Origin: a virus | Direction: 5' to 3' (one strand) | Virus record (IMG/VR): IMGVR_UViG_3300048088_000336 | Coordinates: 1-64,000 of that record | DNA length: 64,000 bases | In this document: positions 1-64,000 of the stretch, in pieces | How positions within the stretch are numbered: position 1 is the stretch's first letter | Layout of the letters: each line of letters starts with the position of its first letter | Notes under the pieces: generated by a model | The model's input: the letters and a program-made list of their open reading frames with translations, nothing else | Told to the model about the DNA's origin: nothing | Database searches by the model: none | Position numbers and translations under genes: made by a program

Positions 1-45
1 CTACTTCCGTGGCACATTGGCACCGATCTTGCCCCGGAGGTGTGC

Positions 46-1806
46 GTGGCCCGTCGTCGTCTTCTCCCGGCTCTACGCCAGGCGTTCACTAGCGCGTCGA
101 ACTCCGGGGACCTCGACACCCGCATCGTGTCCGGCCCGTCCGGGTATGTGGTGCCCGGTCAGCCCTACCCGGTGGACTGGTCCGTGGACCGGGCGGTGCG
201 TGAGGGCTACTCGTGGAACCCCTACATTTTCCGGTGCGTCGAGTTCGTCGCCGCCAACGAACGCGCCCGCCGCATGGTGCTCCGCGCTGATGACCCCGAC
301 ACCGGGCCCATCATCGAAGCCGACACACAATCCCGGGAGCAACGCCGGGTCCTGCGCGTCCTAAACCGTCGGGCGAATGAGTGGGAGATCGCCCAAGTGT
401 GGCGGCACCGATTGACCGCCCAGTTCATGCTGTCATCCCGTGGGGTGTTCGTTGAGGCTGTCCGTACCCGCTCCGGTGGTATCCACTCCGTTTACCTACT
501 GGACCCCGATCGGGTCCTGCCCGTCCCCGGTCGCCGAAAAAAAGACCCGAATGACCCGAATGAGCGCGGTGTCGTCGTACCCATCGAATCGTTTCGGGTG
601 GAGACCGCTGTAGCCAACGGCGCCCCCCACTGGGATTGGCGTCCCCCGTTCGACCCTGATGCCACCGCCGAAACCCAGCCATCGGGCATCGTGTGGTTGC
701 GTTCCCCGCACCCCACCATGTTCGAGCGGGGAATGAGCCCCGTGGAGGCGGCGGGACTGTCCGCTGACCTCGACAGATACGCCAGATTGTATAATCGGCG
801 TTTCATGATGGAAGACGGTCGCCCCGGTGGGGTCCTCGCCATCAAGGGCGACCTCGACCCTGCTTATGAGGAGATCCTCGCCAACCGGTTCCGGGGCGGA
901 CCGGATGTCGCGAACTCCCGCACCACCGTCATCCAAGCCGACGACATGGCTTGGACCGACACGTCAGGAACCCCGCGTGACACCCAGTGGGGTGACACGA
1001 TGGATCGGACGAAACGCGAGATCTGTGTCGCGTTCGGATTACCCGAATCGGTGGTGTCCGATTCGTCGGGGGAAACGTTCGACAACTCCGATGCTGATTA
1101 CGCGAAAGCGTGGGAGCATTGCATGTTGCCGCTTTTCCGGTTGCTTGACGGGCAATTGGATGTGATCTCCCCCGGTGGTTATGACGACGACACGTTCCTC
1201 AACCATGACGTGTCCGACGTGTGGGTGCTGGGGCGGCACAAACGCGCCGAGGAAGACCGCGCGGCCGCCGACCTGGACCGGGGCACCATCTCGATCGACG
1301 AGTACCGGGAGATTTGTGGCCGGGACCCGTGGAATGTGCCCGCGACCCGCGTCCTGTGGATCCCGGCCGCTCGGTTGGCTGTCGACGACGGGGAGGCCGC
1401 GCACGACGGGGACGCTCAGGCCGCGTCCACCGCACCGATCGGCAACGGCCAGTTGGGTGCGGCTGGAATGTCCGGGGGTGCTGGTGCGATGGGTGGTGCT
1501 GGGGTTCCCCCCGCGTTGCCGCCCGGGTTCGGGGTGGACCCCGATGCGGACCTCGACGGCGCCGGTCAGGGCACGGGCTCCGTTCCGATCCCCGGCGCAC
1601 CCGGCGTGCCAGTACCGGGGGCGGCCGTACCGGGACCCATGCCGCGCCCAGCGCGCCCCCCAGCGATCGGTGGTGGTGGCGGGTTCGGTCCGCCGAGCCA
1701 GCGTGCTGAAGCCCAGCAGGGCCGGATCGTGCCCGGTGGTGGTTTGACGCAGGTCAAGAGTGCGGAGGGTGAGCAGAGCGGGGGGCGACCTCCCGCTCGC
1801 CGCTGA
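46..1806 (+). CDS. Portal protein
   Basis: Probable HK97/SPP1-type portal, the dodecameric ring at the capsid vertex through which DNA is packaged and the tail is attached. The 586-residue length fits. The N-terminal third reads as a portal (NPYIFRCVEFVAANE, then a DPDRVLPVPG strand region and a DLDRYARLYNRRFMM helix), followed by VAFGLPESVVSD and a core of usual portal type. The last 130 residues are a Gly/Pro/Ala-rich tail of low complexity. I chose GTG at 46 because GGAGG ends 5 bases before it; GTG at 40 overlaps that site. It precedes the MuF-like gene, the usual portal neighbour. Unusually, no terminase lies just upstream: TerL is on the opposite strand near 58 kb. The call rests on sequence feel and context; no single diagnostic motif decides it. 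Confidence 0.85.
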   Translation: MARRRLLPALRQAFTSASNSGDLDTRIVSGPSGYVVPGQPYPVDWSVDRAVREGYSWNPYIFRCVEFVAANERARRMVLRADDPDTGPIIEADTQSREQRRVLRVLNRRANEWEIAQVWRHRLTAQFMLSSRGVFVEAVRTRSGGIHSVYLLDPDRVLPVPGRRKKDPNDPNERGVVVPIESFRVETAVANGAPHWDWRPPFDPDATAETQPSGIVWLRSPHPTMFERGMSPVEAAGLSADLDRYARLYNRRFMMEDGRPGGVLAIKGDLDPAYEEILANRFRGGPDVANSRTTVIQADDMAWTDTSGTPRDTQWGDTMDRTKREICVAFGLPESVVSDSSGETFDNSDADYAKAWEHCMLPLFRLLDGQLDVISPGGYDDDTFLNHDVSDVWVLGRHKRAEEDRAAADLDRGTISIDEYREICGRDPWNVPATRVLWIPAARLAVDDGEAAHDGDAQAASTAPIGNGQLGAAGMSGGAGAMGGAGVPPALPPGFGVDPDADLDGAGQGTGSVPIPGAPGVPVPGAAVPGPMPRPARPPAIGGGGGFGPPSQRAEAQQGRIVPGGGLTQVKSAEGEQSGGRPPARR

Positions 1807-3139
1807 CGAGCTTCCCGACCTGGATCCGGCGCAGCTCATGGTGTTCGAGGCACCCCCGGACCCGCCAGCGGGCCCGATCCGGGACGCACTCGCGGATGAC
1901 GGGTCGGCCCGGATCGACCGGGCGGTGGCCCTGATGGATGCGGCGATCAGCGGGTACAACGAACGCTTGGCCAGTGTCGTCGAGGCCCGGATGCGCAGCC
2001 CGAAGACCCGTAGGGGCACCCGCTTCTGGACCCAGGCATCACCCGATGGGGTGAAGTCCGTATTTTTCCGAGGGGTAACCGACTCTTCTGCACATATAAG
2101 CCCCGTAGGGGTCGAGCTAAAAACCCTCGACGCGTCCTACGTCCTCCCGGAGCGCACCGTCGACGAACTGGCTGACGTCGTCCGCCCCGTGTGCCTGCGC
2201 ATCGTCGCTGATGCCTCCGGCAGTGTCGCCAAGGCACTCAAACGCCCCAACACTGGTCTGGCGGCGTTCGACTGGTCCGACATTGCCGCCACTGTTGATG
2301 ACGCCGTGAAACGCATGCTGGAGGTCAACGAACGCCACGCCCGCGACATCAGGGGCGAGATCCTCCGCGCCGACTCCGACGCCGAGTCCCTGTCGGTGGC
2401 GATCGACCGGGTCACCGAAGCCACCCGGCGCGGTGGCCGATGGCTACTGCTGGCCGGGCGCACCCTGGCCACCGCGCTCGCCGGGGACGCCGCACTGGGT
2501 GCCGCCCGCGCTCTGGGGGTGACTCACACGCAGTGGTTGACCCGCCACGATGACCGGGTGCGGGAAACGCACCGGAAGGCTGATGGGCAGCAGCGGCCGG
2601 TGGGAACAAAGTTTCAAGTCGGCGCCTTTCGCCTGCGGTTCCCCGCCGACCCCGAAGTCCTCCCCGAGGGTGCGCGGGAGGTGTACGGATGCCGCTGCTC
2701 ACTACTGTTCGCCCCACCGTCCCCGCAGCGCGTCAAAGCGGTCGCGTTGGCCACCCGGGGCACCCCGACCGCCGCGAGGGGGCTACTCCGTGCCGCAGCA
2801 GGCGACGACAACCCAGCATTGGTGCTCGGAGCACCAGAACTGGGTGCAGGCATGTCCATTCCAGCAGTGCCAGTGCCCCACGATGTTGTTGGCTACCGGG
2901 CGCTCGGCGCGGCGATCCCGGTTGCGCCTGGTCAACAAATCTCGTGGCCGGGACCACTCGCGTTAGCTTTGGCGCCCCCGGTGGTGGCCGGTGCGGCCGT
3001 GCTGGCGGTGGTGATCCCAGCGGGCGCGATCGTGGGGGTTGCGGGTGGGGCGGCGGTACTAGCTGCGGGTGTGGTGCTGTCAGTAGCGTCGGTGAGCGCT
3101 GGTCAGGTGGTGGCTACACCGGTGGTTCCTGCCGCTTAG
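1760..3139 (+). CDS. MuF-like minor head protein
   Basis: Phage Mu gpF-like head morphogenesis protein, a minor capsid protein that acts with the portal and is often injected. The diagnostic C-terminal MuF core is visible around residues 255-315: THTQWLTRHDDRVRETHRKADG, then a conserved EVYGCRCS segment. The N-terminal 250 residues are mostly helical. After the core, residues about 395-459 form a long Ala/Val/Gly-rich hydrophobic stretch that could be membrane-active, which is unusual for the family and might serve DNA ejection. The GTG start at 1760 overlaps the portal gene by 47 bases with a modest AGG upstream; GTG 1769 is a possible alternative. The end overlaps the convergent gene at 3114-3608. 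Confidence 0.85.
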   Translation: MRRVSRAGGDLPLAADELPDLDPAQLMVFEAPPDPPAGPIRDALADDGSARIDRAVALMDAAISGYNERLASVVEARMRSPKTRRGTRFWTQASPDGVKSVFFRGVTDSSAHISPVGVELKTLDASYVLPERTVDELADVVRPVCLRIVADASGSVAKALKRPNTGLAAFDWSDIAATVDDAVKRMLEVNERHARDIRGEILRADSDAESLSVAIDRVTEATRRGGRWLLLAGRTLATALAGDAALGAARALGVTHTQWLTRHDDRVRETHRKADGQQRPVGTKFQVGAFRLRFPADPEVLPEGAREVYGCRCSLLFAPPSPQRVKAVALATRGTPTAARGLLRAAAGDDNPALVLGAPELGAGMSIPAVPVPHDVVGYRALGAAIPVAPGQQISWPGPLALALAPPVVAGAAVLAVVIPAGAIVGVAGGAAVLAAGVVLSVASVSAGQVVATPVVPAA

Positions 3140-3608
3140 CCCTCAGACTGGCGCGGTGTTCCTGCGCCCGCTGTTCCGCGTCACGCTTCTGGGAGATCAG
3201 GCGGTTGTGGACATGGCTCATTCCGTAGAGGACGCGGGCGGCGATGGTTTCGACCGCCCCGTAGTCTCCGATGGAGCCGTCGAGTAGGTCGTTGATCGCG
3301 TAGGTGACGACGGTTGCCTGCACGATCGGTGCCCAGCGGGCGAGCAGGTCTAAGAACTCCGGCAGGGAGTCCACGCGCAGGATGGGCCAGACGTTGAAGT
3401 GGTCGTTGATGTCGATTAGGTAGGACTCGGTGCCGTCGGCGTGGCGTCTGCGCCAGGTTTTGAGCCACATGGGGCCGCTTACGCTGCCGATCTCGGTGTG
3501 CCCTTCCCAGCCTTGTGACTTGAGGTATTCATCCTGGTCGAGGTCGGTGTTGTCTGCCCAGTTCGCGCAGACGTCGTATGGCTCCCATTGGCCGTTGATC
3601 AGGCGCAT
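3114..3608 (-). CDS. Hypothetical protein, minus strand
   Basis: 164-residue soluble protein of unknown function, rich in Trp and acidic residues at the N-terminus (NGQWEPYDVCANWADNTD) with a helical C-terminal half. It is transcribed against the head genes and its 3' end overlaps the MuF-like gene by 26 bases. GAGGGGA lies 6-7 bases before the ATG, a strong ribosome site. The 5' leader starts with GTTCCG 26-31 bases upstream, like other non-structural genes here, so it probably belongs to the same regulon. No recognised domain. Confidence 0.8.
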   Translation of the reverse strand: MRLINGQWEPYDVCANWADNTDLDQDEYLKSQGWEGHTEIGSVSGPMWLKTWRRRHADGTESYLIDINDHFNVWPILRVDSLPEFLDLLARWAPIVQATVVTYAINDLLDGSIGDYGAVETIAARVLYGMSHVHNRLISQKRDAEQRAQEHRASLRAKRQEPPV

Positions 3609-3633
3609 GGTCGGTCCCCTCGTGTGGTGTGGC

Positions 3634-3656
3634 CGGAACTGGTGGCGTCGAGTGTA
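3634..3656 (-). promoter_or_regulatory. Candidate promoter with GTTCCG leader element
   Basis: On the minus strand, TACACT (3651-3656) is followed after 11 bases by GTTCCG (3634-3639), which lies 25 bases before the ATG at 3608. The spacing between the two elements differs from the 7 bases seen at the other sites, so the -10 assignment is weak here, but position and wording of GTTCCG match. Confidence 0.4.
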
Positions 3657-3711
3657 TGCCCGACTAGTCGTGTCGCCGGTGGTCGTGACCTGGGCCGGTT
3701 ACAGTGCGGCC

Positions 3712-3870
3712 ATGATCGGTCTCATCGTTGTCGCATTGGTGCTGTGGGTGATCCTGGGTGTGGTCGGTTTCGCCGTGCACGCCTTGATCTGGCTGGCTTA
3801 CGCGGCCATCGTGTTGTTCGTGGTCACTGCCATTTTCGGGGCGGTCACCCACGGCCGGTCCCGGCGGTAA
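3712..3870 (+). CDS. Small hydrophobic membrane protein
   Basis: 52-residue protein, almost all hydrophobic: two membrane segments (residues 1-22 and 25-46) followed by a short basic tail, THGRSRR. It resembles small actinobacterial hydrophobic proteins of unknown role. There is no ribosome site before the ATG. Instead TACAGT (3700-3705), a good actinobacterial -10 box, ends 6 bases before it, so the transcript may be leaderless. It diverges from the gene at 3608. Confidence 0.65.
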   Translation: MIGLIVVALVLWVILGVVGFAVHALIWLAYAAIVLFVVTAIFGAVTHGRSRR

Positions 3871-3880
3871 CGCAGCGAAA

Positions 3881-3947
3881 CCCGGCCAGTGGTTCTGACC
3901 GGGCTCGCCTGCGAATGCAACCCCTTGAGGAAGGGACCTACAGGGGT
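3881..3947. terminator. Bidirectional hairpin region between convergent genes
   Basis: Two inverted repeats lie between the convergent genes ending at 3870 and 3953: CCCGG/CCGGG with inner CAG/CTG at 3881-3903, and ACCCCT/AGGGGT at 3920-3947. Neither has a U tract, as is common for actinobacterial terminators. Confidence 0.45.
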
Positions 3948-3952
3948 GAAGA

Positions 3953-4264
3953 CTACTCCGTTGAGCTGATACCGGGCATGGTCGGCGGGTAGTCGTGGTG
4001 GGCGACGCTGGCGGCGACGGCCACGGCGAACGTGAGGGCCAGGGTGGTCGCGGCGAGCGCCAGGTAGCTCAGGATCAGTCCGGCGACGGCGAGCCCGTTT
4101 CCGCCTTCCCCGGTGGCGCGGATCTCTTTGCGGGCCAGGTGGCCGAGGACGATTCCGGCTGGCCAGAAAACGAACGCGAAGACCAGGGACAGGATCGCGA
4201 GGGTGTTGGTGCGAGGCGCCGGGGCCGGTAGCGGGGCCGGTGCGGTGGTGACGGGTGTGGTCAT
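3953..4264 (-). CDS. DUF4190-type membrane protein
   Basis: 103 residues. A Pro/Ala-rich N-terminus is followed by the DUF4190 pattern: membrane segment LAILSLVFAFVFWPAGIVLG, then HLARKEIRATGEGGNGLAVAGL and a second long hydrophobic segment. Such proteins are common in actinobacteria and of unknown function; in a phage it may alter the host membrane. GAAAGG precedes the ATG, and GTTCCG lies 26 bases upstream. It diverges from the DUF932 gene, with which it shares a 133-base promoter region. Confidence 0.8.
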   Translation of the reverse strand: MTTPVTTAPAPLPAPAPRTNTLAILSLVFAFVFWPAGIVLGHLARKEIRATGEGGNGLAVAGLILSYLALAATTLALTFAVAVAASVAHHDYPPTMPGISSTE

Positions 4265-4284
4265 TGGTGTGCCTTTCGGTCGGT

Positions 4285-4304
4285 CGGAACGGTTACGTCG
4301 ACTA
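4285..4304 (-). promoter_or_regulatory. Candidate promoter with GTTCCG leader element (DUF4190 gene)
   Basis: Minus strand: TAGTCG (4299-4304), 8-base spacer, then GTTCCG (4285-4290), 20 bases before the ATG. It is a near match to the TANNNT-N7-GTTCCG pattern, with the last T of the -10 box replaced by G. Confidence 0.45.
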
Positions 4305-4320
4305 CATCGAACTGTTGGGC

Positions 4321-4352
4321 GTGCGCGTTACAGTTGTCTTCCTAGCGCGCAC
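4321..4352. repeat. Inverted repeat in the divergent promoter region
   Basis: GTGCGCG (4321-4327) and CGCGCAC (4346-4352) form a 7-base inverted repeat with an 18-base centre, spanning the -35/-10 spacer of the DUF932 promoter. It is a possible operator. Confidence 0.4.
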
Positions 4353-4375
4353 CCACTAGAGTTAGGGGTGTTCCG
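4334..4375 (+). promoter_or_regulatory. Promoter of the DUF932 gene with GTTCCG leader element
   Basis: TTGTCT (4334-4339), a 17-base spacer, then TAGAGT (4357-4362) give a good sigma-70-type promoter. Seven bases further comes GTTCCG (4370-4375), 22 bases before the ATG at 4398. The predicted transcript would begin at or near GTTCCG. This is the best-formed member of the shared promoter set. Confidence 0.65.
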
Positions 4376-4397
4376 AGCCACCCGACAAGGGAGCCAC

Positions 4398-5348
4398 ATG
4401 ACCACAGCACTCGCCACCCGCCCCAGCGCCACCGCACTCCTCGGCGCCGACGTCCGACACACCACCAGCGCCGCCCAAGCACTCCAAGTCGCGGGCCTAT
4501 CCGGCCTCAACGTCGTCAAAGTCCCCGTCGTCACCGCCACCCACGGCGTCCTCGTCGAAAGCCGCTACGCCCTGGAAACCCACCAGCGCCCCCTGCCTGG
4601 GGTCACCGTCGGGGAAGACTTCGAGGTCGTCCAGTACGAGGAGAACGCCGACCTACTCGATGCGCTCGCCCGCCGCCTCGGCGCCAGCTTCGCCAACGCC
4701 GGGGCCCTCACCCTGTCCCGCGCGTTCGTCGCCCTAGAACTCCCCGAAGCCGTCATGGTCGGCCCCGACAAACTCATGATCACCGTCGCGGCGTTCATGG
4801 CCCACGGCAGCGCATCCAACTATCTCGTCCCCGGCGCCTGCCGCGTGATGTGCGCCAACCAACAAGACCAGATGCTCCGCGAAGGCCGCGACTACAAAAT
4901 CACCATCCGGCACACCGCCAGCGCGCACGAACGCACCGCCGCCGCCGAAGACACCCTCATGGCCACCGTCGCCAGCATGGATCACCTCGCCATCGAAGGC
5001 GAGATCATGCTCGACCAGCCCGTCACCGTCACCCAGTTCCGGGACATCGCCGACGCCCTCTACCCCCTGGGTGGGGACTCCAAATCAGCGCAAACCATCT
5101 ACGACCGGCGCATCGAAGTTCTCACCAGTATCTTCACCGGACCCACCAACACCAACATCGCCGGGACCGCGTGGGCCGCCTACCAAACCATCGCCGAGTA
5201 CGTGCAGTGGGCGATGAGTGTGCGCGGTGCCAGCGACACCGAACTCGACCACGCGCGGGCCCGCCGCGCGCTGACCTCCGGGACCGCGCACGCCACCCAG
5301 GTCAAAGCCTTCAACGTGATCCGTGACATGTTCGACCTGGCCCTCTAA
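4398..5348 (+). CDS. DUF932 family protein
   Basis: 316-residue DUF932 protein (phage/plasmid-like, TIGR03299-type). Family marks are an N-terminal region leading to VGEDFEVVQYEENADLLDAL, the segment LSRAFVALELPEA, and VPGACRVMCANQ with the helical tail TASAHERTAAAEDTL. The biochemical role is unknown; members are frequent in phages and plasmids. The ATG at 4398 has AAGGGAG about 7 bases upstream and sits 28 bases after GTTCCG, so it is preferred over the much longer in-frame extension. A strong hairpin follows the gene. Confidence 0.85.
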   Translation: MTTALATRPSATALLGADVRHTTSAAQALQVAGLSGLNVVKVPVVTATHGVLVESRYALETHQRPLPGVTVGEDFEVVQYEENADLLDALARRLGASFANAGALTLSRAFVALELPEAVMVGPDKLMITVAAFMAHGSASNYLVPGACRVMCANQQDQMLREGRDYKITIRHTASAHERTAAAEDTLMATVASMDHLAIEGEIMLDQPVTVTQFRDIADALYPLGGDSKSAQTIYDRRIEVLTSIFTGPTNTNIAGTAWAAYQTIAEYVQWAMSVRGASDTELDHARARRALTSGTAHATQVKAFNVIRDMFDLAL

Positions 5349-5373
5349 CTCCACAGACTCCCAGGGCACGCTG

Positions 5374-5400
5374 CCGGTCGGCAGAGGGACCGCCGACCGG
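5374..5400 (+). terminator. Hairpin terminator after DUF932 gene
   Basis: CCGGTCGGC (5374-5382) pairs perfectly with GCCGACCGG (5392-5400) around a 9-base loop, 25 bases after the stop codon. The rest of the gap to 5627 holds more dyads: CCTGGT/ACCAGG at 5440-5471 and a tight CCTGGT-C-ACCAGG palindrome at 5533-5545, which might be a protein-binding site. Confidence 0.6.
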
Positions 5401-5598
5401 GGCCGCAAGCCCAATCGCCGGGTGGGAGCCGGTGTGAGACCTGGTGGGTACGGGACCCAGTGAGTACCAGGGGCAGCGCGCTTAGGTGCGGGGAAGGCAC
5501 CGACCGGCTGGGCGCGACCTTGATCAGTTGCCCCTGGTCACCAGGAAACGGGACGGTCCCCCTGCCTAGTGGCACTGGGCAGGGTGACCGCCCCCATC

Positions 5599-5604
5599 GT
5601 TCCG
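5599..5604 (+). promoter_or_regulatory. GTTCCG leader element (zinc-ribbon gene)
   Basis: GTTCCG lies 29 bases before the ATG at 5628, the same place as in the other non-structural genes. No TANNNT box is found 7 bases before it, so the promoter itself is unclear. Confidence 0.35.
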
Positions 5605-5627
5605 GCCACAATTTTCGAGGAGAGCCC

Positions 5628-5993
5628 ATGGCTAGGCGCAAGGCGGGGCACCGTCAGGTCACCCCCTTCTCCGACCTGCCCAACTGGTTGGCGATCAAAG
5701 TCACCGCCCAACGGCAAGGGTGGGCGGCGGGGCAACTCCGCTCCTGTGTCCACGATCCGAAACCTGGGCGCGCACCTGTGCACATGTGTGCATGGAAACC
5801 CGAACTGGTGACCTGCGCTGACTGCACGCACCTGTTCGTTGTCGTCGAATCCGGGGACCGCTGTGACTGCTGTGAGCGGGTCACCGCAGGCACCCCCGAG
5901 GATCACACCGAAGGGTTCCGCATGCGCGTCGCCGACGTCACGTACTGGGCTGTGGTGTGCCCGGTGTGCAAGAAGGACATGACCCGGGCCTAG
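5628..5993 (+). CDS. Small zinc-ribbon protein
   Basis: 121 residues with three Cys-x-x-Cys pairs (CADC, CDCC and CPVC) in its second half, which suggest one or two structural zinc sites. The N-terminus is basic (MARRKAGHRQ). Function unknown; nucleic-acid or protein binding is possible. The ATG at 5628 follows GAGGAGAG. A hairpin follows the stop codon. Confidence 0.75.
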   Translation: MARRKAGHRQVTPFSDLPNWLAIKVTAQRQGWAAGQLRSCVHDPKPGRAPVHMCAWKPELVTCADCTHLFVVVESGDRCDCCERVTAGTPEDHTEGFRMRVADVTYWAVVCPVCKKDMTRA

Positions 5994-6003
5994 AGCCGCG
6001 AAA

Positions 6004-6032
6004 GCCCCGCAGATGCGCTACGCGCACGGGGC
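6004..6032 (+). terminator. Hairpin terminator after zinc-ribbon gene
   Basis: GCCCCG (6004-6009) pairs with CGGGGC (6027-6032), and inside it TGCGC pairs with GCGCA around a 3-base loop. It starts 11 bases after the stop codon. Confidence 0.5.
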
Positions 6033-6198
6033 GAGGCTTCCCGGGTTCCGGCCGCACCGAGGAGACGACACGGAGGTCTTACTGCCGCCATTGCTTACGA
6101 CAACCTCTACGCGTCAACCGATGTTGCGAGGCCGAGTGTAGCACTAGGGGTCCGACTGTTTCCAGATCGCGCGGCGTGCCCCCTGACCACCCCTGGCC

Positions 6199-6477
6199 GT
6201 GGCTGACACCATGCGTCGCGTGCAGCTCTGTATCGGTGACCGCGTCCACTATCGGTCACATGGCAGCCCGATCCTGATCGACGGCACCCAAATCCATGCC
6301 CCCAAGTGTCGTCCCGCTGACGTGATCGAACACCTGGGCGCCGAGGTGTGCATCCTGTTCGTCAAAAACCCGTCCGGGGTTTTCTTCGACGACTGCCGTC
6401 ATGACGAGACCCGTTGGCCTGATGCGCCCCCCGGTGAAGGCGGAACCTGGCACTACCCGTGTGACGTCAGCCCGTGA
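6199..6477 (+). CDS. Hypothetical protein
   Basis: 92 residues, unknown function, rich in Cys and His (LCIGDRVHYRSH, HAPKCRP, DDCRHDE), so metal binding is possible. The start is uncertain: GTG 6199 or ATG 6211, neither with a clear ribosome site. A diverged version of the shared promoter pattern (TAGGGG, 7 bases, GTTTCC at 6145-6163) lies upstream. The stop overlaps the next start by 4 bases (GTGA). Confidence 0.65.
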   Translation: MADTMRRVQLCIGDRVHYRSHGSPILIDGTQIHAPKCRPADVIEHLGAEVCILFVKNPSGVFFDDCRHDETRWPDAPPGEGGTWHYPCDVSP

Positions 6478-6836
6478 CCGCCGAGTGCGCGCCCGGGTGC
6501 GGCGCCTGCTGCGAGACGGTGGTGATGGTCGTGCCCCCGGAGGACATGGAGGGACCGTCGGGGCCGTTCGCGCGGGAGCACTGGCACGTGTTCGAGAAGC
6601 TGGACAATCCCGAGTCGCCGACCGGGATCGAATACCACCTGCGGTGTGACCAGTTCGACCCGCATACTCGACGCTGTGGGGCGTACGCGGTGCGGCCACC
6701 GATCTGCGCGAACTACCCCCACTACGGGTCACCCATGAAGCCCGGCCACTCGAAGGCCGACGCGATCCCCCTGGTGTGCGCGTTCCAAGCTGATGTGCGC
6801 CGGGTTCTGCCCCTGGTGGCGATCAATGGCCGGTGA
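6474..6836 (+). CDS. YkgJ-type cysteine-cluster protein
   Basis: 120 residues. The CxxCxxCC-type N-terminus (CAPGCGACCE) and the C-terminal signature CGAYAVRPPICANYPHYG are those of the UPF0153/YkgJ family, which is thought to hold a zinc or iron-sulphur cluster. The role is unknown. The GTG start overlaps the previous stop and the end overlaps the next gene by 11 bases, so it is co-transcribed with the LigT-domain gene. Confidence 0.8.
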   Translation: MTAECAPGCGACCETVVMVVPPEDMEGPSGPFAREHWHVFEKLDNPESPTGIEYHLRCDQFDPHTRRCGAYAVRPPICANYPHYGSPMKPGHSKADAIPLVCAFQADVRRVLPLVAINGR

Positions 6837-8724
6837 ACCCGAGGTGGTCGCTACTGAGGCGCCGTCACCGACGGATGACCCGGCCACCGGGCACACCGGG
6901 GGCATGCTGGCCCTGGTCCCCGACAATGTCGACGAACTCGCCGTCGAGGGTGGCCTGCCACCGGGGGAACTGCACCTGACGTTGATCTACCTGGGTGATG
7001 ATGTGACCACCTGGCCACCCGAGCAGACCGCGCACCTCAAAGCCCTGATCCAAGCCAGCGGACCGGGGTTGGATCCGGTATCGGCCCGCATCATGGGTCA
7101 CGCCCTGTTCAACCCCGATGGGGGTGCTGCCGGGGACAAGAATCCGTGCGTCGTCTACCTGGTGTCCGACACGCCCGACCTGGAACCCCTGCACAAATGG
7201 GCCACCTGGACGACGACGACGGGCGAGAATTACCCGACCCCGCCACCGCAGCACACCCCGTTCATTCCGCACATCACAGCGGGGGAGGACACCGGGGTCG
7301 ACGAGTTGTCCTACACCGGGCCGGTGCGGTTCTCGACACTGCGCCTGGCGTTGGGTGATGAGGTGACCGACGTCCCGTTGGGCGGCGGCGATCAGGAGGC
7401 TGACGTGCCCGGAGTTCAAGCGAAGTCGATCACGTTTACGCCCCCGAAAGCGGTCCGGGACGCCGCGTGGGACCTCGACGGGCCGGTCGCTGCTGATGTT
7501 GTCGAGGGCAAGGCCCTGGACGGTAATGGTTTGGCGTGGGTCGCGGCGCACTGTGGGCAGGCCGGTCGGGACTGGGCGCGGGACATGCTCGGTCGCGTCG
7601 AGGTCAAAGCCGACATGAACATGGGCCGGTACGCGGGCGGGGAGCACCCGAAGCTGGACAGTATCGAGGCCCTGCACAAGGCGGTGGAGGAGCACGGAAA
7701 CTGCCCCCCGGAGGACCGTCCGGCGCGGGTCCGCAAACTGCGGGCGCGGGCGAAGGAACTCGGTGCCAGCGCACACACCTACTCCCGGATCGACACCCTG
7801 GAGGGGGCGAGCACCGACGGGTCCGGGATCAAGGATGTCGACGACGGTGATGTGGAGTTCAAGTCGTGGGCGCCCGGCAACTCGGAACCTTCACCGATCC
7901 CGCACCTGGCCGCGTTGGGGCAGGCGATTACCGCGCATCCGAAGGTGCGGGACTCGCACAAGGCCAAGCACAAGAAGCATCTGGCTGCTGAGGCGCAGCG
8001 CCTGGGCGCGGGACCGGACGTGCACGCGAAGATCGGGTACCTGGAACCGCACTCGTTCTTCAATCAAACGAAATCCTTGGACGACTACGATGTCGAGTTC
8101 AAGGTCACGTCACCGGCGCCGGGGGCGTCGAGGTTGCGGGAGTACTGGGCGCGTAACCCGAAGGGCCGCGCGAAGTGGCGTCCCGGTAGTGGTGGGGATT
8201 TCAAGCGCCTGCGCCGTCATCTGGCGAAGTACGTGCACAATCCGAAGATCCTTAATGGGTTGACGGCGAACATTCACAAGATGGCCACCGGTGTGTGGCC
8301 TGGTAAAAACGCGCACACGATCCGGGAGAAGCCCGGTAAACCACTCACCTACGGAATCAAATCACTGGTCGCGTGGGAATCGGTGGAGCAGAAGACCGCC
8401 GCCACCGATGTGGACATGGCGGAGTTGTTCGCCGGGATCGAGGACTGGGGGCGCGAGTTCGTCACCGACGACGCGGAGGCCTACTTGGCCGCGCTGGCCG
8501 AAATCCAGGGCGACACCCCCGACGATGACATCGAAGCCCCCAGTGATGTGGAGCGCACCGCCGCGCTGGCCGCGCTCGGCGCGAAACTGGTTACCGACCC
8601 GGACCCGCAGGTTGAGGTGTCCGACAATGTCCAGGACACCGCACCGGACACCCCGGACATCGAACCGGGTGACCTGGCCAGCTTGTTCACTGATGCCCCC
8701 CCGGCTGTTGAGGCCCCAGCGTGA
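6826..8724 (+). CDS. LigT/2H phosphoesterase domain protein
   Basis: 632 residues. Residues about 20-190 look like a LigT/2H phosphoesterase: two His-x-Thr motifs, HLTL (His50) and HITA (His149), in the right order and spacing, with strand segments LHLTLIYLG and RFSTLRLALG after each. 2H enzymes open cyclic phosphodiesters or hydrolyse 2'-5' bonds; the phage Acb1 anti-CBASS enzyme has the same two-motif layout. The remaining 440 residues are helical segments of a phage type, including RPARVRKLRARAKELG and DFKRLRRHLAKYVHNPK, followed by an acidic tail. ATG 6826 is preferred to ATG 6793. The stop overlaps the start of the giant gene (GTGA), so both lie in the head operon and may be packaged together. 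The substrate is unknown. Confidence 0.75.
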   Translation: MAGEPEVVATEAPSPTDDPATGHTGGMLALVPDNVDELAVEGGLPPGELHLTLIYLGDDVTTWPPEQTAHLKALIQASGPGLDPVSARIMGHALFNPDGGAAGDKNPCVVYLVSDTPDLEPLHKWATWTTTTGENYPTPPPQHTPFIPHITAGEDTGVDELSYTGPVRFSTLRLALGDEVTDVPLGGGDQEADVPGVQAKSITFTPPKAVRDAAWDLDGPVAADVVEGKALDGNGLAWVAAHCGQAGRDWARDMLGRVEVKADMNMGRYAGGEHPKLDSIEALHKAVEEHGNCPPEDRPARVRKLRARAKELGASAHTYSRIDTLEGASTDGSGIKDVDDGDVEFKSWAPGNSEPSPIPHLAALGQAITAHPKVRDSHKAKHKKHLAAEAQRLGAGPDVHAKIGYLEPHSFFNQTKSLDDYDVEFKVTSPAPGASRLREYWARNPKGRAKWRPGSGGDFKRLRRHLAKYVHNPKILNGLTANIHKMATGVWPGKNAHTIREKPGKPLTYGIKSLVAWESVEQKTAATDVDMAELFAGIEDWGREFVTDDAEAYLAALAEIQGDTPDDDIEAPSDVERTAALAALGAKLVTDPDPQVEVSDNVQDTAPDTPDIEPGDLASLFTDAPPAVEAPA

Positions 8725-11700
8725 CCACCACATTCCCTGATGACATCGAGGTGTCCGGGGACGTCCCGGACGATCTGACCGCGCTGGAATGGAAGTCCCT
8801 CCCGGCCGGTGAGACGTCGTCGCCGCTGACGGGGGTCATCGACCACAACGACGCGGACGGCACGATCACCGCACTGGTCGCGGTGACCGGGGTGAAGGAT
8901 TCGGTCGGGGACGTCATCGTGCCCGGCAGTGCCGATAAAGCGGTGAAGCGATTGAAGCCCAAGGGGGTGATGTCACACAACTGGGGGGATCGGGTATCGC
9001 GACTGATTTGGCATAAGGAACTGATGCCGGGTGACTCGATGTTGCCGAAGCAAACACCCCAGGGTGACCCGTGGCCCGCTAACGCGGGTGGTTTGCTGAT
9101 CAAAGCGAAGTACAATCTTGATAAGCAATCCGGTCGGGACGCTTACGCGGACGCGAAATTCTATGGGGCCGATGAGTGCTTCTCGATCGGCTACAAGGTG
9201 CGTCCGGGCGGTTCCCGGATGCGTGGCGCGACCCGGTATTTGCATGACTATGACCTGTACGAATGGTCACAGGTGCTTCACGGGGCTCACCCGTTGGCGA
9301 CTTTGACCGGCGTGAAATCCCTTGCAGACACTGTTGAAGCACCGTGGTACGATGGCACCCGTTCCGGTGACATCGAGGGGGATACCGCTTTGCCCGACGG
9401 TGTAGAAACCAAGGTCCGTGTCGTACGTGACGCGGACTTCTGGCACCTGCCCATCGGCACCCCCATCAAGCCCGGCATGGTCCCCCACGGCCTGAACCGG
9501 CCCCCCACCGAGCAGGAGATCCACGCCACCACCGCCGACGCCGGGGACGACAACGGTCTCCACGGGGCCCCCGACGCCGTCGCCACCCCCGGGATGCCCG
9601 GTGCGCCCGCCCCAGGCGGGCTCGGCATGCCCCCCATGCCGGACATGGCCCTGCCCATTCCCGGTCCGAAAGACGGGGACGCACCCACTGGTGACCCCGA
9701 TGCCGCTGTCGCGTTGTTGCGCACACGCGTGGGGGAGATCGAGAAACTCAACACTCCCGCCGCCCGGACCGCTAGCGCGGCACTGACTCCGTTCCTCGTT
9801 CCCGGTGCCCCGGTGCGCGCATCGGAGGATGGGCAGCTCGTCGCTGTGCACACCGGGGACGCGTGGCGGTTCGCTGACACCGCCAACGGTGGCGTCATGC
9901 AGGTCACCCTTCCGGGCACCCTGCCGCAACCCAACGTCGACATGGTGCTCCATGAGCTGGCCGGTGTCGGCATCCCGTGGGATTCGGTGGACGCACGGCG
10001 CAAGCGGTGGGAAAACCCTTCCCAGCTCCAAGCCGACAAGGCGACCGTGGCGGGCATTTTCGCTCGCGCGGGCACCCCGCCGACCACAACCCCGCCGGGC
10101 ATCGGTGGCGCTGGCATGGGCACCCCGCCACCGCCCGGCGTTCCGGGTGCGCCGGGGGCGGGACAGGGCGCTCCCGGCGCCCCACCCGCTACACCGGGGA
10201 TGCCGAACGCTTCTGTGGGTGCACCGCCGAGCATTCCCGCTACACCCGCACCGGCCCCCAACGTCCCCACAGCGCCCCCCACTCCGACTGTCCCAGCTAC
10301 GCCACCGGTGTCACCGAAGAAGTTCCCCAGGGGCTCAATCAAGGGCCACGGCATCGCCCCCGGTGACCGGATCCGGGTGCACGGGCACCCGAGGGGCACC
10401 CTGGAAGGCACGGTCGAGTCCGGCAAGAACGGGCACTCGATCGTTCACGATGACGGGTCGAAGACGTGGCTCGGTGGCACCGGGTCACGCCATCACGTGG
10501 AGAAGCTCGGCAAGGCCGCCGACCAGCCACCCAAACTCGCCACAGCATCGGCCGCGCCCCCAGCGTCGAAACCTGCACCGGAGCGCAAGCTGGCGTTCGC
10601 TCGATTCGACCGGATCGAGAACGTTCATGACCTCCCTGGCGCGATCCGAAGCGCGATCCTAAAACCGGACACCCTCGACAATCCGGCGCGCAGGCAAGCT
10701 CTCGCCGTCGCCCTGCACTCGTTGACAGAACCAACCGCCCCGAATAAACCCCCCGCCAAAGCTCACGTCCCTGACGATGTTGACCCCGCCGCGCTGGCCG
10801 ACGAATTAGACGGACTCGCCCAAGAGATCGAAGATCGCGGCAAGGGCCGCATAGCGATCACCCCCGCCCACCGAGGATCCGGCCGCACCGTCGTCGCCGA
10901 CCTGCGCGCGTTGGCTGCGGGGATCCGCACTCCCGCTGCGTCCGCCCCGGAGTCAGCGAAACCCCCTGCCCCAGTCGTCCCGGAGCCGTACAAGCCCACC
11001 GGCAACATCAACGCCCCCCATGAGCTGACCGACGAGCAGCTCGCCACTGAGGCCGCGCACGCCGCTACCCGGCACGCCCGTGCCCGTGCCAGTGGTGTCC
11101 CGAAAACGTCGGTGGAGCATCACGACTCGAAACTGGCGAACACCGTTTTCCAGGACGAGATCCGGCGTCGTGCTGTGGGTGGCGAGTCCGGGGTCAAACC
11201 CGCACCCAAACCCGGGCCCCCGGCCGCGCCGGAGACCCCAGCCGTCCCGGACAAGACCGGGGAAGTCCCCGAAGACGCACCCGATACCACGGTGCCCCTG
11301 CCGCAGGAGGCCGTGGATTCCGCTGACCGGATCCGTGCCGAGGCACTCGGCATCATCGACGGACCTGACGGGCAAGAGGAAGTCACTCCCGAGGTCGCCG
11401 ACCGGCAGGACCGCGTGGAGGGCTACCTCGTCGCCGGGGAAGCCGCCCTGGCCGATAAGACCGATGGGCAGCTCAGTGAAACCCGCAAAGACCTGACCGA
11501 CGAGCTGGCGCTTCAGGATGAGCTGAATCGCCGCGACACACAACGGCGCAAAGAGAGCGCCGCCGCCCGCAGTAGCCGATCCAGCAGTACGGCCGACCCC
11601 GTCAGGTCGGGCGACACCCCCGGAGCAACGGGCGACGGCACCCCCGAGGATACCGGCCCGAAACTACGTCCCGGTTTCGCTGGCGCCGCCGAGGACCTCG

Positions 11701-14700
11701 GCGACGCCCTGAACGCGAAACCCCGCGATGACGAGACGGTGAAAGCCGCCGCCGACCGGTTCGCGAAAATGTTGCGCCGTCACGGTGACTCAACCTCGTT
11801 CGACGCGGTCCGCACCGCCATCGGGGACGACATTCACGCCGCCATCGCGTCGGGTGACCTGAAGGCGGGGATGCTGTTCACCGCCGCTGGCGGTGTCCGG
11901 GAGCAGCGGCGGGTCGCCCGCAATGAGGGCGCGAAGAAGCGCCGGTTGGCGAAGCGCCTGGACCGGGATCGGATCAAGGCCCTGATCGGGTCAGTGGACG
12001 CGGAGGTCCGGGCCCGGAAGGATCGCGGCAGCGGTGCGGCGGCACCCAAGCCATCCCCGGCCCCGAGCGTCGCCGCATCGCCCAAAACGGGTCAGGGAAT
12101 CACCGCCACCGCCCAACACAACGCCGACGGCGGTGTCCACTACCTGGTTACGCACCCCGACGGGTCGTACACCACTGCCCGCTACAACTCCACCGGACCC
12201 CGCCGCACCCACGCGAGCACCGTGGACCGGGGGCCCGGCCTGAAACCGAACTCCGGTGGCCGCTACATCACGTCGATTCACTCCTCGGAGGAGTCCGCCG
12301 ACCAGTCGCACGACGCGTTCCCCAACGTCCCGCACATCGTCACCCCCATTGAGCACATCGGGGAGACCGGCAAGGCGGAGACTCCTGTCGTACCGGAAGC
12401 TTCCGGCCCGCGCGCCGATGCTGAGCAAGCCATCCGCGACGGTGACCGTATCGCCCTGGTCGATGCCCTTAAGGCGATGGGGGACACCGGGCCGCGTGAG
12501 ACCGCGATGCGCCTGCTGTCCCTGTCCGAAGACGACGCGATCACCGAACTCGATGACCATCCTGGGAAACGGGAAACAGCCAACCGCGCGGACCGCCATG
12601 CCGCCGCGCAGGTCGCTAACGCTGCCGGTGACTCCGCTGCCCTGACGGCCGCACTCACGGGGGAGCACCGCAAGCCTGACAATGCGCTGGATTCCAGGGA
12701 TGCGGCGGCAGCGCGGGAACGGGCCGCCGCTAAGCGCGCAGCGGTCAAGCCCGCCGTCGTCGTCGCTGACGGGCCGTCGAGGAGGGCGGAGTTCGACGCG
12801 TCCACCGCTGAAGACTTCCCCCCCAACACCCCGGTTCGACTGTTTCAAGACTGGGATCGAGAGCATGCCCGACCCGACCTCGCGAGCGACGTTACGGCGG
12901 TGCGCCGTGCCCGGAATGGCTACGTCACCGTGCGGGAATCGAAGGGCACGACAGTCGATGTTTTCCCGCGCCAGTTGGAGAAGCGCGATCAGGGTGCACA
13001 ATCGCCGCAGAAGGATGGAGGCGACGATGCCCAACGCGCTAGCGACACAAGCCGAAGCGTGGTACCAGAAGTACCAGCCGCAGACCTACGCGGGGATAGT
13101 AGACAAACCGAAGTTCTTCCAGGACCTGGCCGACCGAGCCCAGGAGCAGATCACCCAGGTCGCGGACCGGTTGGCGGGCCCGGACCAACCGGGGGAGACA
13201 TACCGGGACAAACTGGGGCGCCTGACAGCGGCACAACACGACGCGACGGAACTGGTGATGAGGGACTTCCTGGAAGCCCCACCGCCCCCGAACTGGACGG
13301 ACAGTCCCCTGCCGAGCCCGCCGAGCCCGGACCCGTCGATGCTTCCCGAGAAGACGGACCCGTGGGGGGACGCGATGGCGGACTTCGGGAACGCGAGCGC
13401 GGAACTGGATCAACAGAACCGGGTGACGAGGCAGCGGGAACTGCCGATACTGCCCCCGCGCCCGAGCCGGACAGTGCCGACGGCGTAACCGCCGAGCAGC
13501 CGGAGGCCGACACCGGGCAGGTAGATGCGATCCCCGACACCGGGGAGTCGTTTCACCCGTCGAGTGCTGATGATTTCGCGCCCGCCGGGAAGCGGGCGAA
13601 ACTGGATGCGAACCTCGCCGCCCTGCGGGTCCTGCGCCAGTTGCAGACCGAGCACCGCTCCGCCACCCCGGAGGAGCAGAGTGTCCTCGCCCGTTGGGCC
13701 GGGTGGGGTGGCCTGCCGGAAGTGTTCGACGACAAGAAGACCGCCTATGCGAAGGAACGCGACGAACTCCGTGGACTGCTGTCCGGTGGCGAGTGGAATG
13801 AGGCGAAACGCAACACCCTCAACGCGCACTACACATCGCCTGTCGTGGTGCAAGCACTGTGGAAGGCGATGGGTGATCTTGGATTCGACGGGGGGCGTGT
13901 ACTTGAGCCCGGTTCCGGGTCAGGCACCTTCATCGGCTACGCCCCCGAGGGCGCCGACATGGTCGGGGTCGAACTGGACTCGACGACCGCTGCGATCTCT
14001 CGTGCCCTCTACCCGCACGCGACGGTAAGGAACGAATCGTTCGCCGACACCCGGCTACCGGCCGGTAGCTTCGATGCGACCATCGGCAACGTGCCCTTCG
14101 GGGACTTCGCCCTGCGGGATCGGGTGCACAACCCCAACCGCGCCGAGTCGATCCACAACCACTTCATTCTCAAATCCCTCGCGTTGACCAAACCGGGTGG
14201 CATCGTCACTGTCCTGACCTCCCGGTACACCCTCGATGGCGAGAACCCCCGGGCCCGAAAGAAAATGGCGGAGATGGGGGACCTGCTCGGCGCGGTCCGC
14301 CTGCCCACCGGTAGCCACTCCAAAACCTCCGGTACCGACGTCATCGAAGACGCCCTGATCTTCCGGCGTCGTGAGCCGGGCGCGGATCCCCTCACCCCAC
14401 AAGACTGGATCAATTCCAGTAAACGCGACATTGACGGGATCGAGATCCCCGTCAACGACTACTTCACCGCGCACCCCGACCAGGTCCTCGGCGACGAGCA
14501 CGCCGAGAAGGGTCAGTACGGCAGCGGGTCCCTCATCGTGACCGGTGACAAGGCGATGCCGGAGCTGCCCGCCGCTCTGGCTCGAATCACCGACGGGGCG
14601 AACACCGCTGGCGCCACCGCTTCGGCGCGCATGGAAGGCCTCGCCGACTTCACCGCCCCCGACGACACCCGCCACGACGGGCACATCGCCGCCCACGACG

Positions 14701-17700
14701 ACGGCAGTTTCACCCAGGCCTCCCAAGGCGCGGCCGTACCGTTTGCGGTACCGGAGAAGCAGGCTGAGGAGTTGCGTGGCCTGATCGGCATGCGCGACAC
14801 CCTGTCGACCCTGCTCACCGCCGAATCCCAGTCCGTGTCCAACTCCCCGGAGATCCGGGAACTGCGCAAGACACTGAACGACCAGTACGACGCCTACGTC
14901 AAACGCTACGGGCCGATTAACCGCTACACCCTGACCAAGTCGGGGGCCCGCAACGCTCCCGGTCAGGGCGGGTTCCGGCGTGACCCCATGTCGGCGATCG
15001 TGCGGGCCCTGGAGATCTACAACCCGGAGACCGGCAAAGCTGTTAAGACCGACATCTTCACCAAACGGTCCGTGTCCCCCCGGGAGATCCCCACCCACGC
15101 CGACAACCCCGAGGACGCACTGGCGTTGTCCCTGGACACCTACGGGGAAGTCAACCTCGGTGAGATCGCGAAAATGTTGCACACCGATGAGGCCACCGCC
15201 CGCAGACGTCTCGGTGACCTCATCTTCGAGCAGCCACCGCTGACCGATGACGAACTCGACAAGTCGTGGACCGCGCACCAGGAAGACCACGGGGGTATCC
15301 CTGACCAGGACATCGCGGCTGGGACCGTGGACCTGTCCTCGGTCGGCGAGTCGGTCCGGGCTGAGGGCAATCTCGAACCGGCCGCCGCCTACCTGTCCGG
15401 CAACGTGCGCCGCAAACTGGCCGCCGCCGAAGCCGCCGCCGCGCACGATCCCCGGTTCCAAACCAACGTCGACGCGTTGAAGAAAGTCATCCCCGCTGAT
15501 CTGGGGGTCGATGAGGTCGACGGCCGGTTGGGTGCCGCGTGGATCCCCGCTGATGACGTCAAAACGTTCATGATCGACCTGTTGCACGGTGGCGACAACC
15601 GGTACAACCCCGTGCAGGTGTCCACCTCCGGGGGTGGGATCTGGACCGTCGTCGGGGGCGATCACGGCAACGTCGCCACCGAACAGTGGGGCACGAAACG
15701 GAAGTCCGCTGGTGAACTGATCGCCGCCATGCTGGAGCAGAAACCGATCCGTGTAGTGGACACGATCGACGGGAAGTCCTACCCGAACCTGGAGGAAACC
15801 CTCGCGGCGCAGGCGAAGGCCGACGAGATCTCCGAACGTTTCTCCGAATGGTTGTTCGAGGACTCCGCGCGCACCAAACGTCTCCTGGCCGCCTACAACA
15901 ATCAGTTCAACGCGGTCCGGTTGCGGTCCTACGATGGTGTGGATCGGGTGTTCCCGGGGATGACGTCGAGCGGGTGGAAACCCCGCGCGCATCAGGTGGC
16001 GGCCGTCAACCGGATCGTCTCGGAACCGTGTGCGCTGCTCGCCCACGTGGTGGGTGCGGGGAAGACCGCTGAGATGGCGATGGGTGCCGCCGAACTCAAA
16101 CGCCTGAGGATGGCGCGCAAACCCGCGATCGTGGTGCCGTCGCACATGCTGGAGCAGTTCACCCGCGAGTACCTCCAAATCTATCCGAGGGCGAAGATCC
16201 TGGCCGCTGGCACGGAGGACCTGGACGGGGATAAGCGCCGGGAGTTCGTGGCGCGCGCCGCTACGGGGCAGTGGGATTGCGTCATCCTCACCAAGGATGC
16301 GATGCAACTCATTCCCATGAGTCAAGACGCGCAGAAAGCCTACATTGATCGTGAAATGGCCACGATGCGCGCCCAGTTGGAGGCCGCGCAGGGCAGTGGT
16401 GGGGACGCCGCGCATCAAGCGACCGTGAAGAAAATGGAAAAGGCCGTCATCAAGGCTGAGGAGGCCCTGAAGGCGAAACTGGAGAAGACGAAAGACGCGG
16501 GGGTGTCTTTCGAGCAGACCGGCATCGACTACCTGTTCGTCGATGAGGCCCACCAGTACTCGAACCTGCGGACCGTGTCCAACATACAGGGCGCGGGGGC
16601 GTCCGGGTCGGGTATCGCCACCGACCTGCACATGAAGATCGAGCACCTGCGGGCCAACAATGAGTCGGGCCGGGTGGCGACGTTCGCTACCGGCACACCG
16701 ATTCGTAACACCGTGACACAGGCATACATTATGCAACGGTTCATGCGCCCCGACCTGCTGAAAGAAGCGGGGGTGCATTCGTTCGACCAGTGGGCCGCCA
16801 CGTTCGGGCAAACCGTTGACGAGATGGAACTCAAACCGGAGGGCACGGGGTTCCGGCAGACCACCCGGTTCGCGAAGTTCCGCAATGTGCCTGAACTGCT
16901 GCGCCTGTTTCAGATTTTCGCGGACGTCAAGACCGCTGAGGACCTCAACCTGCCCACCCCGGACCTGGCCGGTGGGTCGGTGGACAATGTGGTTGTCCCG
17001 AGCACCGATGAGCTGCGGGAGACCATGGCGGAGTTGGCGCACCGCGCCGACCAGTACCGGGCGGGGTCCCCGGAGAAGCGCACCAACGCGGCCGGTACCG
17101 GTGAAGTCGACGACATGATGCTGCTGATCAGCATGGATGGTCGCAAAGCCGCGATGCGCCAGTCGGACAAACTGGACATGGCGGCGGAGAAGATCGCGGA
17201 CATCTGGGGAAAGAACAAGAACAAGCCCATCCCGAAAGACTTGGATGACCCCACCGCTGGGGATGACCCCCCACCCGGTGGGATGCAAATCGTGTTCTGT
17301 GACATGTTCACCCCCAAGGGTGGCGCCAAGAGTGACGTCGAGCAGCGAACCGAGTACGACGACGGGGACAACTTCGACGCCTACGCTGCCTTGCGGGCGA
17401 AACTGGCGGACCGGGGCATGGATCCGAAACGGATCCGGTTCATGCACGAGGCCAAGAATGACCGTCAGAAGGCCGAACTGTTCGCCGCCGCACGCAATGG
17501 TGGCCTGGATGTTCTCGTCGGCTCCACGGAGAAGATGGGGGTCGGTACGAACGTCCAGAGACGCGCGGTGGCCCTGCACCATTTGGATGCCCCGTGGCGC
17601 CCCTCGGATCTTGAGCAGCGTGACGGCCGGATCATGCGCCAAGGCAATGCCAACGACGAGGTCTCAATCCACCGGTATGTCACCGAGGGCTCATTCGACG

Positions 17701-19781
17701 CCTACATGTGGCAGACCCTGGAACGCAAAAAGAAGTTCATCGACCAGATCATGGGCGGCAGCCTCGACCAGCGGGAGATCGAGGACGTTGGTGAGACGGC
17801 CCTGTCCTACGCTGAGGTCAAGGCGCTGGCGACAGGCAACCCCCTGCTGTTGCAGAAGGCCACCGTCGACACCGCGATCGGGAAACTGTCCCGCCTGGAG
17901 CGCACCCACAACCGCACCCAAACCAACCTCCGGCGTGACGTCGTCGCCTTCCGGGCCAACGCGGAAGCCTCCGACGCCTACGTCAAAAAAATGGACGCGG
18001 CCGTCAAAGCCCGCACTGACATCACGGGCGACAACTTCGCGATGACCGTGCACGGCACCACCACCCGCGACCGGGGTGAGGCCGCGTCCATGCTCAAAGC
18101 CGCTGTCGAGGACGTCATCCGCAACGACTACGGGTACGGGAAGCGGGCCAAGCCCGTCGCGGAGTTCGGTGGACACAAACTGATGGCCACCGTCGAGGAT
18201 CATTACGACCGCAATGGGGCCCGCCGCCGTGGCGTGACCTTGACCTGGGACGGGGTGCCCGGGGGTGCGAGTGGTGGTAACGCGACCGCCGCGTCGATCA
18301 GCTACCAGCAGCTCGCCAGTGGTGGCATCGGGCAGGGCACCCTGGCGACGCTAGCGCATTCCCTGCACTCCTTCGAGTCGCACCGCGACATCTCCGCTGA
18401 TCACGCCACCCGTTTGCGGTCCGAAGCGGATGTGATGGAAGCCCGGGTGGGCACCGAGTTCCCGCACGCGGGCGCACTGAAAACCGCCCGGGATGAGTCC
18501 GCCCGGCTGAAGGCCACAATGGAGGCATCCGGGATCCGGGAGGACGCCGGGCCCGGTGAGTCGGACGCGGCGAAGAACTTGGCCACCGCGCGGACGAAAG
18601 CCGCTGGGCAGGCCGCCCGCATGGGCCGCTCCGGTGGAAACGCGGCCACCACGCTCAAGAGGTTCGGGAACTCCACCGCCACCCCCGGCGCGGTGGCCTC
18701 CCCCAACGGCGCGGTCGGCGCGTACATGCACAACGGGGACTTCAAAGTGTTCCTGACCGATGACGGGGTCGATGTCCGGGACCTGGCCGGGATCTCCTCC
18801 GATGACCTCAAGGGTGTGGTCAAGGACCCGCAGGGGTTGGTGGATGACCTGGCGAAACTGGACCTTCCCTTCGATGAGGGCGCGCGCTCCCTGTATCGGC
18901 GTTGGAACGGGGACTACTCCTACAGCCCACCGGACTACTCGAAGTCCTACGAGGAACGGGAAGCGATCGCTCAAGCCAAACGGGACAAGCTCAAAGCTGG
19001 GGAGACGGCCGACAAGAACGCGATCAAGGCTGTGTTCGCGCGGCACCTCACGGACGCACCTGTTGAACCGGAACTGACCGGGGTCGACGCCGCGAAACGG
19101 GCCGCTGCCCGCGCGGCGGAAAACGACCGCATCGGGGACCTGGCGAAGAAGCGACTGAAGCGGTTCGCGAAAGCCAGTAAACGCATCCCCCACTACGCGT
19201 CCCCCGACGGGAAGATCGGGGCCGTCACCGACACCGATGGCGGGCTGGAGTTCTTCGCCACCGGCAACGGCATGCTGCTCAACGCCCCCGGTTCGGTGGG
19301 GCCCGTCGATGACCCGCAGGCCGTGGTCGATGAGATCGCCGCACTCGGTGTGCCCCTGGGTGATTCAGAAGTCCGGTATGAGCGGTGGGGGCGTGGGGAC
19401 GGGCAGCAAAATGAGGACGTGACCGCGATCCGGGGCATCCTCACCCGGCATGCTGACCTCATGGGTGAGAAGTCGGCGATCATCGGGGCGTGGGAGTTGC
19501 TGCGCGCGCAGCGCCTCGACATTGAAGTGAAGGCCCGCGCGGACCGGGCGGCTGGGGAGGTCACCCCCACCCCGGACCCGGAACTGGAACCGTTCACGGT
19601 GCTCGTCGCCGATGACGTTCGCTACACGATGGACGCATCCGGGACCCTGCAACGTCTCATGCCGTGCCCGGCGTGCGGTCAGGAGATGATGGTGCCCGCG
19701 TTCGGGGAGTCCGAGACACCACCGTGCCCCTCGTGCGGTGCGGTCCCCACTGTGGACAAGCGCCGGGCACCGGTGGGTTGA
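8721..19781 (+). CDS. Prohead protease fused to DarB-like methyltransferase-helicase
   Basis: 3,686-residue protein in one open frame. Residues about 25-215 are an HK97-type (S78) prohead protease: His86 in VMSHNWGD and Ser155 in ECFSIGYK are the expected catalytic pair. A long Pro/Gly/Ala-rich linker with small basic domains runs to about 1,620. Residues about 1,620-1,910 are an N6-adenine methyltransferase, with motif I LEPGSGSGTF (Glu1729) and NVPF at 1790-1793 in place of NPPY. Residues about 2,400-3,050 are an SF2/SNF2-like helicase: VVGAGKT (Lys2448), DEAH at 2608-2611, ATGTPIRNT, and QRDGRIMRQG from 2966. Two related domains follow (about 3,312-3,398 and 3,479-3,562), then a CPAC/CPSC zinc ribbon at 3,649 onward. 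The methyltransferase-helicase part matches the phage P1 DarB type of polyvalent protein, which enters the cell with DNA and blocks restriction. It lies where the protease belongs, just before the capsid gene. Whether the protease cuts itself free is unknown. Confidence 0.9.
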   Translation: MTTTFPDDIEVSGDVPDDLTALEWKSLPAGETSSPLTGVIDHNDADGTITALVAVTGVKDSVGDVIVPGSADKAVKRLKPKGVMSHNWGDRVSRLIWHKELMPGDSMLPKQTPQGDPWPANAGGLLIKAKYNLDKQSGRDAYADAKFYGADECFSIGYKVRPGGSRMRGATRYLHDYDLYEWSQVLHGAHPLATLTGVKSLADTVEAPWYDGTRSGDIEGDTALPDGVETKVRVVRDADFWHLPIGTPIKPGMVPHGLNRPPTEQEIHATTADAGDDNGLHGAPDAVATPGMPGAPAPGGLGMPPMPDMALPIPGPKDGDAPTGDPDAAVALLRTRVGEIEKLNTPAARTASAALTPFLVPGAPVRASEDGQLVAVHTGDAWRFADTANGGVMQVTLPGTLPQPNVDMVLHELAGVGIPWDSVDARRKRWENPSQLQADKATVAGIFARAGTPPTTTPPGIGGAGMGTPPPPGVPGAPGAGQGAPGAPPATPGMPNASVGAPPSIPATPAPAPNVPTAPPTPTVPATPPVSPKKFPRGSIKGHGIAPGDRIRVHGHPRGTLEGTVESGKNGHSIVHDDGSKTWLGGTGSRHHVEKLGKAADQPPKLATASAAPPASKPAPERKLAFARFDRIENVHDLPGAIRSAILKPDTLDNPARRQALAVALHSLTEPTAPNKPPAKAHVPDDVDPAALADELDGLAQEIEDRGKGRIAITPAHRGSGRTVVADLRALAAGIRTPAASAPESAKPPAPVVPEPYKPTGNINAPHELTDEQLATEAAHAATRHARARASGVPKTSVEHHDSKLANTVFQDEIRRRAVGGESGVKPAPKPGPPAAPETPAVPDKTGEVPEDAPDTTVPLPQEAVDSADRIRAEALGIIDGPDGQEEVTPEVADRQDRVEGYLVAGEAALADKTDGQLSETRKDLTDELALQDELNRRDTQRRKESAAARSSRSSSTADPVRSGDTPGATGDGTPEDTGPKLRPGFAGAAEDLGDALNAKPRDDETVKAAADRFAKMLRRHGDSTSFDAVRTAIGDDIHAAIASGDLKAGMLFTAAGGVREQRRVARNEGAKKRRLAKRLDRDRIKALIGSVDAEVRARKDRGSGAAAPKPSPAPSVAASPKTGQGITATAQHNADGGVHYLVTHPDGSYTTARYNSTGPRRTHASTVDRGPGLKPNSGGRYITSIHSSEESADQSHDAFPNVPHIVTPIEHIGETGKAETPVVPEASGPRADAEQAIRDGDRIALVDALKAMGDTGPRETAMRLLSLSEDDAITELDDHPGKRETANRADRHAAAQVANAAGDSAALTAALTGEHRKPDNALDSRDAAAARERAAAKRAAVKPAVVVADGPSRRAEFDASTAEDFPPNTPVRLFQDWDREHARPDLASDVTAVRRARNGYVTVRESKGTTVDVFPRQLEKRDQGAQSPQKDGGDDAQRASDTSRSVVPEVPAADLRGDSRQTEVLPGPGRPSPGADHPGRGPVGGPGPTGGDIPGQTGAPDSGTTRRDGTGDEGLPGSPTAPELDGQSPAEPAEPGPVDASREDGPVGGRDGGLRERERGTGSTEPGDEAAGTADTAPAPEPDSADGVTAEQPEADTGQVDAIPDTGESFHPSSADDFAPAGKRAKLDANLAALRVLRQLQTEHRSATPEEQSVLARWAGWGGLPEVFDDKKTAYAKERDELRGLLSGGEWNEAKRNTLNAHYTSPVVVQALWKAMGDLGFDGGRVLEPGSGSGTFIGYAPEGADMVGVELDSTTAAISRALYPHATVRNESFADTRLPAGSFDATIGNVPFGDFALRDRVHNPNRAESIHNHFILKSLALTKPGGIVTVLTSRYTLDGENPRARKKMAEMGDLLGAVRLPTGSHSKTSGTDVIEDALIFRRREPGADPLTPQDWINSSKRDIDGIEIPVNDYFTAHPDQVLGDEHAEKGQYGSGSLIVTGDKAMPELPAALARITDGANTAGATASARMEGLADFTAPDDTRHDGHIAAHDDGSFTQASQGAAVPFAVPEKQAEELRGLIGMRDTLSTLLTAESQSVSNSPEIRELRKTLNDQYDAYVKRYGPINRYTLTKSGARNAPGQGGFRRDPMSAIVRALEIYNPETGKAVKTDIFTKRSVSPREIPTHADNPEDALALSLDTYGEVNLGEIAKMLHTDEATARRRLGDLIFEQPPLTDDELDKSWTAHQEDHGGIPDQDIAAGTVDLSSVGESVRAEGNLEPAAAYLSGNVRRKLAAAEAAAAHDPRFQTNVDALKKVIPADLGVDEVDGRLGAAWIPADDVKTFMIDLLHGGDNRYNPVQVSTSGGGIWTVVGGDHGNVATEQWGTKRKSAGELIAAMLEQKPIRVVDTIDGKSYPNLEETLAAQAKADEISERFSEWLFEDSARTKRLLAAYNNQFNAVRLRSYDGVDRVFPGMTSSGWKPRAHQVAAVNRIVSEPCALLAHVVGAGKTAEMAMGAAELKRLRMARKPAIVVPSHMLEQFTREYLQIYPRAKILAAGTEDLDGDKRREFVARAATGQWDCVILTKDAMQLIPMSQDAQKAYIDREMATMRAQLEAAQGSGGDAAHQATVKKMEKAVIKAEEALKAKLEKTKDAGVSFEQTGIDYLFVDEAHQYSNLRTVSNIQGAGASGSGIATDLHMKIEHLRANNESGRVATFATGTPIRNTVTQAYIMQRFMRPDLLKEAGVHSFDQWAATFGQTVDEMELKPEGTGFRQTTRFAKFRNVPELLRLFQIFADVKTAEDLNLPTPDLAGGSVDNVVVPSTDELRETMAELAHRADQYRAGSPEKRTNAAGTGEVDDMMLLISMDGRKAAMRQSDKLDMAAEKIADIWGKNKNKPIPKDLDDPTAGDDPPPGGMQIVFCDMFTPKGGAKSDVEQRTEYDDGDNFDAYAALRAKLADRGMDPKRIRFMHEAKNDRQKAELFAAARNGGLDVLVGSTEKMGVGTNVQRRAVALHHLDAPWRPSDLEQRDGRIMRQGNANDEVSIHRYVTEGSFDAYMWQTLERKKKFIDQIMGGSLDQREIEDVGETALSYAEVKALATGNPLLLQKATVDTAIGKLSRLERTHNRTQTNLRRDVVAFRANAEASDAYVKKMDAAVKARTDITGDNFAMTVHGTTTRDRGEAASMLKAAVEDVIRNDYGYGKRAKPVAEFGGHKLMATVEDHYDRNGARRRGVTLTWDGVPGGASGGNATAASISYQQLASGGIGQGTLATLAHSLHSFESHRDISADHATRLRSEADVMEARVGTEFPHAGALKTARDESARLKATMEASGIREDAGPGESDAAKNLATARTKAAGQAARMGRSGGNAATTLKRFGNSTATPGAVASPNGAVGAYMHNGDFKVFLTDDGVDVRDLAGISSDDLKGVVKDPQGLVDDLAKLDLPFDEGARSLYRRWNGDYSYSPPDYSKSYEEREAIAQAKRDKLKAGETADKNAIKAVFARHLTDAPVEPELTGVDAAKRAAARAAENDRIGDLAKKRLKRFAKASKRIPHYASPDGKIGAVTDTDGGLEFFATGNGMLLNAPGSVGPVDDPQAVVDEIAALGVPLGDSEVRYERWGRGDGQQNEDVTAIRGILTRHADLMGEKSAIIGAWELLRAQRLDIEVKARADRAAGEVTPTPDPELEPFTVLVADDVRYTMDASGTLQRLMPCPACGQEMMVPAFGESETPPCPSCGAVPTVDKRRAPVG

Positions 19782-19787
19782 CGTAGA

Positions 19788-19821
19788 GACAGCCCCCGGA
19801 GGGGGGACACCGGGGGCTGTC
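19788..19821 (+). terminator. Strong hairpin terminator after the giant gene
   Basis: A perfect 12-base stem: GACAGCCCCCGG (19788-19799) with CCGGGGGCTGTC (19810-19821), 10-base loop, 6 bases after the stop codon. It would separate the giant gene from the capsid gene. Confidence 0.75.
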
Positions 19822-20129
19822 GGGCTGGGGTTACTCGCCCCAGCGGGGGTGATTTCACTGTAGCGGCGTGTCGGGCTCGCGGCCAGTCGTGAACGAAAGA
19901 CGCCCCCAATGTGGATCGGGGGCGCTTCCGGCTGGACTCACTACTCCACCGACGGAGATAGTGGTTCCCACCGTACGCGGCGTGGCGCGCGCCCCGCCAG
20001 CCGAATCGGTGATCTACTCCGCTCCACGCGCCTGGTGCTGACCGGTGCGAGTCATTCCGGGCACGCTGCCGGGGGCCTCGCGCTGCCCAGCTCGTGCTCA
20101 CTCACACCGAGCACACAGGAGGGGCGGAA
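19822..20129 (+). other. Leader region upstream of the capsid gene
   Basis: No gene is seen in this stretch. It holds the second hairpin (19901-19924), an imperfect dyad CACTACTCC/GGAGATAGTG near 19939-19962, and a GC-rich run to the capsid ribosome site AGGAGGGG. A promoter for strong capsid expression is expected here, but I could not identify a convincing -35/-10 pair. Confidence 0.5.
19901..19924 (+). terminator. Second hairpin upstream of the capsid gene
   Basis: CGCCCCC (19901-19907) pairs with GGGGGCG (19918-19924) around a 10-base loop. It may be a second terminator or a leader-RNA structure. Confidence 0.5.
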
Positions 20130-21485
20130 GTGCCCGACACACTGACCCACCACGACAAAGATTTGATTGATCGTGGGCGGGCTGAGGTCAAGAGCCTCAA
20201 CACCAAACTGGATGAGATCACCAAGTCTGGGTGGCTGGACGGCGACGGCAACATGCACGTCGAACCGGGTGCCCTCGCGGAGTTCAAGTCGACCCTGGCC
20301 GCCGCTGAGGAAGCGCACGGCATCGTCGCCGCCCTCGAACGCAAAGGCGCCCTCGATGCGTGGCTGGACGCCCCGGCGACGGATTCCCCGGCCGCGTTGG
20401 CCGCTGGGCAGGCCGGTGGCGGCAGTCAGCTCATGCGCCCAGCGGAGTACAAGTCTTTGGGGCAGCGGTTCATTGAGTCGACCGAGTTCAAGGGCCACCG
20501 TGACTCCGGGTTCATGGACTCCGCTTTCGTTGTCGAAGACCAGGAGATCACTTACGGGGCGCAGTTCAAGGACGTGCACTCCGGGTCGATCGGCACCGTC
20601 ACCCACCCCGGTTTCGGCACGGTTCAGCGCGCACCGATGGTGTCGGCGCCGATGCTCACCTGGCGGGTGCGTGATCTTTTCCCGCAGATGAACACCAACT
20701 CGGTGATGATTGAGTTCATTGAGGAGTTGGGGTTCGTCGACGCGGGCGACAATGCCGCCGCGATGGTGCCCGAACGTGAGGGCACACCACCTACGGACAC
20801 GTTCGGTCTGAAGCCGAAGTCAACGATTCACTTCAACATCAAGACCACGCCGATTCGGACCCTGGCGCACTGGGTTCCCGCGTCCCGCAACGTGCTCGAT
20901 GACGAACCGCAGTTGCGGGGAATCATCGACACGCGCCTGCTGTACGGCCTGCGCCTGGTCGAGGACCAGCAGTTGCTGCTGGGTGACGGCACTGGACAGA
21001 ACCTGCTCGGCATTTTCAACACGCCGGGTATCCAATTGTTCCCCTCCGGCACCTACCACGCGCCCACCAACGAAACGTATGTCGACGCCATTCGCCGGGG
21101 TGCGACTCGCGTCATGCTGGCACAATACGACCCGACCGGCGTAGTTGTTCATCCTTACGATTGGGAAAGGATGGAGCTGACCAAGGACACCCAGGGCCGG
21201 TACCTGGTTGCCGGGTCGGTCACTTCCGGTGCCGAGAAGCGTTTGTGGCAGATGCCCGTGGTCGCCACCCCCGCGTGCCCGGAGGGCACGGCCCTGATTG
21301 GTGCGTTCGGTTTGGGCGCGCAAGTTTTCGACCGGATGCAATCCAATATCCGCACCGCTGACCAGCACGCGGACTTCTTCATTCGTAACGCGATCGTGGT
21401 CCTGGCGGAGGAGCGGCTCGGTTTGGCCGTGTACCGGCCCGCGTCGATGGTGAAGGTCAACCTGGCCGCCGCGATCGCCGCCTGA
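20130..21485 (+). CDS. Major capsid protein (HK97 fold)
   Basis: 451 residues. The N-terminal 100 residues are charged and helical (DLIDRGRAEVKSLNTKLDEI), like the HK97 scaffolding delta domain that the prohead protease removes. The rest has the HK97 capsid look: FGTVQRAPMVSAPMLTWRVRDLFP, PIRTLAHWVPASRNVLDD, DTRLLYGLRLVEDQQLLLGDGTG, and a C-terminal EERLGLAVYRPASMVKV strand. GTG at 20130 is 5 bases after AGGAGGGG, a very strong ribosome site, as expected for the most abundant protein. The protease domain lies in the gene just upstream. Confidence 0.92.
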   Translation: MPDTLTHHDKDLIDRGRAEVKSLNTKLDEITKSGWLDGDGNMHVEPGALAEFKSTLAAAEEAHGIVAALERKGALDAWLDAPATDSPAALAAGQAGGGSQLMRPAEYKSLGQRFIESTEFKGHRDSGFMDSAFVVEDQEITYGAQFKDVHSGSIGTVTHPGFGTVQRAPMVSAPMLTWRVRDLFPQMNTNSVMIEFIEELGFVDAGDNAAAMVPEREGTPPTDTFGLKPKSTIHFNIKTTPIRTLAHWVPASRNVLDDEPQLRGIIDTRLLYGLRLVEDQQLLLGDGTGQNLLGIFNTPGIQLFPSGTYHAPTNETYVDAIRRGATRVMLAQYDPTGVVVHPYDWERMELTKDTQGRYLVAGSVTSGAEKRLWQMPVVATPACPEGTALIGAFGLGAQVFDRMQSNIRTADQHADFFIRNAIVVLAEERLGLAVYRPASMVKVNLAAAIAA

Positions 21486-21513
21486 TCGACTGAGCTGAGA
21501 GAGGAGTAGAGCA

Positions 21514-21996
21514 ATGGCTATTCTGTCCTCCGACGGCACCACAGTGCTGTCGAAGTCCGGGCTGTACGCCCTGACCACTGATGTTCCGGTTACGCAGTGC
21601 ACGGTCAACTCTGACGTGTACCAGTCCTACAACTACCCGCCCATCGAATACCAGGGCAACTACAAGAATTTCGATGGGGAGCGTCGCCTGCTGTTCAAGG
21701 CGGGGCAGGTCGTGAACAAGGCCGATATCGAGGCTTTGTTCCCGGTGGCGACGATCGCGTCGATCAGCCCGGCGACGGGTGCCGCCGCTGGCGGGACCCC
21801 GGTGACCATTAAGGGCACGAACCTCGATGGGGCGACGGCCGCCGCGCTGGGTGGCGTGGCTTTGACGTCGTTTGTGGTGGTGAACAACACCACGATCACG
21901 GGTGTGTCGGGTGCGCATTCGGCGGCGACGGTGAACGTGACGGTGACCGACGACAGCGGGACTTTGACGCTGACGAACGGCTATGTGTACGTGTAG
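21514..21996 (+). CDS. Capsid decoration-type protein with IPT/TIG domain
   Basis: 160 residues. The N-terminal 75 residues are unique. Residues about 78-160 form an immunoglobulin-like IPT/TIG domain: SISPATGAAAGGTPVTIKGTNL and the closing NVTVTDDSGT strand region. Ig-like domains on capsid proteins are common in tailed phages and may bind cell surfaces or polysaccharide. AGAGGAG precedes the ATG, and the gene follows the capsid gene by 28 bases, which supports a head decoration role. Confidence 0.7.
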   Translation: MAILSSDGTTVLSKSGLYALTTDVPVTQCTVNSDVYQSYNYPPIEYQGNYKNFDGERRLLFKAGQVVNKADIEALFPVATIASISPATGAAAGGTPVTIKGTNLDGATAAALGGVALTSFVVVNNTTITGVSGAHSAATVNVTVTDDSGTLTLTNGYVYV

Positions 21997-22002
21997 TCGT
22001 GC

Positions 22003-22254
22003 ATGATCGGGGCGGGGTCGGCCGGTTCGACGGGTCGGCCCCGTTTCGTGCGCGTGCGGGATGCGTGGGCGAATCCGAAGACGTGGCGGAGGTTTCATTC
22101 CATAGCCACGGGTGTGTGGTTTTTGGCGATCGTTCCGACGGTGTTGTGGTGGCATGATTCAGTGCTGTGGGTGGCTTTGATCTCGTGTTACGCCAACGCG
22201 GTGGGGCATTTCGCGGCGTGGCAGGGTTCCCGCGCGGAGGACAACGCCAGTTAG
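22003..22254 (+). CDS. Small membrane protein
   Basis: 83 residues. A basic N-terminus (WANPKTWRRFH) is followed by two membrane segments around FLAIVPTVLWW and SVLWVALISCYANAV. Unknown function. It starts 7 bases after the TIG-protein stop and has no clear ribosome site; translation may be coupled. It opens the cargo island. Confidence 0.6.
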   Translation: MIGAGSAGSTGRPRFVRVRDAWANPKTWRRFHSIATGVWFLAIVPTVLWWHDSVLWVALISCYANAVGHFAAWQGSRAEDNAS

Positions 22255-22442
22255 TCGGACAGCATCCCGACGGTGAGCAGGGCGTCGATGAGGCGACCGA
22301 CCGCGCCGGGGTCGACGTAAACCTGCTCCCCTTCGGCGGCGAGGGCCCGCAGGTCGTCGCGGACCTCGTTCCAGGTGCGGCCGTAGGTGCCGTCGAGGCT
22401 CATGGCGATTTCGGCGGCGGCGGCCTCGACACTGTTGCTCAC
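22251..22442 (-). CDS. Small hypothetical protein
   Basis: 63 residues, acidic and helical, unknown function. The GTG start overlaps the stop of the DUF2786 gene upstream by 4 bases (GTGA), so the pair is translationally coupled. Its 3' end overlaps the convergent gene by 4 bases. Confidence 0.65.
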   Translation of the reverse strand: MSNSVEAAAAEIAMSLDGTYGRTWNEVRDDLRALAAEGEQVYVDPGAVGRLIDALLTVGMLSD

Positions 22443-23197
22443 CGGATCGCCGTCCGGGATGCGGTGACGCGGGTTTGTCCGAGGTCGGCGCGCCGCCCGG
22501 CCGCCTGACCGGAGTAGTAGGCGTCGGGGTTGATCTGGTTTCGGGACTTCACTTTGGGCAGGTCACCGAAGAGTTCGTTGTAGGCGGCGTCGACTTTGGT
22601 TTTGCGGTCGAGGAGAACGAGTTCGGTGGAGCGGGTACCGGGTTCCCCGCTCGTGGTGGTGGCCTGCTGGGCTTTGTCTTGGGCTGCGGCGCGGGCTTCG
22701 ATGGCTTCCAGGCGGGCGCCGACGGCGTAGGCGAAGCCGTTGAACCAGGAGCGCCGGTAGACGGTGACGCTGGAGGTGAGGTCGCCGTAGATGTCGAGGG
22801 GGGGACGCTGGTGTTTGATCTGCCCGGCCGCCTGGAGGAGCAGGGACGTGTAGGTCACTTCGATGCGTTCGAGGTCGCTTTTGTGTCCGACGACGACGCA
22901 GTAGGCGACGGCGGAGGATCCGGGGGGTCCGTAGCGCACGGTGCGGCTACGGCAGGCCAGTGCGATCTGGACGAGGAGGCGGGTTTTCTCCGCCGTGTAG
23001 GTGCCCGTCATGTCGATGCGCATGGAGATGATCTCGTCGTTGATTTTTCCGGCGTCGGCGAGCTGGGCTTGCTCGATGCCGTGCTGGGCCATCAGGGCGT
23101 GCGCGCGTTCGGTGTAGGTCTCGGCTTCGGCTGGGAAGTCGGTGGACTCGGCTTTGGCGAGCAGCGCCCGGACTCGGTTGAGCAGTTTCTGATCCAT
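22439..23197 (-). CDS. DUF2786 domain protein
   Basis: 252 residues. The N-terminal 45 residues match DUF2786: RALLAKAESTDFPAEAETYTERA then HALMAQHGIEQA. The family is found in phages and bacteria and its biochemical role is unknown. The middle (residues 60-150) looks globular, and the tail is polar. GAGGGGG precedes the ATG. The leader begins with GTTCCG 32 bases upstream. Confidence 0.85.
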   Translation of the reverse strand: MDQKLLNRVRALLAKAESTDFPAEAETYTERAHALMAQHGIEQAQLADAGKINDEIISMRIDMTGTYTAEKTRLLVQIALACRSRTVRYGPPGSSAVAYCVVVGHKSDLERIEVTYTSLLLQAAGQIKHQRPPLDIYGDLTSSVTVYRRSWFNGFAYAVGARLEAIEARAAAQDKAQQATTTSGEPGTRSTELVLLDRKTKVDAAYNELFGDLPKVKSRNQINPDAYYSGQAAGRRADLGQTRVTASRTAIR

Positions 23198-23223
23198 GGA
23201 TGGGTCCCCCTCGCGGTGTCGTA

Positions 23224-23247
23224 CGGAACACCACGGAGCCTACCACA
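23224..23247 (-). promoter_or_regulatory. Promoter with GTTCCG leader element (DUF2786 gene)
   Basis: Minus strand: TGTGG (23243-23247), TAGGCT (23237-23242), 7-base spacer, GTTCCG (23224-23229). It is an extended -10 type; no good -35 is seen. TGTGGTA is shared with the sites at 25791 and 62492. Confidence 0.6.
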
Positions 23248-24000
23248 CTAGGAGGCGCGTACCATGCCGGGTCGGGCCGTCACCCCGTTGTCCGCCAACA
23301 CATCCCCGGTGTCCGACAGCATCGGACCGACCGTGGCCGGTTCCTCGATGCTCACCGCCGCAGGCGCCACAGCACCCCCCGTGGTGGCCGGACGCAGGCG
23401 TAAGTGCTGGCCCACTGCGATGAGGTTCGGGTCGGCGACCGAGTCCCGATTCGCGTCGTACAGGGCCTGCCACCCGCCTGAGGTGTGCGCGGCATCAGCG
23501 ATGCTCGCCAGGGTGTCCCCGTCGGTCACGCTGTAGTCGGTCGCTGACGCGGGGATCTCCGGCGCGGCGTGACGGGGTGGTGCGCTGGCGGCCAGTGGGA
23601 TCGCTGGCACCGACGGGGCAGCATGACGCGGCGCCTTCACCGTCGTCGCGCTACCGCCGCGTTTGCCGCACACCGGCCACGCCCCGATGCCCTGCCCGGC
23701 GAGGACCTTTCGGGCGACGGTGATCTGCTGCTCCCGCGACGCGTTCTCCGGCATGCCCGCACCGCCGTAGCCGTGCCAGGTTTGCAGAGTGAACTGGAGC
23801 CCCCCGTGGAAGCCGTTACCGGTGTTGATCGCCCAGTTGCCGCCCGATTCGCATGCCGCGATGGCGTCCCAGTCGGGTTCGGCGGACGCGGGAGGGGCCA
23901 GTGCTGTGCTCACGGCCACAGCGGATCCCAGGATGTAACCGCCGCCGAGGACAACGCGGGGCAGGATGGGGCGTCTTGCTTCACGGTGTTTGCCGGACAT
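23248..24000 (-). CDS. Secreted Rpf-like transglycosylase with LysM
   Basis: 250 residues. A signal peptide or anchor covers residues 1-40, ending PPASA. Residues 41-115 match the resuscitation-promoting-factor domain: PDWDAIAACESGGNW, with Glu51 as the catalytic acid, then GGLQFTLQTWHGYGG. Residues about 155-205 are a LysM domain (YSVTDGDTLASIADAA) that binds peptidoglycan. The protein should cut peptidoglycan outside the cell. ATG 24000 gives a proper signal peptide; the longer GTG start at 24090 has no ribosome site. It is unlike a normal endolysin because it is exported by signal peptide and lies far from the holin. Confidence 0.85.
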   Translation of the reverse strand: MSGKHREARRPILPRVVLGGGYILGSAVAVSTALAPPASAEPDWDAIAACESGGNWAINTGNGFHGGLQFTLQTWHGYGGAGMPENASREQQITVARKVLAGQGIGAWPVCGKRGGSATTVKAPRHAAPSVPAIPLAASAPPRHAAPEIPASATDYSVTDGDTLASIADAAHTSGGWQALYDANRDSVADPNLIAVGQHLRLRPATTGGAVAPAAVSIEEPATVGPMLSDTGDVLADNGVTARPGMVRAS

Positions 24001-24186
24001 GGCGGGCAGTCCATGGCACAGACCGGCCGCAGCGAAACCCGTTACCGGCCCGTAATCGACGAGCGGGCATCCACACGCGGTGAGTGACACGCCATCGGCG
24101 ACACGCGGGCGAACCTGAGAGGGCCCTAAGAGCGTTACTGACGGTGCGCGCGCTGTAGTGTCCGCGTGCGCTCACCGGGGCGTCGA

Positions 24187-24192
24187 GTTCCG
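24187..24192 (+). promoter_or_regulatory. GTTCCG leader element (secreted-protein gene)
   Basis: GTTCCG lies 34 bases before the ATG at 24221. TAGTGT at 24156-24161 is a possible -10 box but is 25 bases away, so this is a weaker member of the set. Confidence 0.3.
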
Positions 24193-24220
24193 GCCCCGGC
24201 CATCTACCGAGGGGATTTCG

Positions 24221-24946
24221 ATGTACCGCAAGTCTCTGGCTGTAGCCGCCGCCGTCGGCGCGCTGGCCCTCCCGCTGGCCCTGGCCATTCCGGCCGCCGC
24301 CGACCCCACCACATGCGCCAACGCCGTCAACGGCACCAAGTCGTGCGACTACGACGGGCTGCGCGTCAACGTCCACGTCGGCAACCTGGGTACCGTCGGG
24401 GCCCGACTGGGCAACGGTGGCACCTGCGATTCGGACACGCTGTTGCTCGTGCAGGTCCGCGCTGATCAGCACGGTTCCCACCAGCGGGTGATCCGGGCGG
24501 AGTCCGCCTACGGCACCGCGCAGGCAGACCTCAAGGCCAAGCAGGACGCCTATAACGCTGCCGTGGCCGGACACAACGCGAACCCGCCCACCGCCACCCA
24601 GGCTGACGTTGACCGGGCGAAGAATGCGCGCGACGTTGCGCAGACCAACGCCGACGCCGCCCGTCGGGAGTTGCAGGAGGCGCGCGACGCCGACAGTGTC
24701 CTGCTCGCCCGGATCTCCCTGCTGGGTAGCCGGATCCACGGCACCGAGTGCACCACCCCCACACCGGTGCCACCCACCACGGACGTCCCCGTGCCCACAG
24801 ACACCCCGGCACCCCCGGTGATCGTGGGTGGGCCGACCATCGTCAACAACCCCCCGGCCGAGCAGTCCCAGGTGGGTCAAGCCCCGCAGGGGTTCGTTAG
24901 TGCTGGTGGTGGCGCTGACGCGGCAGCGGTCGAGTCTTTCAGTTGA
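24221..24946 (+). CDS. Secreted coiled-coil protein
   Basis: 241 residues. A clear signal peptide (MYRKSLAVAAAVGALALPLAL, cleavage near IPAAA-D). The mature part has Cys residues in TTCANAVNGTKSCDYDGL, a helical coiled-coil stretch (residues about 95-165), and a Pro/Thr-rich C-terminus. There is no LPxTG motif and no C-terminal hydrophobic anchor, so it is not an ordinary sortase substrate. GAGGGGA precedes the ATG. The stop overlaps the TTG start of the sortase gene, so the two proteins probably act together. Confidence 0.75.
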   Translation: MYRKSLAVAAAVGALALPLALAIPAAADPTTCANAVNGTKSCDYDGLRVNVHVGNLGTVGARLGNGGTCDSDTLLLVQVRADQHGSHQRVIRAESAYGTAQADLKAKQDAYNAAVAGHNANPPTATQADVDRAKNARDVAQTNADAARRELQEARDADSVLLARISLLGSRIHGTECTTPTPVPPTTDVPVPTDTPAPPVIVGGPTIVNNPPAEQSQVGQAPQGFVSAGGGADAAAVESFS

Positions 24947-25641
24947 GTCGTCTCGCGGCCGTCATGGTCGCGTTGTGTGCGCTGGTCGCCCTCGTCGCCG
25001 GTTGTAGCCCCGGTGGCGGGGGCGTTCCCGCGCATGGTCCGATCGTGGTGCGCAACCAGGCACCACCACCACCGATCCAACCGGCGAGCCTCGACATTCC
25101 GCAGATCAGTGTGCACTCCACTCTGATTCCGTTGGGTGTTGTCGCGGATGGCCCCGATAAGGGCGCGGTGGCGGAACCGGATGTCAACCATCCACAGCAG
25201 GCGGGCTACTACTGTGTGACCCCGCAACCCGCACCGGTGCCGCCTGTGTGCACGTGGGGTGTCGTCCCGGGCGCGCTGGGTCCGGCTGTGATCATCGGGC
25301 ATGTGGATGGGTCGATCCGCAACGGGGCGCATCAACAGGGTGTGTTCTTTCGCCTCCACGAGCTGCGCCCCGGTGACCAAGTCGACGTCACCCGATTGGA
25401 TGGCAGTGTCGTAGCGTTCGAGGTGTACCGCAGTGTGCAGGTGGATAAGCGCACCGGGTTCCCCACTCAGGACGTCTACGGCAACACCACCGCCCCAGAG
25501 TTGCGTTTGATCACGTGCACGGGGAAGTTTGTGGGCGGTCCGTTGGGATATAAGGACAACCTGATCGTTTTCGCCCGGCTGGCGGGGGTCACTGCGGCAC
25601 CGGTGGCCGCTCCGAACTCAGTACCGGTTCCCCGGGGTTGA
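24943..25641 (+). CDS. Class E/F-like sortase, lipoprotein-type signal
   Basis: 232 residues. The N-terminus has a lipoprotein-like signal ending LVAGC. The sortase core has His120 in VIIGHVDG and Cys192 in LITCTGKF, the catalytic pair of class E/F transpeptidases. The Arg expected near YRDN is replaced by Lys in GYKDN, although a nearby Arg (FARL) could serve; activity is therefore uncertain. Sortases join proteins to peptidoglycan outside the cell. The TTG start overlaps the stop of the secreted-protein gene. Sortases are rare in phages. Confidence 0.8.
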   Translation: MSRLAAVMVALCALVALVAGCSPGGGGVPAHGPIVVRNQAPPPPIQPASLDIPQISVHSTLIPLGVVADGPDKGAVAEPDVNHPQQAGYYCVTPQPAPVPPVCTWGVVPGALGPAVIIGHVDGSIRNGAHQQGVFFRLHELRPGDQVDVTRLDGSVVAFEVYRSVQVDKRTGFPTQDVYGNTTAPELRLITCTGKFVGGPLGYKDNLIVFARLAGVTAAPVAAPNSVPVPRG

Positions 25642-25753
25642 GTCCGTAGTCGCAGCGCAGCACGGCGAGTAGCTGCTCTGGGGTGAGTTCGACGCGGACT
25701 CGTCGCGGGGGCAGTGCGGCCATGGTGTGCCAGGCGTAGCTGTAGTCGTCCAT
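25589..25753 (-). CDS. Small hypothetical protein, minus strand
   Basis: 54 residues from ATG 25753 (GTG 25777 would add 8). The segment VRVELTPEQLLAVLRCDYG looks like a real helix-forming protein. It overlaps the 3' end of the sortase gene by 53 bases. There is no clear ribosome site at close range, so the call is tentative. Confidence 0.45.
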   Translation of the reverse strand: MDDYSYAWHTMAALPPRRVRVELTPEQLLAVLRCDYGLNPGEPVLSSERPPVPQ

Positions 25754-25790
25754 GCGTACGCAGGGTAAGCCCCTCACGGCGACAGCGCAC

Positions 25791-25814
25791 TGTGGTATGG
25801 TTGGTGGCGTTCCG
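25791..25814 (+). promoter_or_regulatory. Promoter with GTTCCG leader element (gene at 25837)
   Basis: TGTGG (25791-25795), TATGGT (25796-25801), 7-base spacer, GTTCCG (25809-25814), 22 bases before the ATG at 25837. It is an extended -10 type without a clear -35. Confidence 0.6.
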
Positions 25815-25836
25815 GTCCCCTTGAGGAGGCGCCCCC

Positions 25837-26145
25837 ATGGACTACGTCAAAACCATGTTCGGTCAGAACGCCCAGCACGTTCCCGCCTGGCTCTACATCC
25901 AAGACGCGGGCCACGGCGTGGTGACCTTCGCCGGATCATCCATGTCATCACCGGCCGACCACCCGCTGCGCTACGCATCCCCGCGCACCCACCAGTTCAT
26001 CGTCGGCGAGATCATCGTCCGGCCACACCTCATCGTCGCCACCGACGCACTCCGAGGTAAAGGACTAGCCAATCTGATCACCATCGAACACGACATTGAC
26101 CGCATGCTCACCGACGGGGAGATCCTGCTCGGCCGCCGCCCATGA
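25837..26145 (+). CDS. Hypothetical protein
   Basis: 102 residues, unknown function. It looks like a compact soluble domain (PAWLYIQDAGHGVVTFAGSS, HQFIVGEIIVRPHLIVA). GAGGAGG precedes the ATG. The stop overlaps the next start by 4 bases (ATGA), so it is co-transcribed with the YdjM-like gene. Confidence 0.75.
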   Translation: MDYVKTMFGQNAQHVPAWLYIQDAGHGVVTFAGSSMSSPADHPLRYASPRTHQFIVGEIIVRPHLIVATDALRGKGLANLITIEHDIDRMLTDGEILLGRRP

Positions 26146-27152
26146 TGTCGCCAGGCCACAGCCTGTCCGGCCCACCCGTGGCCTACTCCCTGTGCCTTCT
26201 CTACGAACTGTCCACAGGTGTGGAGCTGGCCTGGGGAATCCCGCACATCGCCGCGATCATCGTCGCCGGATGGTGCAACTGGCCCGACTGCGACACCCTG
26301 AAGTCCACCGTCTCCACCTCCCTGGGGATCATCACCCGCAGCCTGCACGAACTCGTCGTCATGCTCTGCGCCGTCATCTACTACGCCACCCGCTCCGAAA
26401 AAGACGACCCCAAAAAGCCCGTCATTCACCGGGGCGCCACCCACACGTGGCCCGGCGCTGTCTTCATGGGCCTGCTGGTCGCCGTGATCTGCCTCGCCTG
26501 GCCGATGTGGGGAACCATCGGTGTTCTCGGAATCTCCCTGCACTGGGCGATGCGCGGCCTCTACATCCCCAACTCCCCCGACAAGCCACTCGGTAAGACC
26601 GCCCTGGACGGGCACAGGCTGTTCGCCCGAATCGGCATCGTGGTCTACCACCGCATGGGTGTGGCCCTGAAACGCAATGCCGTGGAGATCCTGCGCATGC
26701 TGCCCATGCCCGGCAAGTACCTGCGGGCGTTCGGGCGCACCGGCACTTTCGCGATCTGCCTCGGTGTCGCGTTCATTCTGGTCCGGGCGACCCCCGCGCT
26801 GGACACCCCGTGGGCGGGCCTGCTCGGTGCCGCCGCCGCCGTCGGTGTCCTCACGCACATGGTCGGCGACAGCGTGACGGAGTGCGGCATCTGTTGGTTC
26901 TTCCCCTTCAGGCACCCCCGCACCGGGAAACGGTGGGAGTTCGTGCACCTGCCGAAGTGGTTGGCTTTCAAAACCGGCCGGGCGTTCGAGTACGGCATCG
27001 TCTACCCCCTGCTGATGCTCGCCGCGATGGTCGCCATGCCCGGTGGTTTCGCCCTGGTCTTGGAGGTTTACGCCGCGTGGCGCACCAACCATGTGCAGGC
27101 GACGGCGCTACGGTTCGCGCCATGGCTAACGGAACCTCAACTGACTCTCTAG
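26142..27152 (+). CDS. YdjM-like membrane metal-dependent hydrolase
   Basis: 336 residues with about six membrane segments. It carries the family marks HRGATHTW and THMVGDSVTECGICWFFPF, whose His and Asp residues are thought to bind metal. Relatives (YdjM, PF04307) are membrane-bound hydrolases of unclear substrate and are often found in phage and SOS-regulated genes. The C-terminal 70 residues are hydrophobic. It is the last island gene before the connector genes and overlaps the next start by 31 bases. Confidence 0.75.
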   Translation: MMSPGHSLSGPPVAYSLCLLYELSTGVELAWGIPHIAAIIVAGWCNWPDCDTLKSTVSTSLGIITRSLHELVVMLCAVIYYATRSEKDDPKKPVIHRGATHTWPGAVFMGLLVAVICLAWPMWGTIGVLGISLHWAMRGLYIPNSPDKPLGKTALDGHRLFARIGIVVYHRMGVALKRNAVEILRMLPMPGKYLRAFGRTGTFAICLGVAFILVRATPALDTPWAGLLGAAAAVGVLTHMVGDSVTECGICWFFPFRHPRTGKRWEFVHLPKWLAFKTGRAFEYGIVYPLLMLAAMVAMPGGFALVLEVYAAWRTNHVQATALRFAPWLTEPQLTL

Positions 27153-27601
27153 ACACCCCGGCTGAGGACACCCCGGCCGACAAGGACGCCGCCGCGTCGG
27201 TGAAGTCCCGCCGAGCGGGCAAGCGCCCGCAGGCAACCCTCGACAACGGTATCGACGACGAACCGGAAGCCGAGATCCGCTCCCATCCCCTGGAACTGGC
27301 CGCGCACCGGCCGTCCCCCGCGCACACCCTGACCGGGTCATGGATCGCCGGGCACATCACGTCCACCGACTACACGGTCGCGCGGGACCACGCCTACCTC
27401 ACCTGGTACCCGGAGGGCTGCCAGCAGACGTCGACGCGTCTGCTGTGGACGCGGGGGCAGCACGTGCTCCGGGAGTACTACGACCGCTTCGGCGGGGACA
27501 ACGCCCCCTCCGAGCCGCACCTCGCGGAAGCGGTCAACGAACCGGGCGGGGGACTGTTCGCGGAAGGCCGGGGCATGGCATCGGTGGGCATCGAAAGCTG
27601 A
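27122..27601 (+). CDS. Hypothetical protein, head-tail region
   Basis: 159 residues. The N-terminal 50 residues are acidic and disordered; the rest is polar with a segment HAYLTWYPEGCQQTSTRLLW. Unknown function. By position (first of a run of overlapping connector genes) it may be a minor structural protein. The stop overlaps the next start (TGATG). Confidence 0.6.
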   Translation: MANGTSTDSLDTPAEDTPADKDAAASVKSRRAGKRPQATLDNGIDDEPEAEIRSHPLELAAHRPSPAHTLTGSWIAGHITSTDYTVARDHAYLTWYPEGCQQTSTRLLWTRGQHVLREYYDRFGGDNAPSEPHLAEAVNEPGGGLFAEGRGMASVGIES

Positions 27602-28218
27602 TGGCCCCGGTTGTCATCGTCGAGGAGGTTCGCCACTACCTGTCGAGCCCCCCGTGGAGCGGGTACCAGGAGGCGTCCTGTGCTCTGCTGATCGACCAGC
27701 GGCAGCGGGAGCTTCAGAACTACCTGTCGTGCCCGATCGACCCGATCGACTTCACTGAGAACGTCGAGGTCCTGGCGTCGGGTCTACTGGCCACGACCTA
27801 CCCGGTGTTCGCTGTGCTCGGCATCGACTCGGTGGTGGTGTCCCCGCAGGCTGTGTTCGGTGAGGCTCTCCCGGCCCCGTACACGTGGCGGGGGGAAGGG
27901 TGGGTGACCGCGCCGACCCCGACACCGGGCGGCCCGGCGAACACCAGCCGCCCCTACACGATCACCTCGGGGGACTGTTACGCGCTGCGGGTGCCGTTTC
28001 ATTACCTGGCCGGGTGGGGACCGCAACCCGACATCACTGGGGCGATCATCCAGAAGGTGGCGGCCGTGATGCTCAACCGCCACGATGACACGGTCACCGC
28101 GCGGGCCCTGGACGCGAAGCCGCCGCCACCGTTGAAGGAAACGTGGCTACCGGAGGAACTCAAAGCCCTGTCCTACCGTCGGATCCGGCGCGGTGGCACA
28201 GCCCGGAGCACGTGGTGA
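27601..28218 (+). CDS. Putative head-tail adaptor
   Basis: 205 residues. The opening EEVRHYLSSPPWSGYQEASCALLIDQRQRELQ and the following strands fit a connector protein that joins portal to tail, as expected at this place in the order. The family is not certain. The start overlaps the previous stop and the end overlaps the next GTG. Confidence 0.6.
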   Translation: MAPVVIVEEVRHYLSSPPWSGYQEASCALLIDQRQRELQNYLSCPIDPIDFTENVEVLASGLLATTYPVFAVLGIDSVVVSPQAVFGEALPAPYTWRGEGWVTAPTPTPGGPANTSRPYTITSGDCYALRVPFHYLAGWGPQPDITGAIIQKVAAVMLNRHDDTVTARALDAKPPPPLKETWLPEELKALSYRRIRRGGTARSTW

Positions 28219-28700
28219 TCCGCATCAGTGTCGAGGGTTTGACGGCGGTGAAGGACCACCTGGAGGACATGCGCCGCCGCGCCGAGGATGTGTCCCCGGC
28301 GTGGGAGGAGTTCCTGGAGTGGTGGGTGACGACCAACGTGGAGCAGTTCAGTTCACGCGGCGCCCGCTGGCGGACCCCGTGGAAGCCGCTGGCGCCGCGC
28401 ACGGTCGCAGAGAAGCGCCGCCAGGGGTACCTGTCGGAACCGTTGGTGCGCACCACCCGGTTGCGTAACGCGATGACCCGGCGCCCCCTGGAGGTGGAGC
28501 GGGTCACCGCCACTGATGTTGAGGCCGGGACGGACCTGTATTACGCGAAGTACCACCAGTCGGGCACGAGGTACATGCCCGCCAGGAAACTGATCAACGC
28601 TGATGCGGTGGCCCGGGAGGGTGCGGCCGGTGCGGCCGTACTGTCGTGGATAGTGGAGGGCGTCCCGAACACGGGTGGCGTGCGACGGTTGGAGCGCTGA
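28215..28700 (+). CDS. Virion morphogenesis (Mu gpG/HK97 gp10-like) neck protein
   Basis: 161 residues. The family features are visible: WEEFLEWWVTTNVEQFSSRGARW, an invariant-type WKPLAPRTVAEK, LVRTTRLRNAM, and the C-terminal YAKYHQSGTRYMPARK. These are typical of Mu gpG/P2 gpS-like tail completion proteins that sit at the neck. GTG 28215 overlaps the adaptor stop; GTG 28212 is an equal alternative. Confidence 0.75.
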   Translation: MIRISVEGLTAVKDHLEDMRRRAEDVSPAWEEFLEWWVTTNVEQFSSRGARWRTPWKPLAPRTVAEKRRQGYLSEPLVRTTRLRNAMTRRPLEVERVTATDVEAGTDLYYAKYHQSGTRYMPARKLINADAVAREGAAGAAVLSWIVEGVPNTGGVRRLER

Positions 28701-29026
28701 TGGACTGCCCATTTTGTGACCGGATCGCCAACCATGACGTTGACCCGTACTACTCCGATGACCGGGCGGTGACGTTCGCTCCCCTGGATCCGGTCACCAA
28801 AGGGCATCTTCTGGTGGTGTCCCGCACCCATATTCACAACGTGGGTGAGGATCCGATGACAGCGGGGCGGGTCATGGAGATGGCCGCCCGGATTGCCCGC
28901 ACCGTCGGCGACGCCAACATCATCACCTCGATCGGTCCGGCCGCCACCCAAACCGTGCGGCACCTGCACCTTCATGTGGTGCCCCGCCGCGCCGGTGACG
29001 GCCTGAAGCTGCCGTGGGCGCCGTGA
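28700..29026 (+). CDS. HIT family protein
   Basis: 108 residues with the full histidine triad HLHLHVV (His88, His90, His92) and the N-terminal pair CPFC seen in many HIT hydrolases. HIT enzymes hydrolyse nucleoside phosphoramidates or dinucleoside polyphosphates in the cytoplasm. The ATG overlaps the previous stop. It is embedded in the connector operon, an odd place for a nucleotide enzyme; a role in countering nucleotide-signal defence is possible but unproved. Confidence 0.9.
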   Translation: MDCPFCDRIANHDVDPYYSDDRAVTFAPLDPVTKGHLLVVSRTHIHNVGEDPMTAGRVMEMAARIARTVGDANIITSIGPAATQTVRHLHLHVVPRRAGDGLKLPWAP

Positions 29027-29340
29027 TGTTGGATTCGATGCACCGCGCCCGCACGGGACGCCACCTCGGGCTGACCCTCTACGCGCAGCTCGGCACCTGT
29101 CCGGACGACTCCGATGTGTTCCTGGCCCTGTTCAACACTCGCGAACTGGCCCGCACCGCTGAGAACGCACTGAATGGATTGACCGTGGTCTCCCCACCCT
29201 GGTTGGCGATCGGCCGCCTGATCTACCCGGTGACCAACCCGGTGCTCGCCGGGGAGTTCATCGGGGTCGCGACCAGTGATGAGGTCGCCGAGCGGATCAC
29301 TGAGGCGGTCAGTCGCGGCTGGACGGTGGGTCATGGCTGA
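29026..29340 (+). CDS. Hypothetical protein, tail region
   Basis: 104 residues from ATG 29026 (GTG 29023 and 29014 are in frame). Mixed alpha/beta composition, unknown function. It overlaps both neighbours by a few bases, so it is co-translated with the connector genes. Confidence 0.6.
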   Translation: MLDSMHRARTGRHLGLTLYAQLGTCPDDSDVFLALFNTRELARTAENALNGLTVVSPPWLAIGRLIYPVTNPVLAGEFIGVATSDEVAERITEAVSRGWTVGHG

Positions 29341-29971
29341 GCACGGGGCGAAACCGGTCCGGGACAAGGTCACGGCCTTGCTGGCCGCTGACCTGCCGAA
29401 CCGGATCCCGATGGCCTGCAACTTGTGGGCCCTGGATAAGGCGGAGCTGCCCACCCCCGACATGATCCATTCGGGGGATGTGGCTGACGGGGTGTTGGAT
29501 CATCGGGGCGAGACGTGGATCGAGGTCATCACCCCGCGCCTGCTGCCCCGCACCCGCACCATGGGATTGAACCCCAACGGGTACATGACCCACCGGTACC
29601 GGTATTCGGCCCGCATCTACGTGTGGGTGATCTCCCCAGTGTGGGATGACGCCGTCGACATCTGCAACCGCACCGCCACCGTCACCCGCGACTCCCTGAT
29701 GGCCTACCCGACCCTGGCCCCACCCCCCGCCGTGGGCGACACCGGGTTCCTGGTCCGTTACGACACGATCGCCGAGGATTTCGGGGAACCGTTCCGTATC
29801 GGTGGCCGCAACGGTGGCTCCCCCCGGGTTCGGATGGGTGCCCTGCTCAATTACGAGATCGAACACGAGTACGCGGCCGGTGACCCGGACACCACCGCCG
29901 CGTGGGGCACATTCGACACTTACGACCTGCGGGTGACGCTGGTACCCGTGCTGACTCGCATCGGAGGATGA
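29333..29971 (+). CDS. Putative tail terminator/completion protein
   Basis: 212 residues. By place in the order (after the gpG-like protein and just before the sheath) it is a candidate tail terminator. It has a strand-rich centre (HRYRYSARIYVWVISPVWD) and no recognised domain. ATG 29333 overlaps the previous stop. Confidence 0.55.
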   Translation: MAEHGAKPVRDKVTALLAADLPNRIPMACNLWALDKAELPTPDMIHSGDVADGVLDHRGETWIEVITPRLLPRTRTMGLNPNGYMTHRYRYSARIYVWVISPVWDDAVDICNRTATVTRDSLMAYPTLAPPPAVGDTGFLVRYDTIAEDFGEPFRIGGRNGGSPRVRMGALLNYEIEHEYAAGDPDTTAAWGTFDTYDLRVTLVPVLTRIGG

Positions 29972-29973
29972 CC

Positions 29974-30183
29974 ATGCCTGTTTTGATCAACACGGGTCGC
30001 GCGGGAGTCACCTATGACGACGCCGGGCACTCACTCGGCGGGGGTGAACGCATTCCCGTCACCGAGGTCGACTACACCGGGCAGGACGCCATCGACCGGG
30101 GAATCCTGCGGGTGGAAGACGACCCGCCCCCCGCTACGCCACGGGACCGCGACACCGAACCCGGCGCGTCGCAAGCGGAGTAA
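29974..30183 (+). CDS. Small hypothetical protein
   Basis: 69 residues, unknown function. ATG 29974 is 6 bases after CGGAGG; the ATG at 29968 is too close to that site. It lies directly before the sheath gene, with an acidic, Pro-rich tail. Confidence 0.6.
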   Translation: MPVLINTGRAGVTYDDAGHSLGGGERIPVTEVDYTGQDAIDRGILRVEDDPPPATPRDRDTEPGASQAE

Positions 30184-30232
30184 CCCCGCGATCCTGCGAT
30201 GATCCGCCCGTGCCGATCCACGGGAGGGCCGC

Positions 30233-31696
30233 ATGGCTGTAGGTGTCACCGTTGCCCGCACCGCTGCGGCCGGATCGCTGTACCCCATTCCCGTTCCGAG
30301 CGCCTCCTATTTCGTGGTGGGCCTGGCCAACCGTGGCCCGTCGGTCGACGTCGTGCGCGTGACGTCGATGGCGCAGTTCGAGGCCGCGTTCGGTACCCGC
30401 CCCAGCTTCGGCAACCTCTACGACGACGTCTCCACGTTCTTCTCCGAAGGCGGCGGTGAGGCTTACGTCGCCCGCGTCGTCGGACCGGCCGCCACCCAAG
30501 GGTCCCTGGCGACCCCACTGGCGGACCGCGCCGGTACCCCGGTGAGCACCATGCAGGTCACCGCCAAAGGGCCGGGCGCGTGGTCCTCGGATGTCACTGT
30601 CTCGGTCATCGCCGGGACGGTCCCCAACACGTTCACCCTCTCGATCTCCTACCTGGGTGTCGAGGTGGAACGGTTCGCAAACCTGACCTCCCCGCAGGAC
30701 GCGGTCACCAAGACGGCCGGATCCGCGTGGGTGACTTTGACGGATCTCGCGTCGGTGACGACCGCGCCGAACAACAATCCCGCCGTGGTGGGCCCGGTGG
30801 CCCTGTCGGCCGGTGCCGATGACCGGGGGTCGGTGGACGCCGCCGCCATGGTCACCGCCTTGAACCGGTTCGGTGGCCAGTTCGGTGACGGGTGCGTCGC
30901 CATCCCCGGTGGGGGGGACGCCACGCACGCGGGACTGCTGACGCACGCCACCGCGAACAACCGGCTGGCGATCTGTGTGTCCGCGCGGGGCGCGTCAGCG
31001 ACCCAGTTGGCGACGTTGGCGGCCGGATACAACTCCGAGTACGGGGGGCTGTTCGGTCCATGGGTGCAAACCCGGGACGCGTTCGGTGGGACCCTGGTGA
31101 TCCCACCGGACGGTTACATCGCCGCCGTGCGGGCTCGCGCGCACCGCGATGTGGGCCCATGGCAGGCCCCAGCGGGGGAACGCGCCCGATCCTCAGTTGT
31201 CGTGGGTGTGGATCAGATTTTCGATTCCGCCACCGCCAACGCCCTGGAGGACGCGAAAGTCTCCCCGATCCTGCCCACCACGGGTGGGGTTCGGCTCTAC
31301 GGGTGGCGGTCCCTGTCGGCGGACACCGCGAACTGGCGGCTGCTCACCGGTGTGGACACGATCAACCGGATCGTGATCGCCGCCAGTCAGCAGCTTCAGC
31401 TCCTCCTGTTCGAGACGATCGACTCCAAGGGGCACCTGCTGTCCCGCGTGGAGGGCGCCCTGATCGGCATTGTGCAACCCATGGCCGACGCAGGCGGGCT
31501 GTACGCGTGGGTGGACGCGGACCCCAACGGGGGCAATCCCGTGCAGCAGGACCCCGGTTACGCGGTCACCACGGACCCGTCCCGGGAGGTGGCGTCAGCC
31601 AACATGGTTGTCGCCAACGTCGCGGTGCGCGTGTCCCCGACCGGTGCGCTGATCGCATTGACCGTGACCAAGGTCGGCGTCACCCGGCGATTCTGA
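30233..31696 (+). CDS. Tail sheath protein
   Basis: 487 residues with the features of contractile-tail sheaths: N-terminal PSASYFVVGLANRGP, then DDVSTFFSEGGGEAYVARVVG, and the C-terminal RVSPTGALIALTVTKVG. It forms the outer cylinder that contracts to drive the tube into the cell. GGGAGG precedes the ATG. The tube protein gene follows at once, as in other myoviruses. This gene establishes the contractile tail type. Confidence 0.9.
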   Translation: MAVGVTVARTAAAGSLYPIPVPSASYFVVGLANRGPSVDVVRVTSMAQFEAAFGTRPSFGNLYDDVSTFFSEGGGEAYVARVVGPAATQGSLATPLADRAGTPVSTMQVTAKGPGAWSSDVTVSVIAGTVPNTFTLSISYLGVEVERFANLTSPQDAVTKTAGSAWVTLTDLASVTTAPNNNPAVVGPVALSAGADDRGSVDAAAMVTALNRFGGQFGDGCVAIPGGGDATHAGLLTHATANNRLAICVSARGASATQLATLAAGYNSEYGGLFGPWVQTRDAFGGTLVIPPDGYIAAVRARAHRDVGPWQAPAGERARSSVVVGVDQIFDSATANALEDAKVSPILPTTGGVRLYGWRSLSADTANWRLLTGVDTINRIVIAASQQLQLLLFETIDSKGHLLSRVEGALIGIVQPMADAGGLYAWVDADPNGGNPVQQDPGYAVTTDPSREVASANMVVANVAVRVSPTGALIALTVTKVGVTRRF

Positions 31697-31706
31697 GGAG
31701 TAGAGC

Positions 31707-32120
31707 ATGAAAGCTGCGGCACGCCAGTGGCTCGTCACGGTGGCCGCCCTGGGCAATCGGACGTTCGCCGAGAAGTCCGGTGGGGAGAAGAAGTCTGAGA
31801 CCACGAAGTGGCGTGATGGTGGCGCAGTGTTCTCCGATGTGATCACCGCGCCCCCGGAGATCTCCGATGTGGTGCTCACCAACGCTTATGACCCGGATGT
31901 CGACGCGGCCATGATCTCCACGCTGCTCACTCAGGTCGGGGTGCTCACCACCACGATTACTCAGGTTCCGCTTTACGGTGACATGACCCGCGTGCCTGGG
32001 GTGAAACCACTGGTGTACACGGGGGCAGTGCTCACGGCGGTGACGCCCCCGGACCCGAACTCGAACTCCGGTGACCCCGGCACCTACAAGCTGACGTTCT
32101 CCGTCAACGCGCTGACCTGA
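31707..32120 (+). CDS. Tail tube protein
   Basis: 137 residues, strand-rich, the right size and position (just after the sheath) for the inner tail tube. It has KSGGEKKSETTKWRDGGAVFSDV and a closing YKLTFSVNALT. AGGAG precedes the ATG. A large hairpin follows it. Confidence 0.75.
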   Translation: MKAAARQWLVTVAALGNRTFAEKSGGEKKSETTKWRDGGAVFSDVITAPPEISDVVLTNAYDPDVDAAMISTLLTQVGVLTTTITQVPLYGDMTRVPGVKPLVYTGAVLTAVTPPDPNSNSGDPGTYKLTFSVNALT

Positions 32121-32124
32121 TCGT

Positions 32125-32188
32125 TTACGGGTGGTGCGGGCTGACCTCGATACTCACAGGGGTCGAGGTCGGCCCGGACTGCCCGTAA
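32125..32188 (+). terminator. Large hairpin between tube and chaperone genes
   Basis: The inner stem pairs CGGGCTGACCTCGA (32137-32150) with TCGAGGTCGGCCCG (32163-32176) with one T-G pair and a 12-base loop. An outer stem pairs TTACGGG (32125-32131) with CCCGTAA (32182-32188). It probably lowers readthrough from the abundant sheath and tube genes into the chaperones. Confidence 0.65.
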
Positions 32189-32205
32189 CCCTGTGAGGAG
32201 TACCC

Positions 32206-32778
32206 GTGTCTGATCGCGTTCTCGACCCCGGTTTCGCCTACCACGACCGCACCCAGGACCCCGCGTCACCGCCCATAGTCGACACAGTCGACACCAACGG
32301 GCACGCCCCCCTGTCGAGCCTGGACGACCTGCGGTTGGCGCTGGAGCAGTCCGATGCGGTCGCCCAGCAGGAGTTCGAGGACTACATCCTGTTCGGGCCG
32401 GGCAAAGTGATCCGCTTAACGTGCTCCACGGACCTGGCCCAACACGACCTGAAGTCCGACCAGTTGGCCGCGATCCCCCGCGCCTACCGGCGCAAACGCA
32501 TGCCCGATGCCACGAAAATGAATGAGGCCGAGGCCCTGGGTCGGGTCATCGGGCGGCAAACTCTCGAGATCGCGCTGCGCCAAGCCGACGGCAGTTACCG
32601 GGCCATGCCGGGCACGTTCGCCGACGCCAACATTCTGACCGCGTTCGGTGCCGCTGAGGTTCATGTCGCGGTCGGTCGGGTGTTCGCCAACGACGCCTAC
32701 CTGATTCGTGCGGGTGAGGAACTGCTCGAAGCGTGCGGCTACGGGGAGACCAGGCCGGGTGACGGGGGCCCTACGTAA
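32206..32778 (+). CDS. Tail assembly chaperone, short (G-type) form
   Basis: 190 residues ending at the zero-frame TAA. It has the usual position before the tape measure and a polar helical composition. Such proteins coat the tape measure during tail assembly and are absent from the virion. A slippery heptamer lies two codons before the end, so a longer fusion is also expected. TGAGGAG precedes the GTG. Confidence 0.8.
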   Translation: MSDRVLDPGFAYHDRTQDPASPPIVDTVDTNGHAPLSSLDDLRLALEQSDAVAQQEFEDYILFGPGKVIRLTCSTDLAQHDLKSDQLAAIPRAYRRKRMPDATKMNEAEALGRVIGRQTLEIALRQADGSYRAMPGTFADANILTAFGAAEVHVAVGRVFANDAYLIRAGEELLEACGYGETRPGDGGPT

Positions 32779-33011
32779 CGCCGGGCCCGCGCGAGCTGCT
32801 GCGGGAGGCGACGATCGAGTGGCTGGCCGGTTTGGGTCCGGTGCAGGAGGCCGCGATGGTGGCCCGGTTGTTTCGGCAGGATCCGGCCGCGCTGCTCGAC
32901 GACGCCGGGGATGAGTGGCCGATGCTGGTGCGGGTCGCCGCTGCCCGCTATGTGGTGCGCTGCGAGGAGGCCGCCGCGAAACGGGAGCGGGAGTCAGCGA
33001 AGGGCCCCTAG
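32206..33011 (+). CDS. Tail assembly chaperone, -1 frameshift fusion (GT-type)
   Basis: Slipping back one base at GGGCCCT (32766-32772) joins residue 189 of the short form to a -1 frame that stays open for 79 more codons to TAG at 33011, giving about 268 residues. The added part (LREATIEWLAGL, MLVRVAAARYVVRCEE) is helical. No good start codon or ribosome site serves the second frame alone, which supports frameshifting. The arrangement matches the lambda G/GT system and its equivalents in most long-tailed phages. Confidence 0.8.
32766..32772 (+). other. Slippery site GGGCCCT for -1 frameshift
   Basis: The heptamer reads G GGC CCT in the zero frame, an exact X XXY YYZ form. It lies 3 bases before the zero-frame TAA (32776-32778). 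Confidence 0.75.
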
Positions 33012-33076
33012 CCGCGTGTCGTGCCCGCTGGGGGCCTCGGGCGCTGCCACGATCACCGGGACTCGGGAGGTGATCG

Positions 33077-35611
33077 GTGGCTGAGGATGACGTGCATATC
33101 CATGCGTCCATGGACCGTGACGTCGCCGAGGCCCTGCACGCCACTGCTGATGCCGCTGTGGAAGCCGACCGGGAGTTGGGCAAGGTCGGGCGTACCGGGG
33201 AGAAAGCCGGTGAAGAACTCGACGCGGGGATGGACAAGGCCAAGAACTCCACCCAGCGGACCCGCAATGCTCTAGGTCAGTTCGTGGCGGCGGCGAACGC
33301 GGCCGGGAATGCGGCGACGTCGTCGGGCGCGAAGGCGGGGGCCGCCAGTCTCGGGTACACGAAGCTCGGCAGCTCCGTGAAGGGCGCTACGCAGGCCATC
33401 AACTCGTCGAATACTGGTGGCAAGAAGCAGGTCACGACGCTGGAGTCGTGGGCGAAGTCCGCCGATAAGGCGAGCAAGGCCACGGGTGGCCTGAAGTCGA
33501 TGATGATGCTGATCAAGTGGGGAACGATCCTCACGGGTGGTCAGGCCGTCGTCGGCATGCTGGTGAGTTTGGGTGCGGGCGCGGTCATGGCTGTGGGGCA
33601 CATGGCGCCGTTGGTGGGGGTGCTGGGGGCGCTCGGTCCGGCTGGGTTCCTCGCGGCGGCCAGCCTCAGCCTATTCAAGATCATCGGGCCGGATGTGGGT
33701 GCGATCCTGCGCCCGTTGACCAACGACTTCAAAGCCATGCGCCTGGAGATCTCCCAGGCCCTGGTGCCCGGCCTGCAAACCTTCAACCGGGAGATCCACG
33801 ACCGGCTGATCCCCACCCTGCACACCGGCCTGGTGTCCCTGGGGACGTCCTTCGGCACCGCCGCCGCGCACGTCGGCGACATGGTCACCCAGGCCCGCAC
33901 CGTGAGCCAGATCGGGGTGCTGTTCCACGGCATGGACCCGATCATCCAACTTCTGGCCAACTCCCTCGGGCACGTGCTGGTCACCCTGATCGGGCTCGCG
34001 ACGGCCGCGCTGCCGATGACGACGTCGATGGCCCAGGGCCTCGACCGGGTGACCACGAAACTCGACGCGTGGGCCAAACGCATGGAGGACAGCGGCAAGG
34101 CCCAAGCGTTCATGTCGCGGGCCTGGAATCAGATGAAGAACGACGGGAAAATCCTGGAGGACTTCATCGTCGGGCTGTACCACATTTTCGCGATCGCGGG
34201 CGGGGTCGCCCGGGATCAGCTCGGCGGCGGCATGGAGTCGGCGGCGGCGAAGTTCCGGGCGTGGACAACATCAGCCGACGGTGCGAAGCGGATCACCCAG
34301 TTCTTCCTTGACGCCATGCCGATCTTGCGGGAGACGGGTCTGCTGCTGCTGGCGCTCCTGCACGGGATCAGCGGGATCGGCACCAACCCTCAGGTCGCCG
34401 CCCTGATCGCGCAGATCCGCACGGAGCTGCTCCCGGCCCTGGGGGCGCTGTTCCACAACCTGTCCGGCGCCAGTTCCGGCGGGTTCGGTTCGGCCCTGGT
34501 CACGGCGTTCACGCAGATCGCCCTGGCCTTGTCGAAGATCCCTCTGGGTGGCTTGACCGACATCATCAAGGCGATCGGTGCACTAGCGGCGGTGATCTTG
34601 TGGCTGGTGAGCAACGTGCCCGGACTGGGGCCCGCGATCGGGATCTTCCTGACTTTGTTCACGGTGTTCGGGGCGGGCGCGAAGGTCACCAGTGTGATCT
34701 TGAAGGCCTTCGACAAGGTTGAGAGCATCCTGAAGTTCGCCAAGGCGACCAGTGCTCTGGGGCTCGTCCTGAAATGGATTGCACCGATCCTCGACGGGGC
34801 CGCGTGGGCGATCAAGGGCGTGGGCACGGCGATCGCGTTCGCCTGGGACGCCAGTCCCATCGGGATGATCGTATTGGGCATCACCGCCCTAGTGTTGATC
34901 TTCATCTACCTGTGGAACAAGTACGCGTGGTTCCGTGACGGGGTCAAAGCCATCGGCGCGGCCGTCGTCGATGCGTTCATCTGGATGGCCAAGGCGGCTG
35001 CCGCCCCGTTCGTCGAACTCTGGAACCTGATCAAGGACACCTACAATCTGATCGCCAGAGGCTGGAACTCGATCCCCACGATCACCATCCCGTCCTGGAT
35101 CCCCCTGGTCGGCGGGACCGCGTTCACCCTGCCGAAAATGCCGCTGCTCGCTGAGGGTGGCGTCATCGAGCACAGCATGGCCATCGTGGGCGAGCAGGGC
35201 CCGGAAGCCCTCGTGCGGGGCGGGCAGTTCCTGGGCATGGTCGGCATGAACGGCCCGGAGCTGCGCACCGACCTGCCCCGGGGCGGATATGTGGTGCCCA
35301 ACCTGTCCACCCTGAACCGATTCCCGCTACTGGCCGACCGGCTCCCCTCTTCGGTCGCTGACGCGGTCGCCGGGGCCATGCCCGGTTACGGGGCGCTGCT
35401 GGCGCGCGGCAACGCCGCACCGGGTGGGGCGAACGTGTCGGTCAACGTCGACACCGGATCGGATGCGGTGGTCAACGCGATCCATGACCTGGCCGCCGCT
35501 GTCATGTCGAGCAACCGCAACCCCGTACCGCCCCCGATCGTGCCGAGGGACAACTCCCGGCTGGCCGCGATGTCGGAACGGTACAAGTACAGCTCCCCCA
35601 GGAGACCGTGA
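33077..35611 (+). CDS. Tape measure protein
   Basis: 844 residues, the largest gene of the tail module. It has a charged N-terminal helix region, several long hydrophobic segments in the middle (residues about 140-200 and 500-660), and the tape-measure C-terminal mark LAEGGVIEHSMAIVGEQGPEALVRGG. It sets tail length and may help DNA cross the membrane. At roughly 1.5 angstrom per residue it suggests a tail near 125 nm. GTG 33077 follows GGGAGG by 6 bases. Confidence 0.9.
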   Translation: MAEDDVHIHASMDRDVAEALHATADAAVEADRELGKVGRTGEKAGEELDAGMDKAKNSTQRTRNALGQFVAAANAAGNAATSSGAKAGAASLGYTKLGSSVKGATQAINSSNTGGKKQVTTLESWAKSADKASKATGGLKSMMMLIKWGTILTGGQAVVGMLVSLGAGAVMAVGHMAPLVGVLGALGPAGFLAAASLSLFKIIGPDVGAILRPLTNDFKAMRLEISQALVPGLQTFNREIHDRLIPTLHTGLVSLGTSFGTAAAHVGDMVTQARTVSQIGVLFHGMDPIIQLLANSLGHVLVTLIGLATAALPMTTSMAQGLDRVTTKLDAWAKRMEDSGKAQAFMSRAWNQMKNDGKILEDFIVGLYHIFAIAGGVARDQLGGGMESAAAKFRAWTTSADGAKRITQFFLDAMPILRETGLLLLALLHGISGIGTNPQVAALIAQIRTELLPALGALFHNLSGASSGGFGSALVTAFTQIALALSKIPLGGLTDIIKAIGALAAVILWLVSNVPGLGPAIGIFLTLFTVFGAGAKVTSVILKAFDKVESILKFAKATSALGLVLKWIAPILDGAAWAIKGVGTAIAFAWDASPIGMIVLGITALVLIFIYLWNKYAWFRDGVKAIGAAVVDAFIWMAKAAAAPFVELWNLIKDTYNLIARGWNSIPTITIPSWIPLVGGTAFTLPKMPLLAEGGVIEHSMAIVGEQGPEALVRGGQFLGMVGMNGPELRTDLPRGGYVVPNLSTLNRFPLLADRLPSSVADAVAGAMPGYGALLARGNAAPGGANVSVNVDTGSDAVVNAIHDLAAAVMSSNRNPVPPPIVPRDNSRLAAMSERYKYSSPRRP

Positions 35612-36312
35612 TGGCACTGGCTGTGATCCGGGACCCCGTGAGCGGGGTGAACTTCACCGGCGTGCCCGGACGGCGGGCCTATTTGATAACAGAGGACGGG
35701 GCCCTGTCGTTCTCTTTCGATTTCGCCCCCCCGGTAATCGAATACTCGGTGCTGGAGCAGGACTGGGTGCAGGTCGAACGGGTCGGGCTGGTCCCGTTGC
35801 TGGTGCGCAAAGCCGACAAACTGGAGACGATCAAGTTCTCGGTCAATCTGGGGGGCAAGGACGGGGACTTCTACGCCGATCAGGGCCCGCACATCGTGGC
35901 CCTGAAGGCGGTGGTGAAGTCCCGGGCGCGAGTGATGATGCGCTACTCCGATCATGAGGCCGGGCTGTGGCGGATCACGACCGCGTCGATCTCCTCGGTA
36001 CTGCGCGACCCGGACACCAACGGCATCATCCGGGCGACCGCTGACATCACCATGACCCAGGCCAGTGAGATCGCTCCCGGTGTCGGGCCGGTGTCGGCTC
36101 CTGCGGCACCGCAACCGGTCGCTCCCGCCGCAGCGGCGAGCACAGCCCCGGCACGGACGTACACGGTGGCGGCGGGGGACACGCTGTGGGGGATCGCGCA
36201 GAAGTTCTACAACAACGGCAACCGCTGGCCGGTCATTTTCGACGCGAACCGGGACAAGGTCGCCTCCCCGCAGACCCTGGCCATCGGCACACAGTTGATC
36301 ATCCCACCGTAG
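35611..36312 (+). CDS. LysM-domain tail/baseplate protein
   Basis: 233 residues. The N-terminal 155 residues are a strand-rich structural domain. A Pro/Ala linker leads to a C-terminal LysM domain (YTVAAGDTLWGIAQKFYNNG to LIIPP). LysM proteins follow the tape measure in many contractile tails (T4 gp53-like, gpX-like) and sit at the tube-baseplate junction. The ATG overlaps the tape measure stop. Confidence 0.8.
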   Translation: MALAVIRDPVSGVNFTGVPGRRAYLITEDGALSFSFDFAPPVIEYSVLEQDWVQVERVGLVPLLVRKADKLETIKFSVNLGGKDGDFYADQGPHIVALKAVVKSRARVMMRYSDHEAGLWRITTASISSVLRDPDTNGIIRATADITMTQASEIAPGVGPVSAPAAPQPVAPAAAASTAPARTYTVAAGDTLWGIAQKFYNNGNRWPVIFDANRDKVASPQTLAIGTQLIIPP

Positions 36313-36321
36313 GAGGTTGCC

Positions 36322-36504
36322 ATGCCCTGGTACAACGGTCTCGGCGCGCTGCTCGTCGGCATCATTCTCGTCGTCGTCAACTCGTACCTGCCGCCACCGC
36401 TATCCACCTTGTGCTACATCGTGGGGATCATCCTGGCGATCGTCGGGCTGATCCTGCTGGTGCTCGGTCTCATCCGGGGCCCCGGCCCGTTCACGCGAGT
36501 CTGA
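36322..36504 (+). CDS. Small membrane protein
   Basis: 60 residues: two membrane segments (LGALLVGIILVVV and YIVGIILAIVGLILLVLGLI) joined by a Pro-rich turn. AGGAGG precedes the ATG at good distance. Unknown function; its place among baseplate genes is unusual. Confidence 0.7.
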   Translation: MPWYNGLGALLVGIILVVVNSYLPPPLSTLCYIVGIILAIVGLILLVLGLIRGPGPFTRV

Positions 36505-36559
36505 CCGCCCCACTATAGAAAACGTCGAGGGCAGTTTGCGATGACGACCAGGCCTGCCG

Positions 36560-36865
36560 GTGCGCCGGGTGTCGGCATGCCACGAAGGCAGCGCTGCCGC
36601 TGGCTTCGGCGCGGATCCCCGCTTGCGTGGCGCGACGTGCAGCCACGCGAGCAGGGCATCCAAACCAACCTGGTTAGCCACAACGCGGCCGGGGAATCGC
36701 GGCGAAGCACTGCGGTTCAGGATCGACCGGCGCGTCGAGGCAGCCGAATGCTCCGGCGTGTTCGGCGAGGGCGAGATCATTCCATTCGCGGAGTGCCGCG
36801 TGGGCACGGGCGGGTGGGGACTGTTCACAGGGTGGATTCATCCACAAAGGCGACCATGCCCATAA
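36560..36865 (+). CDS. Uncertain small gene
   Basis: 101 residues from GTG 36560. G/C-rich third positions and a plausible protein (RFRIDRRVEAAECSGVFGEGE, RVGTGGWGLFTGWIHP) favour this frame in the second half. A rival ATG frame (36541-36939) and the minus strand are also open here. Function unknown. Composition of the stretch from 36505 is more mixed than its surroundings, so it may be an insertion. Confidence 0.35.
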   Translation: MRRVSACHEGSAAAGFGADPRLRGATCSHASRASKPTWLATTRPGNRGEALRFRIDRRVEAAECSGVFGEGEIIPFAECRVGTGGWGLFTGWIHPQRRPCP

Positions 36866-36939
36866 CAACGAAGGCAATCACCTACAGGTGTCCCATTTGT
36901 GGCACTCTGCGTGACCAGCGTGTCGTTGAGGTGACGTGA
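36856..36939 (+). CDS. Zinc-knuckle micropeptide
   Basis: 27 residues with one CPIC pair (YRCPICGTLR). AAAGG lies 5 bases before the ATG, and the stop overlaps the hub start (TGATG), so it may be a translated leader coupled to the hub gene. Confidence 0.45.
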   Translation: MPITTKAITYRCPICGTLRDQRVVEVT

Positions 36940-38804
36940 TGGCCGCAGGTCAGATCCATCTCACCGGACCCCAGGTCGCCGCGCTCGTCGCCGAGGTGAA
37001 CTTCCCCCCACAAGATCGCGTAACCATGGTGGCGATCGCTAAAGCCGAGTCCGGCTGGACCGTCGATGCGATCAACACCGCCAACTCCAACGGATCCGTC
37101 GACCGGGGCCTATTTCAGATCAACAGTGTGCACTCGCAATACAATGCACAACAGCTACTTTCCGACCCCCGCTACAACACCCAGGCCGCGAAAGACATCT
37201 ACGATTCCCAGGGCCTGCAAGCATGGTCGACCTACAACGCGGGCGCCCAAACCCCGTACATGGCTGAGTCCGCGCAAGCCGTCGCCAACGCCGGGGGGCT
37301 CACCGGACTGCCCCCGGTGGCCGGATCCGACCCGGCGAGCCAAACCGTGGTCTACGGGCCGCCCGGTGGGGAGGAAGTTCGGGCGGGTAAGGCGTTCCCG
37401 CTGGAGTTCAACACCCCCACCGCCGACGGGTCGATCGGGGTGCTGCGCATCATGGGCACTCAGATCGCCGACAGCATCGGCATGAAGATCATAAACGAGC
37501 CGACGTTCCGGGCCGCCATGGATCAAGTCCCGCACATCACCATGAGCGTCATCGACCCCGGCTTCACCCAATCGAGCGCGAAACTGTTCACTCCCGGCAA
37601 CCTCGTCACCTGGCGCGACGCCATCCTGCGCACCGACACCGTCGCCTACGTGCCCGGCGACCACGGGCAGGGAGAAGCCGACGTCACCGCCGAAGACGAC
37701 ATCGTCCACGCGCTGAAACAGCTACGCGGACCGCACACCGCATCCAACATCGACGCCGTCACCTGGCTGTTCCAAGAGATCTCCACCGTCGGCTACGACC
37801 CCACGAAGTTCCTCCTCGGCGAGTCCGTGCCCACCCAAACCACCATCGCCCGCGACGTGTGGGACCCGTCCATGGGTGTCGTCGCCGACACCGAGTTCCC
37901 CTCGGCGTGGACTACCGTCGTGCGCCTCGCCCGCGAACTCGGAAAATGGGTGTTCATCTCCGGGCGTCGCATCATCTTCGGCTCCGCCCAGTTCGCGATG
38001 GCGTGGGCCGCCGCCGCGCCCGTGCGCATCGGCTGGGTTGGCGCCCCCCCGGAGGAGATGTTCATCGACATCCCCACCACCGTGCGGGCCACCATCGCCG
38101 ACCGGGTACAAACCTTGCAGGTCAAAGGCCGGGTACCGCACGCCCGCGCCGCGCTGTTCCGCCCCGGTGTGCCCGTGGACTGCTACGGGGTCATGGGCGT
38201 CGACAACACCCCGTCGATCAACCCAGCGAACACGTTCGCCGCCCCCATCCGCATGATGGTCAGCGACATCGAGCACGTGCTCGCCACCGACACCGACGGC
38301 GCCGACGTCACCCTCATCGAACCCGTCAACCCCATCCCCCAGCCACCCGGTTCGACGAACAACCCCAACGCGCCGGGCGGGCCCGGTGGGGCGGTCGGGG
38401 TCACCGGTGGCGGGGCGGACGGGCAGATCGAGACGTTCGTCCGCAACGCGCTACAGGAGACCGGCAAAACCTACGTCTACGGCGCAACCCCGGCCGCATC
38501 AGACCCGGACCCGCGCGCCTTCGACTGCTCAAGCCTCGTGCAGTGGGCCGCGACCCGCGCGGGGATCCCCAACGTGCCCCGCACCTCGGAGCAGCAGATC
38601 GCCGCCTGCGACCTGATCAGCGTGCCGACCGCCATCAACACGAGAGGCGCGCTCCTGCACCAACCCGGGCACATCGCCATCTCACTGGGCAACGGCCGCA
38701 CCATTGAGGCCTCCCAGGACGGGGTGCCCGTCGGGCAGCTCAACGCCACCGGCCGCAGTTGGGATCAGGGCGGCAAACTGCGGGGCGCGAAGGGCTACCT
38801 GTGA
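36939..38804 (+). CDS. Baseplate hub with transglycosylase and NlpC/P60 domains
   Basis: 621 residues in three parts. Residues about 20-110 are a lysozyme-like transglycosylase (IAKAESGW with Glu37, GLFQINSVHS, AWSTYNAG). Residues about 140-490 are a hub-like structural region. Residues about 495-621 are an NlpC/P60 endopeptidase with Cys530 in FDCSSLVQWA and His578 in PGHIAIS. The protein would open peptidoglycan ahead of the tail tube from the baseplate centre. Two different wall-cutting domains on one hub protein fit a Gram-positive host. Confidence 0.85.
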   Translation: MAAGQIHLTGPQVAALVAEVNFPPQDRVTMVAIAKAESGWTVDAINTANSNGSVDRGLFQINSVHSQYNAQQLLSDPRYNTQAAKDIYDSQGLQAWSTYNAGAQTPYMAESAQAVANAGGLTGLPPVAGSDPASQTVVYGPPGGEEVRAGKAFPLEFNTPTADGSIGVLRIMGTQIADSIGMKIINEPTFRAAMDQVPHITMSVIDPGFTQSSAKLFTPGNLVTWRDAILRTDTVAYVPGDHGQGEADVTAEDDIVHALKQLRGPHTASNIDAVTWLFQEISTVGYDPTKFLLGESVPTQTTIARDVWDPSMGVVADTEFPSAWTTVVRLARELGKWVFISGRRIIFGSAQFAMAWAAAAPVRIGWVGAPPEEMFIDIPTTVRATIADRVQTLQVKGRVPHARAALFRPGVPVDCYGVMGVDNTPSINPANTFAAPIRMMVSDIEHVLATDTDGADVTLIEPVNPIPQPPGSTNNPNAPGGPGGAVGVTGGGADGQIETFVRNALQETGKTYVYGATPAASDPDPRAFDCSSLVQWAATRAGIPNVPRTSEQQIAACDLISVPTAINTRGALLHQPGHIAISLGNGRTIEASQDGVPVGQLNATGRSWDQGGKLRGAKGYL

Positions 38805-39784
38805 GCATGCAACTGGCCGACTTCGGCACCACGCATCGGGCGATCGTCATCTCGACCACCGCTCAGGGTGTCATCGTGGAGATCCCCACCCTGGCACCGA
38901 ACGCCCCTTGGGGTCCGATCCCGACGTGCGTACCGAACCTCGCGGCGGGTGAGGCGGTGATCGTCACCCAGATCTCCACCTCCCGCGACACCATGATCGT
39001 GATTGGACGGTCGCCGGGCCGGGCCCCGACCATCGGGGAGATCCCCTCCCTGGCGACCACCCTGGCCGCGATCACCGGCGCGGCGACCGCTCTGACGACA
39101 CGGGTCGGCACCGATGAAGGACTGATCGTCGCTAGCGGGTCCGCGATCACCGCCCTCCAAAGTCGGGCGACCACCGATGAGGGCCTGATTAACGGCAACA
39201 CCTCGGCGATCACCGCGCTACAAAGCAGGGCGACCACCGACGAAGGACTCATCACCACCAACACCACCGCGATCGCCACCACCAACACGGCCGCCACCGC
39301 GTTGACCACACGGGTCACCACCCTGGAGGACACGACCCGCATCGGCGCCACCCGATACGTCTTCCAGGCCGCCGACATTCAGATCAACAACACCACCACC
39401 CCCCAAGCAACCAGCCTGACCCTGCCGGTGATCGCGGGCGCCACCTACGAATGGGAAGCGTTGCTCATCGTCGACTCGCTCCCGGCCGCCAACTGCAAAA
39501 TCACGTTCGTGGTGCCCACCGGCACCTCCAACCCGCGCGTCGCCCCCTGGTTCTCCGGCGACCCCGCAGGCAACGCCGCGATCTGGCACGACGTGTTCGA
39601 CGGGCCCTCCTACGTGATGGGCGCCAAAACCGGTGGCGGCATGATGAGTTCCCGACCCGCTGGCGGGGTCATCATCGGGGCCACAGCGGGCAGCTTCGCC
39701 ATCCAGTACGGGCAGAACGTCTCCGACGTATCCCTCGTGGTGTTCAAAGCCGGATCGAAGCTGAAGATGACTCGGGTGTCCTGA
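38801..39784 (+). CDS. Baseplate spike-like protein with repeat coil
   Basis: 327 residues. The N-terminal 85 residues fit a gpV-like OB domain (DFGTTHRAIVISTTAQGVIVEI). Residues about 90-185 are a helical repeat in which AITALQSRATTDEGLI recurs almost exactly, as in trimeric coiled coils. The last 140 residues are a strand-rich head with ATSLTLPVIAGATYEWEAL. It probably forms the central spike or a short fibre. GTG 38801 overlaps the hub stop (GTGA); ATG 38807 is possible. Confidence 0.7.
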   Translation: MSMQLADFGTTHRAIVISTTAQGVIVEIPTLAPNAPWGPIPTCVPNLAAGEAVIVTQISTSRDTMIVIGRSPGRAPTIGEIPSLATTLAAITGAATALTTRVGTDEGLIVASGSAITALQSRATTDEGLINGNTSAITALQSRATTDEGLITTNTTAIATTNTAATALTTRVTTLEDTTRIGATRYVFQAADIQINNTTTPQATSLTLPVIAGATYEWEALLIVDSLPAANCKITFVVPTGTSNPRVAPWFSGDPAGNAAIWHDVFDGPSYVMGAKTGGGMMSSRPAGGVIIGATAGSFAIQYGQNVSDVSLVVFKAGSKLKMTRVS

Positions 39785-39832
39785 TCAGCGCGCCCCCCGG
39801 ATCGGCGCCGCGCGACATGCCAGGATGCCCGC

Positions 39833-40141
39833 GTGGCTGCCGTCTGGGATTTTCCCTTCACGCTAGGGCCGGGCGGGGCCGTAGCCGTGGTCGACCAGGA
39901 CTCCGACCGGGACATCGAGAATTTGATCGCCGCCGCCCTCTACACGCGCCCCGGTGAACGCATCCAAGCACCCACGTTCGGGATCTCCGACCCGGCGTTC
40001 GTCGGCTGGGAGGCCCCCTCATTGAACCGGCACCTGCTCGATTTCGGACCGCACGTCGACGTGACCTCCGTTGTCGTGGCCCGGCGTGAGGACGGCCGCG
40101 AAGAGGTCACCGTGTCCTGGCAGCGGAAAGAGTCCACGTGA
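39833..40141 (+). CDS. Baseplate wedge protein, gp25/gpW-like
   Basis: 102 residues with the gp25 pattern: DIENLIAAALYTRPGERIQAPTFGI and the closing strands EEVTVSWQRK. It is a conserved baseplate wedge part that starts sheath assembly. The stop overlaps the baseplate J start (GTGA). Confidence 0.88.
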   Translation: MAAVWDFPFTLGPGGAVAVVDQDSDRDIENLIAAALYTRPGERIQAPTFGISDPAFVGWEAPSLNRHLLDFGPHVDVTSVVVARREDGREEVTVSWQRKEST

Positions 40142-41847
40142 GCGCCCCCCTGATCCGGCCACCCGTCGACCTGGGTGCCTACGTCGACCTACGCATTTTC
40201 GACGTCCCCGACCAGGACCTGATCTCAGCGATGATCGCCTACTACGGGATCGTCAACCCCGGATGGGTGCCCCGGGAGGGCAACACCGAGGTCCTGCTCA
40301 TGGAAGCGATCGCCCTGGCGATCGCCGAGAACGTCGCCACGATCAACCGGCTCCCGGGCGCGGTCGTTGAAGCTGTCCTGCACCTCGCTGGAGTGGACCG
40401 CGACTTCGGTGCCCCCGCGATCGGCACCGCCACCATCAACCTCGCAGACGGCCTCGGGTACACCATCCCGACCGGTACCCGCTTCTACCTGCCGCTGGCT
40501 ACGGGCACGGTCGTGTTCCTGGCGCAAGCACCGGATACGCAGATCGCGGCCGGGGCGACCAGCGCCACGATCAACCTCATCTCCCAGATCAACACCGCCG
40601 CCGCCAACGGGGTCACCACCGGTACCCGTCTCGTGCTCGCCGACCAGTTGTCCATGGTGCAGACCGTTGTGTTGGCGTCGACAGTGTCGAGTGGTCGGGA
40701 CCCGGAAACCGACGCGGCGTGGCGCGACCGGGGTGTGGCCCGCCTGAAGCGACTTTCGGACGCTCTTGTGGTCCCAGCACAATTCAATGCGTTCATCGAC
40801 GAGGATGTGCGCATCGGGCGCGTGATGACCGTCGATTTGTGGGACGGGTCTGTGGGCTCACCACATACACCGGGCGCGGACCCCGGTCACATCACCTGCT
40901 GTGTGCTGGATCCGACAGGGCTCACGCTGGGCACCCCGGACCTCACCGACCTCCAGGCGCAGGCGCAGGCCAAAGCGGCCGCCATGCTGGCTGTGCACGT
41001 CATCAACGCCGCCTTGGACACCGCGAACATCGTGGTCACGTTCGTCACCGCAGCGGGCTACGTCGCGGCCACTGTGGCCGCCGCCATCATCACCACATTG
41101 CGCAACTACATCAATCCGCTGACCTGGGCGGCCGGGGCACCACTGCGGCACAACGAACTCGTCTCCGTCGCCGACCAGGTGCCCGGCGTGGACTACATCA
41201 CCCACGTGATGATCAACGGATCGACGTTGGACGTCACCGCGTCCTCCCCCCGGGCGCTGCCCCAGGCGGGCCTGCTCGACGTCGCCGACCCGTTCTCCGG
41301 TGGTGGCCTGGAGGATCACTTCAACTCCGACACCAGCACCATCAACACCGCCCTGTGGACCGTCGCGGGCGTGACCTCCATCGTCACCAACCGTCTGCGC
41401 ATCACCGGGCACAGCACCTACGCCGACTCCCTGACCTCGGTGGCCAAATACAACTTCACCGGCCGACGAGTCAGCGTCAAAATCCCCACCGTGCCCGCCG
41501 CCGCCTCCGGTGAGGCTTTGCTGCGCATGACCACCGACGCCAACAACTGGCTGTCCATCGGCAAATCCGGCACCAACCTGCTGATGCGCTCCCGCGTGGC
41601 CGGATCAAACTCCGACACCACTCTCACCTACGACGCGGTCGCTCACCTGTGGATGCGCATCGCTGAAGGACCAGCGGGCACCATCACCTGGCAAACCAGT
41701 CCCGACGGTTCTGTGTGGACAACCCGCCGCACCCTGGCCACCGGCCTGCCCCCGTACGTGAGCGTCAACGTGGTCCTCATCGCGGGACACACTGTGGGTG
41801 GCGACCCCGACCAGATCTCCGAGTTCGACGATTTGACGGTGATCTAG
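40138..41847 (+). CDS. Baseplate J-like protein with C-terminal lectin-like domain
   Basis: 569 residues. The first 385 residues are a gpJ/gp6-like baseplate arm protein (NPGWVPREGNTEVLLMEAIAL, SGRDPETDAAWRDRGVARL, VPGVDYITHV). After a Gly-rich joint, residues about 395-569 form a strand-rich domain resembling concanavalin/LamG folds (LEDHFNSDTSTINTALW, WLSIGKSGTNLLM). This addition probably binds a cell-surface sugar, and is not found in minimal gpJ proteins. GTG start. Confidence 0.85.
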   Translation: MSAPLIRPPVDLGAYVDLRIFDVPDQDLISAMIAYYGIVNPGWVPREGNTEVLLMEAIALAIAENVATINRLPGAVVEAVLHLAGVDRDFGAPAIGTATINLADGLGYTIPTGTRFYLPLATGTVVFLAQAPDTQIAAGATSATINLISQINTAAANGVTTGTRLVLADQLSMVQTVVLASTVSSGRDPETDAAWRDRGVARLKRLSDALVVPAQFNAFIDEDVRIGRVMTVDLWDGSVGSPHTPGADPGHITCCVLDPTGLTLGTPDLTDLQAQAQAKAAAMLAVHVINAALDTANIVVTFVTAAGYVAATVAAAIITTLRNYINPLTWAAGAPLRHNELVSVADQVPGVDYITHVMINGSTLDVTASSPRALPQAGLLDVADPFSGGGLEDHFNSDTSTINTALWTVAGVTSIVTNRLRITGHSTYADSLTSVAKYNFTGRRVSVKIPTVPAAASGEALLRMTTDANNWLSIGKSGTNLLMRSRVAGSNSDTTLTYDAVAHLWMRIAEGPAGTITWQTSPDGSVWTTRRTLATGLPPYVSVNVVLIAGHTVGGDPDQISEFDDLTVI

Positions 41848-42131
41848 TGGACCTCACTGGTGTGATGCACGTCTTAGACCGCAACGCGTGCCGCAGTTGC
41901 CGCCGCCCCATCATGCTGGTGAAGAACATCGGCTGGCTCCACGGGGAACTCCCGCAGTACGCGCACGAGGAACCCACATGCGCTAACGCCGTTCCCGTGG
42001 ATCCGCGCTGCCCAGAGTGCGACGTACTTCAGGCCGCCGCGCAAGTACCGGGCGGACTACGCATCTCCTGGCATTCCGTGGGGGGCGTGCGCTGCTCCGG
42101 TAGCTGGGCAATTGTGGCGAGACCACAATGA
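41847..42131 (+). CDS. Small zinc-ribbon protein in the baseplate module
   Basis: 94 residues with CRSC and CPEC pairs plus further Cys (CANA, RCSG). Unknown function. The GTG start overlaps the stop of the baseplate J gene and the end overlaps the gpI-like start, so it is co-translated with baseplate proteins. Confidence 0.65.
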   Translation: MDLTGVMHVLDRNACRSCRRPIMLVKNIGWLHGELPQYAHEEPTCANAVPVDPRCPECDVLQAAAQVPGGLRISWHSVGGVRCSGSWAIVARPQ

Positions 42132-43327
42132 CCACCGCGATCCCAACCCTGCCGACCGCACCGACGGTCAACCATTTCGCGCAACGCATCTTCGATCGAC
42201 TCCCGGAGGCCTACCGCACGTTCGACGCCAACTCCGGTTACCCGTTCCTGCTCTACATCGACGCCGTCACCCAAGAGTTGGGGGCGATCGACGTCGTCAT
42301 CGACCGGATCACCGGGCAGCGCCCGGTCGGTCCGGCGACCCCCATTCCGTGGTCGTTGCACCCCTCGGCGTTGGCCGACTACAACGCCAACCGGGTCCTG
42401 CGGCTGTCCGAGCTGGCCGATCCCCTGGTGGCGGACGCGGCGTGGCTACCGTGGCTGGTGCAACTCGTCGGCGGGCACCTTGATCCGGCCGCGTCGGTGG
42501 CGGAGCAGCGGGACACGATCCGCTACGCCACCTCGGGGTGGCAGGCGGGCACGATCTCCAGCATCGAGTACGCCGCCCGCTCGGCTCTGACCGGTAGCCA
42601 GTACGCGAAGTGCATCCCGCACATGACCGACGGCGGCGCGGCCGGTGGCCCGTGGGATGTGGCGATCATGACCAGGTCGTCGGAAACCCCGGACCCCAGT
42701 GCGGTGATCGGCGCGATCCTGCGCAAGGGCGTGAAACCGGCCGGGGTGATCCTGCACCTGGTGCCGTTCGGGGCGTCGTGGGACATGCTGGAGTCCGCGC
42801 GGCCGATCTGGGACCTGTGGGAGACCGACACGGTCGGGCCGGTCACCTGGGACCGACTGGCGGACACGGGACTGTCCTACGCTGACGTGCCCGGCAACCT
42901 CGTGCCCAACGCCTCCTACGAGGTCAACGTCACCGGTTGGACAGCGGGGTCGAACACCACCGACACGTGGCTGGCTGGGGGTGTCGACGGGCTCGGACAG
43001 GCCACCGTGCACGCCACGGCGGCCGGACAAATCAAGATCACGTCCTCGACGTTCCCGGTTACCGCAGCCCTGGACTACCGCAGCTCGTGCGCCGTGAAAC
43101 CCGGCAATGCCCGCACCGCCCGGCAGATCCGCACCTGGTCAACCGGTGCCACGGCCACCAGCCCCGATTTCGTTCTCCCCGCTGGGGTGTGGACGCGGAT
43201 GCCGACGCACACTGTCACCGCGCCGACCGGGGCGACGACGGCGAGTGTCGCGTTGCAGGTCGACGGCATGGGCGTAGGGGAAACCCTGGCGTTGGACGCG
43301 TGGGATGCGCGGCAGTACCACGGTTAA
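42128..43327 (+). CDS. gpI-like tail protein with binding domain
   Basis: 399 residues. The first 240 residues resemble P2 gpI-type proteins that link baseplate to fibre (RIFDRLPEAYRTFD, ELADPLVADAAWLPWLVQLVGG, RDTIRYATSGWQAGT). Residues about 255-399 form a strand-rich carbohydrate-binding-like module (NLVPNASYEVNVTGWTAGS, WTRMPTHTVTAPTGA). The ATG overlaps the previous stop (ATGA). A short hairpin TCGGG/CCCGA follows at 43329-43342. Confidence 0.75.
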   Translation: MTTAIPTLPTAPTVNHFAQRIFDRLPEAYRTFDANSGYPFLLYIDAVTQELGAIDVVIDRITGQRPVGPATPIPWSLHPSALADYNANRVLRLSELADPLVADAAWLPWLVQLVGGHLDPAASVAEQRDTIRYATSGWQAGTISSIEYAARSALTGSQYAKCIPHMTDGGAAGGPWDVAIMTRSSETPDPSAVIGAILRKGVKPAGVILHLVPFGASWDMLESARPIWDLWETDTVGPVTWDRLADTGLSYADVPGNLVPNASYEVNVTGWTAGSNTTDTWLAGGVDGLGQATVHATAAGQIKITSSTFPVTAALDYRSSCAVKPGNARTARQIRTWSTGATATSPDFVLPAGVWTRMPTHTVTAPTGATTASVALQVDGMGVGETLALDAWDARQYHG

Positions 43328-43547
43328 GTCGGGGTGCCCCGATAGACTTCCCACTGGTGGCCGCAGGGGTGTCAAGGCCGTTGCCCGCAAGCTTCGGACG
43401 ACTCCATATGCGGTTAAGGTTCGCTCGGTCGGGCTTTTGGTGGCGGGCAGTTCCTCCCGGCTGCAATGAGCGCTCCTGCACGAGCCTGCGGCCACCTCCA
43501 GCGTGTCACTGCCGGTACAGCGCCCCCGGGCCTGCCACGATCACGCG

Positions 43548-45317
43548 GTGACGGTGACCCGCACACCCCGCCTGGGTGTAGAGCAGTGGAGTTCCGGCAG
43601 CGACTCGCCGTCGCGCACCGGGTTCAATCAAGACCTGCTGAACCTTGAGTCGAAGACCGCGATCGACCAGCGCACCCCGGCCGCCGCACTACCCACCGCC
43701 GCCACCACCCTGCCGGTAGGCGGGACGACACCACTAGTGGCGGCGGAGTTCTTCCAACGCACCCTGGATCTCGGTTCCGGTGCCACTGCTTACGCCCTGT
43801 ACCGCACCGACTCAGGCGGCACCTGGCACGCGCAAGCGTGGGTACCGGAGCGGCTGCTGGTCCGACCACCAGACACCGTGCCAGCAGTCACCGCTGAAGC
43901 ACTGCGGGTGGAGCACACCGGGGTCTCCAACGGGCCCGGCCTGTCGGTGTCCTGGGATGGCGCGGCGACACTGCGCAAGCAACTGATCCTCGGTGGTTCC
44001 GCCGACGGCACGGTCGGGCGACTTTCAATTGGTGGGCTGGATTCAATGCCCGCCGCTGTTCGGGCCCGCATCACCCCGGTGGGTTCTGAACGAGGCCTGG
44101 AGATCAAAGCCGGGGACGTCAACGTCACCGAACTACTCCGGTTGATCGAGTTCGGTGGGTCGACGGTGCTCACCGTCACCGGCGCCGGGCAGATGTCCAG
44201 CACTCAGGGTGCCGCGTTCGGTGGTACACCTCCGGCAGCGTCAGCGGCGCTGGCCGCGTCCCCCAACGCAACCGGAGCGATCAACACCGGGATCCTCGGT
44301 TACGGGCAGGAGACCGCGCCAACGCGGGTGATCTGGCAGGTAAACCGTTTCCAGCCGGGCAGCTCCGACGTCAACCCGATCTTCTCCGTGGCACCGAACG
44401 CCATCGTGATCGGCCGGGTCTCCTCGGACTGGACCGGGGAACTGGATCTCGGCGCCGCCCTAACCAAACTTTCCACGCCGCGTCTCGCATGGTTCCCCAC
44501 AGCCGCATCCCAGTCCGGGAGCACCCCGTTCAACCCGTTCCCCGGTATGACCGGGTTCGTCGGCATCGACGCCACCAACGGACTCAGCTCCACGATCAGC
44601 GCACTGCTCAACAACTACGGGGACCCCACCCGTGACGCCGCCCGGCTCTACTCCTACCCGTCGTCGACCGCGACCTGGACGGGGGACATTCAGCGCGGCT
44701 ACCAGGCTGAGATCATCTCCGGGGCCCCGGATGTGGCCCTGGTATCCCGCATCGACCCCCAAGGCCGGTCACTGGCCAACGCCCCGTGGCGCGGTTCCGG
44801 TGGCAAACCGGTCCAGTTGCGGGACCTGCGCCAAGGTGTGGTGCACGCCAGTAAAAAGATTTGGGTAGTCCCCGGGGACTACCCCGACGGGCAGTTCATC
44901 GCGTCGAACGGATCATTCACCTACGACTGGCCCACAATGACCGTGCGCTCGGCGTCGGTCACCCAGTTGGAAGTGGAGATGCGCCTGGAGGCTTTGTTCT
45001 TCAAACAGAACTCCGGCGCCAACCCCGACCGGCAGGTCCTGCAAATCCGGTGGTTCTATTCGATCGCCGGTGGGTCGTTCGTTTCAGCCGACCCCGACTA
45101 CCAGGAGGCAGCCGCTACCACAGTGGACTCCCCGTGGCCGCAGGCACCGGGGGTGCAAAACATTTGGACGGTGATCGTTCCGGTCACTGCGGCGGCCGGG
45201 ACCACGTTCCGTATGCGCATGCAAGCACTGTTGTACGCCTACGCCAGTGACGGGCGGTTGCGCCGGGCGGACCTGCGGGTGAGGGAATCCATTGTCGAGA
45301 CATATACGGCGGCCTGA
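43548..45317 (+). CDS. Tail fibre protein
   Basis: 589 residues from GTG 43548. It opens with RLGVEQWSSGSDSPSRTGFNQ, an opening typical of actinophage fibres, followed by a helical AAIDQ-type region and long strand-rich parts. The C-terminal 150 residues look like a receptor-binding head. No clear ribosome site precedes the start. The 220-base gap before it has only the small hairpin noted for the previous gene and no gene that I can support. Confidence 0.75.
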   Translation: MTVTRTPRLGVEQWSSGSDSPSRTGFNQDLLNLESKTAIDQRTPAAALPTAATTLPVGGTTPLVAAEFFQRTLDLGSGATAYALYRTDSGGTWHAQAWVPERLLVRPPDTVPAVTAEALRVEHTGVSNGPGLSVSWDGAATLRKQLILGGSADGTVGRLSIGGLDSMPAAVRARITPVGSERGLEIKAGDVNVTELLRLIEFGGSTVLTVTGAGQMSSTQGAAFGGTPPAASAALAASPNATGAINTGILGYGQETAPTRVIWQVNRFQPGSSDVNPIFSVAPNAIVIGRVSSDWTGELDLGAALTKLSTPRLAWFPTAASQSGSTPFNPFPGMTGFVGIDATNGLSSTISALLNNYGDPTRDAARLYSYPSSTATWTGDIQRGYQAEIISGAPDVALVSRIDPQGRSLANAPWRGSGGKPVQLRDLRQGVVHASKKIWVVPGDYPDGQFIASNGSFTYDWPTMTVRSASVTQLEVEMRLEALFFKQNSGANPDRQVLQIRWFYSIAGGSFVSADPDYQEAAATTVDSPWPQAPGVQNIWTVIVPVTAAAGTTFRMRMQALLYAYASDGRLRRADLRVRESIVETYTAA

Positions 45318-45554
45318 ATGAACTACACGCATTTGACGGAGAAGGATTTCGCTGGGCTGCGCGCCGAGCGGATCACGGTACTTGAGGGGGAGCATTACCG
45401 GGCGACGCTGCGCCTGCGGGAGTGCACTGGGGTTGCCGAGTTGGAGGCGATCGGCGCCCAGTTGGAGGAGATTGAGCGGCGCATCGCCGTGCACGGTGAC
45501 GGCATGCCCGCGACGGAGGTCGACCCCGTGAACGAGGCCGCAGGCGCCCCGTGA
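45318..45554 (+). CDS. Small coiled-coil protein
   Basis: 78 residues, mostly helical and charged (LEAIGAQLEEIERRIAVH). Unknown function. The ATG is directly after the fibre stop codon, and the end overlaps the next start. Confidence 0.65.
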   Translation: MNYTHLTEKDFAGLRAERITVLEGEHYRATLRLRECTGVAELEAIGAQLEEIERRIAVHGDGMPATEVDPVNEAAGAP

Positions 45555-45757
45555 TCTCGCCGCGACTGGCCAACGTTGTGATCATTATCGTCACGATTGT
45601 GTGGGTGACGTCGTTCGCCGTGTCCTTATTCTCCCTGACCTACAAACCGGACCCGCAAATCAACGTCATCTTCATGGCGATCACTGGCGGAGCGATGGCG
45701 TTGAAAGCCAAGCGCGGTGAAGGCGGACCTCCCAGCCCGCCGAGGCAGGCGCCGTGA
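45551..45757 (+). CDS. Small two-segment membrane protein
   Basis: 68 residues: membrane segment VVIIIVTIVWVTSFAVSLFSL, a short loop, a second segment INVIFMAITGGAMAL, and a basic Pro-rich tail. The size and layout fit a holin-like protein, but the better holin candidate lies after the endolysin. GTG start, overlapping both neighbours. Confidence 0.65.
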   Translation: MISPRLANVVIIIVTIVWVTSFAVSLFSLTYKPDPQINVIFMAITGGAMALKAKRGEGGPPSPPRQAP

Positions 45758-46362
45758 ACATTTTCTACGTCATCAACTCACTGGTGTGGTCACTGGTGGG
45801 CGGGCTGGCCGGATTCAAATACGGGCAGCTCTACCGAGACAATGTTGAGATTAAGAGGCGACTGAGCATGGTCGAAAGCGAACTCCCCGACACCCCCGAC
45901 GCCCCGGCGCCCGTCGCCCCGGTGAGGCCGCCCCGCTGGAAAGTTCTGCTGCACGAGCCCAGTTCCCGCCAGCTCGTCGGTGTCGTCGTCATCATCATGG
46001 CCGTGCTCACCGTGATCAGTGGCGCCTTCTACTCGCACCAACGCAACGCTGAAAGTAACTGCCAAACCGCGTACTTCAACGCCTACACCGAGGCCCTGCG
46101 CTCCCGCGATGACCTGGCCACCCGCTCCCGCGCCGGACTGGAGGCATACATCGCCGCCAGCAACGACCTGTGGCTCGGTTTCCTGAAGAACGCCCCCGTC
46201 GCCGGGGGCCAGTCCACTGACGCGCAGCGCGCCGCGAGCATCGCCATCCTCAACGACTACCTGGCGAAGTCCCGTGCCTCCATCGCCGACCTGCAAGAAG
46301 TGGACAGGGCCAAGCAGGTGTTCCCGATCCCCGCCAACACCTGCCCCGGTGCCCCCTCGTGA
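45754..46362 (+). CDS. Membrane protein with periplasm-type helical domain
   Basis: 202 residues. One hydrophobic N-terminal segment, a Pro-rich cytoplasmic stretch, then a membrane segment (LVGVVVIIMAVLTVISGAFY) and an outer helical domain with two Cys. Unknown function. It is a member of a run of overlapping small membrane genes before the lysis genes. Confidence 0.65.
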   Translation: MNIFYVINSLVWSLVGGLAGFKYGQLYRDNVEIKRRLSMVESELPDTPDAPAPVAPVRPPRWKVLLHEPSSRQLVGVVVIIMAVLTVISGAFYSHQRNAESNCQTAYFNAYTEALRSRDDLATRSRAGLEAYIAASNDLWLGFLKNAPVAGGQSTDAQRAASIAILNDYLAKSRASIADLQEVDRAKQVFPIPANTCPGAPS

Positions 46363-46967
46363 CGCGGGCCTTGCGCCCTGCCCCGCGTCGCAGCCCGTGG
46401 CGGTGGCTCACCCAGGACCGCCCCGCCCAAATCGCCGCCCTGGTCATGCTGGTCGCGGGAGCGGCGGTCACGATCGTGGACATGGGGGATCGGGACGCTC
46501 AAACCAGCGCGGCCAACGATCGGGTTACTCAGGTCTCCGCCGAACGTGACGTCTCCGTGGCCCGGTCACTGTCCCTGGCGGAGCAGGTCAAAGCCGCCTG
46601 CGCTGGTAGTGGCGCGATCGAACTCGGTGACGCGTGTCATTCAGCGGAGGTTGTTGTCGCCCAACCGATCCCCGGCCCGCGCGGCATCCCCGGCGCTCCC
46701 GGTGTGAGTGGCCCGCAGGGGCCACCCGGCGCGACAGGACCGACCGGGCCGACGGGGCCACCCGGTAAGGACGGCACCCCCGGAACCGATGGACGCAACG
46801 GCGCCCCCCCAGCGGGGTGGGTCATCGCCAACGCCGACGGATCAACCACCACCTGCGCTCGTGCCCGCGCCTTCGATCCGACCAACCCGCGCTACGCGTG
46901 CACCGCGCGCGGCCTGCCCGTCGCCCCCCGGGAGCAACCGGGCCCCCGAGTGGAACCGACACGATAG
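46359..46967 (+). CDS. Collagen-like membrane protein
   Basis: 202 residues. A membrane segment ([17 protein letters not shown]) is followed by a helical stretch and then about 15 Gly-x-y triplets (residues about 105-150, including [16 protein letters not shown]), and a small Cys-bearing C-terminal domain. The triplets should form a trimeric collagen-like stalk. It may project from the membrane or act as a structural fibre. GTG start overlaps the previous stop. Confidence 0.8.
46670..46812 (+). repeat. Collagen-like Gly-x-y coding repeat
   Basis: Short GGN-CCN-rich repeat encoding the collagen-like triplets; prone to length change. Confidence 0.75.
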
Positions 46968-46979
46968 GAGGCCCTGGCC

Positions 46980-47333
46980 TTGTTAGGTTTCTGTCTGCCC
47001 CTGTACTGCAACCCTCAAGGCCCTAGCCTGCCGTTCGGCACCTGGTATTTGGCGATCTACGACACGGTGCGGGTGGGGTGTGTGGTCGCCGCCCTGATCC
47101 TCATCGGCCGGATCGGGGTCGCGTGGCGCCGGTCATACCGTCACGGTGGGCAGCGGGACCGGTACCTGGCGCTGGCACTGTTCGCGTTCATTGTCGCCGC
47201 TACGGAGATCTCCCACATGGGTGACATCGCCTCCTACCGGTTGGTGGTCACAGCGGTCGCACTGGGGTTCGCGCAGCGCGGCTTGCGCCGGTTCCCGGGG
47301 GAGACCTTGTCGGTGCCAAAGGGGTCGGCCTGA
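46980..47333 (+). CDS. Membrane protein
   Basis: 117 residues with three likely membrane segments (IYDTVRVGCVVAALILIGRI, LALALFAFIVAATEI, LVVTAVALGFA). TTG start 8 bases after TAGGAGG. Unknown function; part of the pre-lysis membrane cluster. Confidence 0.65.
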   Translation: MLGFCLPLYCNPQGPSLPFGTWYLAIYDTVRVGCVVAALILIGRIGVAWRRSYRHGGQRDRYLALALFAFIVAATEISHMGDIASYRLVVTAVALGFAQRGLRRFPGETLSVPKGSA

Positions 47334-47381
47334 TCGGCGCGTCTACCAGGCATCGGGGCGGGCACGCCCGATGATGACGGC

Positions 47382-47795
47382 GTGACCGAAGACCGCCCGC
47401 TTGACGACACCACTGCCGGGTACGGGCGGCATGAGGCGGCGGCTACAGGTTCGTCGCTCATGCGGCTTATCCAGCGGATCCAGACGCAACACCAGATGAT
47501 CGGAGATCTCGTGGCTACCGAGGCAGAGCAGATTCAACGCCTGAAGGACGATGTGGGCGGCTACGTGAGCGCCATGCGCACGAAGGTGCAGTCCCTTCAG
47601 GATCAGATCACGAACCTGGGTGGGCAGGTGTCGTCGGCGGCGGCCGATCAGATGGGCCGCGACGCCCAGGACCTGTCGGACAGCCTGGACACCTTGGAGC
47701 AGGCGTTCGCTCAGGACGTTCCCCCGGCCGCCCCGGCAACCCCGGCCGACCCGGGCACGGGCGGGACGACGGACCCAAACGCCCCACCGGCATGA
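47382..47795 (+). CDS. Coiled-coil protein
   Basis: 137 residues. The centre (residues about 30-105) is a long amphipathic helix with heptads (AEQIQRLKDDVGGYVSAMRT), and the end is Pro/Ala/Gly-rich. No membrane segment. Unknown function. The stop overlaps the micropeptide start. Confidence 0.65.
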   Translation: MTEDRPLDDTTAGYGRHEAAATGSSLMRLIQRIQTQHQMIGDLVATEAEQIQRLKDDVGGYVSAMRTKVQSLQDQITNLGGQVSSAAADQMGRDAQDLSDSLDTLEQAFAQDVPPAAPATPADPGTGGTTDPNAPPA

Positions 47796-47878
47796 TCAAG
47801 AAGCTTCTTGAGCTGGCGGCAGTGAAGAAGCTGCTCGACTGGTGGCGCAACCGCCACCAAGGCAAGGCCGGTAACTAG
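47792..47878 (+). CDS. 28-residue amphipathic micropeptide
   Basis: Begins MIKKLLELAAVKKLLDWW and ends in a basic polar tail. The ATG overlaps the previous stop (ATGA). The helix is strongly amphipathic with Leu/Trp on one side and Lys on the other, so it might bind or disturb membranes. A terminator-like hairpin follows 8 bases later. Confidence 0.55.
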   Translation: MIKKLLELAAVKKLLDWWRNRHQGKAGN

Positions 47879-47885
47879 ACGTCGA

Positions 47886-47914
47886 GCCGGGGAGGGTGGC
47901 CGTCCCTCCCCGGC
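47886..47914 (+). terminator. Hairpin terminator before the endolysin gene
   Basis: A perfect 11-base stem, GCCGGGGAGGG (47886-47896) with CCCTCCCCGGC (47904-47914), 7-base loop. Confidence 0.7.
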
Positions 47915-47938
47915 CCGACACCCCCATCGGGAGGACTC

Positions 47939-48904
47939 GTGGCGCACCCATACCTGGGCGACGTGCTGTGGTCCGACGTGTCCGAGTTCCAAACCGAGGT
48001 CACCGACCTCTACCCGTTCAACGCCCTGTGCATCCGCTCCAACGACGGCACTCACCGTGACCGGAATTTCATGGCCAACTACGCGTGGTCATTGCGGGCA
48101 CTGGCCGCCAAACGCCTCAAACTGTTGATCGTCTACGCGGTGTACCGGGACAACTGGCAACAGACCGTGGCCACTATGCAATCCATGGTCGGCACCCCGC
48201 ACCGGCGCATGGCTGTGATGATCGACGTCGAATCGTGGGGCGGGCAGATCACCGGGAACCACTCCCCGGGAATCAACGCCATGCACACCGCCCTATCCCA
48301 GTGGCTCGGCAGCTACAAGCGGGTCATCGGCTACGGCAACACCGGGGACCTCAACGCCCTGTGGCCGGTCAAACCCGTCGGGGTGCGCATCATCGAAGCC
48401 GCCTACGGATCCAACCCCGACTACCCCGGCAAGATCGGCCACCAGTTCACCGACGGGCAAACCAAGGACCGCATCGACGTGCCCCCGTTCGGATACGCGG
48501 ACGCTGACTCCGCCGACGGCTACGACATCGACGCCCTGTGCGCCGCCCTGGGTATCGCCCCCGACCCCGCGCCCGCCCTAGGAGACCCCGACATGCCCGC
48601 CAACGAATGGCAAACCACCCCGGTGGCCACCCAGCACGCCGTGTGCTTCCCCGTGGGAGAGAAGGTGTCCTCCCTGATCACCCAAGGCTGGTTGTCGATC
48701 TTCCCGGCGCAGGACGCGGACGTGCACGTGGAGCTTTACGGCGGTGGCCTCAAACTCGCCGAGTTCACCGAGAAGGCCCCCCAGCGGGACCGATGGTGGA
48801 AAGAACTGCCCGACGGCACCGAGGGCGCCCTGGTGACCATCGCGACCCGCACCAACAGTGTCGCGGGCTGGTGTTTGGAACTGAAACCGAAAGCGAGTGT
48901 CTGA
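47939..48904 (+). CDS. Endolysin, GH25-like muramidase
   Basis: 321 residues. Residues 1-205 fit a GH25-like TIM barrel: VLWSDVSEFQ at the start with Asp13, and the acidic pair in MIDVESW (Asp96, Glu98) expected at the active site, then YGNTGDL and IGHQFTDG. Residues about 215-321 form a separate strand-rich domain that probably binds the cell wall. It would cut the glycan chain at lysis. GTG follows GGGAGG closely. The holin gene overlaps its stop. Confidence 0.85.
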   Translation: MAHPYLGDVLWSDVSEFQTEVTDLYPFNALCIRSNDGTHRDRNFMANYAWSLRALAAKRLKLLIVYAVYRDNWQQTVATMQSMVGTPHRRMAVMIDVESWGGQITGNHSPGINAMHTALSQWLGSYKRVIGYGNTGDLNALWPVKPVGVRIIEAAYGSNPDYPGKIGHQFTDGQTKDRIDVPPFGYADADSADGYDIDALCAALGIAPDPAPALGDPDMPANEWQTTPVATQHAVCFPVGEKVSSLITQGWLSIFPAQDADVHVELYGGGLKLAEFTEKAPQRDRWWKELPDGTEGALVTIATRTNSVAGWCLELKPKASV

Positions 48905-49446
48905 TGGGTAAGTGGATCGGCCGTGAGGCCGCGCAGTGGCCGCACCTGGTCGGCATGCTGGCGGTCCTGTTCACGCCCCTGTTGCACCTGACCACCGACC
49001 AGTCCGGTGCGCTGATCGCGGTGATTGTCGGTGTCACCGGTGGGGCGACAGCGGTCAGTGTCGGTGGGGAGAAGGCCGCCCCCCTGGTGGCCGGGCTGAT
49101 GAAGGCCGTGCTGGCGGTCGCTCTGGCGATCCACCTGGACTTCTCACCGGGCGCGCAGGCCGCCGTGATGGTGTTCGTGGAGGCCATTGTCGGCTGGTAC
49201 CTGCGCACCCAGGTCGTCGCGCCGGTGCCACCGATCCCCGTCGTCGCGCCTCCCGTGGTGACACCCCCGGTGGTGGCCGCGCCGGTGACGGTGACCCCCA
49301 CCCCGGACCCGCTGCCGGTGACGGTGGTCGCCGAGGCCGTCCATGGTGCCCATGAGGCGCCTGTCGCGACAGGGCCGGTGCCTGCGGTCGGCTACCTCGA
49401 CGACGCGCCGTTGGGGCCACCTCAGGGGGGCCCGCTCGCGCCGTGA
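48904..49446 (+). CDS. Putative holin
   Basis: 180 residues. Three hydrophobic segments (HLVGMLAVLFTPLLHL, LIAVIVGVTGGATAV, and AVLAVALAIHLDF to VMVFVEAIVGWYL) are followed by a Pro/Val-rich cytoplasmic tail. This is a holin layout, and the ATG overlaps the endolysin stop, the classic arrangement. The 75-residue Pro/Val tail is longer than usual. Confidence 0.75.
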   Translation: MGKWIGREAAQWPHLVGMLAVLFTPLLHLTTDQSGALIAVIVGVTGGATAVSVGGEKAAPLVAGLMKAVLAVALAIHLDFSPGAQAAVMVFVEAIVGWYLRTQVVAPVPPIPVVAPPVVTPPVVAAPVTVTPTPDPLPVTVVAEAVHGAHEAPVATGPVPAVGYLDDAPLGPPQGGPLAP

Positions 49447-49799
49447 GGAAACGGATCCAGCAGGGCACGTCCCGGGTGGTGTCAGCTCGCGACATTGTCG
49501 ACGACAATGACGCACCGCTGGTTGTCGAGGGGTGGCACGTGCACGGGGTGGCGCGGGCGAACCACTCCGAGGGGGCCCTGCTGGCGGAATGGTCGGACAC
49601 CCCCACTGGCGGGCAGGGGAGGGCAACGGCGGCGGGACGCACGGTGTCGCTGTTCATCACCCCGGAGATGTCGTCCGCGTGGGTGTGTGACCGGGTCGCG
49701 ATCCAAGCGAAGATCATCAATCCGGGCGACCCGGATGACCAGACCGAACGCATCATCGACGAAACCTACGACTTCGACCTGGAGGCAGTGTTCACGTGA
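49443..49799 (+). CDS. Hypothetical protein
   Basis: 118 residues, soluble and acidic, unknown function (HVHGVARANHSEGALLAEW). GTG overlaps the holin stop and the end overlaps the next gene. Confidence 0.65.
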   Translation: MRKRIQQGTSRVVSARDIVDDNDAPLVVEGWHVHGVARANHSEGALLAEWSDTPTGGQGRATAAGRTVSLFITPEMSSAWVCDRVAIQAKIINPGDPDDQTERIIDETYDFDLEAVFT

Positions 49800-50113
49800 C
49801 CGCCCCAACCCTGCACCGCGACTGGGTGTGCGCCAAAGGCTGCGGCTCGGCCGCCCGCACGGTCGATGACAAACTCCCGCACCACCGGTGCAAGCGCATG
49901 GCCGGACTGATGGTGCCCCTGATCATCGCCGGAACCAAAGCGAAGGTCGAAACAGTGCAGCGCGGCGACTACGTCGGCAACGACCTCGTACAACGCGATG
50001 CCGACGGCAAAGTGTGGATGTCCACCGTGGTCACCCGAGATGAGGGTCAGGACTGCACGGTCTACGCCCCTTGTGCGACAGCGACCGTAGACAGAGGGGA
50101 AGTGCAAGGGTGA
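49796..50113 (+). CDS. Small Cys/His protein
   Basis: 105 residues. A possible zinc site is formed by CAKGC and HHRC in the N-terminal 35 residues. Unknown function. It overlaps both neighbours by 4 bases. Confidence 0.65.
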   Translation: MTAPTLHRDWVCAKGCGSAARTVDDKLPHHRCKRMAGLMVPLIIAGTKAKVETVQRGDYVGNDLVQRDADGKVWMSTVVTRDEGQDCTVYAPCATATVDRGEVQG

Positions 50114-50433
50114 CCGACCACGAGCGGGAGCAGGCGCGGCGCGAGGCCGTAGCCGCCGTCCCGGTGCACGAGCGGCAAGTCGAGGCCGCGCAACAGCGCG
50201 TCGACGGGGCCACCGCGAAGATCGCGAAGTTCAACGAGCACGTCGAGGGCTTAACGGCTGACCTGACAGCGGCGCAAGAGAACCTCGCTACCGAGCAGGC
50301 GGACCTCCAGGCAGTGCGGGAACGCGCGGCGGAGGTTCTCGCCGAGGGTCCGGTCGCGATCAGCGGAATCGAAGTTCGGGCGGTCGCCGGGGTCGCTGGT
50401 GCCGTGGCTGAGGGCAAGGGTGGCGGTAACTGA
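50110..50433 (+). CDS. Small coiled-coil protein
   Basis: 107 residues, residues 3-80 one long charged helix (VDGATAKIAKFNEHVEGL and similar heptads), then a short Gly-rich end. Unknown function, perhaps a fibre or chaperone element for the next two structural genes. GTG overlaps the previous stop. Confidence 0.65.
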   Translation: MTDHEREQARREAVAAVPVHERQVEAAQQRVDGATAKIAKFNEHVEGLTADLTAAQENLATEQADLQAVRERAAEVLAEGPVAISGIEVRAVAGVAGAVAEGKGGGN

Positions 50434-50927
50434 TGGCATGGTCCGCGAGCAAGATTTTCCGGGCCTACCTGGCCGACGTGCTGGACAACACGACCGCCCT
50501 CGATTTGGGTTCGGACGCGTTCAAAGCCGCCCTCTACGACAACTCGATCACCCCCGATGAGAACGTCACCTCCGCGAACTCCGCCTACGGTGGCGCCGGT
50601 GTGTGGACCGCCACCGGCAGCGGCAGCGGCACCGCCCAGGTGTACCAGGCCGGGCAGTGGGCGCAGGCCGGTGTCGCACTGGGCAGCCCGGTCATCAACT
50701 CCGGCACGTCAGATGTGGTGTTCTTCGACGCCAACGACACCGCATCCGGGGCCGCCGCAACACTGAGCAACATTTTCGGTGCCCTGGTTTATGACACGAC
50801 CGTGACCACACCCGTCACCCAGCAGGGGATTTGTTTCAACTACTTCGGTGGCACCAACGCCGTCACCAACGGCACCTTCACCTCCGTATGGAATGCCCTG
50901 GGGCTCATGCGGATCACCATCACCTGA
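50433..50927 (+). CDS. Minor structural protein
   Basis: 164 residues, strand-rich and polar, with FRAYLADVLDNTTALDLGSD at the start and LGLMRITIT at the end. Proteins like this are frequent in actinophage structural regions; exact place in the virion is unknown. ATG overlaps the previous stop. Confidence 0.65.
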   Translation: MAWSASKIFRAYLADVLDNTTALDLGSDAFKAALYDNSITPDENVTSANSAYGGAGVWTATGSGSGTAQVYQAGQWAQAGVALGSPVINSGTSDVVFFDANDTASGAAATLSNIFGALVYDTTVTTPVTQQGICFNYFGGTNAVTNGTFTSVWNALGLMRITIT

Positions 50928-50965
50928 TCCGAACAAACAAGGGGTAGACGGGCGGGAGGCTGACG

Positions 50966-53900
50966 GTGGCTACCCGCCTGTACTTCAATAACACCGCAGC
51001 CCCTTACACCCCGACCACCATTCGGGGCACGTGGAGCGCCACTGGTAGTGCCGTCGCGAAACTCCTCGGCGCAGCGCACGATGCTGGTGCGCCGACCACC
51101 ATCGGGATCGCCGAAACAAACACATCAGCCACTTTCAACGTGCTGTGGGGACGGTGGATCTCCGCGCCCGCAGCGATCAGCGGGAACCTCTCCGGTGTTG
51201 TTTCCTGGGCGGTAGGCGTCAAAGAGTCGAGCGCCAGCGCACTCGACGTCCTACGGGTACACATCTATGTCACCACGGGCAGCAGTGACACCCCGCGCGG
51301 CACCCTGCTCACCAACTACACCGACACCGTCAGGTTCACCACCACCGCTGCCGGTATTTCATCGCTCGACGTAGCGATCAGCACCGTCGCGGTACAGGCC
51401 GGGGACCGCGTTGTCGTCGAAATCGGCTACGAAGCACAGAACACTTCAGCGACGTCATTCACCGGCACCATGAATTACGGCGGCAACCAGTTCTTCCGGG
51501 ACCTGGTTGCCGCCCAGTCCTCAGGAAGTCACGGCACCGACCCGGCCACCCGCTACGGATGGGTCCAATTCTCCGACCCGAACAGCGTCCTGGTCGCCGC
51601 CCCCACGGGCGCTGCGAACCGTTGCCCCAACCCGGCCGCAAAAACTTACCAGGACTTCTGGTCAACCGCCGCCAACACCACGGTCACACAGCCCGCCGAG
51701 ACCGGATTCAGTCGCACCACCGGATTGCACGTCGTCATTGGTACGGCAGGCGACCCGTCTATTCAACCCGCTGTGGTTCCGGCCGCCGCAGGGGAAACTT
51801 GGTCAACCTATTTCGAGGCGAAAGGGTCGGTCACCGCAGGGAACACCACAACATGCTGGCTGAACTTCCTTGACGCCCGAGGCAACTTCCTCACCCCCAA
51901 CCCTTCCCAAAACGTCACCCTATCCACCACCGCGCAAGCAATCACGTTCTCCAACTACACAGCCCCCACCAACACAGCCTATGTTGGCGTATCCCTTGAG
52001 GGCACCGCAGCGATTGGTGACACCTTCGACGTCACTTGCGTCCGCTACGACATCGCCGCCTCGATCGCCGCCTACGCCGACGGTGACACCACCGGCTGGT
52101 CGTGGGATAACGCCCTCACCGACGGCGACTCCCCCTCGCGGGCCCTGCCCGCCACCAATGCCAACGCCGGGAACGCCGCCGCCACGGCAACCGCCCAGAC
52201 TCCCAGTCCGGCAGTCGCCCCCGTTCCCACCGCGAGCACCGCGAACGCTGCTGCCCAGAACCCTGGCGGCGCGGCTTCCACTGGCGCGGGCGTGGGCGCC
52301 GGGAGCGCGGCAGCGAAATCCCCGAACCCCAGCGTCGCCCCCACGGGCGGGGCCGGGGCCGCCAGCGCGGCGGCGCAAGCACCCAGCGTGTCCGTGTTCG
52401 CCAACGCCGGATGCGCTGGCGCGACAGCCTCCGCCCAGAGCGCAACCGGCACAGTCGCCCCCACTGCCGGGGCCGGGGCCGCCAACGCGGTCGCGCAAGC
52501 CCTCAGTAGCACTGGCGCCGCCACCCCCACTGCTGCGGCAGCGACTGGCACCGCACCCACCCCGGCCGCGAACATCGCCGCGCCCGCTGGCGCTGCGACG
52601 GCCACCGCTGTCGGACAGTCCGCCACCACCCAGATCTCCCCCACTCCCACGGCGGCCGCCGCGACTGGTACGGCGCAGCAACCGGGTGGAACCGGCAGCT
52701 CCACCTCCACCGCCGCGACCGCCAGCGCAGCCGCGCAAACACCCACCCCTGCGGTAACGGCGCCCGCAGGAGCCGCCACCAGCACCGGTACCGCCCCGAC
52801 TCCCGCCGTCGCCGTGGCCCCCACCGCCACCGTCAGCACAGCCACCGGCGTGGCGCAGGGCGCGAACTCCACTGGCGCGACCACCGCCCAGGCCGCTACC
52901 GCCAGTGCGGCGGGACAGTCCTCAGCCGGAAGTGTCGCCGCGCCAGCGGGGGCCGCCACAGCGACCGCCGCCGCGCTGAACTCGGTCGGGGTTGTCGCCG
53001 TCAGCGCGGTGGCCGGGGTAGCTGGTGCGGGCGCGGCGGCGGGCAATGCCAGTACCACAGCCGCTGCTGGCGCCGGGTCGGCCAGTGCGACCGCGAGCGC
53101 ACCAACGCCGCGTGCGAATGTCGCCCCCACCGCCAGCGCGGCGACCGCCAGCGGAGCGGGCCTCAACGCGGTCGGGGTTGTCGCGGTGTCCGGGTTCGCT
53201 GGTGCCGCTGGGGCGACCGCTGCCGCGCAACCGCCCGGTGGGACGGTCACCGCGACGACGAGTGCGGCGGCAGGTACCGCGACGGCGCCCGCACCCACAC
53301 CGTCGATCGCCCCCACCGCCAGTACAGCCACCGGCAGCGGGGCAGGTTTGAACGCGGCCGGGGTCGTCGCGGTAGCCGCGCCCGCCGGTGCCGCTGGGGC
53401 GACCGCGTCCGCACTGAGCCCAGCACCGTCCATAGCGTCCACTGCGGGGCCCGCGTCGGCGACGGGTGCCGCTCTGACGGCCGCCGCGTCCAGCTCACCC
53501 ACGGCCACTGTGGCGGCAGCGACCGGGCGCGCCGAGGATCCGACCGCCACGATCACTGCTCACCCCGGTGCGGGTACGGCCACCGCCACCGCGTCGAATC
53601 CGGGCCCACTGGTCGCCCCGGTAGCCGGGACCGCATCTGCTACGGGTGAGGCGTTCGACCCACTCACCTCGACCGCGACGGTGACGTTCGCGGTCGCCGG
53701 ATGCGCGGGCGCCACCGCCAGTGCCGCCAACCCTGGTACGACCGTGACCAGTCTCGCCGGGACCGCTGCGGGCACCGGGACGGCGCCAACACCAGGTGGC
53801 GCGGTCAGTACACCGGCCGGGGCGGGAGCAGCCGTCGGTGCCGCCCTGGCGCCTACTGGAAGGGTCGGGGCGCAAGCCGGGGCAGCCACAGTCAACGCGA

Positions 53901-54487
53901 CAGGGAACACGCCCAGCGGAGACAGTGGAGCGCACTCCGGGGTTGCCAGTGCGACCGGCGCCGCACCCACCCCGACCCCACGCGTGCAGGCCGGGGCGAA
54001 TACTTCTGCCGCGACCGGGACCGCCGAACAACCGGCACCCGCCGTGGCCCCCCGTGCGGGTACGGCAACAGCCAGCGCGACGGCGCGCGATGGGGCACCA
54101 ACCTCACTGACGAACGCTCTCGCCGGGGTGGCGGGGTCGACCGCTACCGCGCAGCCGCCCGTCTCGGCCGTACGGGCACACGCGGATCTCGCGGCGGCAA
54201 TCGCCGCCGCACTAGCCGGTGCAGGCAGTGTGGGAGCTAATGCGGCGACCGCGTCCGCCCTGGCGGCGGCATTGGATGCGGTCGCGAAACTCAGTGTCGC
54301 CTGGCCGCCCCGCGCGGGCACGATCACGATCACTGGGGTGGCCCGTGGGGTGGTGACGGTGGCGGCGTTGGCCGCCGCTACCGTGACGGTGGAGACCGTC
54401 GGGGGCGGAAACATCGACATGATCGAAGTGGCCAGCGGTGACGAGCACGTCACCAGAGTGGCCAGCGGCGCGGGGACGCTGAACTGA
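50966..54487 (+). CDS. Repeat-rich surface fibre protein
   Basis: 1,173 residues. The first 390 residues are strand-rich binding-type domains (a jelly-roll-like part, then a second one near residues 215-375). Residues about 395-1,100 are over 35 imperfect 17-18-residue repeats of the type GxATATAxxPxxxVAPxA, very rich in Ala, Gly, Thr and Val. The last 70 residues are a separate cap ending VTRVASGAGTLN. The repeat should form a long solenoid or filament. GTG follows GGGAGG. Function probably adhesion; virion location unproved. Confidence 0.75.
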   Translation: MATRLYFNNTAAPYTPTTIRGTWSATGSAVAKLLGAAHDAGAPTTIGIAETNTSATFNVLWGRWISAPAAISGNLSGVVSWAVGVKESSASALDVLRVHIYVTTGSSDTPRGTLLTNYTDTVRFTTTAAGISSLDVAISTVAVQAGDRVVVEIGYEAQNTSATSFTGTMNYGGNQFFRDLVAAQSSGSHGTDPATRYGWVQFSDPNSVLVAAPTGAANRCPNPAAKTYQDFWSTAANTTVTQPAETGFSRTTGLHVVIGTAGDPSIQPAVVPAAAGETWSTYFEAKGSVTAGNTTTCWLNFLDARGNFLTPNPSQNVTLSTTAQAITFSNYTAPTNTAYVGVSLEGTAAIGDTFDVTCVRYDIAASIAAYADGDTTGWSWDNALTDGDSPSRALPATNANAGNAAATATAQTPSPAVAPVPTASTANAAAQNPGGAASTGAGVGAGSAAAKSPNPSVAPTGGAGAASAAAQAPSVSVFANAGCAGATASAQSATGTVAPTAGAGAANAVAQALSSTGAATPTAAAATGTAPTPAANIAAPAGAATATAVGQSATTQISPTPTAAAATGTAQQPGGTGSSTSTAATASAAAQTPTPAVTAPAGAATSTGTAPTPAVAVAPTATVSTATGVAQGANSTGATTAQAATASAAGQSSAGSVAAPAGAATATAAALNSVGVVAVSAVAGVAGAGAAAGNASTTAAAGAGSASATASAPTPRANVAPTASAATASGAGLNAVGVVAVSGFAGAAGATAAAQPPGGTVTATTSAAAGTATAPAPTPSIAPTASTATGSGAGLNAAGVVAVAAPAGAAGATASALSPAPSIASTAGPASATGAALTAAASSSPTATVAAATGRAEDPTATITAHPGAGTATATASNPGPLVAPVAGTASATGEAFDPLTSTATVTFAVAGCAGATASAANPGTTVTSLAGTAAGTGTAPTPGGAVSTPAGAGAAVGAALAPTGRVGAQAGAATVNATGNTPSGDSGAHSGVASATGAAPTPTPRVQAGANTSAATGTAEQPAPAVAPRAGTATASATARDGAPTSLTNALAGVAGSTATAQPPVSAVRAHADLAAAIAAALAGAGSVGANAATASALAAALDAVAKLSVAWPPRAGTITITGVARGVVTVAALAAATVTVETVGGGNIDMIEVASGDEHVTRVASGAGTLN
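52140..54260 (+). repeat. Degenerate tandem repeat encoding 17-18-residue units
   Basis: GC-rich period of about 51-54 bases within the gene at 50966, with GCN-ACN-GCN runs. Units differ enough that it is old or under variation, but some pieces recur nearly exactly (for example around 52980 and 53165). Confidence 0.7.
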
Positions 54488-54495
54488 GGTGGGGC

Positions 54496-54825
54496 ATGGG
54501 GGGTAAACACCGTCTCGGCGACCCCCCGCCACCGCACAAAATCCCTCGACTGGTGTGCATCTACTTCGGTGAACCGTGCGGGGAACCGTCAGCGATCCGG
54601 GACTGCCGCACCTGCGGTCGGCAACTCTGCGTCGCCATGCTCATGCTGCCCCTGGTTGAGGCCGGGGAACTCGCCCCCACCTGCCGGGCCTGCAACGGGG
54701 ACCGCCCCGTCACCATGCACCCCCTGGAGGAGGAATGGTTAACGGAGCGGGGACTCGCCGAGGAGGGCTGGGAGGAGATCAAGGCGATCAACGACAGCCT
54801 GAAAGCGCCGGAGATCAACCCGTGA
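54496..54825 (+). CDS. Small zinc-finger protein
   Basis: 109 residues with CxxxxC, CRTCGRQLC and CRAC, a probable treble-clef or zinc-ribbon fold, then an acidic helix. Unknown function. It is the last plus-strand gene and overlaps the convergent gene by 11 bases. Confidence 0.7.
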   Translation: MGGKHRLGDPPPPHKIPRLVCIYFGEPCGEPSAIRDCRTCGRQLCVAMLMLPLVEAGELAPTCRACNGDRPVTMHPLEEEWLTERGLAEEGWEEIKAINDSLKAPEINP

Positions 54826-55414
54826 CGTGCGTGATGACCTTGCCGGGGTCGTTGAGGTTCACCTCAGGGTGATCGGCCAACCAGGCGGCGCGAACATCAG
54901 TGGCGTAGGCCTTGAACGCCTCCCACGAGTACAGGACGCGCGGGGTCGGCGAGTTCACCTTCATAATCGCGACCGGGTCCGGGAAACCGGGACCCACCTT
55001 CCACCGGTGCAAAGTCCCCAGGGGGACCTCGGACAGGCGCTGGAGTCCGCGCAGGGAAGTGACCTGACGGCGGACCGCTTCCTCAGCGTCGATCAACGGC
55101 AGGTGGCGTAGTTCCTGGTTGACGTCGAACCGGGCGGCGCTGCGCTCGAAGTAGTCGGCGACCTGCTCCGGGGACCAGTAAGGGGTACCGGCGTGGTCGT
55201 AGGCGGGGCGGGCGATCTGCCGCAGCACACTGCGGTCCCCGTGCGCGTCGGACAGCATCGCGGTCGTGATGTAGCGCGGCTTCAGCCCGGTTTGGTCGGC
55301 GACTTCCTGCAAGGTCAGGGCGTCGTCGGGGACGGGGCCGGTGACGGTGGCGGCGTGCTGGCGCCACCGGGGAAGGCGCGCGTCGGGAGTGTTGTCGACC
55401 ACGGCGGCAGTCAT
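54815..55414 (-). CDS. DNA-binding protein with two HTH-like regions
   Basis: 199 residues. Two helix-turn-helix-like regions: LTLQEVADQTGLKPRYITTAM (residues about 33-53) and LQRLSEVPLGTLHRWKVGPGFPDP, the latter like MerR/excisionase winged helices. It could be a regulator or the terminase small subunit, which is otherwise not identified here. ATG overlaps the stop of the gene upstream (ATGA), so both are expressed from the promoter at 55868. Confidence 0.75.
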   Translation of the reverse strand: MTAAVVDNTPDARLPRWRQHAATVTGPVPDDALTLQEVADQTGLKPRYITTAMLSDAHGDRSVLRQIARPAYDHAGTPYWSPEQVADYFERSAARFDVNQELRHLPLIDAEEAVRRQVTSLRGLQRLSEVPLGTLHRWKVGPGFPDPVAIMKVNSPTPRVLYSWEAFKAYATDVRAAWLADHPEVNLNDPGKVITHVTG

Positions 55415-55848
55415 CCTTTTGCCTCTCGGATGCGGTGGGATTCGTTGGCGGCAGCAAGCCCGGTGAGGAACACGTGCCAGGCTCCGTCGGCGCGCAACAT
55501 TCCTGTGGTCACTTCAGTATCCCCGGCGTCATCGAGGCGCAGGGAGATCTCCACCATGCCGACGTCGACGACGTCGCCGTAACTCATCACCTTGTCCGAA
55601 GCAGTGATCCGCACAGACGCCGACGGCAGATCCACGGTGTCGCGGCGGGCGTAGAGCAGGGGATACCACGCGTGCGGGGCGATGACATGATCATATGCGG
55701 GCACGATCAGGGCGTCGGAGTTGGCGGCGGCGAGCACCGCGTCCACCAGGTCACTGATCGAGAAGATGGGCCTGTCACTGCCGTCGATCGTGGGTGCCTC
55801 GTCGAGCACTTTTCGGGCCGCCTCGATGGCGGCGGGTTTATCGAACAT
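55411..55848 (-). CDS. Hypothetical protein
   Basis: 145 residues, mixed helix and strand (PIFSISDLVDAVLAAANSD, VEISLRLDDAGDTEV). Unknown function. GAGGGGAG precedes the ATG and GTTCCG lies 25 bases upstream. Coupled to the DNA-binding gene. Confidence 0.75.
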   Translation of the reverse strand: MFDKPAAIEAARKVLDEAPTIDGSDRPIFSISDLVDAVLAAANSDALIVPAYDHVIAPHAWYPLLYARRDTVDLPSASVRITASDKVMSYGDVVDVGMVEISLRLDDAGDTEVTTGMLRADGAWHVFLTGLAAANESHRIREAKG

Positions 55849-55867
55849 GAGGTCTCCCCTCGGTAGT

Positions 55868-55886
55868 CGGAACGCTTAACACTCTA
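55868..55886 (-). promoter_or_regulatory. Promoter with GTTCCG leader element (gene at 55848)
   Basis: Minus strand: TAGAGT (55881-55886), 7-base spacer, GTTCCG (55868-55873), 19 bases before the ATG. TGG precedes the -10 box; no good -35 seen. Confidence 0.6.
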
Positions 55887-55926
55887 CCAGGTAGCGCCAA
55901 CCGCGCCCGACCACCGAAGGGCAACC

Positions 55927-56670
55927 TCAGGAACCGTGAACGCTGACCAGTCCGAACGATCTCACCGGCTTGGGCGCCAACCGGCGCGCGGTGCGGGACA
56001 GCGGCGACGCCTTGAGTTCCGTAGCCCTCCACGCCTCGTGCTTCTCCCCGAACTGCTGGGACACCGCCCCGTCCTTCATCACGATCAGATACCCGCCCGG
56101 GGTCATCGAAAACGGTGCCGTCAACTTCCCCAGGAAGTCGAACGGGCCCACTGTGGCGGCCGGGTCGAACCAGCGGGGCAGCACGAAGTTGCTCACCTGC
56201 ACCTGGATCCCGGACACCGGCACCGCGTAGGAGTCGGACTCGACCGGGTCACCTACTTCCTTGGCGATCGAGTGCACTCCGTCGACGTCGGAGTAGTCGT
56301 TGCAGAACGGGTCGACGAACGTCTCCAGCACCTCATGGGAGAGCACACTGGCCACTGACAGGGGCGCCGTGAGGGCGTTGCCGCCGTGAGTGAGCACGGG
56401 GCGGACGAACACTCGGCCGTAGATGATGTCGCCCCGGGCGATGTCGTGCCATCCCAGTGCCCCGGCCTGATCGGAGTCGTCGAAAACACCGATCACCCAG
56501 GAGCCGGGAGGGGCGGACGCCTCGGTCGGGGAATAGACGACACCAATCGGATTTTTACCCCATGCCGGTGACGCTTGGTAGCGCAATTGCCACGCTACGG
56601 CGCGGACCGCTAATTGAACATCCGGTGTCGACATCAAAGTGCTTCGATTCACTACCGTAATCAGGGTCAA
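55927..56670 (-). CDS. Metalloprotease-like protein
   Basis: 247 residues from TTG 56670, chosen because TAGGAG lies 7 bases before it. A zinc-protease-like motif SHEVLETFVDP (around residue 120) is followed by a second acidic site EVGDPVE and the segment VSNFVLPRWFDP. Proteins with this pattern occur in bacteria and phages and look like metallopeptidases; no substrate is known. It lies between TerL and the DNA-binding operon with a 157-base gap before it, so it may have its own promoter. Confidence 0.65.
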   Translation of the reverse strand: MTLITVVNRSTLMSTPDVQLAVRAVAWQLRYQASPAWGKNPIGVVYSPTEASAPPGSWVIGVFDDSDQAGALGWHDIARGDIIYGRVFVRPVLTHGGNALTAPLSVASVLSHEVLETFVDPFCNDYSDVDGVHSIAKEVGDPVESDSYAVPVSGIQVQVSNFVLPRWFDPAATVGPFDFLGKLTAPFSMTPGGYLIVMKDGAVSQQFGEKHEAWRATELKASPLSRTARRLAPKPVRSFGLVSVHGS

Positions 56671-56827
56671 CGCGGTACTCCTATTCGAGTGGACGAGCAC
56701 GCATCTGCACGTGCGCCGATCCCGCACGGGACTCTGGCCGGTGCCGCGCGGGGCTGCCGGTGCACGTGGTGCAAGGTAGCCGCCGACGGCACCAACACCG
56801 ACGGGACACCCGGGGACAAACCGGTCG

Positions 56828-58366
56828 TCAGGCAATCACCCGCGCGGGGTTCGGACCCTTCATGGCTAGCGCAGGCATTAGCCCTACCGCCGCCCACACC
56901 GCCGCGTCCAACTCGTTCGGCGACGTCTCATCCCCCGGAACCCAGGACGTGAACCCGTCCTCCACCCCCGGAATCCCCCCCACCAAGTGCGCCCGGAGCT
57001 GCTCGAACATGCCCGCCACCGGTTCCGCGCGGGTGCGCTTGCCGACACTGGCGTGCACCTTCTTGATCCGGGGCGTGCGCGCCTCGATCTCGGCCGCGAC
57101 CATCCGCAACATGGTTGTGCACAGGTCCCCGCCCTGGTTGGTTTCGATGACGATCGCATCGGCCGCCCAATCGTCGGCGACCTCGATCGCCCGGCGCGCC
57201 CACCGGCGCGGGGTACCACGCATCGTGGAGTCCTGAAAGAAGTACAGGTGCGGGCCCTCCACCAGGGCTTTGCTGCCCAACCAGCCGCGCATCGGCGCGG
57301 GACCGAGCCCGGCGACGACAATGCCGCACGCGTCGGAGGACTCCCCAGCGGTGACGCACGGGTCGACGCCGACGACGACACGGCGCAGGATCGGAACATG
57401 GTCACCGTCGAGGATGCGGGTGGCCTCGATCAACGCCTGGGTGACCAGCGCCCCCTCGACCTCGTCGAGCATCTCCCCGTCGAGTTCCTGCCGCCCGACG
57501 GTGGTGCCCTTGTACCGCAGTTCCATCTCTTTGAGGAATGCGGCGGAGAGGTTCGCTCGGTTCTCGAACGTCGACCCCGTGGTGATCGCGACAGCGGAGT
57601 CTTTGCGTTTCGCCCGGTCCAGTAGCTCCCGCAGGACGATCGCCGACCGGCGCGGCGTCGTCGTGATGATCATGCGGGGGTGTTTGCCGATTCGCAGTGC
57701 GGGAATCAGCGACTTGTCCCACAGTTCCTTCTGCTCCGGCCCGAATGAGGCGAGTTCATCGCACCACGCGCCGGACAGGTTGTAGCCACGCAACCGGTCC
57801 GGCGCGTCCGCACTGGCCAACACGATGCGGGACCCGTTGGTCAAATGAATGACGTAGTCGGACTTGTTGTAGGACTTCAGTTGCGGACCGAGCGCGGTGA
57901 TCAAACCCGAGGGGCCCTCGGTGCAGATCTTGCGAGCGTCCCCGAACGTCGGGGCGATCACCGCATAGTCGCCCCGGGTGGTCGCCGCCCACTCGGCGAG
58001 CATGTTGGAGCCGACGAACGTCTTGCCGAACCCCCGCCCGGCCATGATGATCCAATACAGCCATTCGTCGCCCTTCGGGGGAAGCTGCGACGGGCGCGCC
58101 GTCTTACGCCACGGGCGCGCCGGAAGCGGTTCGATCTCCCGCAGCGCGTACAGGCTCGGATGGGCTTCTTCCACCCACGTAGGGACCTCATCGAGGCCCA
58201 TCGCGCCCCAGTCGACACCGCGCCCGATCATCGGTGGGGCCAACACGTCAGCGGCCGTGGGTGCCGCTGGAATGGATTTGATCAGTGCCGTGGCGGCGGC
58301 GAAGATCTCCGCGTCAGCGTCAGCGGCGCCCATGCGGGAATAGGCGCCACGTTGGATGGTCGGCAC
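56828..58366 (-). CDS. terL: Terminase large subunit
   Basis: 512 residues. The ATPase has Walker A GRGFGKT (110-116) and Walker B AWCDE (Asp203, Glu204). The nuclease has Asp335 in VVGVDPCV, Glu408 in VIETNQGGD and Asp487 in NELDAAVWA, the three expected acidic residues. It pumps DNA into the prohead and cuts it. GTG 58366 is the longest start; ATG 58333 is possible. It is the last gene of an operon with nuclease and helicase genes, on the strand opposite to the portal, which is unusual. Confidence 0.93.
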   Translation of the reverse strand: MPTIQRGAYSRMGAADADAEIFAAATALIKSIPAAPTAADVLAPPMIGRGVDWGAMGLDEVPTWVEEAHPSLYALREIEPLPARPWRKTARPSQLPPKGDEWLYWIIMAGRGFGKTFVGSNMLAEWAATTRGDYAVIAPTFGDARKICTEGPSGLITALGPQLKSYNKSDYVIHLTNGSRIVLASADAPDRLRGYNLSGAWCDELASFGPEQKELWDKSLIPALRIGKHPRMIITTTPRRSAIVLRELLDRAKRKDSAVAITTGSTFENRANLSAAFLKEMELRYKGTTVGRQELDGEMLDEVEGALVTQALIEATRILDGDHVPILRRVVVGVDPCVTAGESSDACGIVVAGLGPAPMRGWLGSKALVEGPHLYFFQDSTMRGTPRRWARRAIEVADDWAADAIVIETNQGGDLCTTMLRMVAAEIEARTPRIKKVHASVGKRTRAEPVAGMFEQLRAHLVGGIPGVEDGFTSWVPGDETSPNELDAAVWAAVGLMPALAMKGPNPARVIA

Positions 58367-58375
58367 GACCGCAGG

Positions 58376-58648
58376 TTAGGCGGGGTGCGACTCCAGAGCG
58401 TCGTGACACGCGTCGAGGAGGTCCAACGTCGCGCGACCAACCCCCGGATGCTGCCAGGTGCCGAACGCTTCCGGCGTGATGTCCAGAGGGCTACCCAGGA
58501 CCGCTTCATAAAATCGGAACGCTGCGCAGTACAACGCCGCGCCCTGGCGGGTAATCGGAAACAACTCCGGCTTTATCGCGAGCACGGCCGGATCGACCTG
58601 AATCTCTCTGGTGACAAACGTTGTCGCAGTGCTGTCACCATGGGTCAT
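58376..58648 (-). CDS. Hypothetical protein before terL
   Basis: 90 residues, helical (LFPITRQGAALYCAAFRFYEAVL). Unknown function. Its place directly before terL makes a terminase small subunit possible, but no HTH is visible. GGGAG precedes the ATG, and it overlaps the nuclease gene by 14 bases. Confidence 0.65.
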   Translation of the reverse strand: MTHGDSTATTFVTREIQVDPAVLAIKPELFPITRQGAALYCAAFRFYEAVLGSPLDITPEAFGTWQHPGVGRATLDLLDACHDALESHPA

Positions 58649-59078
58649 CAGATGATCTCCCGTCGCCTGGGTGGTTCAGTGGGTTGACCCACAGGGGGTC
58701 GTCGAGGTGGTCGAGGAGTTCTTCGAGGTGAGCGACCGACAACACCCACCCGACCAGCGCCCCGGCTTGAGCCCAGCGGCGCATCTCCCCGACTTGCGCT
58801 GGTGTCGGAACGTTACCGTCCCGCTTGATCTCCAGCGCGAGGAACCTGCCTTTGAGGCAGGCCAGCACGTCGGGGGTGCCGCGTGTGGACAGCCCGGTCT
58901 GGTGTTTGACGATGGCTTTGCCGCCCAGAACCTCGATGTGCTTGATCACCGAGTCCTTCACGGCCGTCTCTGAGACGGGGCGGGCCTTGCGCCGTTTGGA
59001 CTTCGGGGTCGCCCCCCGGGGCGCGTCGAGGTGCGGGTCGATGGTGAACCCACCCGAGCCGAAAACGATTCCGGTCAC
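58635..59078 (-). CDS. VRR-NUC family nuclease
   Basis: 147 residues. The VRR-NUC core is clear: SETAVKDSVIKHIEVLGGKAIVKH, then RGTPDVLACLKGRFLALEIKRDG with the catalytic Asp and Glu-x-Lys, and PTPAQVGEM. The family cuts branched or damaged DNA. A charged N-terminal 35 residues precede it. AGGAGG lies 5 bases before the GTG. It is coupled to the 53-residue gene upstream (GTGA) and lies between helicases and TerL. Confidence 0.88.
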   Translation of the reverse strand: MTGIVFGSGGFTIDPHLDAPRGATPKSKRRKARPVSETAVKDSVIKHIEVLGGKAIVKHQTGLSTRGTPDVLACLKGRFLALEIKRDGNVPTPAQVGEMRRWAQAGALVGWVLSVAHLEELLDHLDDPLWVNPLNHPGDGRSSDDPW

Positions 59079-59236
59079 GATGCCTCCTGGTGTGAGTTAT
59101 GACGTGCACGTGCATCCGAGGTTGCACGACGCACCCGGACGACCAGGGTCAGGGCACAGAAGTACAGGTGATTCGGGCCGATGTAGCACCCGATCCACCA
59201 GTCGGCGAAGTCGAAGTAGATCTTGACTCGGCTCAT
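59075..59236 (-). CDS. Small conserved-looking protein
   Basis: 53 residues beginning MSRVKIYFDFADWWIGCYIG, with a hydrophobic middle and a basic end. Short proteins that begin this way are frequent in actinophages; no function is known. The ATG overlaps the stop of the second helicase gene (ATGA). Confidence 0.7.
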   Translation of the reverse strand: MSRVKIYFDFADWWIGCYIGPNHLYFCALTLVVRVRRATSDARARHNSHQEAS

Positions 59237-61011
59237 CGGACCTGCATTGTCTTCGGGCACAGCTCGGCGCGGGGCACGCTGTTGCGGTTCAGGGGGGCTA
59301 GCACCACGCACGACGTGTAAGTACGTGTAAGACCCACGTAGAACTGCCTGATGATGTGATCCCGTGCCCGGCCGCCGCGCGCCCATTCCGCGTACCCAGC
59401 GGGGGACAGGTCCGGGGACAGATACACCACGCCCCCCCGTGCGGGGGTGCCGTCAGCCAGCTCGGCGTGACCCACCTGACCGCCCTTCACGGAGTGAATG
59501 GTGCCGACCGTGCACAACGGCGGGTCGACCAACGCGGCCGGACCGAACCCGCGCACCACCCGCTCCGGGTAGCGAAGCGAATCCGCTTTCGACGGCAGCA
59601 CCGCCGACATGAACCACGACAGGTCCGGCCCCAACGCGAGATCCAGATCCTCATCGGACAGGGTGAACAGTCCCTCGACCTGCGCGACATCCAAGGTGGA
59701 CGCGGGCAGCATCTTCAGGGCCGCTTTCGCCCCACGCGCCAGTCCGGCCTCTTTCACCGACACCAGGTCCGCCCACGCCCGCACGTCGTCCCCCGTCCAC
59801 AGGCGCGACCGGTCCCCCAACGCCCGCTCATCCATGATCAGATACCGGTAGAGGCGCTCCGCTGCGGTCATGCCGTTGGCGGAGCGCAGCGGATTCCACC
59901 GGCCCTCCAATGGCCGGTAGCGGTTGGCGAACGGCACCCCCATCCCCTTCAGGTGCTTGCACAAGGGACGCAGCATGTACTCGCACGACGCGAGGACCAT
60001 CACCTCCCGCCCGGCGCGGACGTCTTTAGCGATCTGCTCGGCGGTGGCCTCATCAAAAATGGTGGCACTGACGGTGTAGATCTGCCCGTCCTCGTCGCGG
60101 GGCCGGTAATCCTTATCCTGGCGGTAAGAGCAGGTTTCGATCCAGGTCTGGGCCACCATGTGAACCGATGCGGGGATCCGCCACGACTGCTCCAGGGGCA
60201 CGTCGACGACGTCGACACCGAGCTGCGGGCCACCGTCGAGGCCGGTACCCAGCGCGAGGATCGGCTCACAGTTCCCACCGCGCCAATTCATGATCGCCTG
60301 GTCGTCGTCGAGGGCGAAGATGGTCCGATCGGCGTAGACACCCCAGGCGAGCACGAGCGCGATCTCCAACGGCGTCATGTCCTGCGCCTCATCAGCGATC
60401 AACACCCGGGGGGAGCCCGGCGCCGGTTCCCCGTTCAAAGCCCGCTCCAACGCGACACGGATCATGTCGGTGAAGTCGATGACGTCGGCGGCTTTCTTCC
60501 ACTCCTCCCACGCGGCGGCGAACCGGCGAACCGCGTTGGGCATGTCGGCGGTCGGCACGAACTGAGACCGAGCCAGGTCGTACTGGGCGAGCAGCCCGTC
60601 ACCACCACCGTCACCGCCCGGCCCGTCAGGGGCAGTGATGTCCGGGCCGGAGCTGCGGGAGTTGGGGGTGACATACCACTCGCGGATGGCGCGGCTATTC
60701 CAGTCGGCGATCACTTTCGATGCGGTGGCGACCTCGAACATGTTGCCCACCACCCGGTAGGCCATAGAGTGCAGGGTGCCCACCTGGTGATCGGGCAGGG
60801 GCAGACCCATAGCGGCCAGCGATTTGGCGGCGGTGACGGTGAAGCTGGTCGCCAGTACCGCATCGGGCCCGAGGTCGAGCACGATCTCTTTAATGATCTC
60901 TTTCAGGCGGGTGGACTTCCCGGTACCGGGCGGACCGAAGATCCGCTCGACGCGTCCACTGCCCAGCAGGTGGACAGTGGACGCGGTCAAGCCGTCGAGG
61001 GGGGAGGTCAC
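59233..61011 (-). CDS. UvrD/PcrA-like SF1 helicase (second)
   Basis: 592 residues from GTG 61011, which overlaps the stop of the first helicase (GTGA). Walker A GPPGTGKS (26-33), DEAQD (207-211), DDDQAIMNWRGG, TIHSVKGG and FYVGLTRT are the SF1A motifs in order. It should move along single-stranded DNA and unwind duplexes. A Gly-rich insert (residues about 120-140) is unusual. Together with the first helicase and VRR-NUC it may form a recombination or end-processing complex. Confidence 0.9.
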   Translation of the reverse strand: MTSPLDGLTASTVHLLGSGRVERIFGPPGTGKSTRLKEIIKEIVLDLGPDAVLATSFTVTAAKSLAAMGLPLPDHQVGTLHSMAYRVVGNMFEVATASKVIADWNSRAIREWYVTPNSRSSGPDITAPDGPGGDGGGDGLLAQYDLARSQFVPTADMPNAVRRFAAAWEEWKKAADVIDFTDMIRVALERALNGEPAPGSPRVLIADEAQDMTPLEIALVLAWGVYADRTIFALDDDQAIMNWRGGNCEPILALGTGLDGGPQLGVDVVDVPLEQSWRIPASVHMVAQTWIETCSYRQDKDYRPRDEDGQIYTVSATIFDEATAEQIAKDVRAGREVMVLASCEYMLRPLCKHLKGMGVPFANRYRPLEGRWNPLRSANGMTAAERLYRYLIMDERALGDRSRLWTGDDVRAWADLVSVKEAGLARGAKAALKMLPASTLDVAQVEGLFTLSDEDLDLALGPDLSWFMSAVLPSKADSLRYPERVVRGFGPAALVDPPLCTVGTIHSVKGGQVGHAELADGTPARGGVVYLSPDLSPAGYAEWARGGRARDHIIRQFYVGLTRTYTSCVVLAPLNRNSVPRAELCPKTMQVR

Positions 61012-62459
61012 AGCGGAACGTCCGTCAGGGGACCGGGGTCGATGCGCAGCTTCGCCCGCGTGGTGCACACGTAGGCGAGCATCGCCGCTTCCCGCGTGAA
61101 CAACGGCCGTGGATCGTCCTCGGACTCGGAGTCCCGAGGAGCGAAGTCGGCCCCGATGACCACCGAATCCCACTCCCGGCCCTTGGACTTGTGCCCCGTG
61201 GAGATCGTGACATCAGCCTTGGACTCGTCAGCGGTCAACCGGTTACCCAGAGACAGGATCTCCTCCGGGCCGTAAAGCTCCACCATGGCCACCAGCACCC
61301 GGTAGGACTCCCCATCAGGGTCGTTGGCGACGAAGTTGAGGAACTCATCCCAGGAACGGAACGAGGCGAGGTCCGGGTGGTTCGCTCGGCGCCCAGCCCG
61401 CAGGTTGATCGCGGCGCGCGCCAACCGGAGCACGTCACCGATACCGCCGCAGACAGCGACCTTGCGACCGGCCGCGAGTTCCCGCAGGGCAGCGTCCACG
61501 ATCCCGATGTTGGTCCGGCACAGGATCGCGTCCGGTGCGGTGACCTCACCGATGCTGGAGTCCAGTTTGTCGTAGCCCTCGACCCGCATCTCGGCGTCAA
61601 GGAAGTCCAGCCACAGGTTGGCTTGCGCGGCGATCGCGGGCCCGAACCGGAACGATTTGGTGAGACCGAGACGCTGCCAGTCCCAGCGGGCCATGGCGTT
61701 GGCGGCACCGCGCCACCCGTAGATCTCCTGGCAGGGGTCGCCGACGGCGATGAGTTGCGCGTGGGTTTGCCGCTCGAACACGTCGGCCATGGCCCGATTA
61801 GCGTCCTGCGCCTCATCCAGGAAGATCACCTTGAATTTGCGCAGGGACGGCTTGGATAGCTGCCACAGTTTGAGGTAGATGTCTGGGTTGAACGTGAGTT
61901 TGCCGTCGACAGCCGACAGGTCCGCCCACACGCGCCGGGCCAGAGTGATGACCTCGTCAGCCAGTAGGTACGTCTCCTGGGCGGGCAGCCCGGCAGGGAG
62001 CGTGACGTGGCAGCGGGCGATCTCGAAGTCGGCGGAAGTGATGAACCGGCCGATGGTGCGGGCAACCAGCTCGGCGAGTTCTTTGCCCTCCAGGACGGGG
62101 CTGTCGGTCGCGAAAGTCCAGTCGAAAGGCCGGTAGAGGTTGCAGAATGCTTGGACGTCCTTCACGGGCAGGGCACCCATGCGCGCGTTGCGGACCCGGT
62201 TGCCGTACTTGCCGACGGTGCCACCCCAGGCCAGGGAGTGCGCGGTGCGGCATTCGACGTTTTTGGTGAACGATCCCTGTGCGTCGACCTGGATGGCCTT
62301 GTTGTAGGCGACATACAGCATGGGGATAGTGGGCCGGTCGGCGCCGAGGAGGCGCAGGGTGGAGGTCTTGCCGGATCCTGCGACGGCGATGACGACGAGG
62401 TTGGCGTCCGTGCGGGCGGCGGTGAGGATCGCGACCTGCTGGGCGGTGGGGTCGAACAT
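61008..62459 (-). CDS. UvrD-like SF1 helicase (first)
   Basis: 483 residues. Walker A VAGSGKT (residues 26-32), DEAQD (215-219), GDPCQEIYGWRGA and TGHKSKGREWDSVVIG are SF1A motifs in order. It is shorter than PcrA/UvrD (about 700) and has little 1B/2B material. AGGAG precedes the ATG; GTTCCG lies 38 bases upstream. First gene of the operon that ends with terL. Confidence 0.9.
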   Translation of the reverse strand: MFDPTAQQVAILTAARTDANLVVIAVAGSGKTSTLRLLGADRPTIPMLYVAYNKAIQVDAQGSFTKNVECRTAHSLAWGGTVGKYGNRVRNARMGALPVKDVQAFCNLYRPFDWTFATDSPVLEGKELAELVARTIGRFITSADFEIARCHVTLPAGLPAQETYLLADEVITLARRVWADLSAVDGKLTFNPDIYLKLWQLSKPSLRKFKVIFLDEAQDANRAMADVFERQTHAQLIAVGDPCQEIYGWRGAANAMARWDWQRLGLTKSFRFGPAIAAQANLWLDFLDAEMRVEGYDKLDSSIGEVTAPDAILCRTNIGIVDAALRELAAGRKVAVCGGIGDVLRLARAAINLRAGRRANHPDLASFRSWDEFLNFVANDPDGESYRVLVAMVELYGPEEILSLGNRLTADESKADVTISTGHKSKGREWDSVVIGADFAPRDSESEDDPRPLFTREAAMLAYVCTTRAKLRIDPGPLTDVPL

Positions 62460-62491
62460 GGTGTGATCTCCTGCTCAGTGAGTGCGGTTAC

Positions 62492-62515
62492 CGGAACAAC
62501 GCCAACCCTACCACA
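62492..62515 (-). promoter_or_regulatory. Promoter with GTTCCG leader element (helicase-terL operon)
   Basis: Minus strand: TGTGG (62511-62515), TAGGGT (62505-62510), 7-base spacer, GTTCCG (62492-62497), 32 bases before the ATG. It overlaps the end of the upstream gene. Its 26 bases match the site at 25791 in most positions. Confidence 0.62.
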
Positions 62516-62756
62516 CAACCTCTTGGGCGTTGCGGGCGCGCAGCATGTCGGCGAACTCCCGCCAGTTCCGCCGCTCGTAGAACCCGCCCAGCAGTACGAA
62601 TCGGACACCGTGCGGGACACCGCGCAGTTGCGTCGGTTCCCCCACTATGATCACCTGATCTGAGCGCAGCCCCGACTCCCACCGTGCCCAGCCCAACGCA
62701 TGCCGGTAGTCGAACCCGATCACCGCGATCCGCTCACCCGGCGCCAGCTCGATCAC
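62508..62756 (-). CDS. Hypothetical protein
   Basis: 82 residues from GTG 62756, which overlaps the stop of the gene upstream (GTGA). IAVIGFDYRHALGWARW and VIIVGEPTQLRGV suggest a small alpha/beta domain. Unknown function. Upstream in-frame starts (62783 and beyond) lack support. Its 3' end carries the promoter of the helicase operon. Confidence 0.6.
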   Translation of the reverse strand: MIELAPGERIAVIGFDYRHALGWARWESGLRSDQVIIVGEPTQLRGVPHGVRFVLLGGFYERRNWREFADMLRARNAQEVVW

Positions 62757-63043
62757 GAACGCGGCACCGGCGCGAACTCGCACCCCACGTGGTACTCGCC
62801 AGCAGCAGCGTGCGACCGACACCCCACACCCTTCGCGGTGCACGCCTTACAGATCCCCCACCGCACTGGGATCGGGTTCACCGCGTCGCGTGACCAGCCC
62901 CAGATCGAGCTGATGTGCCCGTTCGGATCCTCCCGCCACTCATGGCCACCGGAGTACACCCCGCACGACGGACACGGCAGCCAGAAGTACCCGCCCTGCC
63001 ACGCCCAATACCGGTGCACCCACCGGGGCAGTCTCAGTCTCAC
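62753..63043 (-). CDS. Small zinc-ribbon protein
   Basis: 96 residues. The N-terminus RLPRWVHRYWAWQGGYFWL is followed by CPSC, a His-rich stretch and CKAC. Small proteins with this opening are common in actinophages. Unknown function. It is coupled to its neighbours by 4-base overlaps. Confidence 0.75.
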   Translation of the reverse strand: MRLRLPRWVHRYWAWQGGYFWLPCPSCGVYSGGHEWREDPNGHISSIWGWSRDAVNPIPVRWGICKACTAKGVGCRSHAAAGEYHVGCEFAPVPRS

Positions 63044-63255
63044 GCGGACTCCTCTGGAGTGTTCCCGGCCGTCACAGGGTCGACCGGGGCATCCTGGGCG
63101 CCTACCGGTGTAGGGCCCTCAACATTGTCGGCGTACCACTGCGGGAACACCGCAGCGAGCCAGTCATAGATGGGTGTCGCCACAAAACCATTCGAGTCGT
63201 GCACCTGCTCGGACACCTCGGCGTCAGGGTGCGTGGCTGGGTCAGGGTTGGTCAT
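63040..63255 (-). CDS. Small hypothetical protein
   Basis: 71 residues, acidic, with one structured piece (VATPIYDWLAAVFPQWYADN). Unknown function. Overlaps both neighbours. Confidence 0.65.
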   Translation of the reverse strand: MTNPDPATHPDAEVSEQVHDSNGFVATPIYDWLAAVFPQWYADNVEGPTPVGAQDAPVDPVTAGNTPEESA

Positions 63256-63478
63256 CGGTCCTCCTCGACAACGCCCCCGACTGGTTGGTCATCACAGCCC
63301 ACAGCAGGGCCAGCAGCACACTGACCCGGCACTCCCGGCACCAATCCGGGTGGTGAATCCTCCCGTCCGGGCCCGACCATGTGACGTGCTGGGTTTCCAT
63401 GTTCTCAATGAGTCGGTTCAGTACCTCGATGTGTTCATCACGCTCAGCGAGCAACCGTCGGGTCGCCAGTTCATCCAC
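63242..63478 (-). CDS. Small coiled-coil/Cys protein
   Basis: 78 residues from GTG 63478. A charged helix (ERDEHIEVLNRLIENMETQH) is followed by HHPDWCREC, a possible zinc site, and a hydrophobic piece VSVLLALLWAV. Unknown function. Confidence 0.65.
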   Translation of the reverse strand: MDELATRRLLAERDEHIEVLNRLIENMETQHVTWSGPDGRIHHPDWCRECRVSVLLALLWAVMTNQSGALSRRTDDQP

Positions 63479-63920
63479 GCCGGGCCGCCATTGCCAGCGC
63501 GGCGACCAGCAGGCACCCGTGGTGCAGGGCCTGATCGGCTAAGTACATGCCTTGGGGGAACGGGAACTTCACCGACCCACGGCGCGCGGCGAACGTGAGA
63601 TCCGCGAACCCCGGTGACCCCGTGGCATCCAGGACGGCCGCGACTGGCCAACGCCGGTCGATGAACGCGTGCGACGCGGCCGAGAGCACCGTGCCTGCCA
63701 GCAGTGACCACCGGTTGCAGCGCAGCCCGGTAGCGGCCAGCACAGAACTGACGGCGACGGCTTGCGCAGCCTGGTAGGTGGCGATGTGACCGGCCATCGC
63801 GGACCAGTCTTTCGTTTTCCGGTTCGCCTGATGATCAGTTTGAGCAACGTGATCACCCACGTTGTGGGCCGACCACAAAGTCGGCAGGATCACCGCGAAC
63901 GCCAGGGGGTCAACTCTCAT
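63471..63920 (-). CDS. DUF3307-like membrane protein
   Basis: 149 residues with four hydrophobic segments. HNVGDHVAQTDHQANRKTKDW followed by HIATYQAAQAVAV and HAFIDRR fit DUF3307-type proteins with conserved His and Asp. Unknown function. GGAAGG precedes the ATG, which overlaps the stop of the partial gene upstream. Confidence 0.7.
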   Translation of the reverse strand: MRVDPLAFAVILPTLWSAHNVGDHVAQTDHQANRKTKDWSAMAGHIATYQAAQAVAVSSVLAATGLRCNRWSLLAGTVLSAASHAFIDRRWPVAAVLDATGSPGFADLTFAARRGSVKFPFPQGMYLADQALHHGCLLVAALAMAARRG

Positions 63921-64000
63921 ATCGGTTCCTTCCGTTTCGGTACGAAAACAAGATCACAGATCGCGCTGGAGTCCCGGCGCACCATCACCGCGTCACCATC
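63917..64000 (-). CDS. Partial gene, C-terminal end only
   Basis: The last 27 residues of a minus-strand gene that begins beyond the window. The end reads VRRDSSAICDLVFVPKRKEPI. The stop overlaps the ATG of the DUF3307-like gene (ATGA), like other joints in this operon. Function cannot be told. Confidence 0.55.
   Translation of the reverse strand, partial: DGDAVMVRRDSSAICDLVFVPKRKEPI

Follow-up and report, generated by a model that had tools for sequence, protein, structure and literature searches.

The window, a 64,000-nt stretch of DNA with a GC content of 66.9%, belongs to the 79,462-base record of an uncultured virus (IMG/VR record IMGVR_UViG_3300048088_000336). Its head region (Table 1) contains a giant gene whose GTG start overlaps the stop codon of a 2H-phosphoesterase-like gene and which ends about 310 bases 5′ of the start of the major capsid gene. 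As originally predicted, the giant gene occupies the normal protease slot, with the capsid gene directly downstream. Inside the head cluster, a DUF932 protein (2e-25) is encoded at 4113-5348 (+), between the MuF and 2H genes. The capsid gene is followed by genes for tail sheath, tape measure and baseplate, and the virus is therefore a contractile-tailed phage. The gene for the terminase large subunit (56828-58366, minus strand) is distant from the portal and capsid genes. Two adjacent minus-strand ORFs, 59233-61173 and 61008-62459, match the same stretch of the phrog_1967 helicase family and apparently form a tandem helicase gene pair.

In one chain, the product of the giant gene combines an S78 prohead protease with a DarB-class LPD36/N6-adenine methyltransferase/SNF2-type helicase. 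The predicted single open frame of 3,686 residues was recovered with exact coordinates and a GTG start. As protease, methyltransferase and helicase are unrelated enzymatic domains in one chain, the product is a polyvalent protein. The nearest S78 relatives outside IMG/VR come from Gordonia, Brevibacterium and Streptomyces phages and from actinobacterial plasmids, which suggests an actinobacterial host for the window phage; a scan of genome contigs with S78 returned four Streptomyces loci only. We took a 1,195-aa antisense ORF (14055-17642) to be an artefact of high GC content.

Table 1. Features of the head region and of the giant protein, with related features in other loci (L numbers are survey labels; the arrow marks a putative cleavage position)
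Feature	Coordinates	Strand	Basis
Portal protein	40..1806	+	Pfam Phage_portal 2.4e-32
MuF-like head morphogenesis protein	1760..3139	+	Pfam PF04233 8.4e-5, PHROG phrog_2468 1.9e-15
2H-phosphoesterase-like head-region protein	6793..8724	+	PHROGs 2H/RNA ligase 9e-30
Giant fusion gene, 3,686 aa, 392 kDa, GTG start	8721..19781	+	Single open frame, 3,686 codons
LEWK25↓SLP, possible N-terminal cleavage site	8784..8804	+	Fits E-x-K↓S pattern of capsid delta domain
S78 prohead protease domain, residues 41-199, His86 and Ser155	8841..9317	+	PHROGs, tblastn, model
Predicted self-cleavage site TGVK199↓SLAD	9306..9329	+	K199 invariant in 24 relatives
'PIGT' module VETK↓VRVVRDADFWHLPIGTPIKPGM, residues 228-253	9402..9479	+	Profile hits in head-region proteins
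Repeat domain copy 1, residues 349-456	9765..10088	+	Profile
Helical middle domain, residues 864-1101, family-specific	11310..12023	+	40-73% identity among giant S78 proteins
Nested +1-frame gene, 153 aa, TnpV-like	13027..13488	+	Homologues, own Shine-Dalgarno
LPD36 motif (GWGG, residue 1661) and N6-adenine methyltransferase (EPGSGSG, NVPF)	13518..14690	+	PHROG, motif alignment
SF2/SNF2-type helicase (VVGAGKT, DEAH, TGTPIRN, QRDGRIMRQG)	15918..17810	+	Motif alignment
Repeat domain copy 2, residues 3310-3401	18648..18923	+	Profile
Repeat domain copy 3, residues 3478-3583	19152..19469	+	Profile
C-terminal zinc ribbon CPACG...CPSCG, residues 3649-3673	19665..19739	+	Sequence
HK97-fold major capsid protein, N-terminal delta-like region	20094..21485	+	Pfam Phage_capsid 5.9e-40
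MuF-methyltransferase-helicase fusion of L103	3514-11919		MuF-like head protein
'PIGT' module in relatives	L009 8212, 9357; L006 4066, 5334; L005 1641, 4199, 11611; L007 7608; L103		

The N-terminal domain had been assigned to the S78 prohead proteases, with His86 and Ser155 in the active site, and this assignment was upheld. The profile search proposed for it gave a divided result: Pfam found no match in the S78 region even at E 10 and the NCBIfam HK97-protease match to the protein (2.7e-7) was sub-threshold, whereas PHROG phrog_80 ('head maturation protease') matched residues 40-206 at 1.3e-17. Close relatives of this domain match Pfam PF04586, and in tblastn its identity to Gordonia and Brevibacterium phage proteins annotated as capsid maturation proteases is 44-50%. 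The AlphaFold model (AF2) is confident over residues 45-198, with pLDDT >90 for most of this stretch, and the predicted fold matches T4 gp21 (5jbl, Z 10.7 over 125 residues) and herpesvirus assemblins (Z up to 8.6, VZV protease). We therefore retain the S78 identity despite the Pfam miss, since PHROGs, tblastn and structure resolve it. The active-site motifs are intact: H86 and S155 are invariant in 24 diverse relatives, together with E100, D60, D64, R172, D178, E181 and K199.

The part downstream of K199 (the cargo, about 3,490 aa and 370 kDa) carries, within residues 1600-3100, the LPD36 motif, a gamma-type N6-adenine methyltransferase and an SF2/SNF2-type helicase, and PHROG names it DarB-like antirestriction (E=0). 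The presence of LPD36, a gamma-class N6-adenine methyltransferase and an SNF2-type helicase in one chain places it among DarB-like proteins. Both predicted enzymes were found again. The methyltransferase has a TP-type motif, EPGSGSG and NVPF at 1789-1796, and this catalytic tetrapeptide is the NVPF of Arthrobacter, Streptomyces and plasmid homologues, not NPPF; motifs I, Ia, II, III, V and VI of the helicase are all present and align with those of the BcepMigl and VvAW1 phage proteins and of plasmid homologues. Outside the giant family the closest sequences are actinobacterial plasmid helicase-related proteins (44-47% over about 1,550 aa). Searching PDB sequences with the methyltransferase-helicase part returned no match.

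A repeat of about 95 residues flanks the cargo on both sides. The window protein has one copy after the protease and two at the C-terminus, so the 'duplicated C-terminal domain' described earlier was correct for the two C-terminal copies and had missed a third; the other complete members have one copy per end by profile. The middle domain, predicted to be helical, is common to all giant S78 proteins including those of L020 and L031, which are devoid of the methyltransferase-helicase. No phage or plasmid homologue of it was found by tblastn, its model gave no viral fold match, and none was found in 396 genomes of the phylum in a search run without a positive control. The zinc ribbon that had been noted is present in the sequence; its matches to zinc-ribbon profiles are weak.

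The complete domain order was also found in four other distinct IMG/VR records (3300049324_000034, 3300036773_000096, 3300036803_000072 and 3300044842_000203; survey labels with this architecture are L101/L013, L105/L003, L104/L016 and L106, with L001 partial), giving five complete fusions with that of the window. A further record, 3300037069_002635, keeps the first part of the order, and 3300036799_000036 encodes a protein identical to that of 3300036773_000096. An assembly error joining two genes, or a sequencing error that merged them, was ruled out, as the fusion recurs in independent metagenome assemblies. Four of these records (77-122 kb) have a single S78 match and a single methyltransferase-helicase match, each lying within the fusion, and the window's own record has one S78 match. 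For the S78, middle, methyltransferase and helicase regions pairwise dN/dS was 0.12-0.39; the values were 0.13-0.65 for the linker that includes repeat 1 and 0.43-0.68 for the C-terminal region. The giant fusion is under purifying selection.

Part of the linker, around residues 1436-1589 of the giant protein, overlaps the nested +1-frame gene, which has a GGAGG (13017-13021) five bases 5′ of its ATG. The nested protein is 38-43% identical to TnpV-like proteins encoded upstream of actinobacterial plasmid helicase genes. The gene is kept in all fused relatives, in L103 and in a Micromonospora plasmid, always +1 relative to the helicase frame. Within the overlap, identity is 58/90 in the nested frame versus 43/91 in the giant frame, and the giant frame shows unusual conservation at its synonymous codons. 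Because the nested frame is the better conserved one, this part of the linker is overprinted on another gene, as a by-product of it. Such overprinting may be the route by which fusions to methyltransferase-helicase cargo arise. We think it probable that the nested protein acts as a small partner to the methyltransferase-helicase. We rejected an equivalence to P1 Ulx: there is no similarity, and the P1 ulx gene lies downstream of darB.

We then considered where the protease might cut. The original prediction had placed self-cleavage after about residue 215-250; self-cleavage is plausible, with K199-S200 a likelier site than this interval and K231 a second candidate. K199-S200 is an order/disorder boundary at which the confident AlphaFold model ends. 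In the 80-locus survey, 66 ORFs carry a hydrophobic-K-(S/A/T/E) motif, nearly always at Ser+44/45 from the catalytic serine, and most survey ORFs have the xVK↓S/A form at this distance. From sequence and model, K199-S200 is the best candidate, and conservation of K199 may instead be structural. The same holds for LEWK25↓SLP, which may be structural rather than a cleavage site. The capsid delta region (residues 1-125) contains three E-x-K motifs where 0.22 are expected, including a predicted cleavage site, AEYK120↓SLG, at the position of the known HK97 cut. The 2H-like protein encoded upstream also has several hydrophobic-K↓S sites, with K↓S sites enriched, and its phrog_6439 domain adjoins S78 in L021 and L024; on these grounds it is a possible further head protein that is packaged and processed. 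In related phages 2H is fused to S78 itself. Auto-removal of a C-terminal propeptide is documented for the SPN3US prohead protease (PMC10052503).

Just C-terminal to the protease lies the short 'PIGT' module (VETKVRVVRDADFWHLPIGTPIKPGM), with the consensus ExK...VRDxxxWGxPxGTPIxPGM. Its profile matched head-region proteins of Gordonia, Brevibacterium and IMG/VR phages at 3e-13 to 1.6e-4, and the reversed-sequence control gave nothing better than 0.4. Instances were found in Gordonia GMA6 Orf13 (annotated ADP-ribosyltransferase) and Orf14, Chidiebere gp26 (annotated VIP2-like ART) and gp27, DalanDe gp21, gp22 and gp27, Cantare gp11 and L103. An E-x-K occurs at most 14 residues upstream of the module in 21/22 instances, compared with 6% of random stretches; the 22 instances (one marginal) are mutually related, so that these are not 21 independent events. 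The module is a candidate head-loading or processing tag. A broader and tentative possibility, which we hold to be doubtful, is that head effectors of actinobacterial-type phages share a loading/processing code. In such a code, the E-x-K site and VRDxxxWGxPxGTPIxPGM would mark internal proteins for the head (ADP-ribosyltransferase-type, MuF-type and S78 giants), and the S78 giant would be a self-cleaving polyprotein that carries the DarB cargo and matures its fellow effectors.

The same cargo was also found on another head protein. In L103 (IMGVR_UViG_3300036806_000040) a MuF domain, encoded just downstream of the portal gene, carries a cargo that shares 57% identity over 1,768 residues. By eye, the middle part of the L103 protein has ADP-ribosyltransferase-like motifs, for which a Pfam search gave no confirmation. 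Conversely, S78 carries other domains. A survey of S78 fusions, as had been proposed, showed that all 39 related S78 proteins match Peptidase_S78 and that 32 carry 2H (21/39) or NUDIX (11/39) enzymes. Many such proteins are annotated only as 'NUDIX' or '2-5 RNA ligase', and the protease is therefore hidden. L020 encodes a 3,143-aa protein (6535-15966) with S78, the middle domain and a C-terminal HELGHH zincin-like stretch (by eye), without the methyltransferase-helicase; the version in L031/L032, of 2,044 aa, has S78 and the middle domain. A Streptomyces phage-plasmid encodes the methyltransferase-helicase on its own, in a 6,289-aa gene flanked by those for the portal and an S78-2H protein. 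One cargo on two vehicles and different cargoes on S78 are as predicted if the head protein is a carrier. S78 proteins with NUDIX or 2H domains occur in Streptomyces phages and phage-plasmids (L008, L097, L096, L030-L074). Gordonia phage DalanDe gp27 (L005, 11644-16545), a 1,633-aa 'capsid maturation protease', has about 1,100 residues before S78, a layout opposite to that of the window protein.

The shell protease is the probable carrier because it is built into one protein with cargo of the kind that P1 injects. We consider it likely that the giant is a self-delivering polyvalent protein, in which S78 loads the DarB-class cargo into the prohead and cuts itself loose, the cargo then being injected. 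The S78 domain would co-assemble with the capsid precursor like HK97-type proteases and so bring the 370-kDa cargo into the prohead. At maturation it would cleave the capsid delta region at AEYK120↓SLG and cut its own chain after K199, with K25 and K231 as possible additional sites, freeing the cargo in the head. The cargo would exit with the DNA and methylate or track along the incoming molecule against restriction, as is believed for P1 DarB. Of the carrier idea in the original prediction, the fit with the S78/MuF cargo swap and with 2H and NUDIX on S78 is good; packaging, cleavage and injection, and antirestriction by the cargo, we infer. GFP fused to part of the HK97 gp4 protease is encapsidated, according to work cited in PMC11626933. 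Several points count against the carrier model: HK97-type proteases are many-copy, and a 392-kDa version is a heavy load; K199 may be kept for structural reasons; and the linker overlap is better conserved in the nested frame than in the giant one.

S78 might merely process the protein, another signal such as the PIGT module or the repeats recruiting it. The module does occur in head-region proteins without S78, and P1 DarB uses a short N-terminal signal. Nevertheless, in the profile scan the module was missing from most S78-2H and S78-NUDIX proteins, the layout of which is the same; S78 cargo thus does not need it, and we regard a purely processing role as rather unlikely. The fusion could also act inside the producing cell: made late, it would lose its protease by clipping, and the methyltransferase-helicase would modify progeny DNA before packaging. 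Cis-cleavage would split the halves wherever it occurred, and close homologues of the cargo reside on conjugative plasmids, which have no virion. The head-operon position, the alternative MuF vehicle and the virion location of P1 DarB make such a role quite improbable.

It could further be argued that the S78 and helicase genes are functionally separate and that the frame across the TnpV-like gene is open through GC-richness, making the fusion a read-through by-product. In line with this, the overlap is conserved mainly in the nested frame, and the frame is open even in plasmids with a separately annotated helicase. However, no in-frame stop separates S78 from the cargo in any fused genome, over about 490 indel-rich linker codons, and no stand-alone start equipped with a Shine-Dalgarno was found near the methyltransferase boundary. 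In addition, the same repeat domain follows both S78 and the helicase, and the cargo has been independently fused to MuF. A by-product therefore seems very improbable.

If the self-delivery reading is true, a shell protease itself delivers very large anti-defence enzymes, and the dosing and release of cargo are explained without extra recruiting proteins such as P1 DarA. The natural S78/MuF cargo swaps offer a direct handle on protein loading into phage heads, and the protease-cargo junction a ready template for putting proteins into capsids. The general idea of a packaged effector on a capsid peptidase has been partly published before. New are the N-terminal S78 on a DarB-type cargo, the nested +1-frame TnpV-like gene and the short module of head-region effectors; the literature searched, which lay mostly outside subscription journals, yielded no account of a DarB-type protein with S78 at its N-terminus.

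Among known systems, P1 DarB and DarB-like proteins (phrog_10089; Iyer et al. 2017, PMC5512222) have the same LPD36-like motif, N6-adenine methyltransferase with NxPF and SNF2-type helicase, also encoded in the head region. P1 DarB is a 250-kDa head protein present in about 40 copies, for which a 30-residue N-terminal capsid-targeting sequence suffices (PMC9024508), and DarA and Hdf are needed for loading the other proteins (PMC12810830). DarB is encoded by a separate gene beside those for portal and protease, relies on this short sequence and the DarA/Hdf helpers, and has NPPF, whereas in the window the protease is fused N-terminally and the tetrapeptide is NVPF. Actinobacterial plasmid helicase-related proteins share 44-47% identity and the TnpV-like partner but have no head vehicle, their plasmids being conjugative or mobilizable. 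The L103 fusion has the same cargo (57%), on MuF instead of S78, and its nested TnpV-like gene occupies an identical relative frame. Assemblin-like peptidases were described in polyvalent proteins, always C-terminal and with a processing role (Iyer et al. 2017, PMC5512222). These likewise place a prohead-type peptidase in a multidomain early effector, but in all fused members described here S78 is N-terminal, where it would release everything downstream. NUDIX fusions to MuF, portal and a capsid-processing serine peptidase were described in a 2022 survey, which proposed that they are packaged and injected (PMC9503650). These NUDIX fusions and the 2H-S78 fusions of Streptomyces phage-plasmids likewise put an effector enzyme on a capsid serine peptidase. 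They carry a single small enzyme in proteins of 570-880 aa, in contrast to the cargo of about 3,490 aa borne by the window protein.
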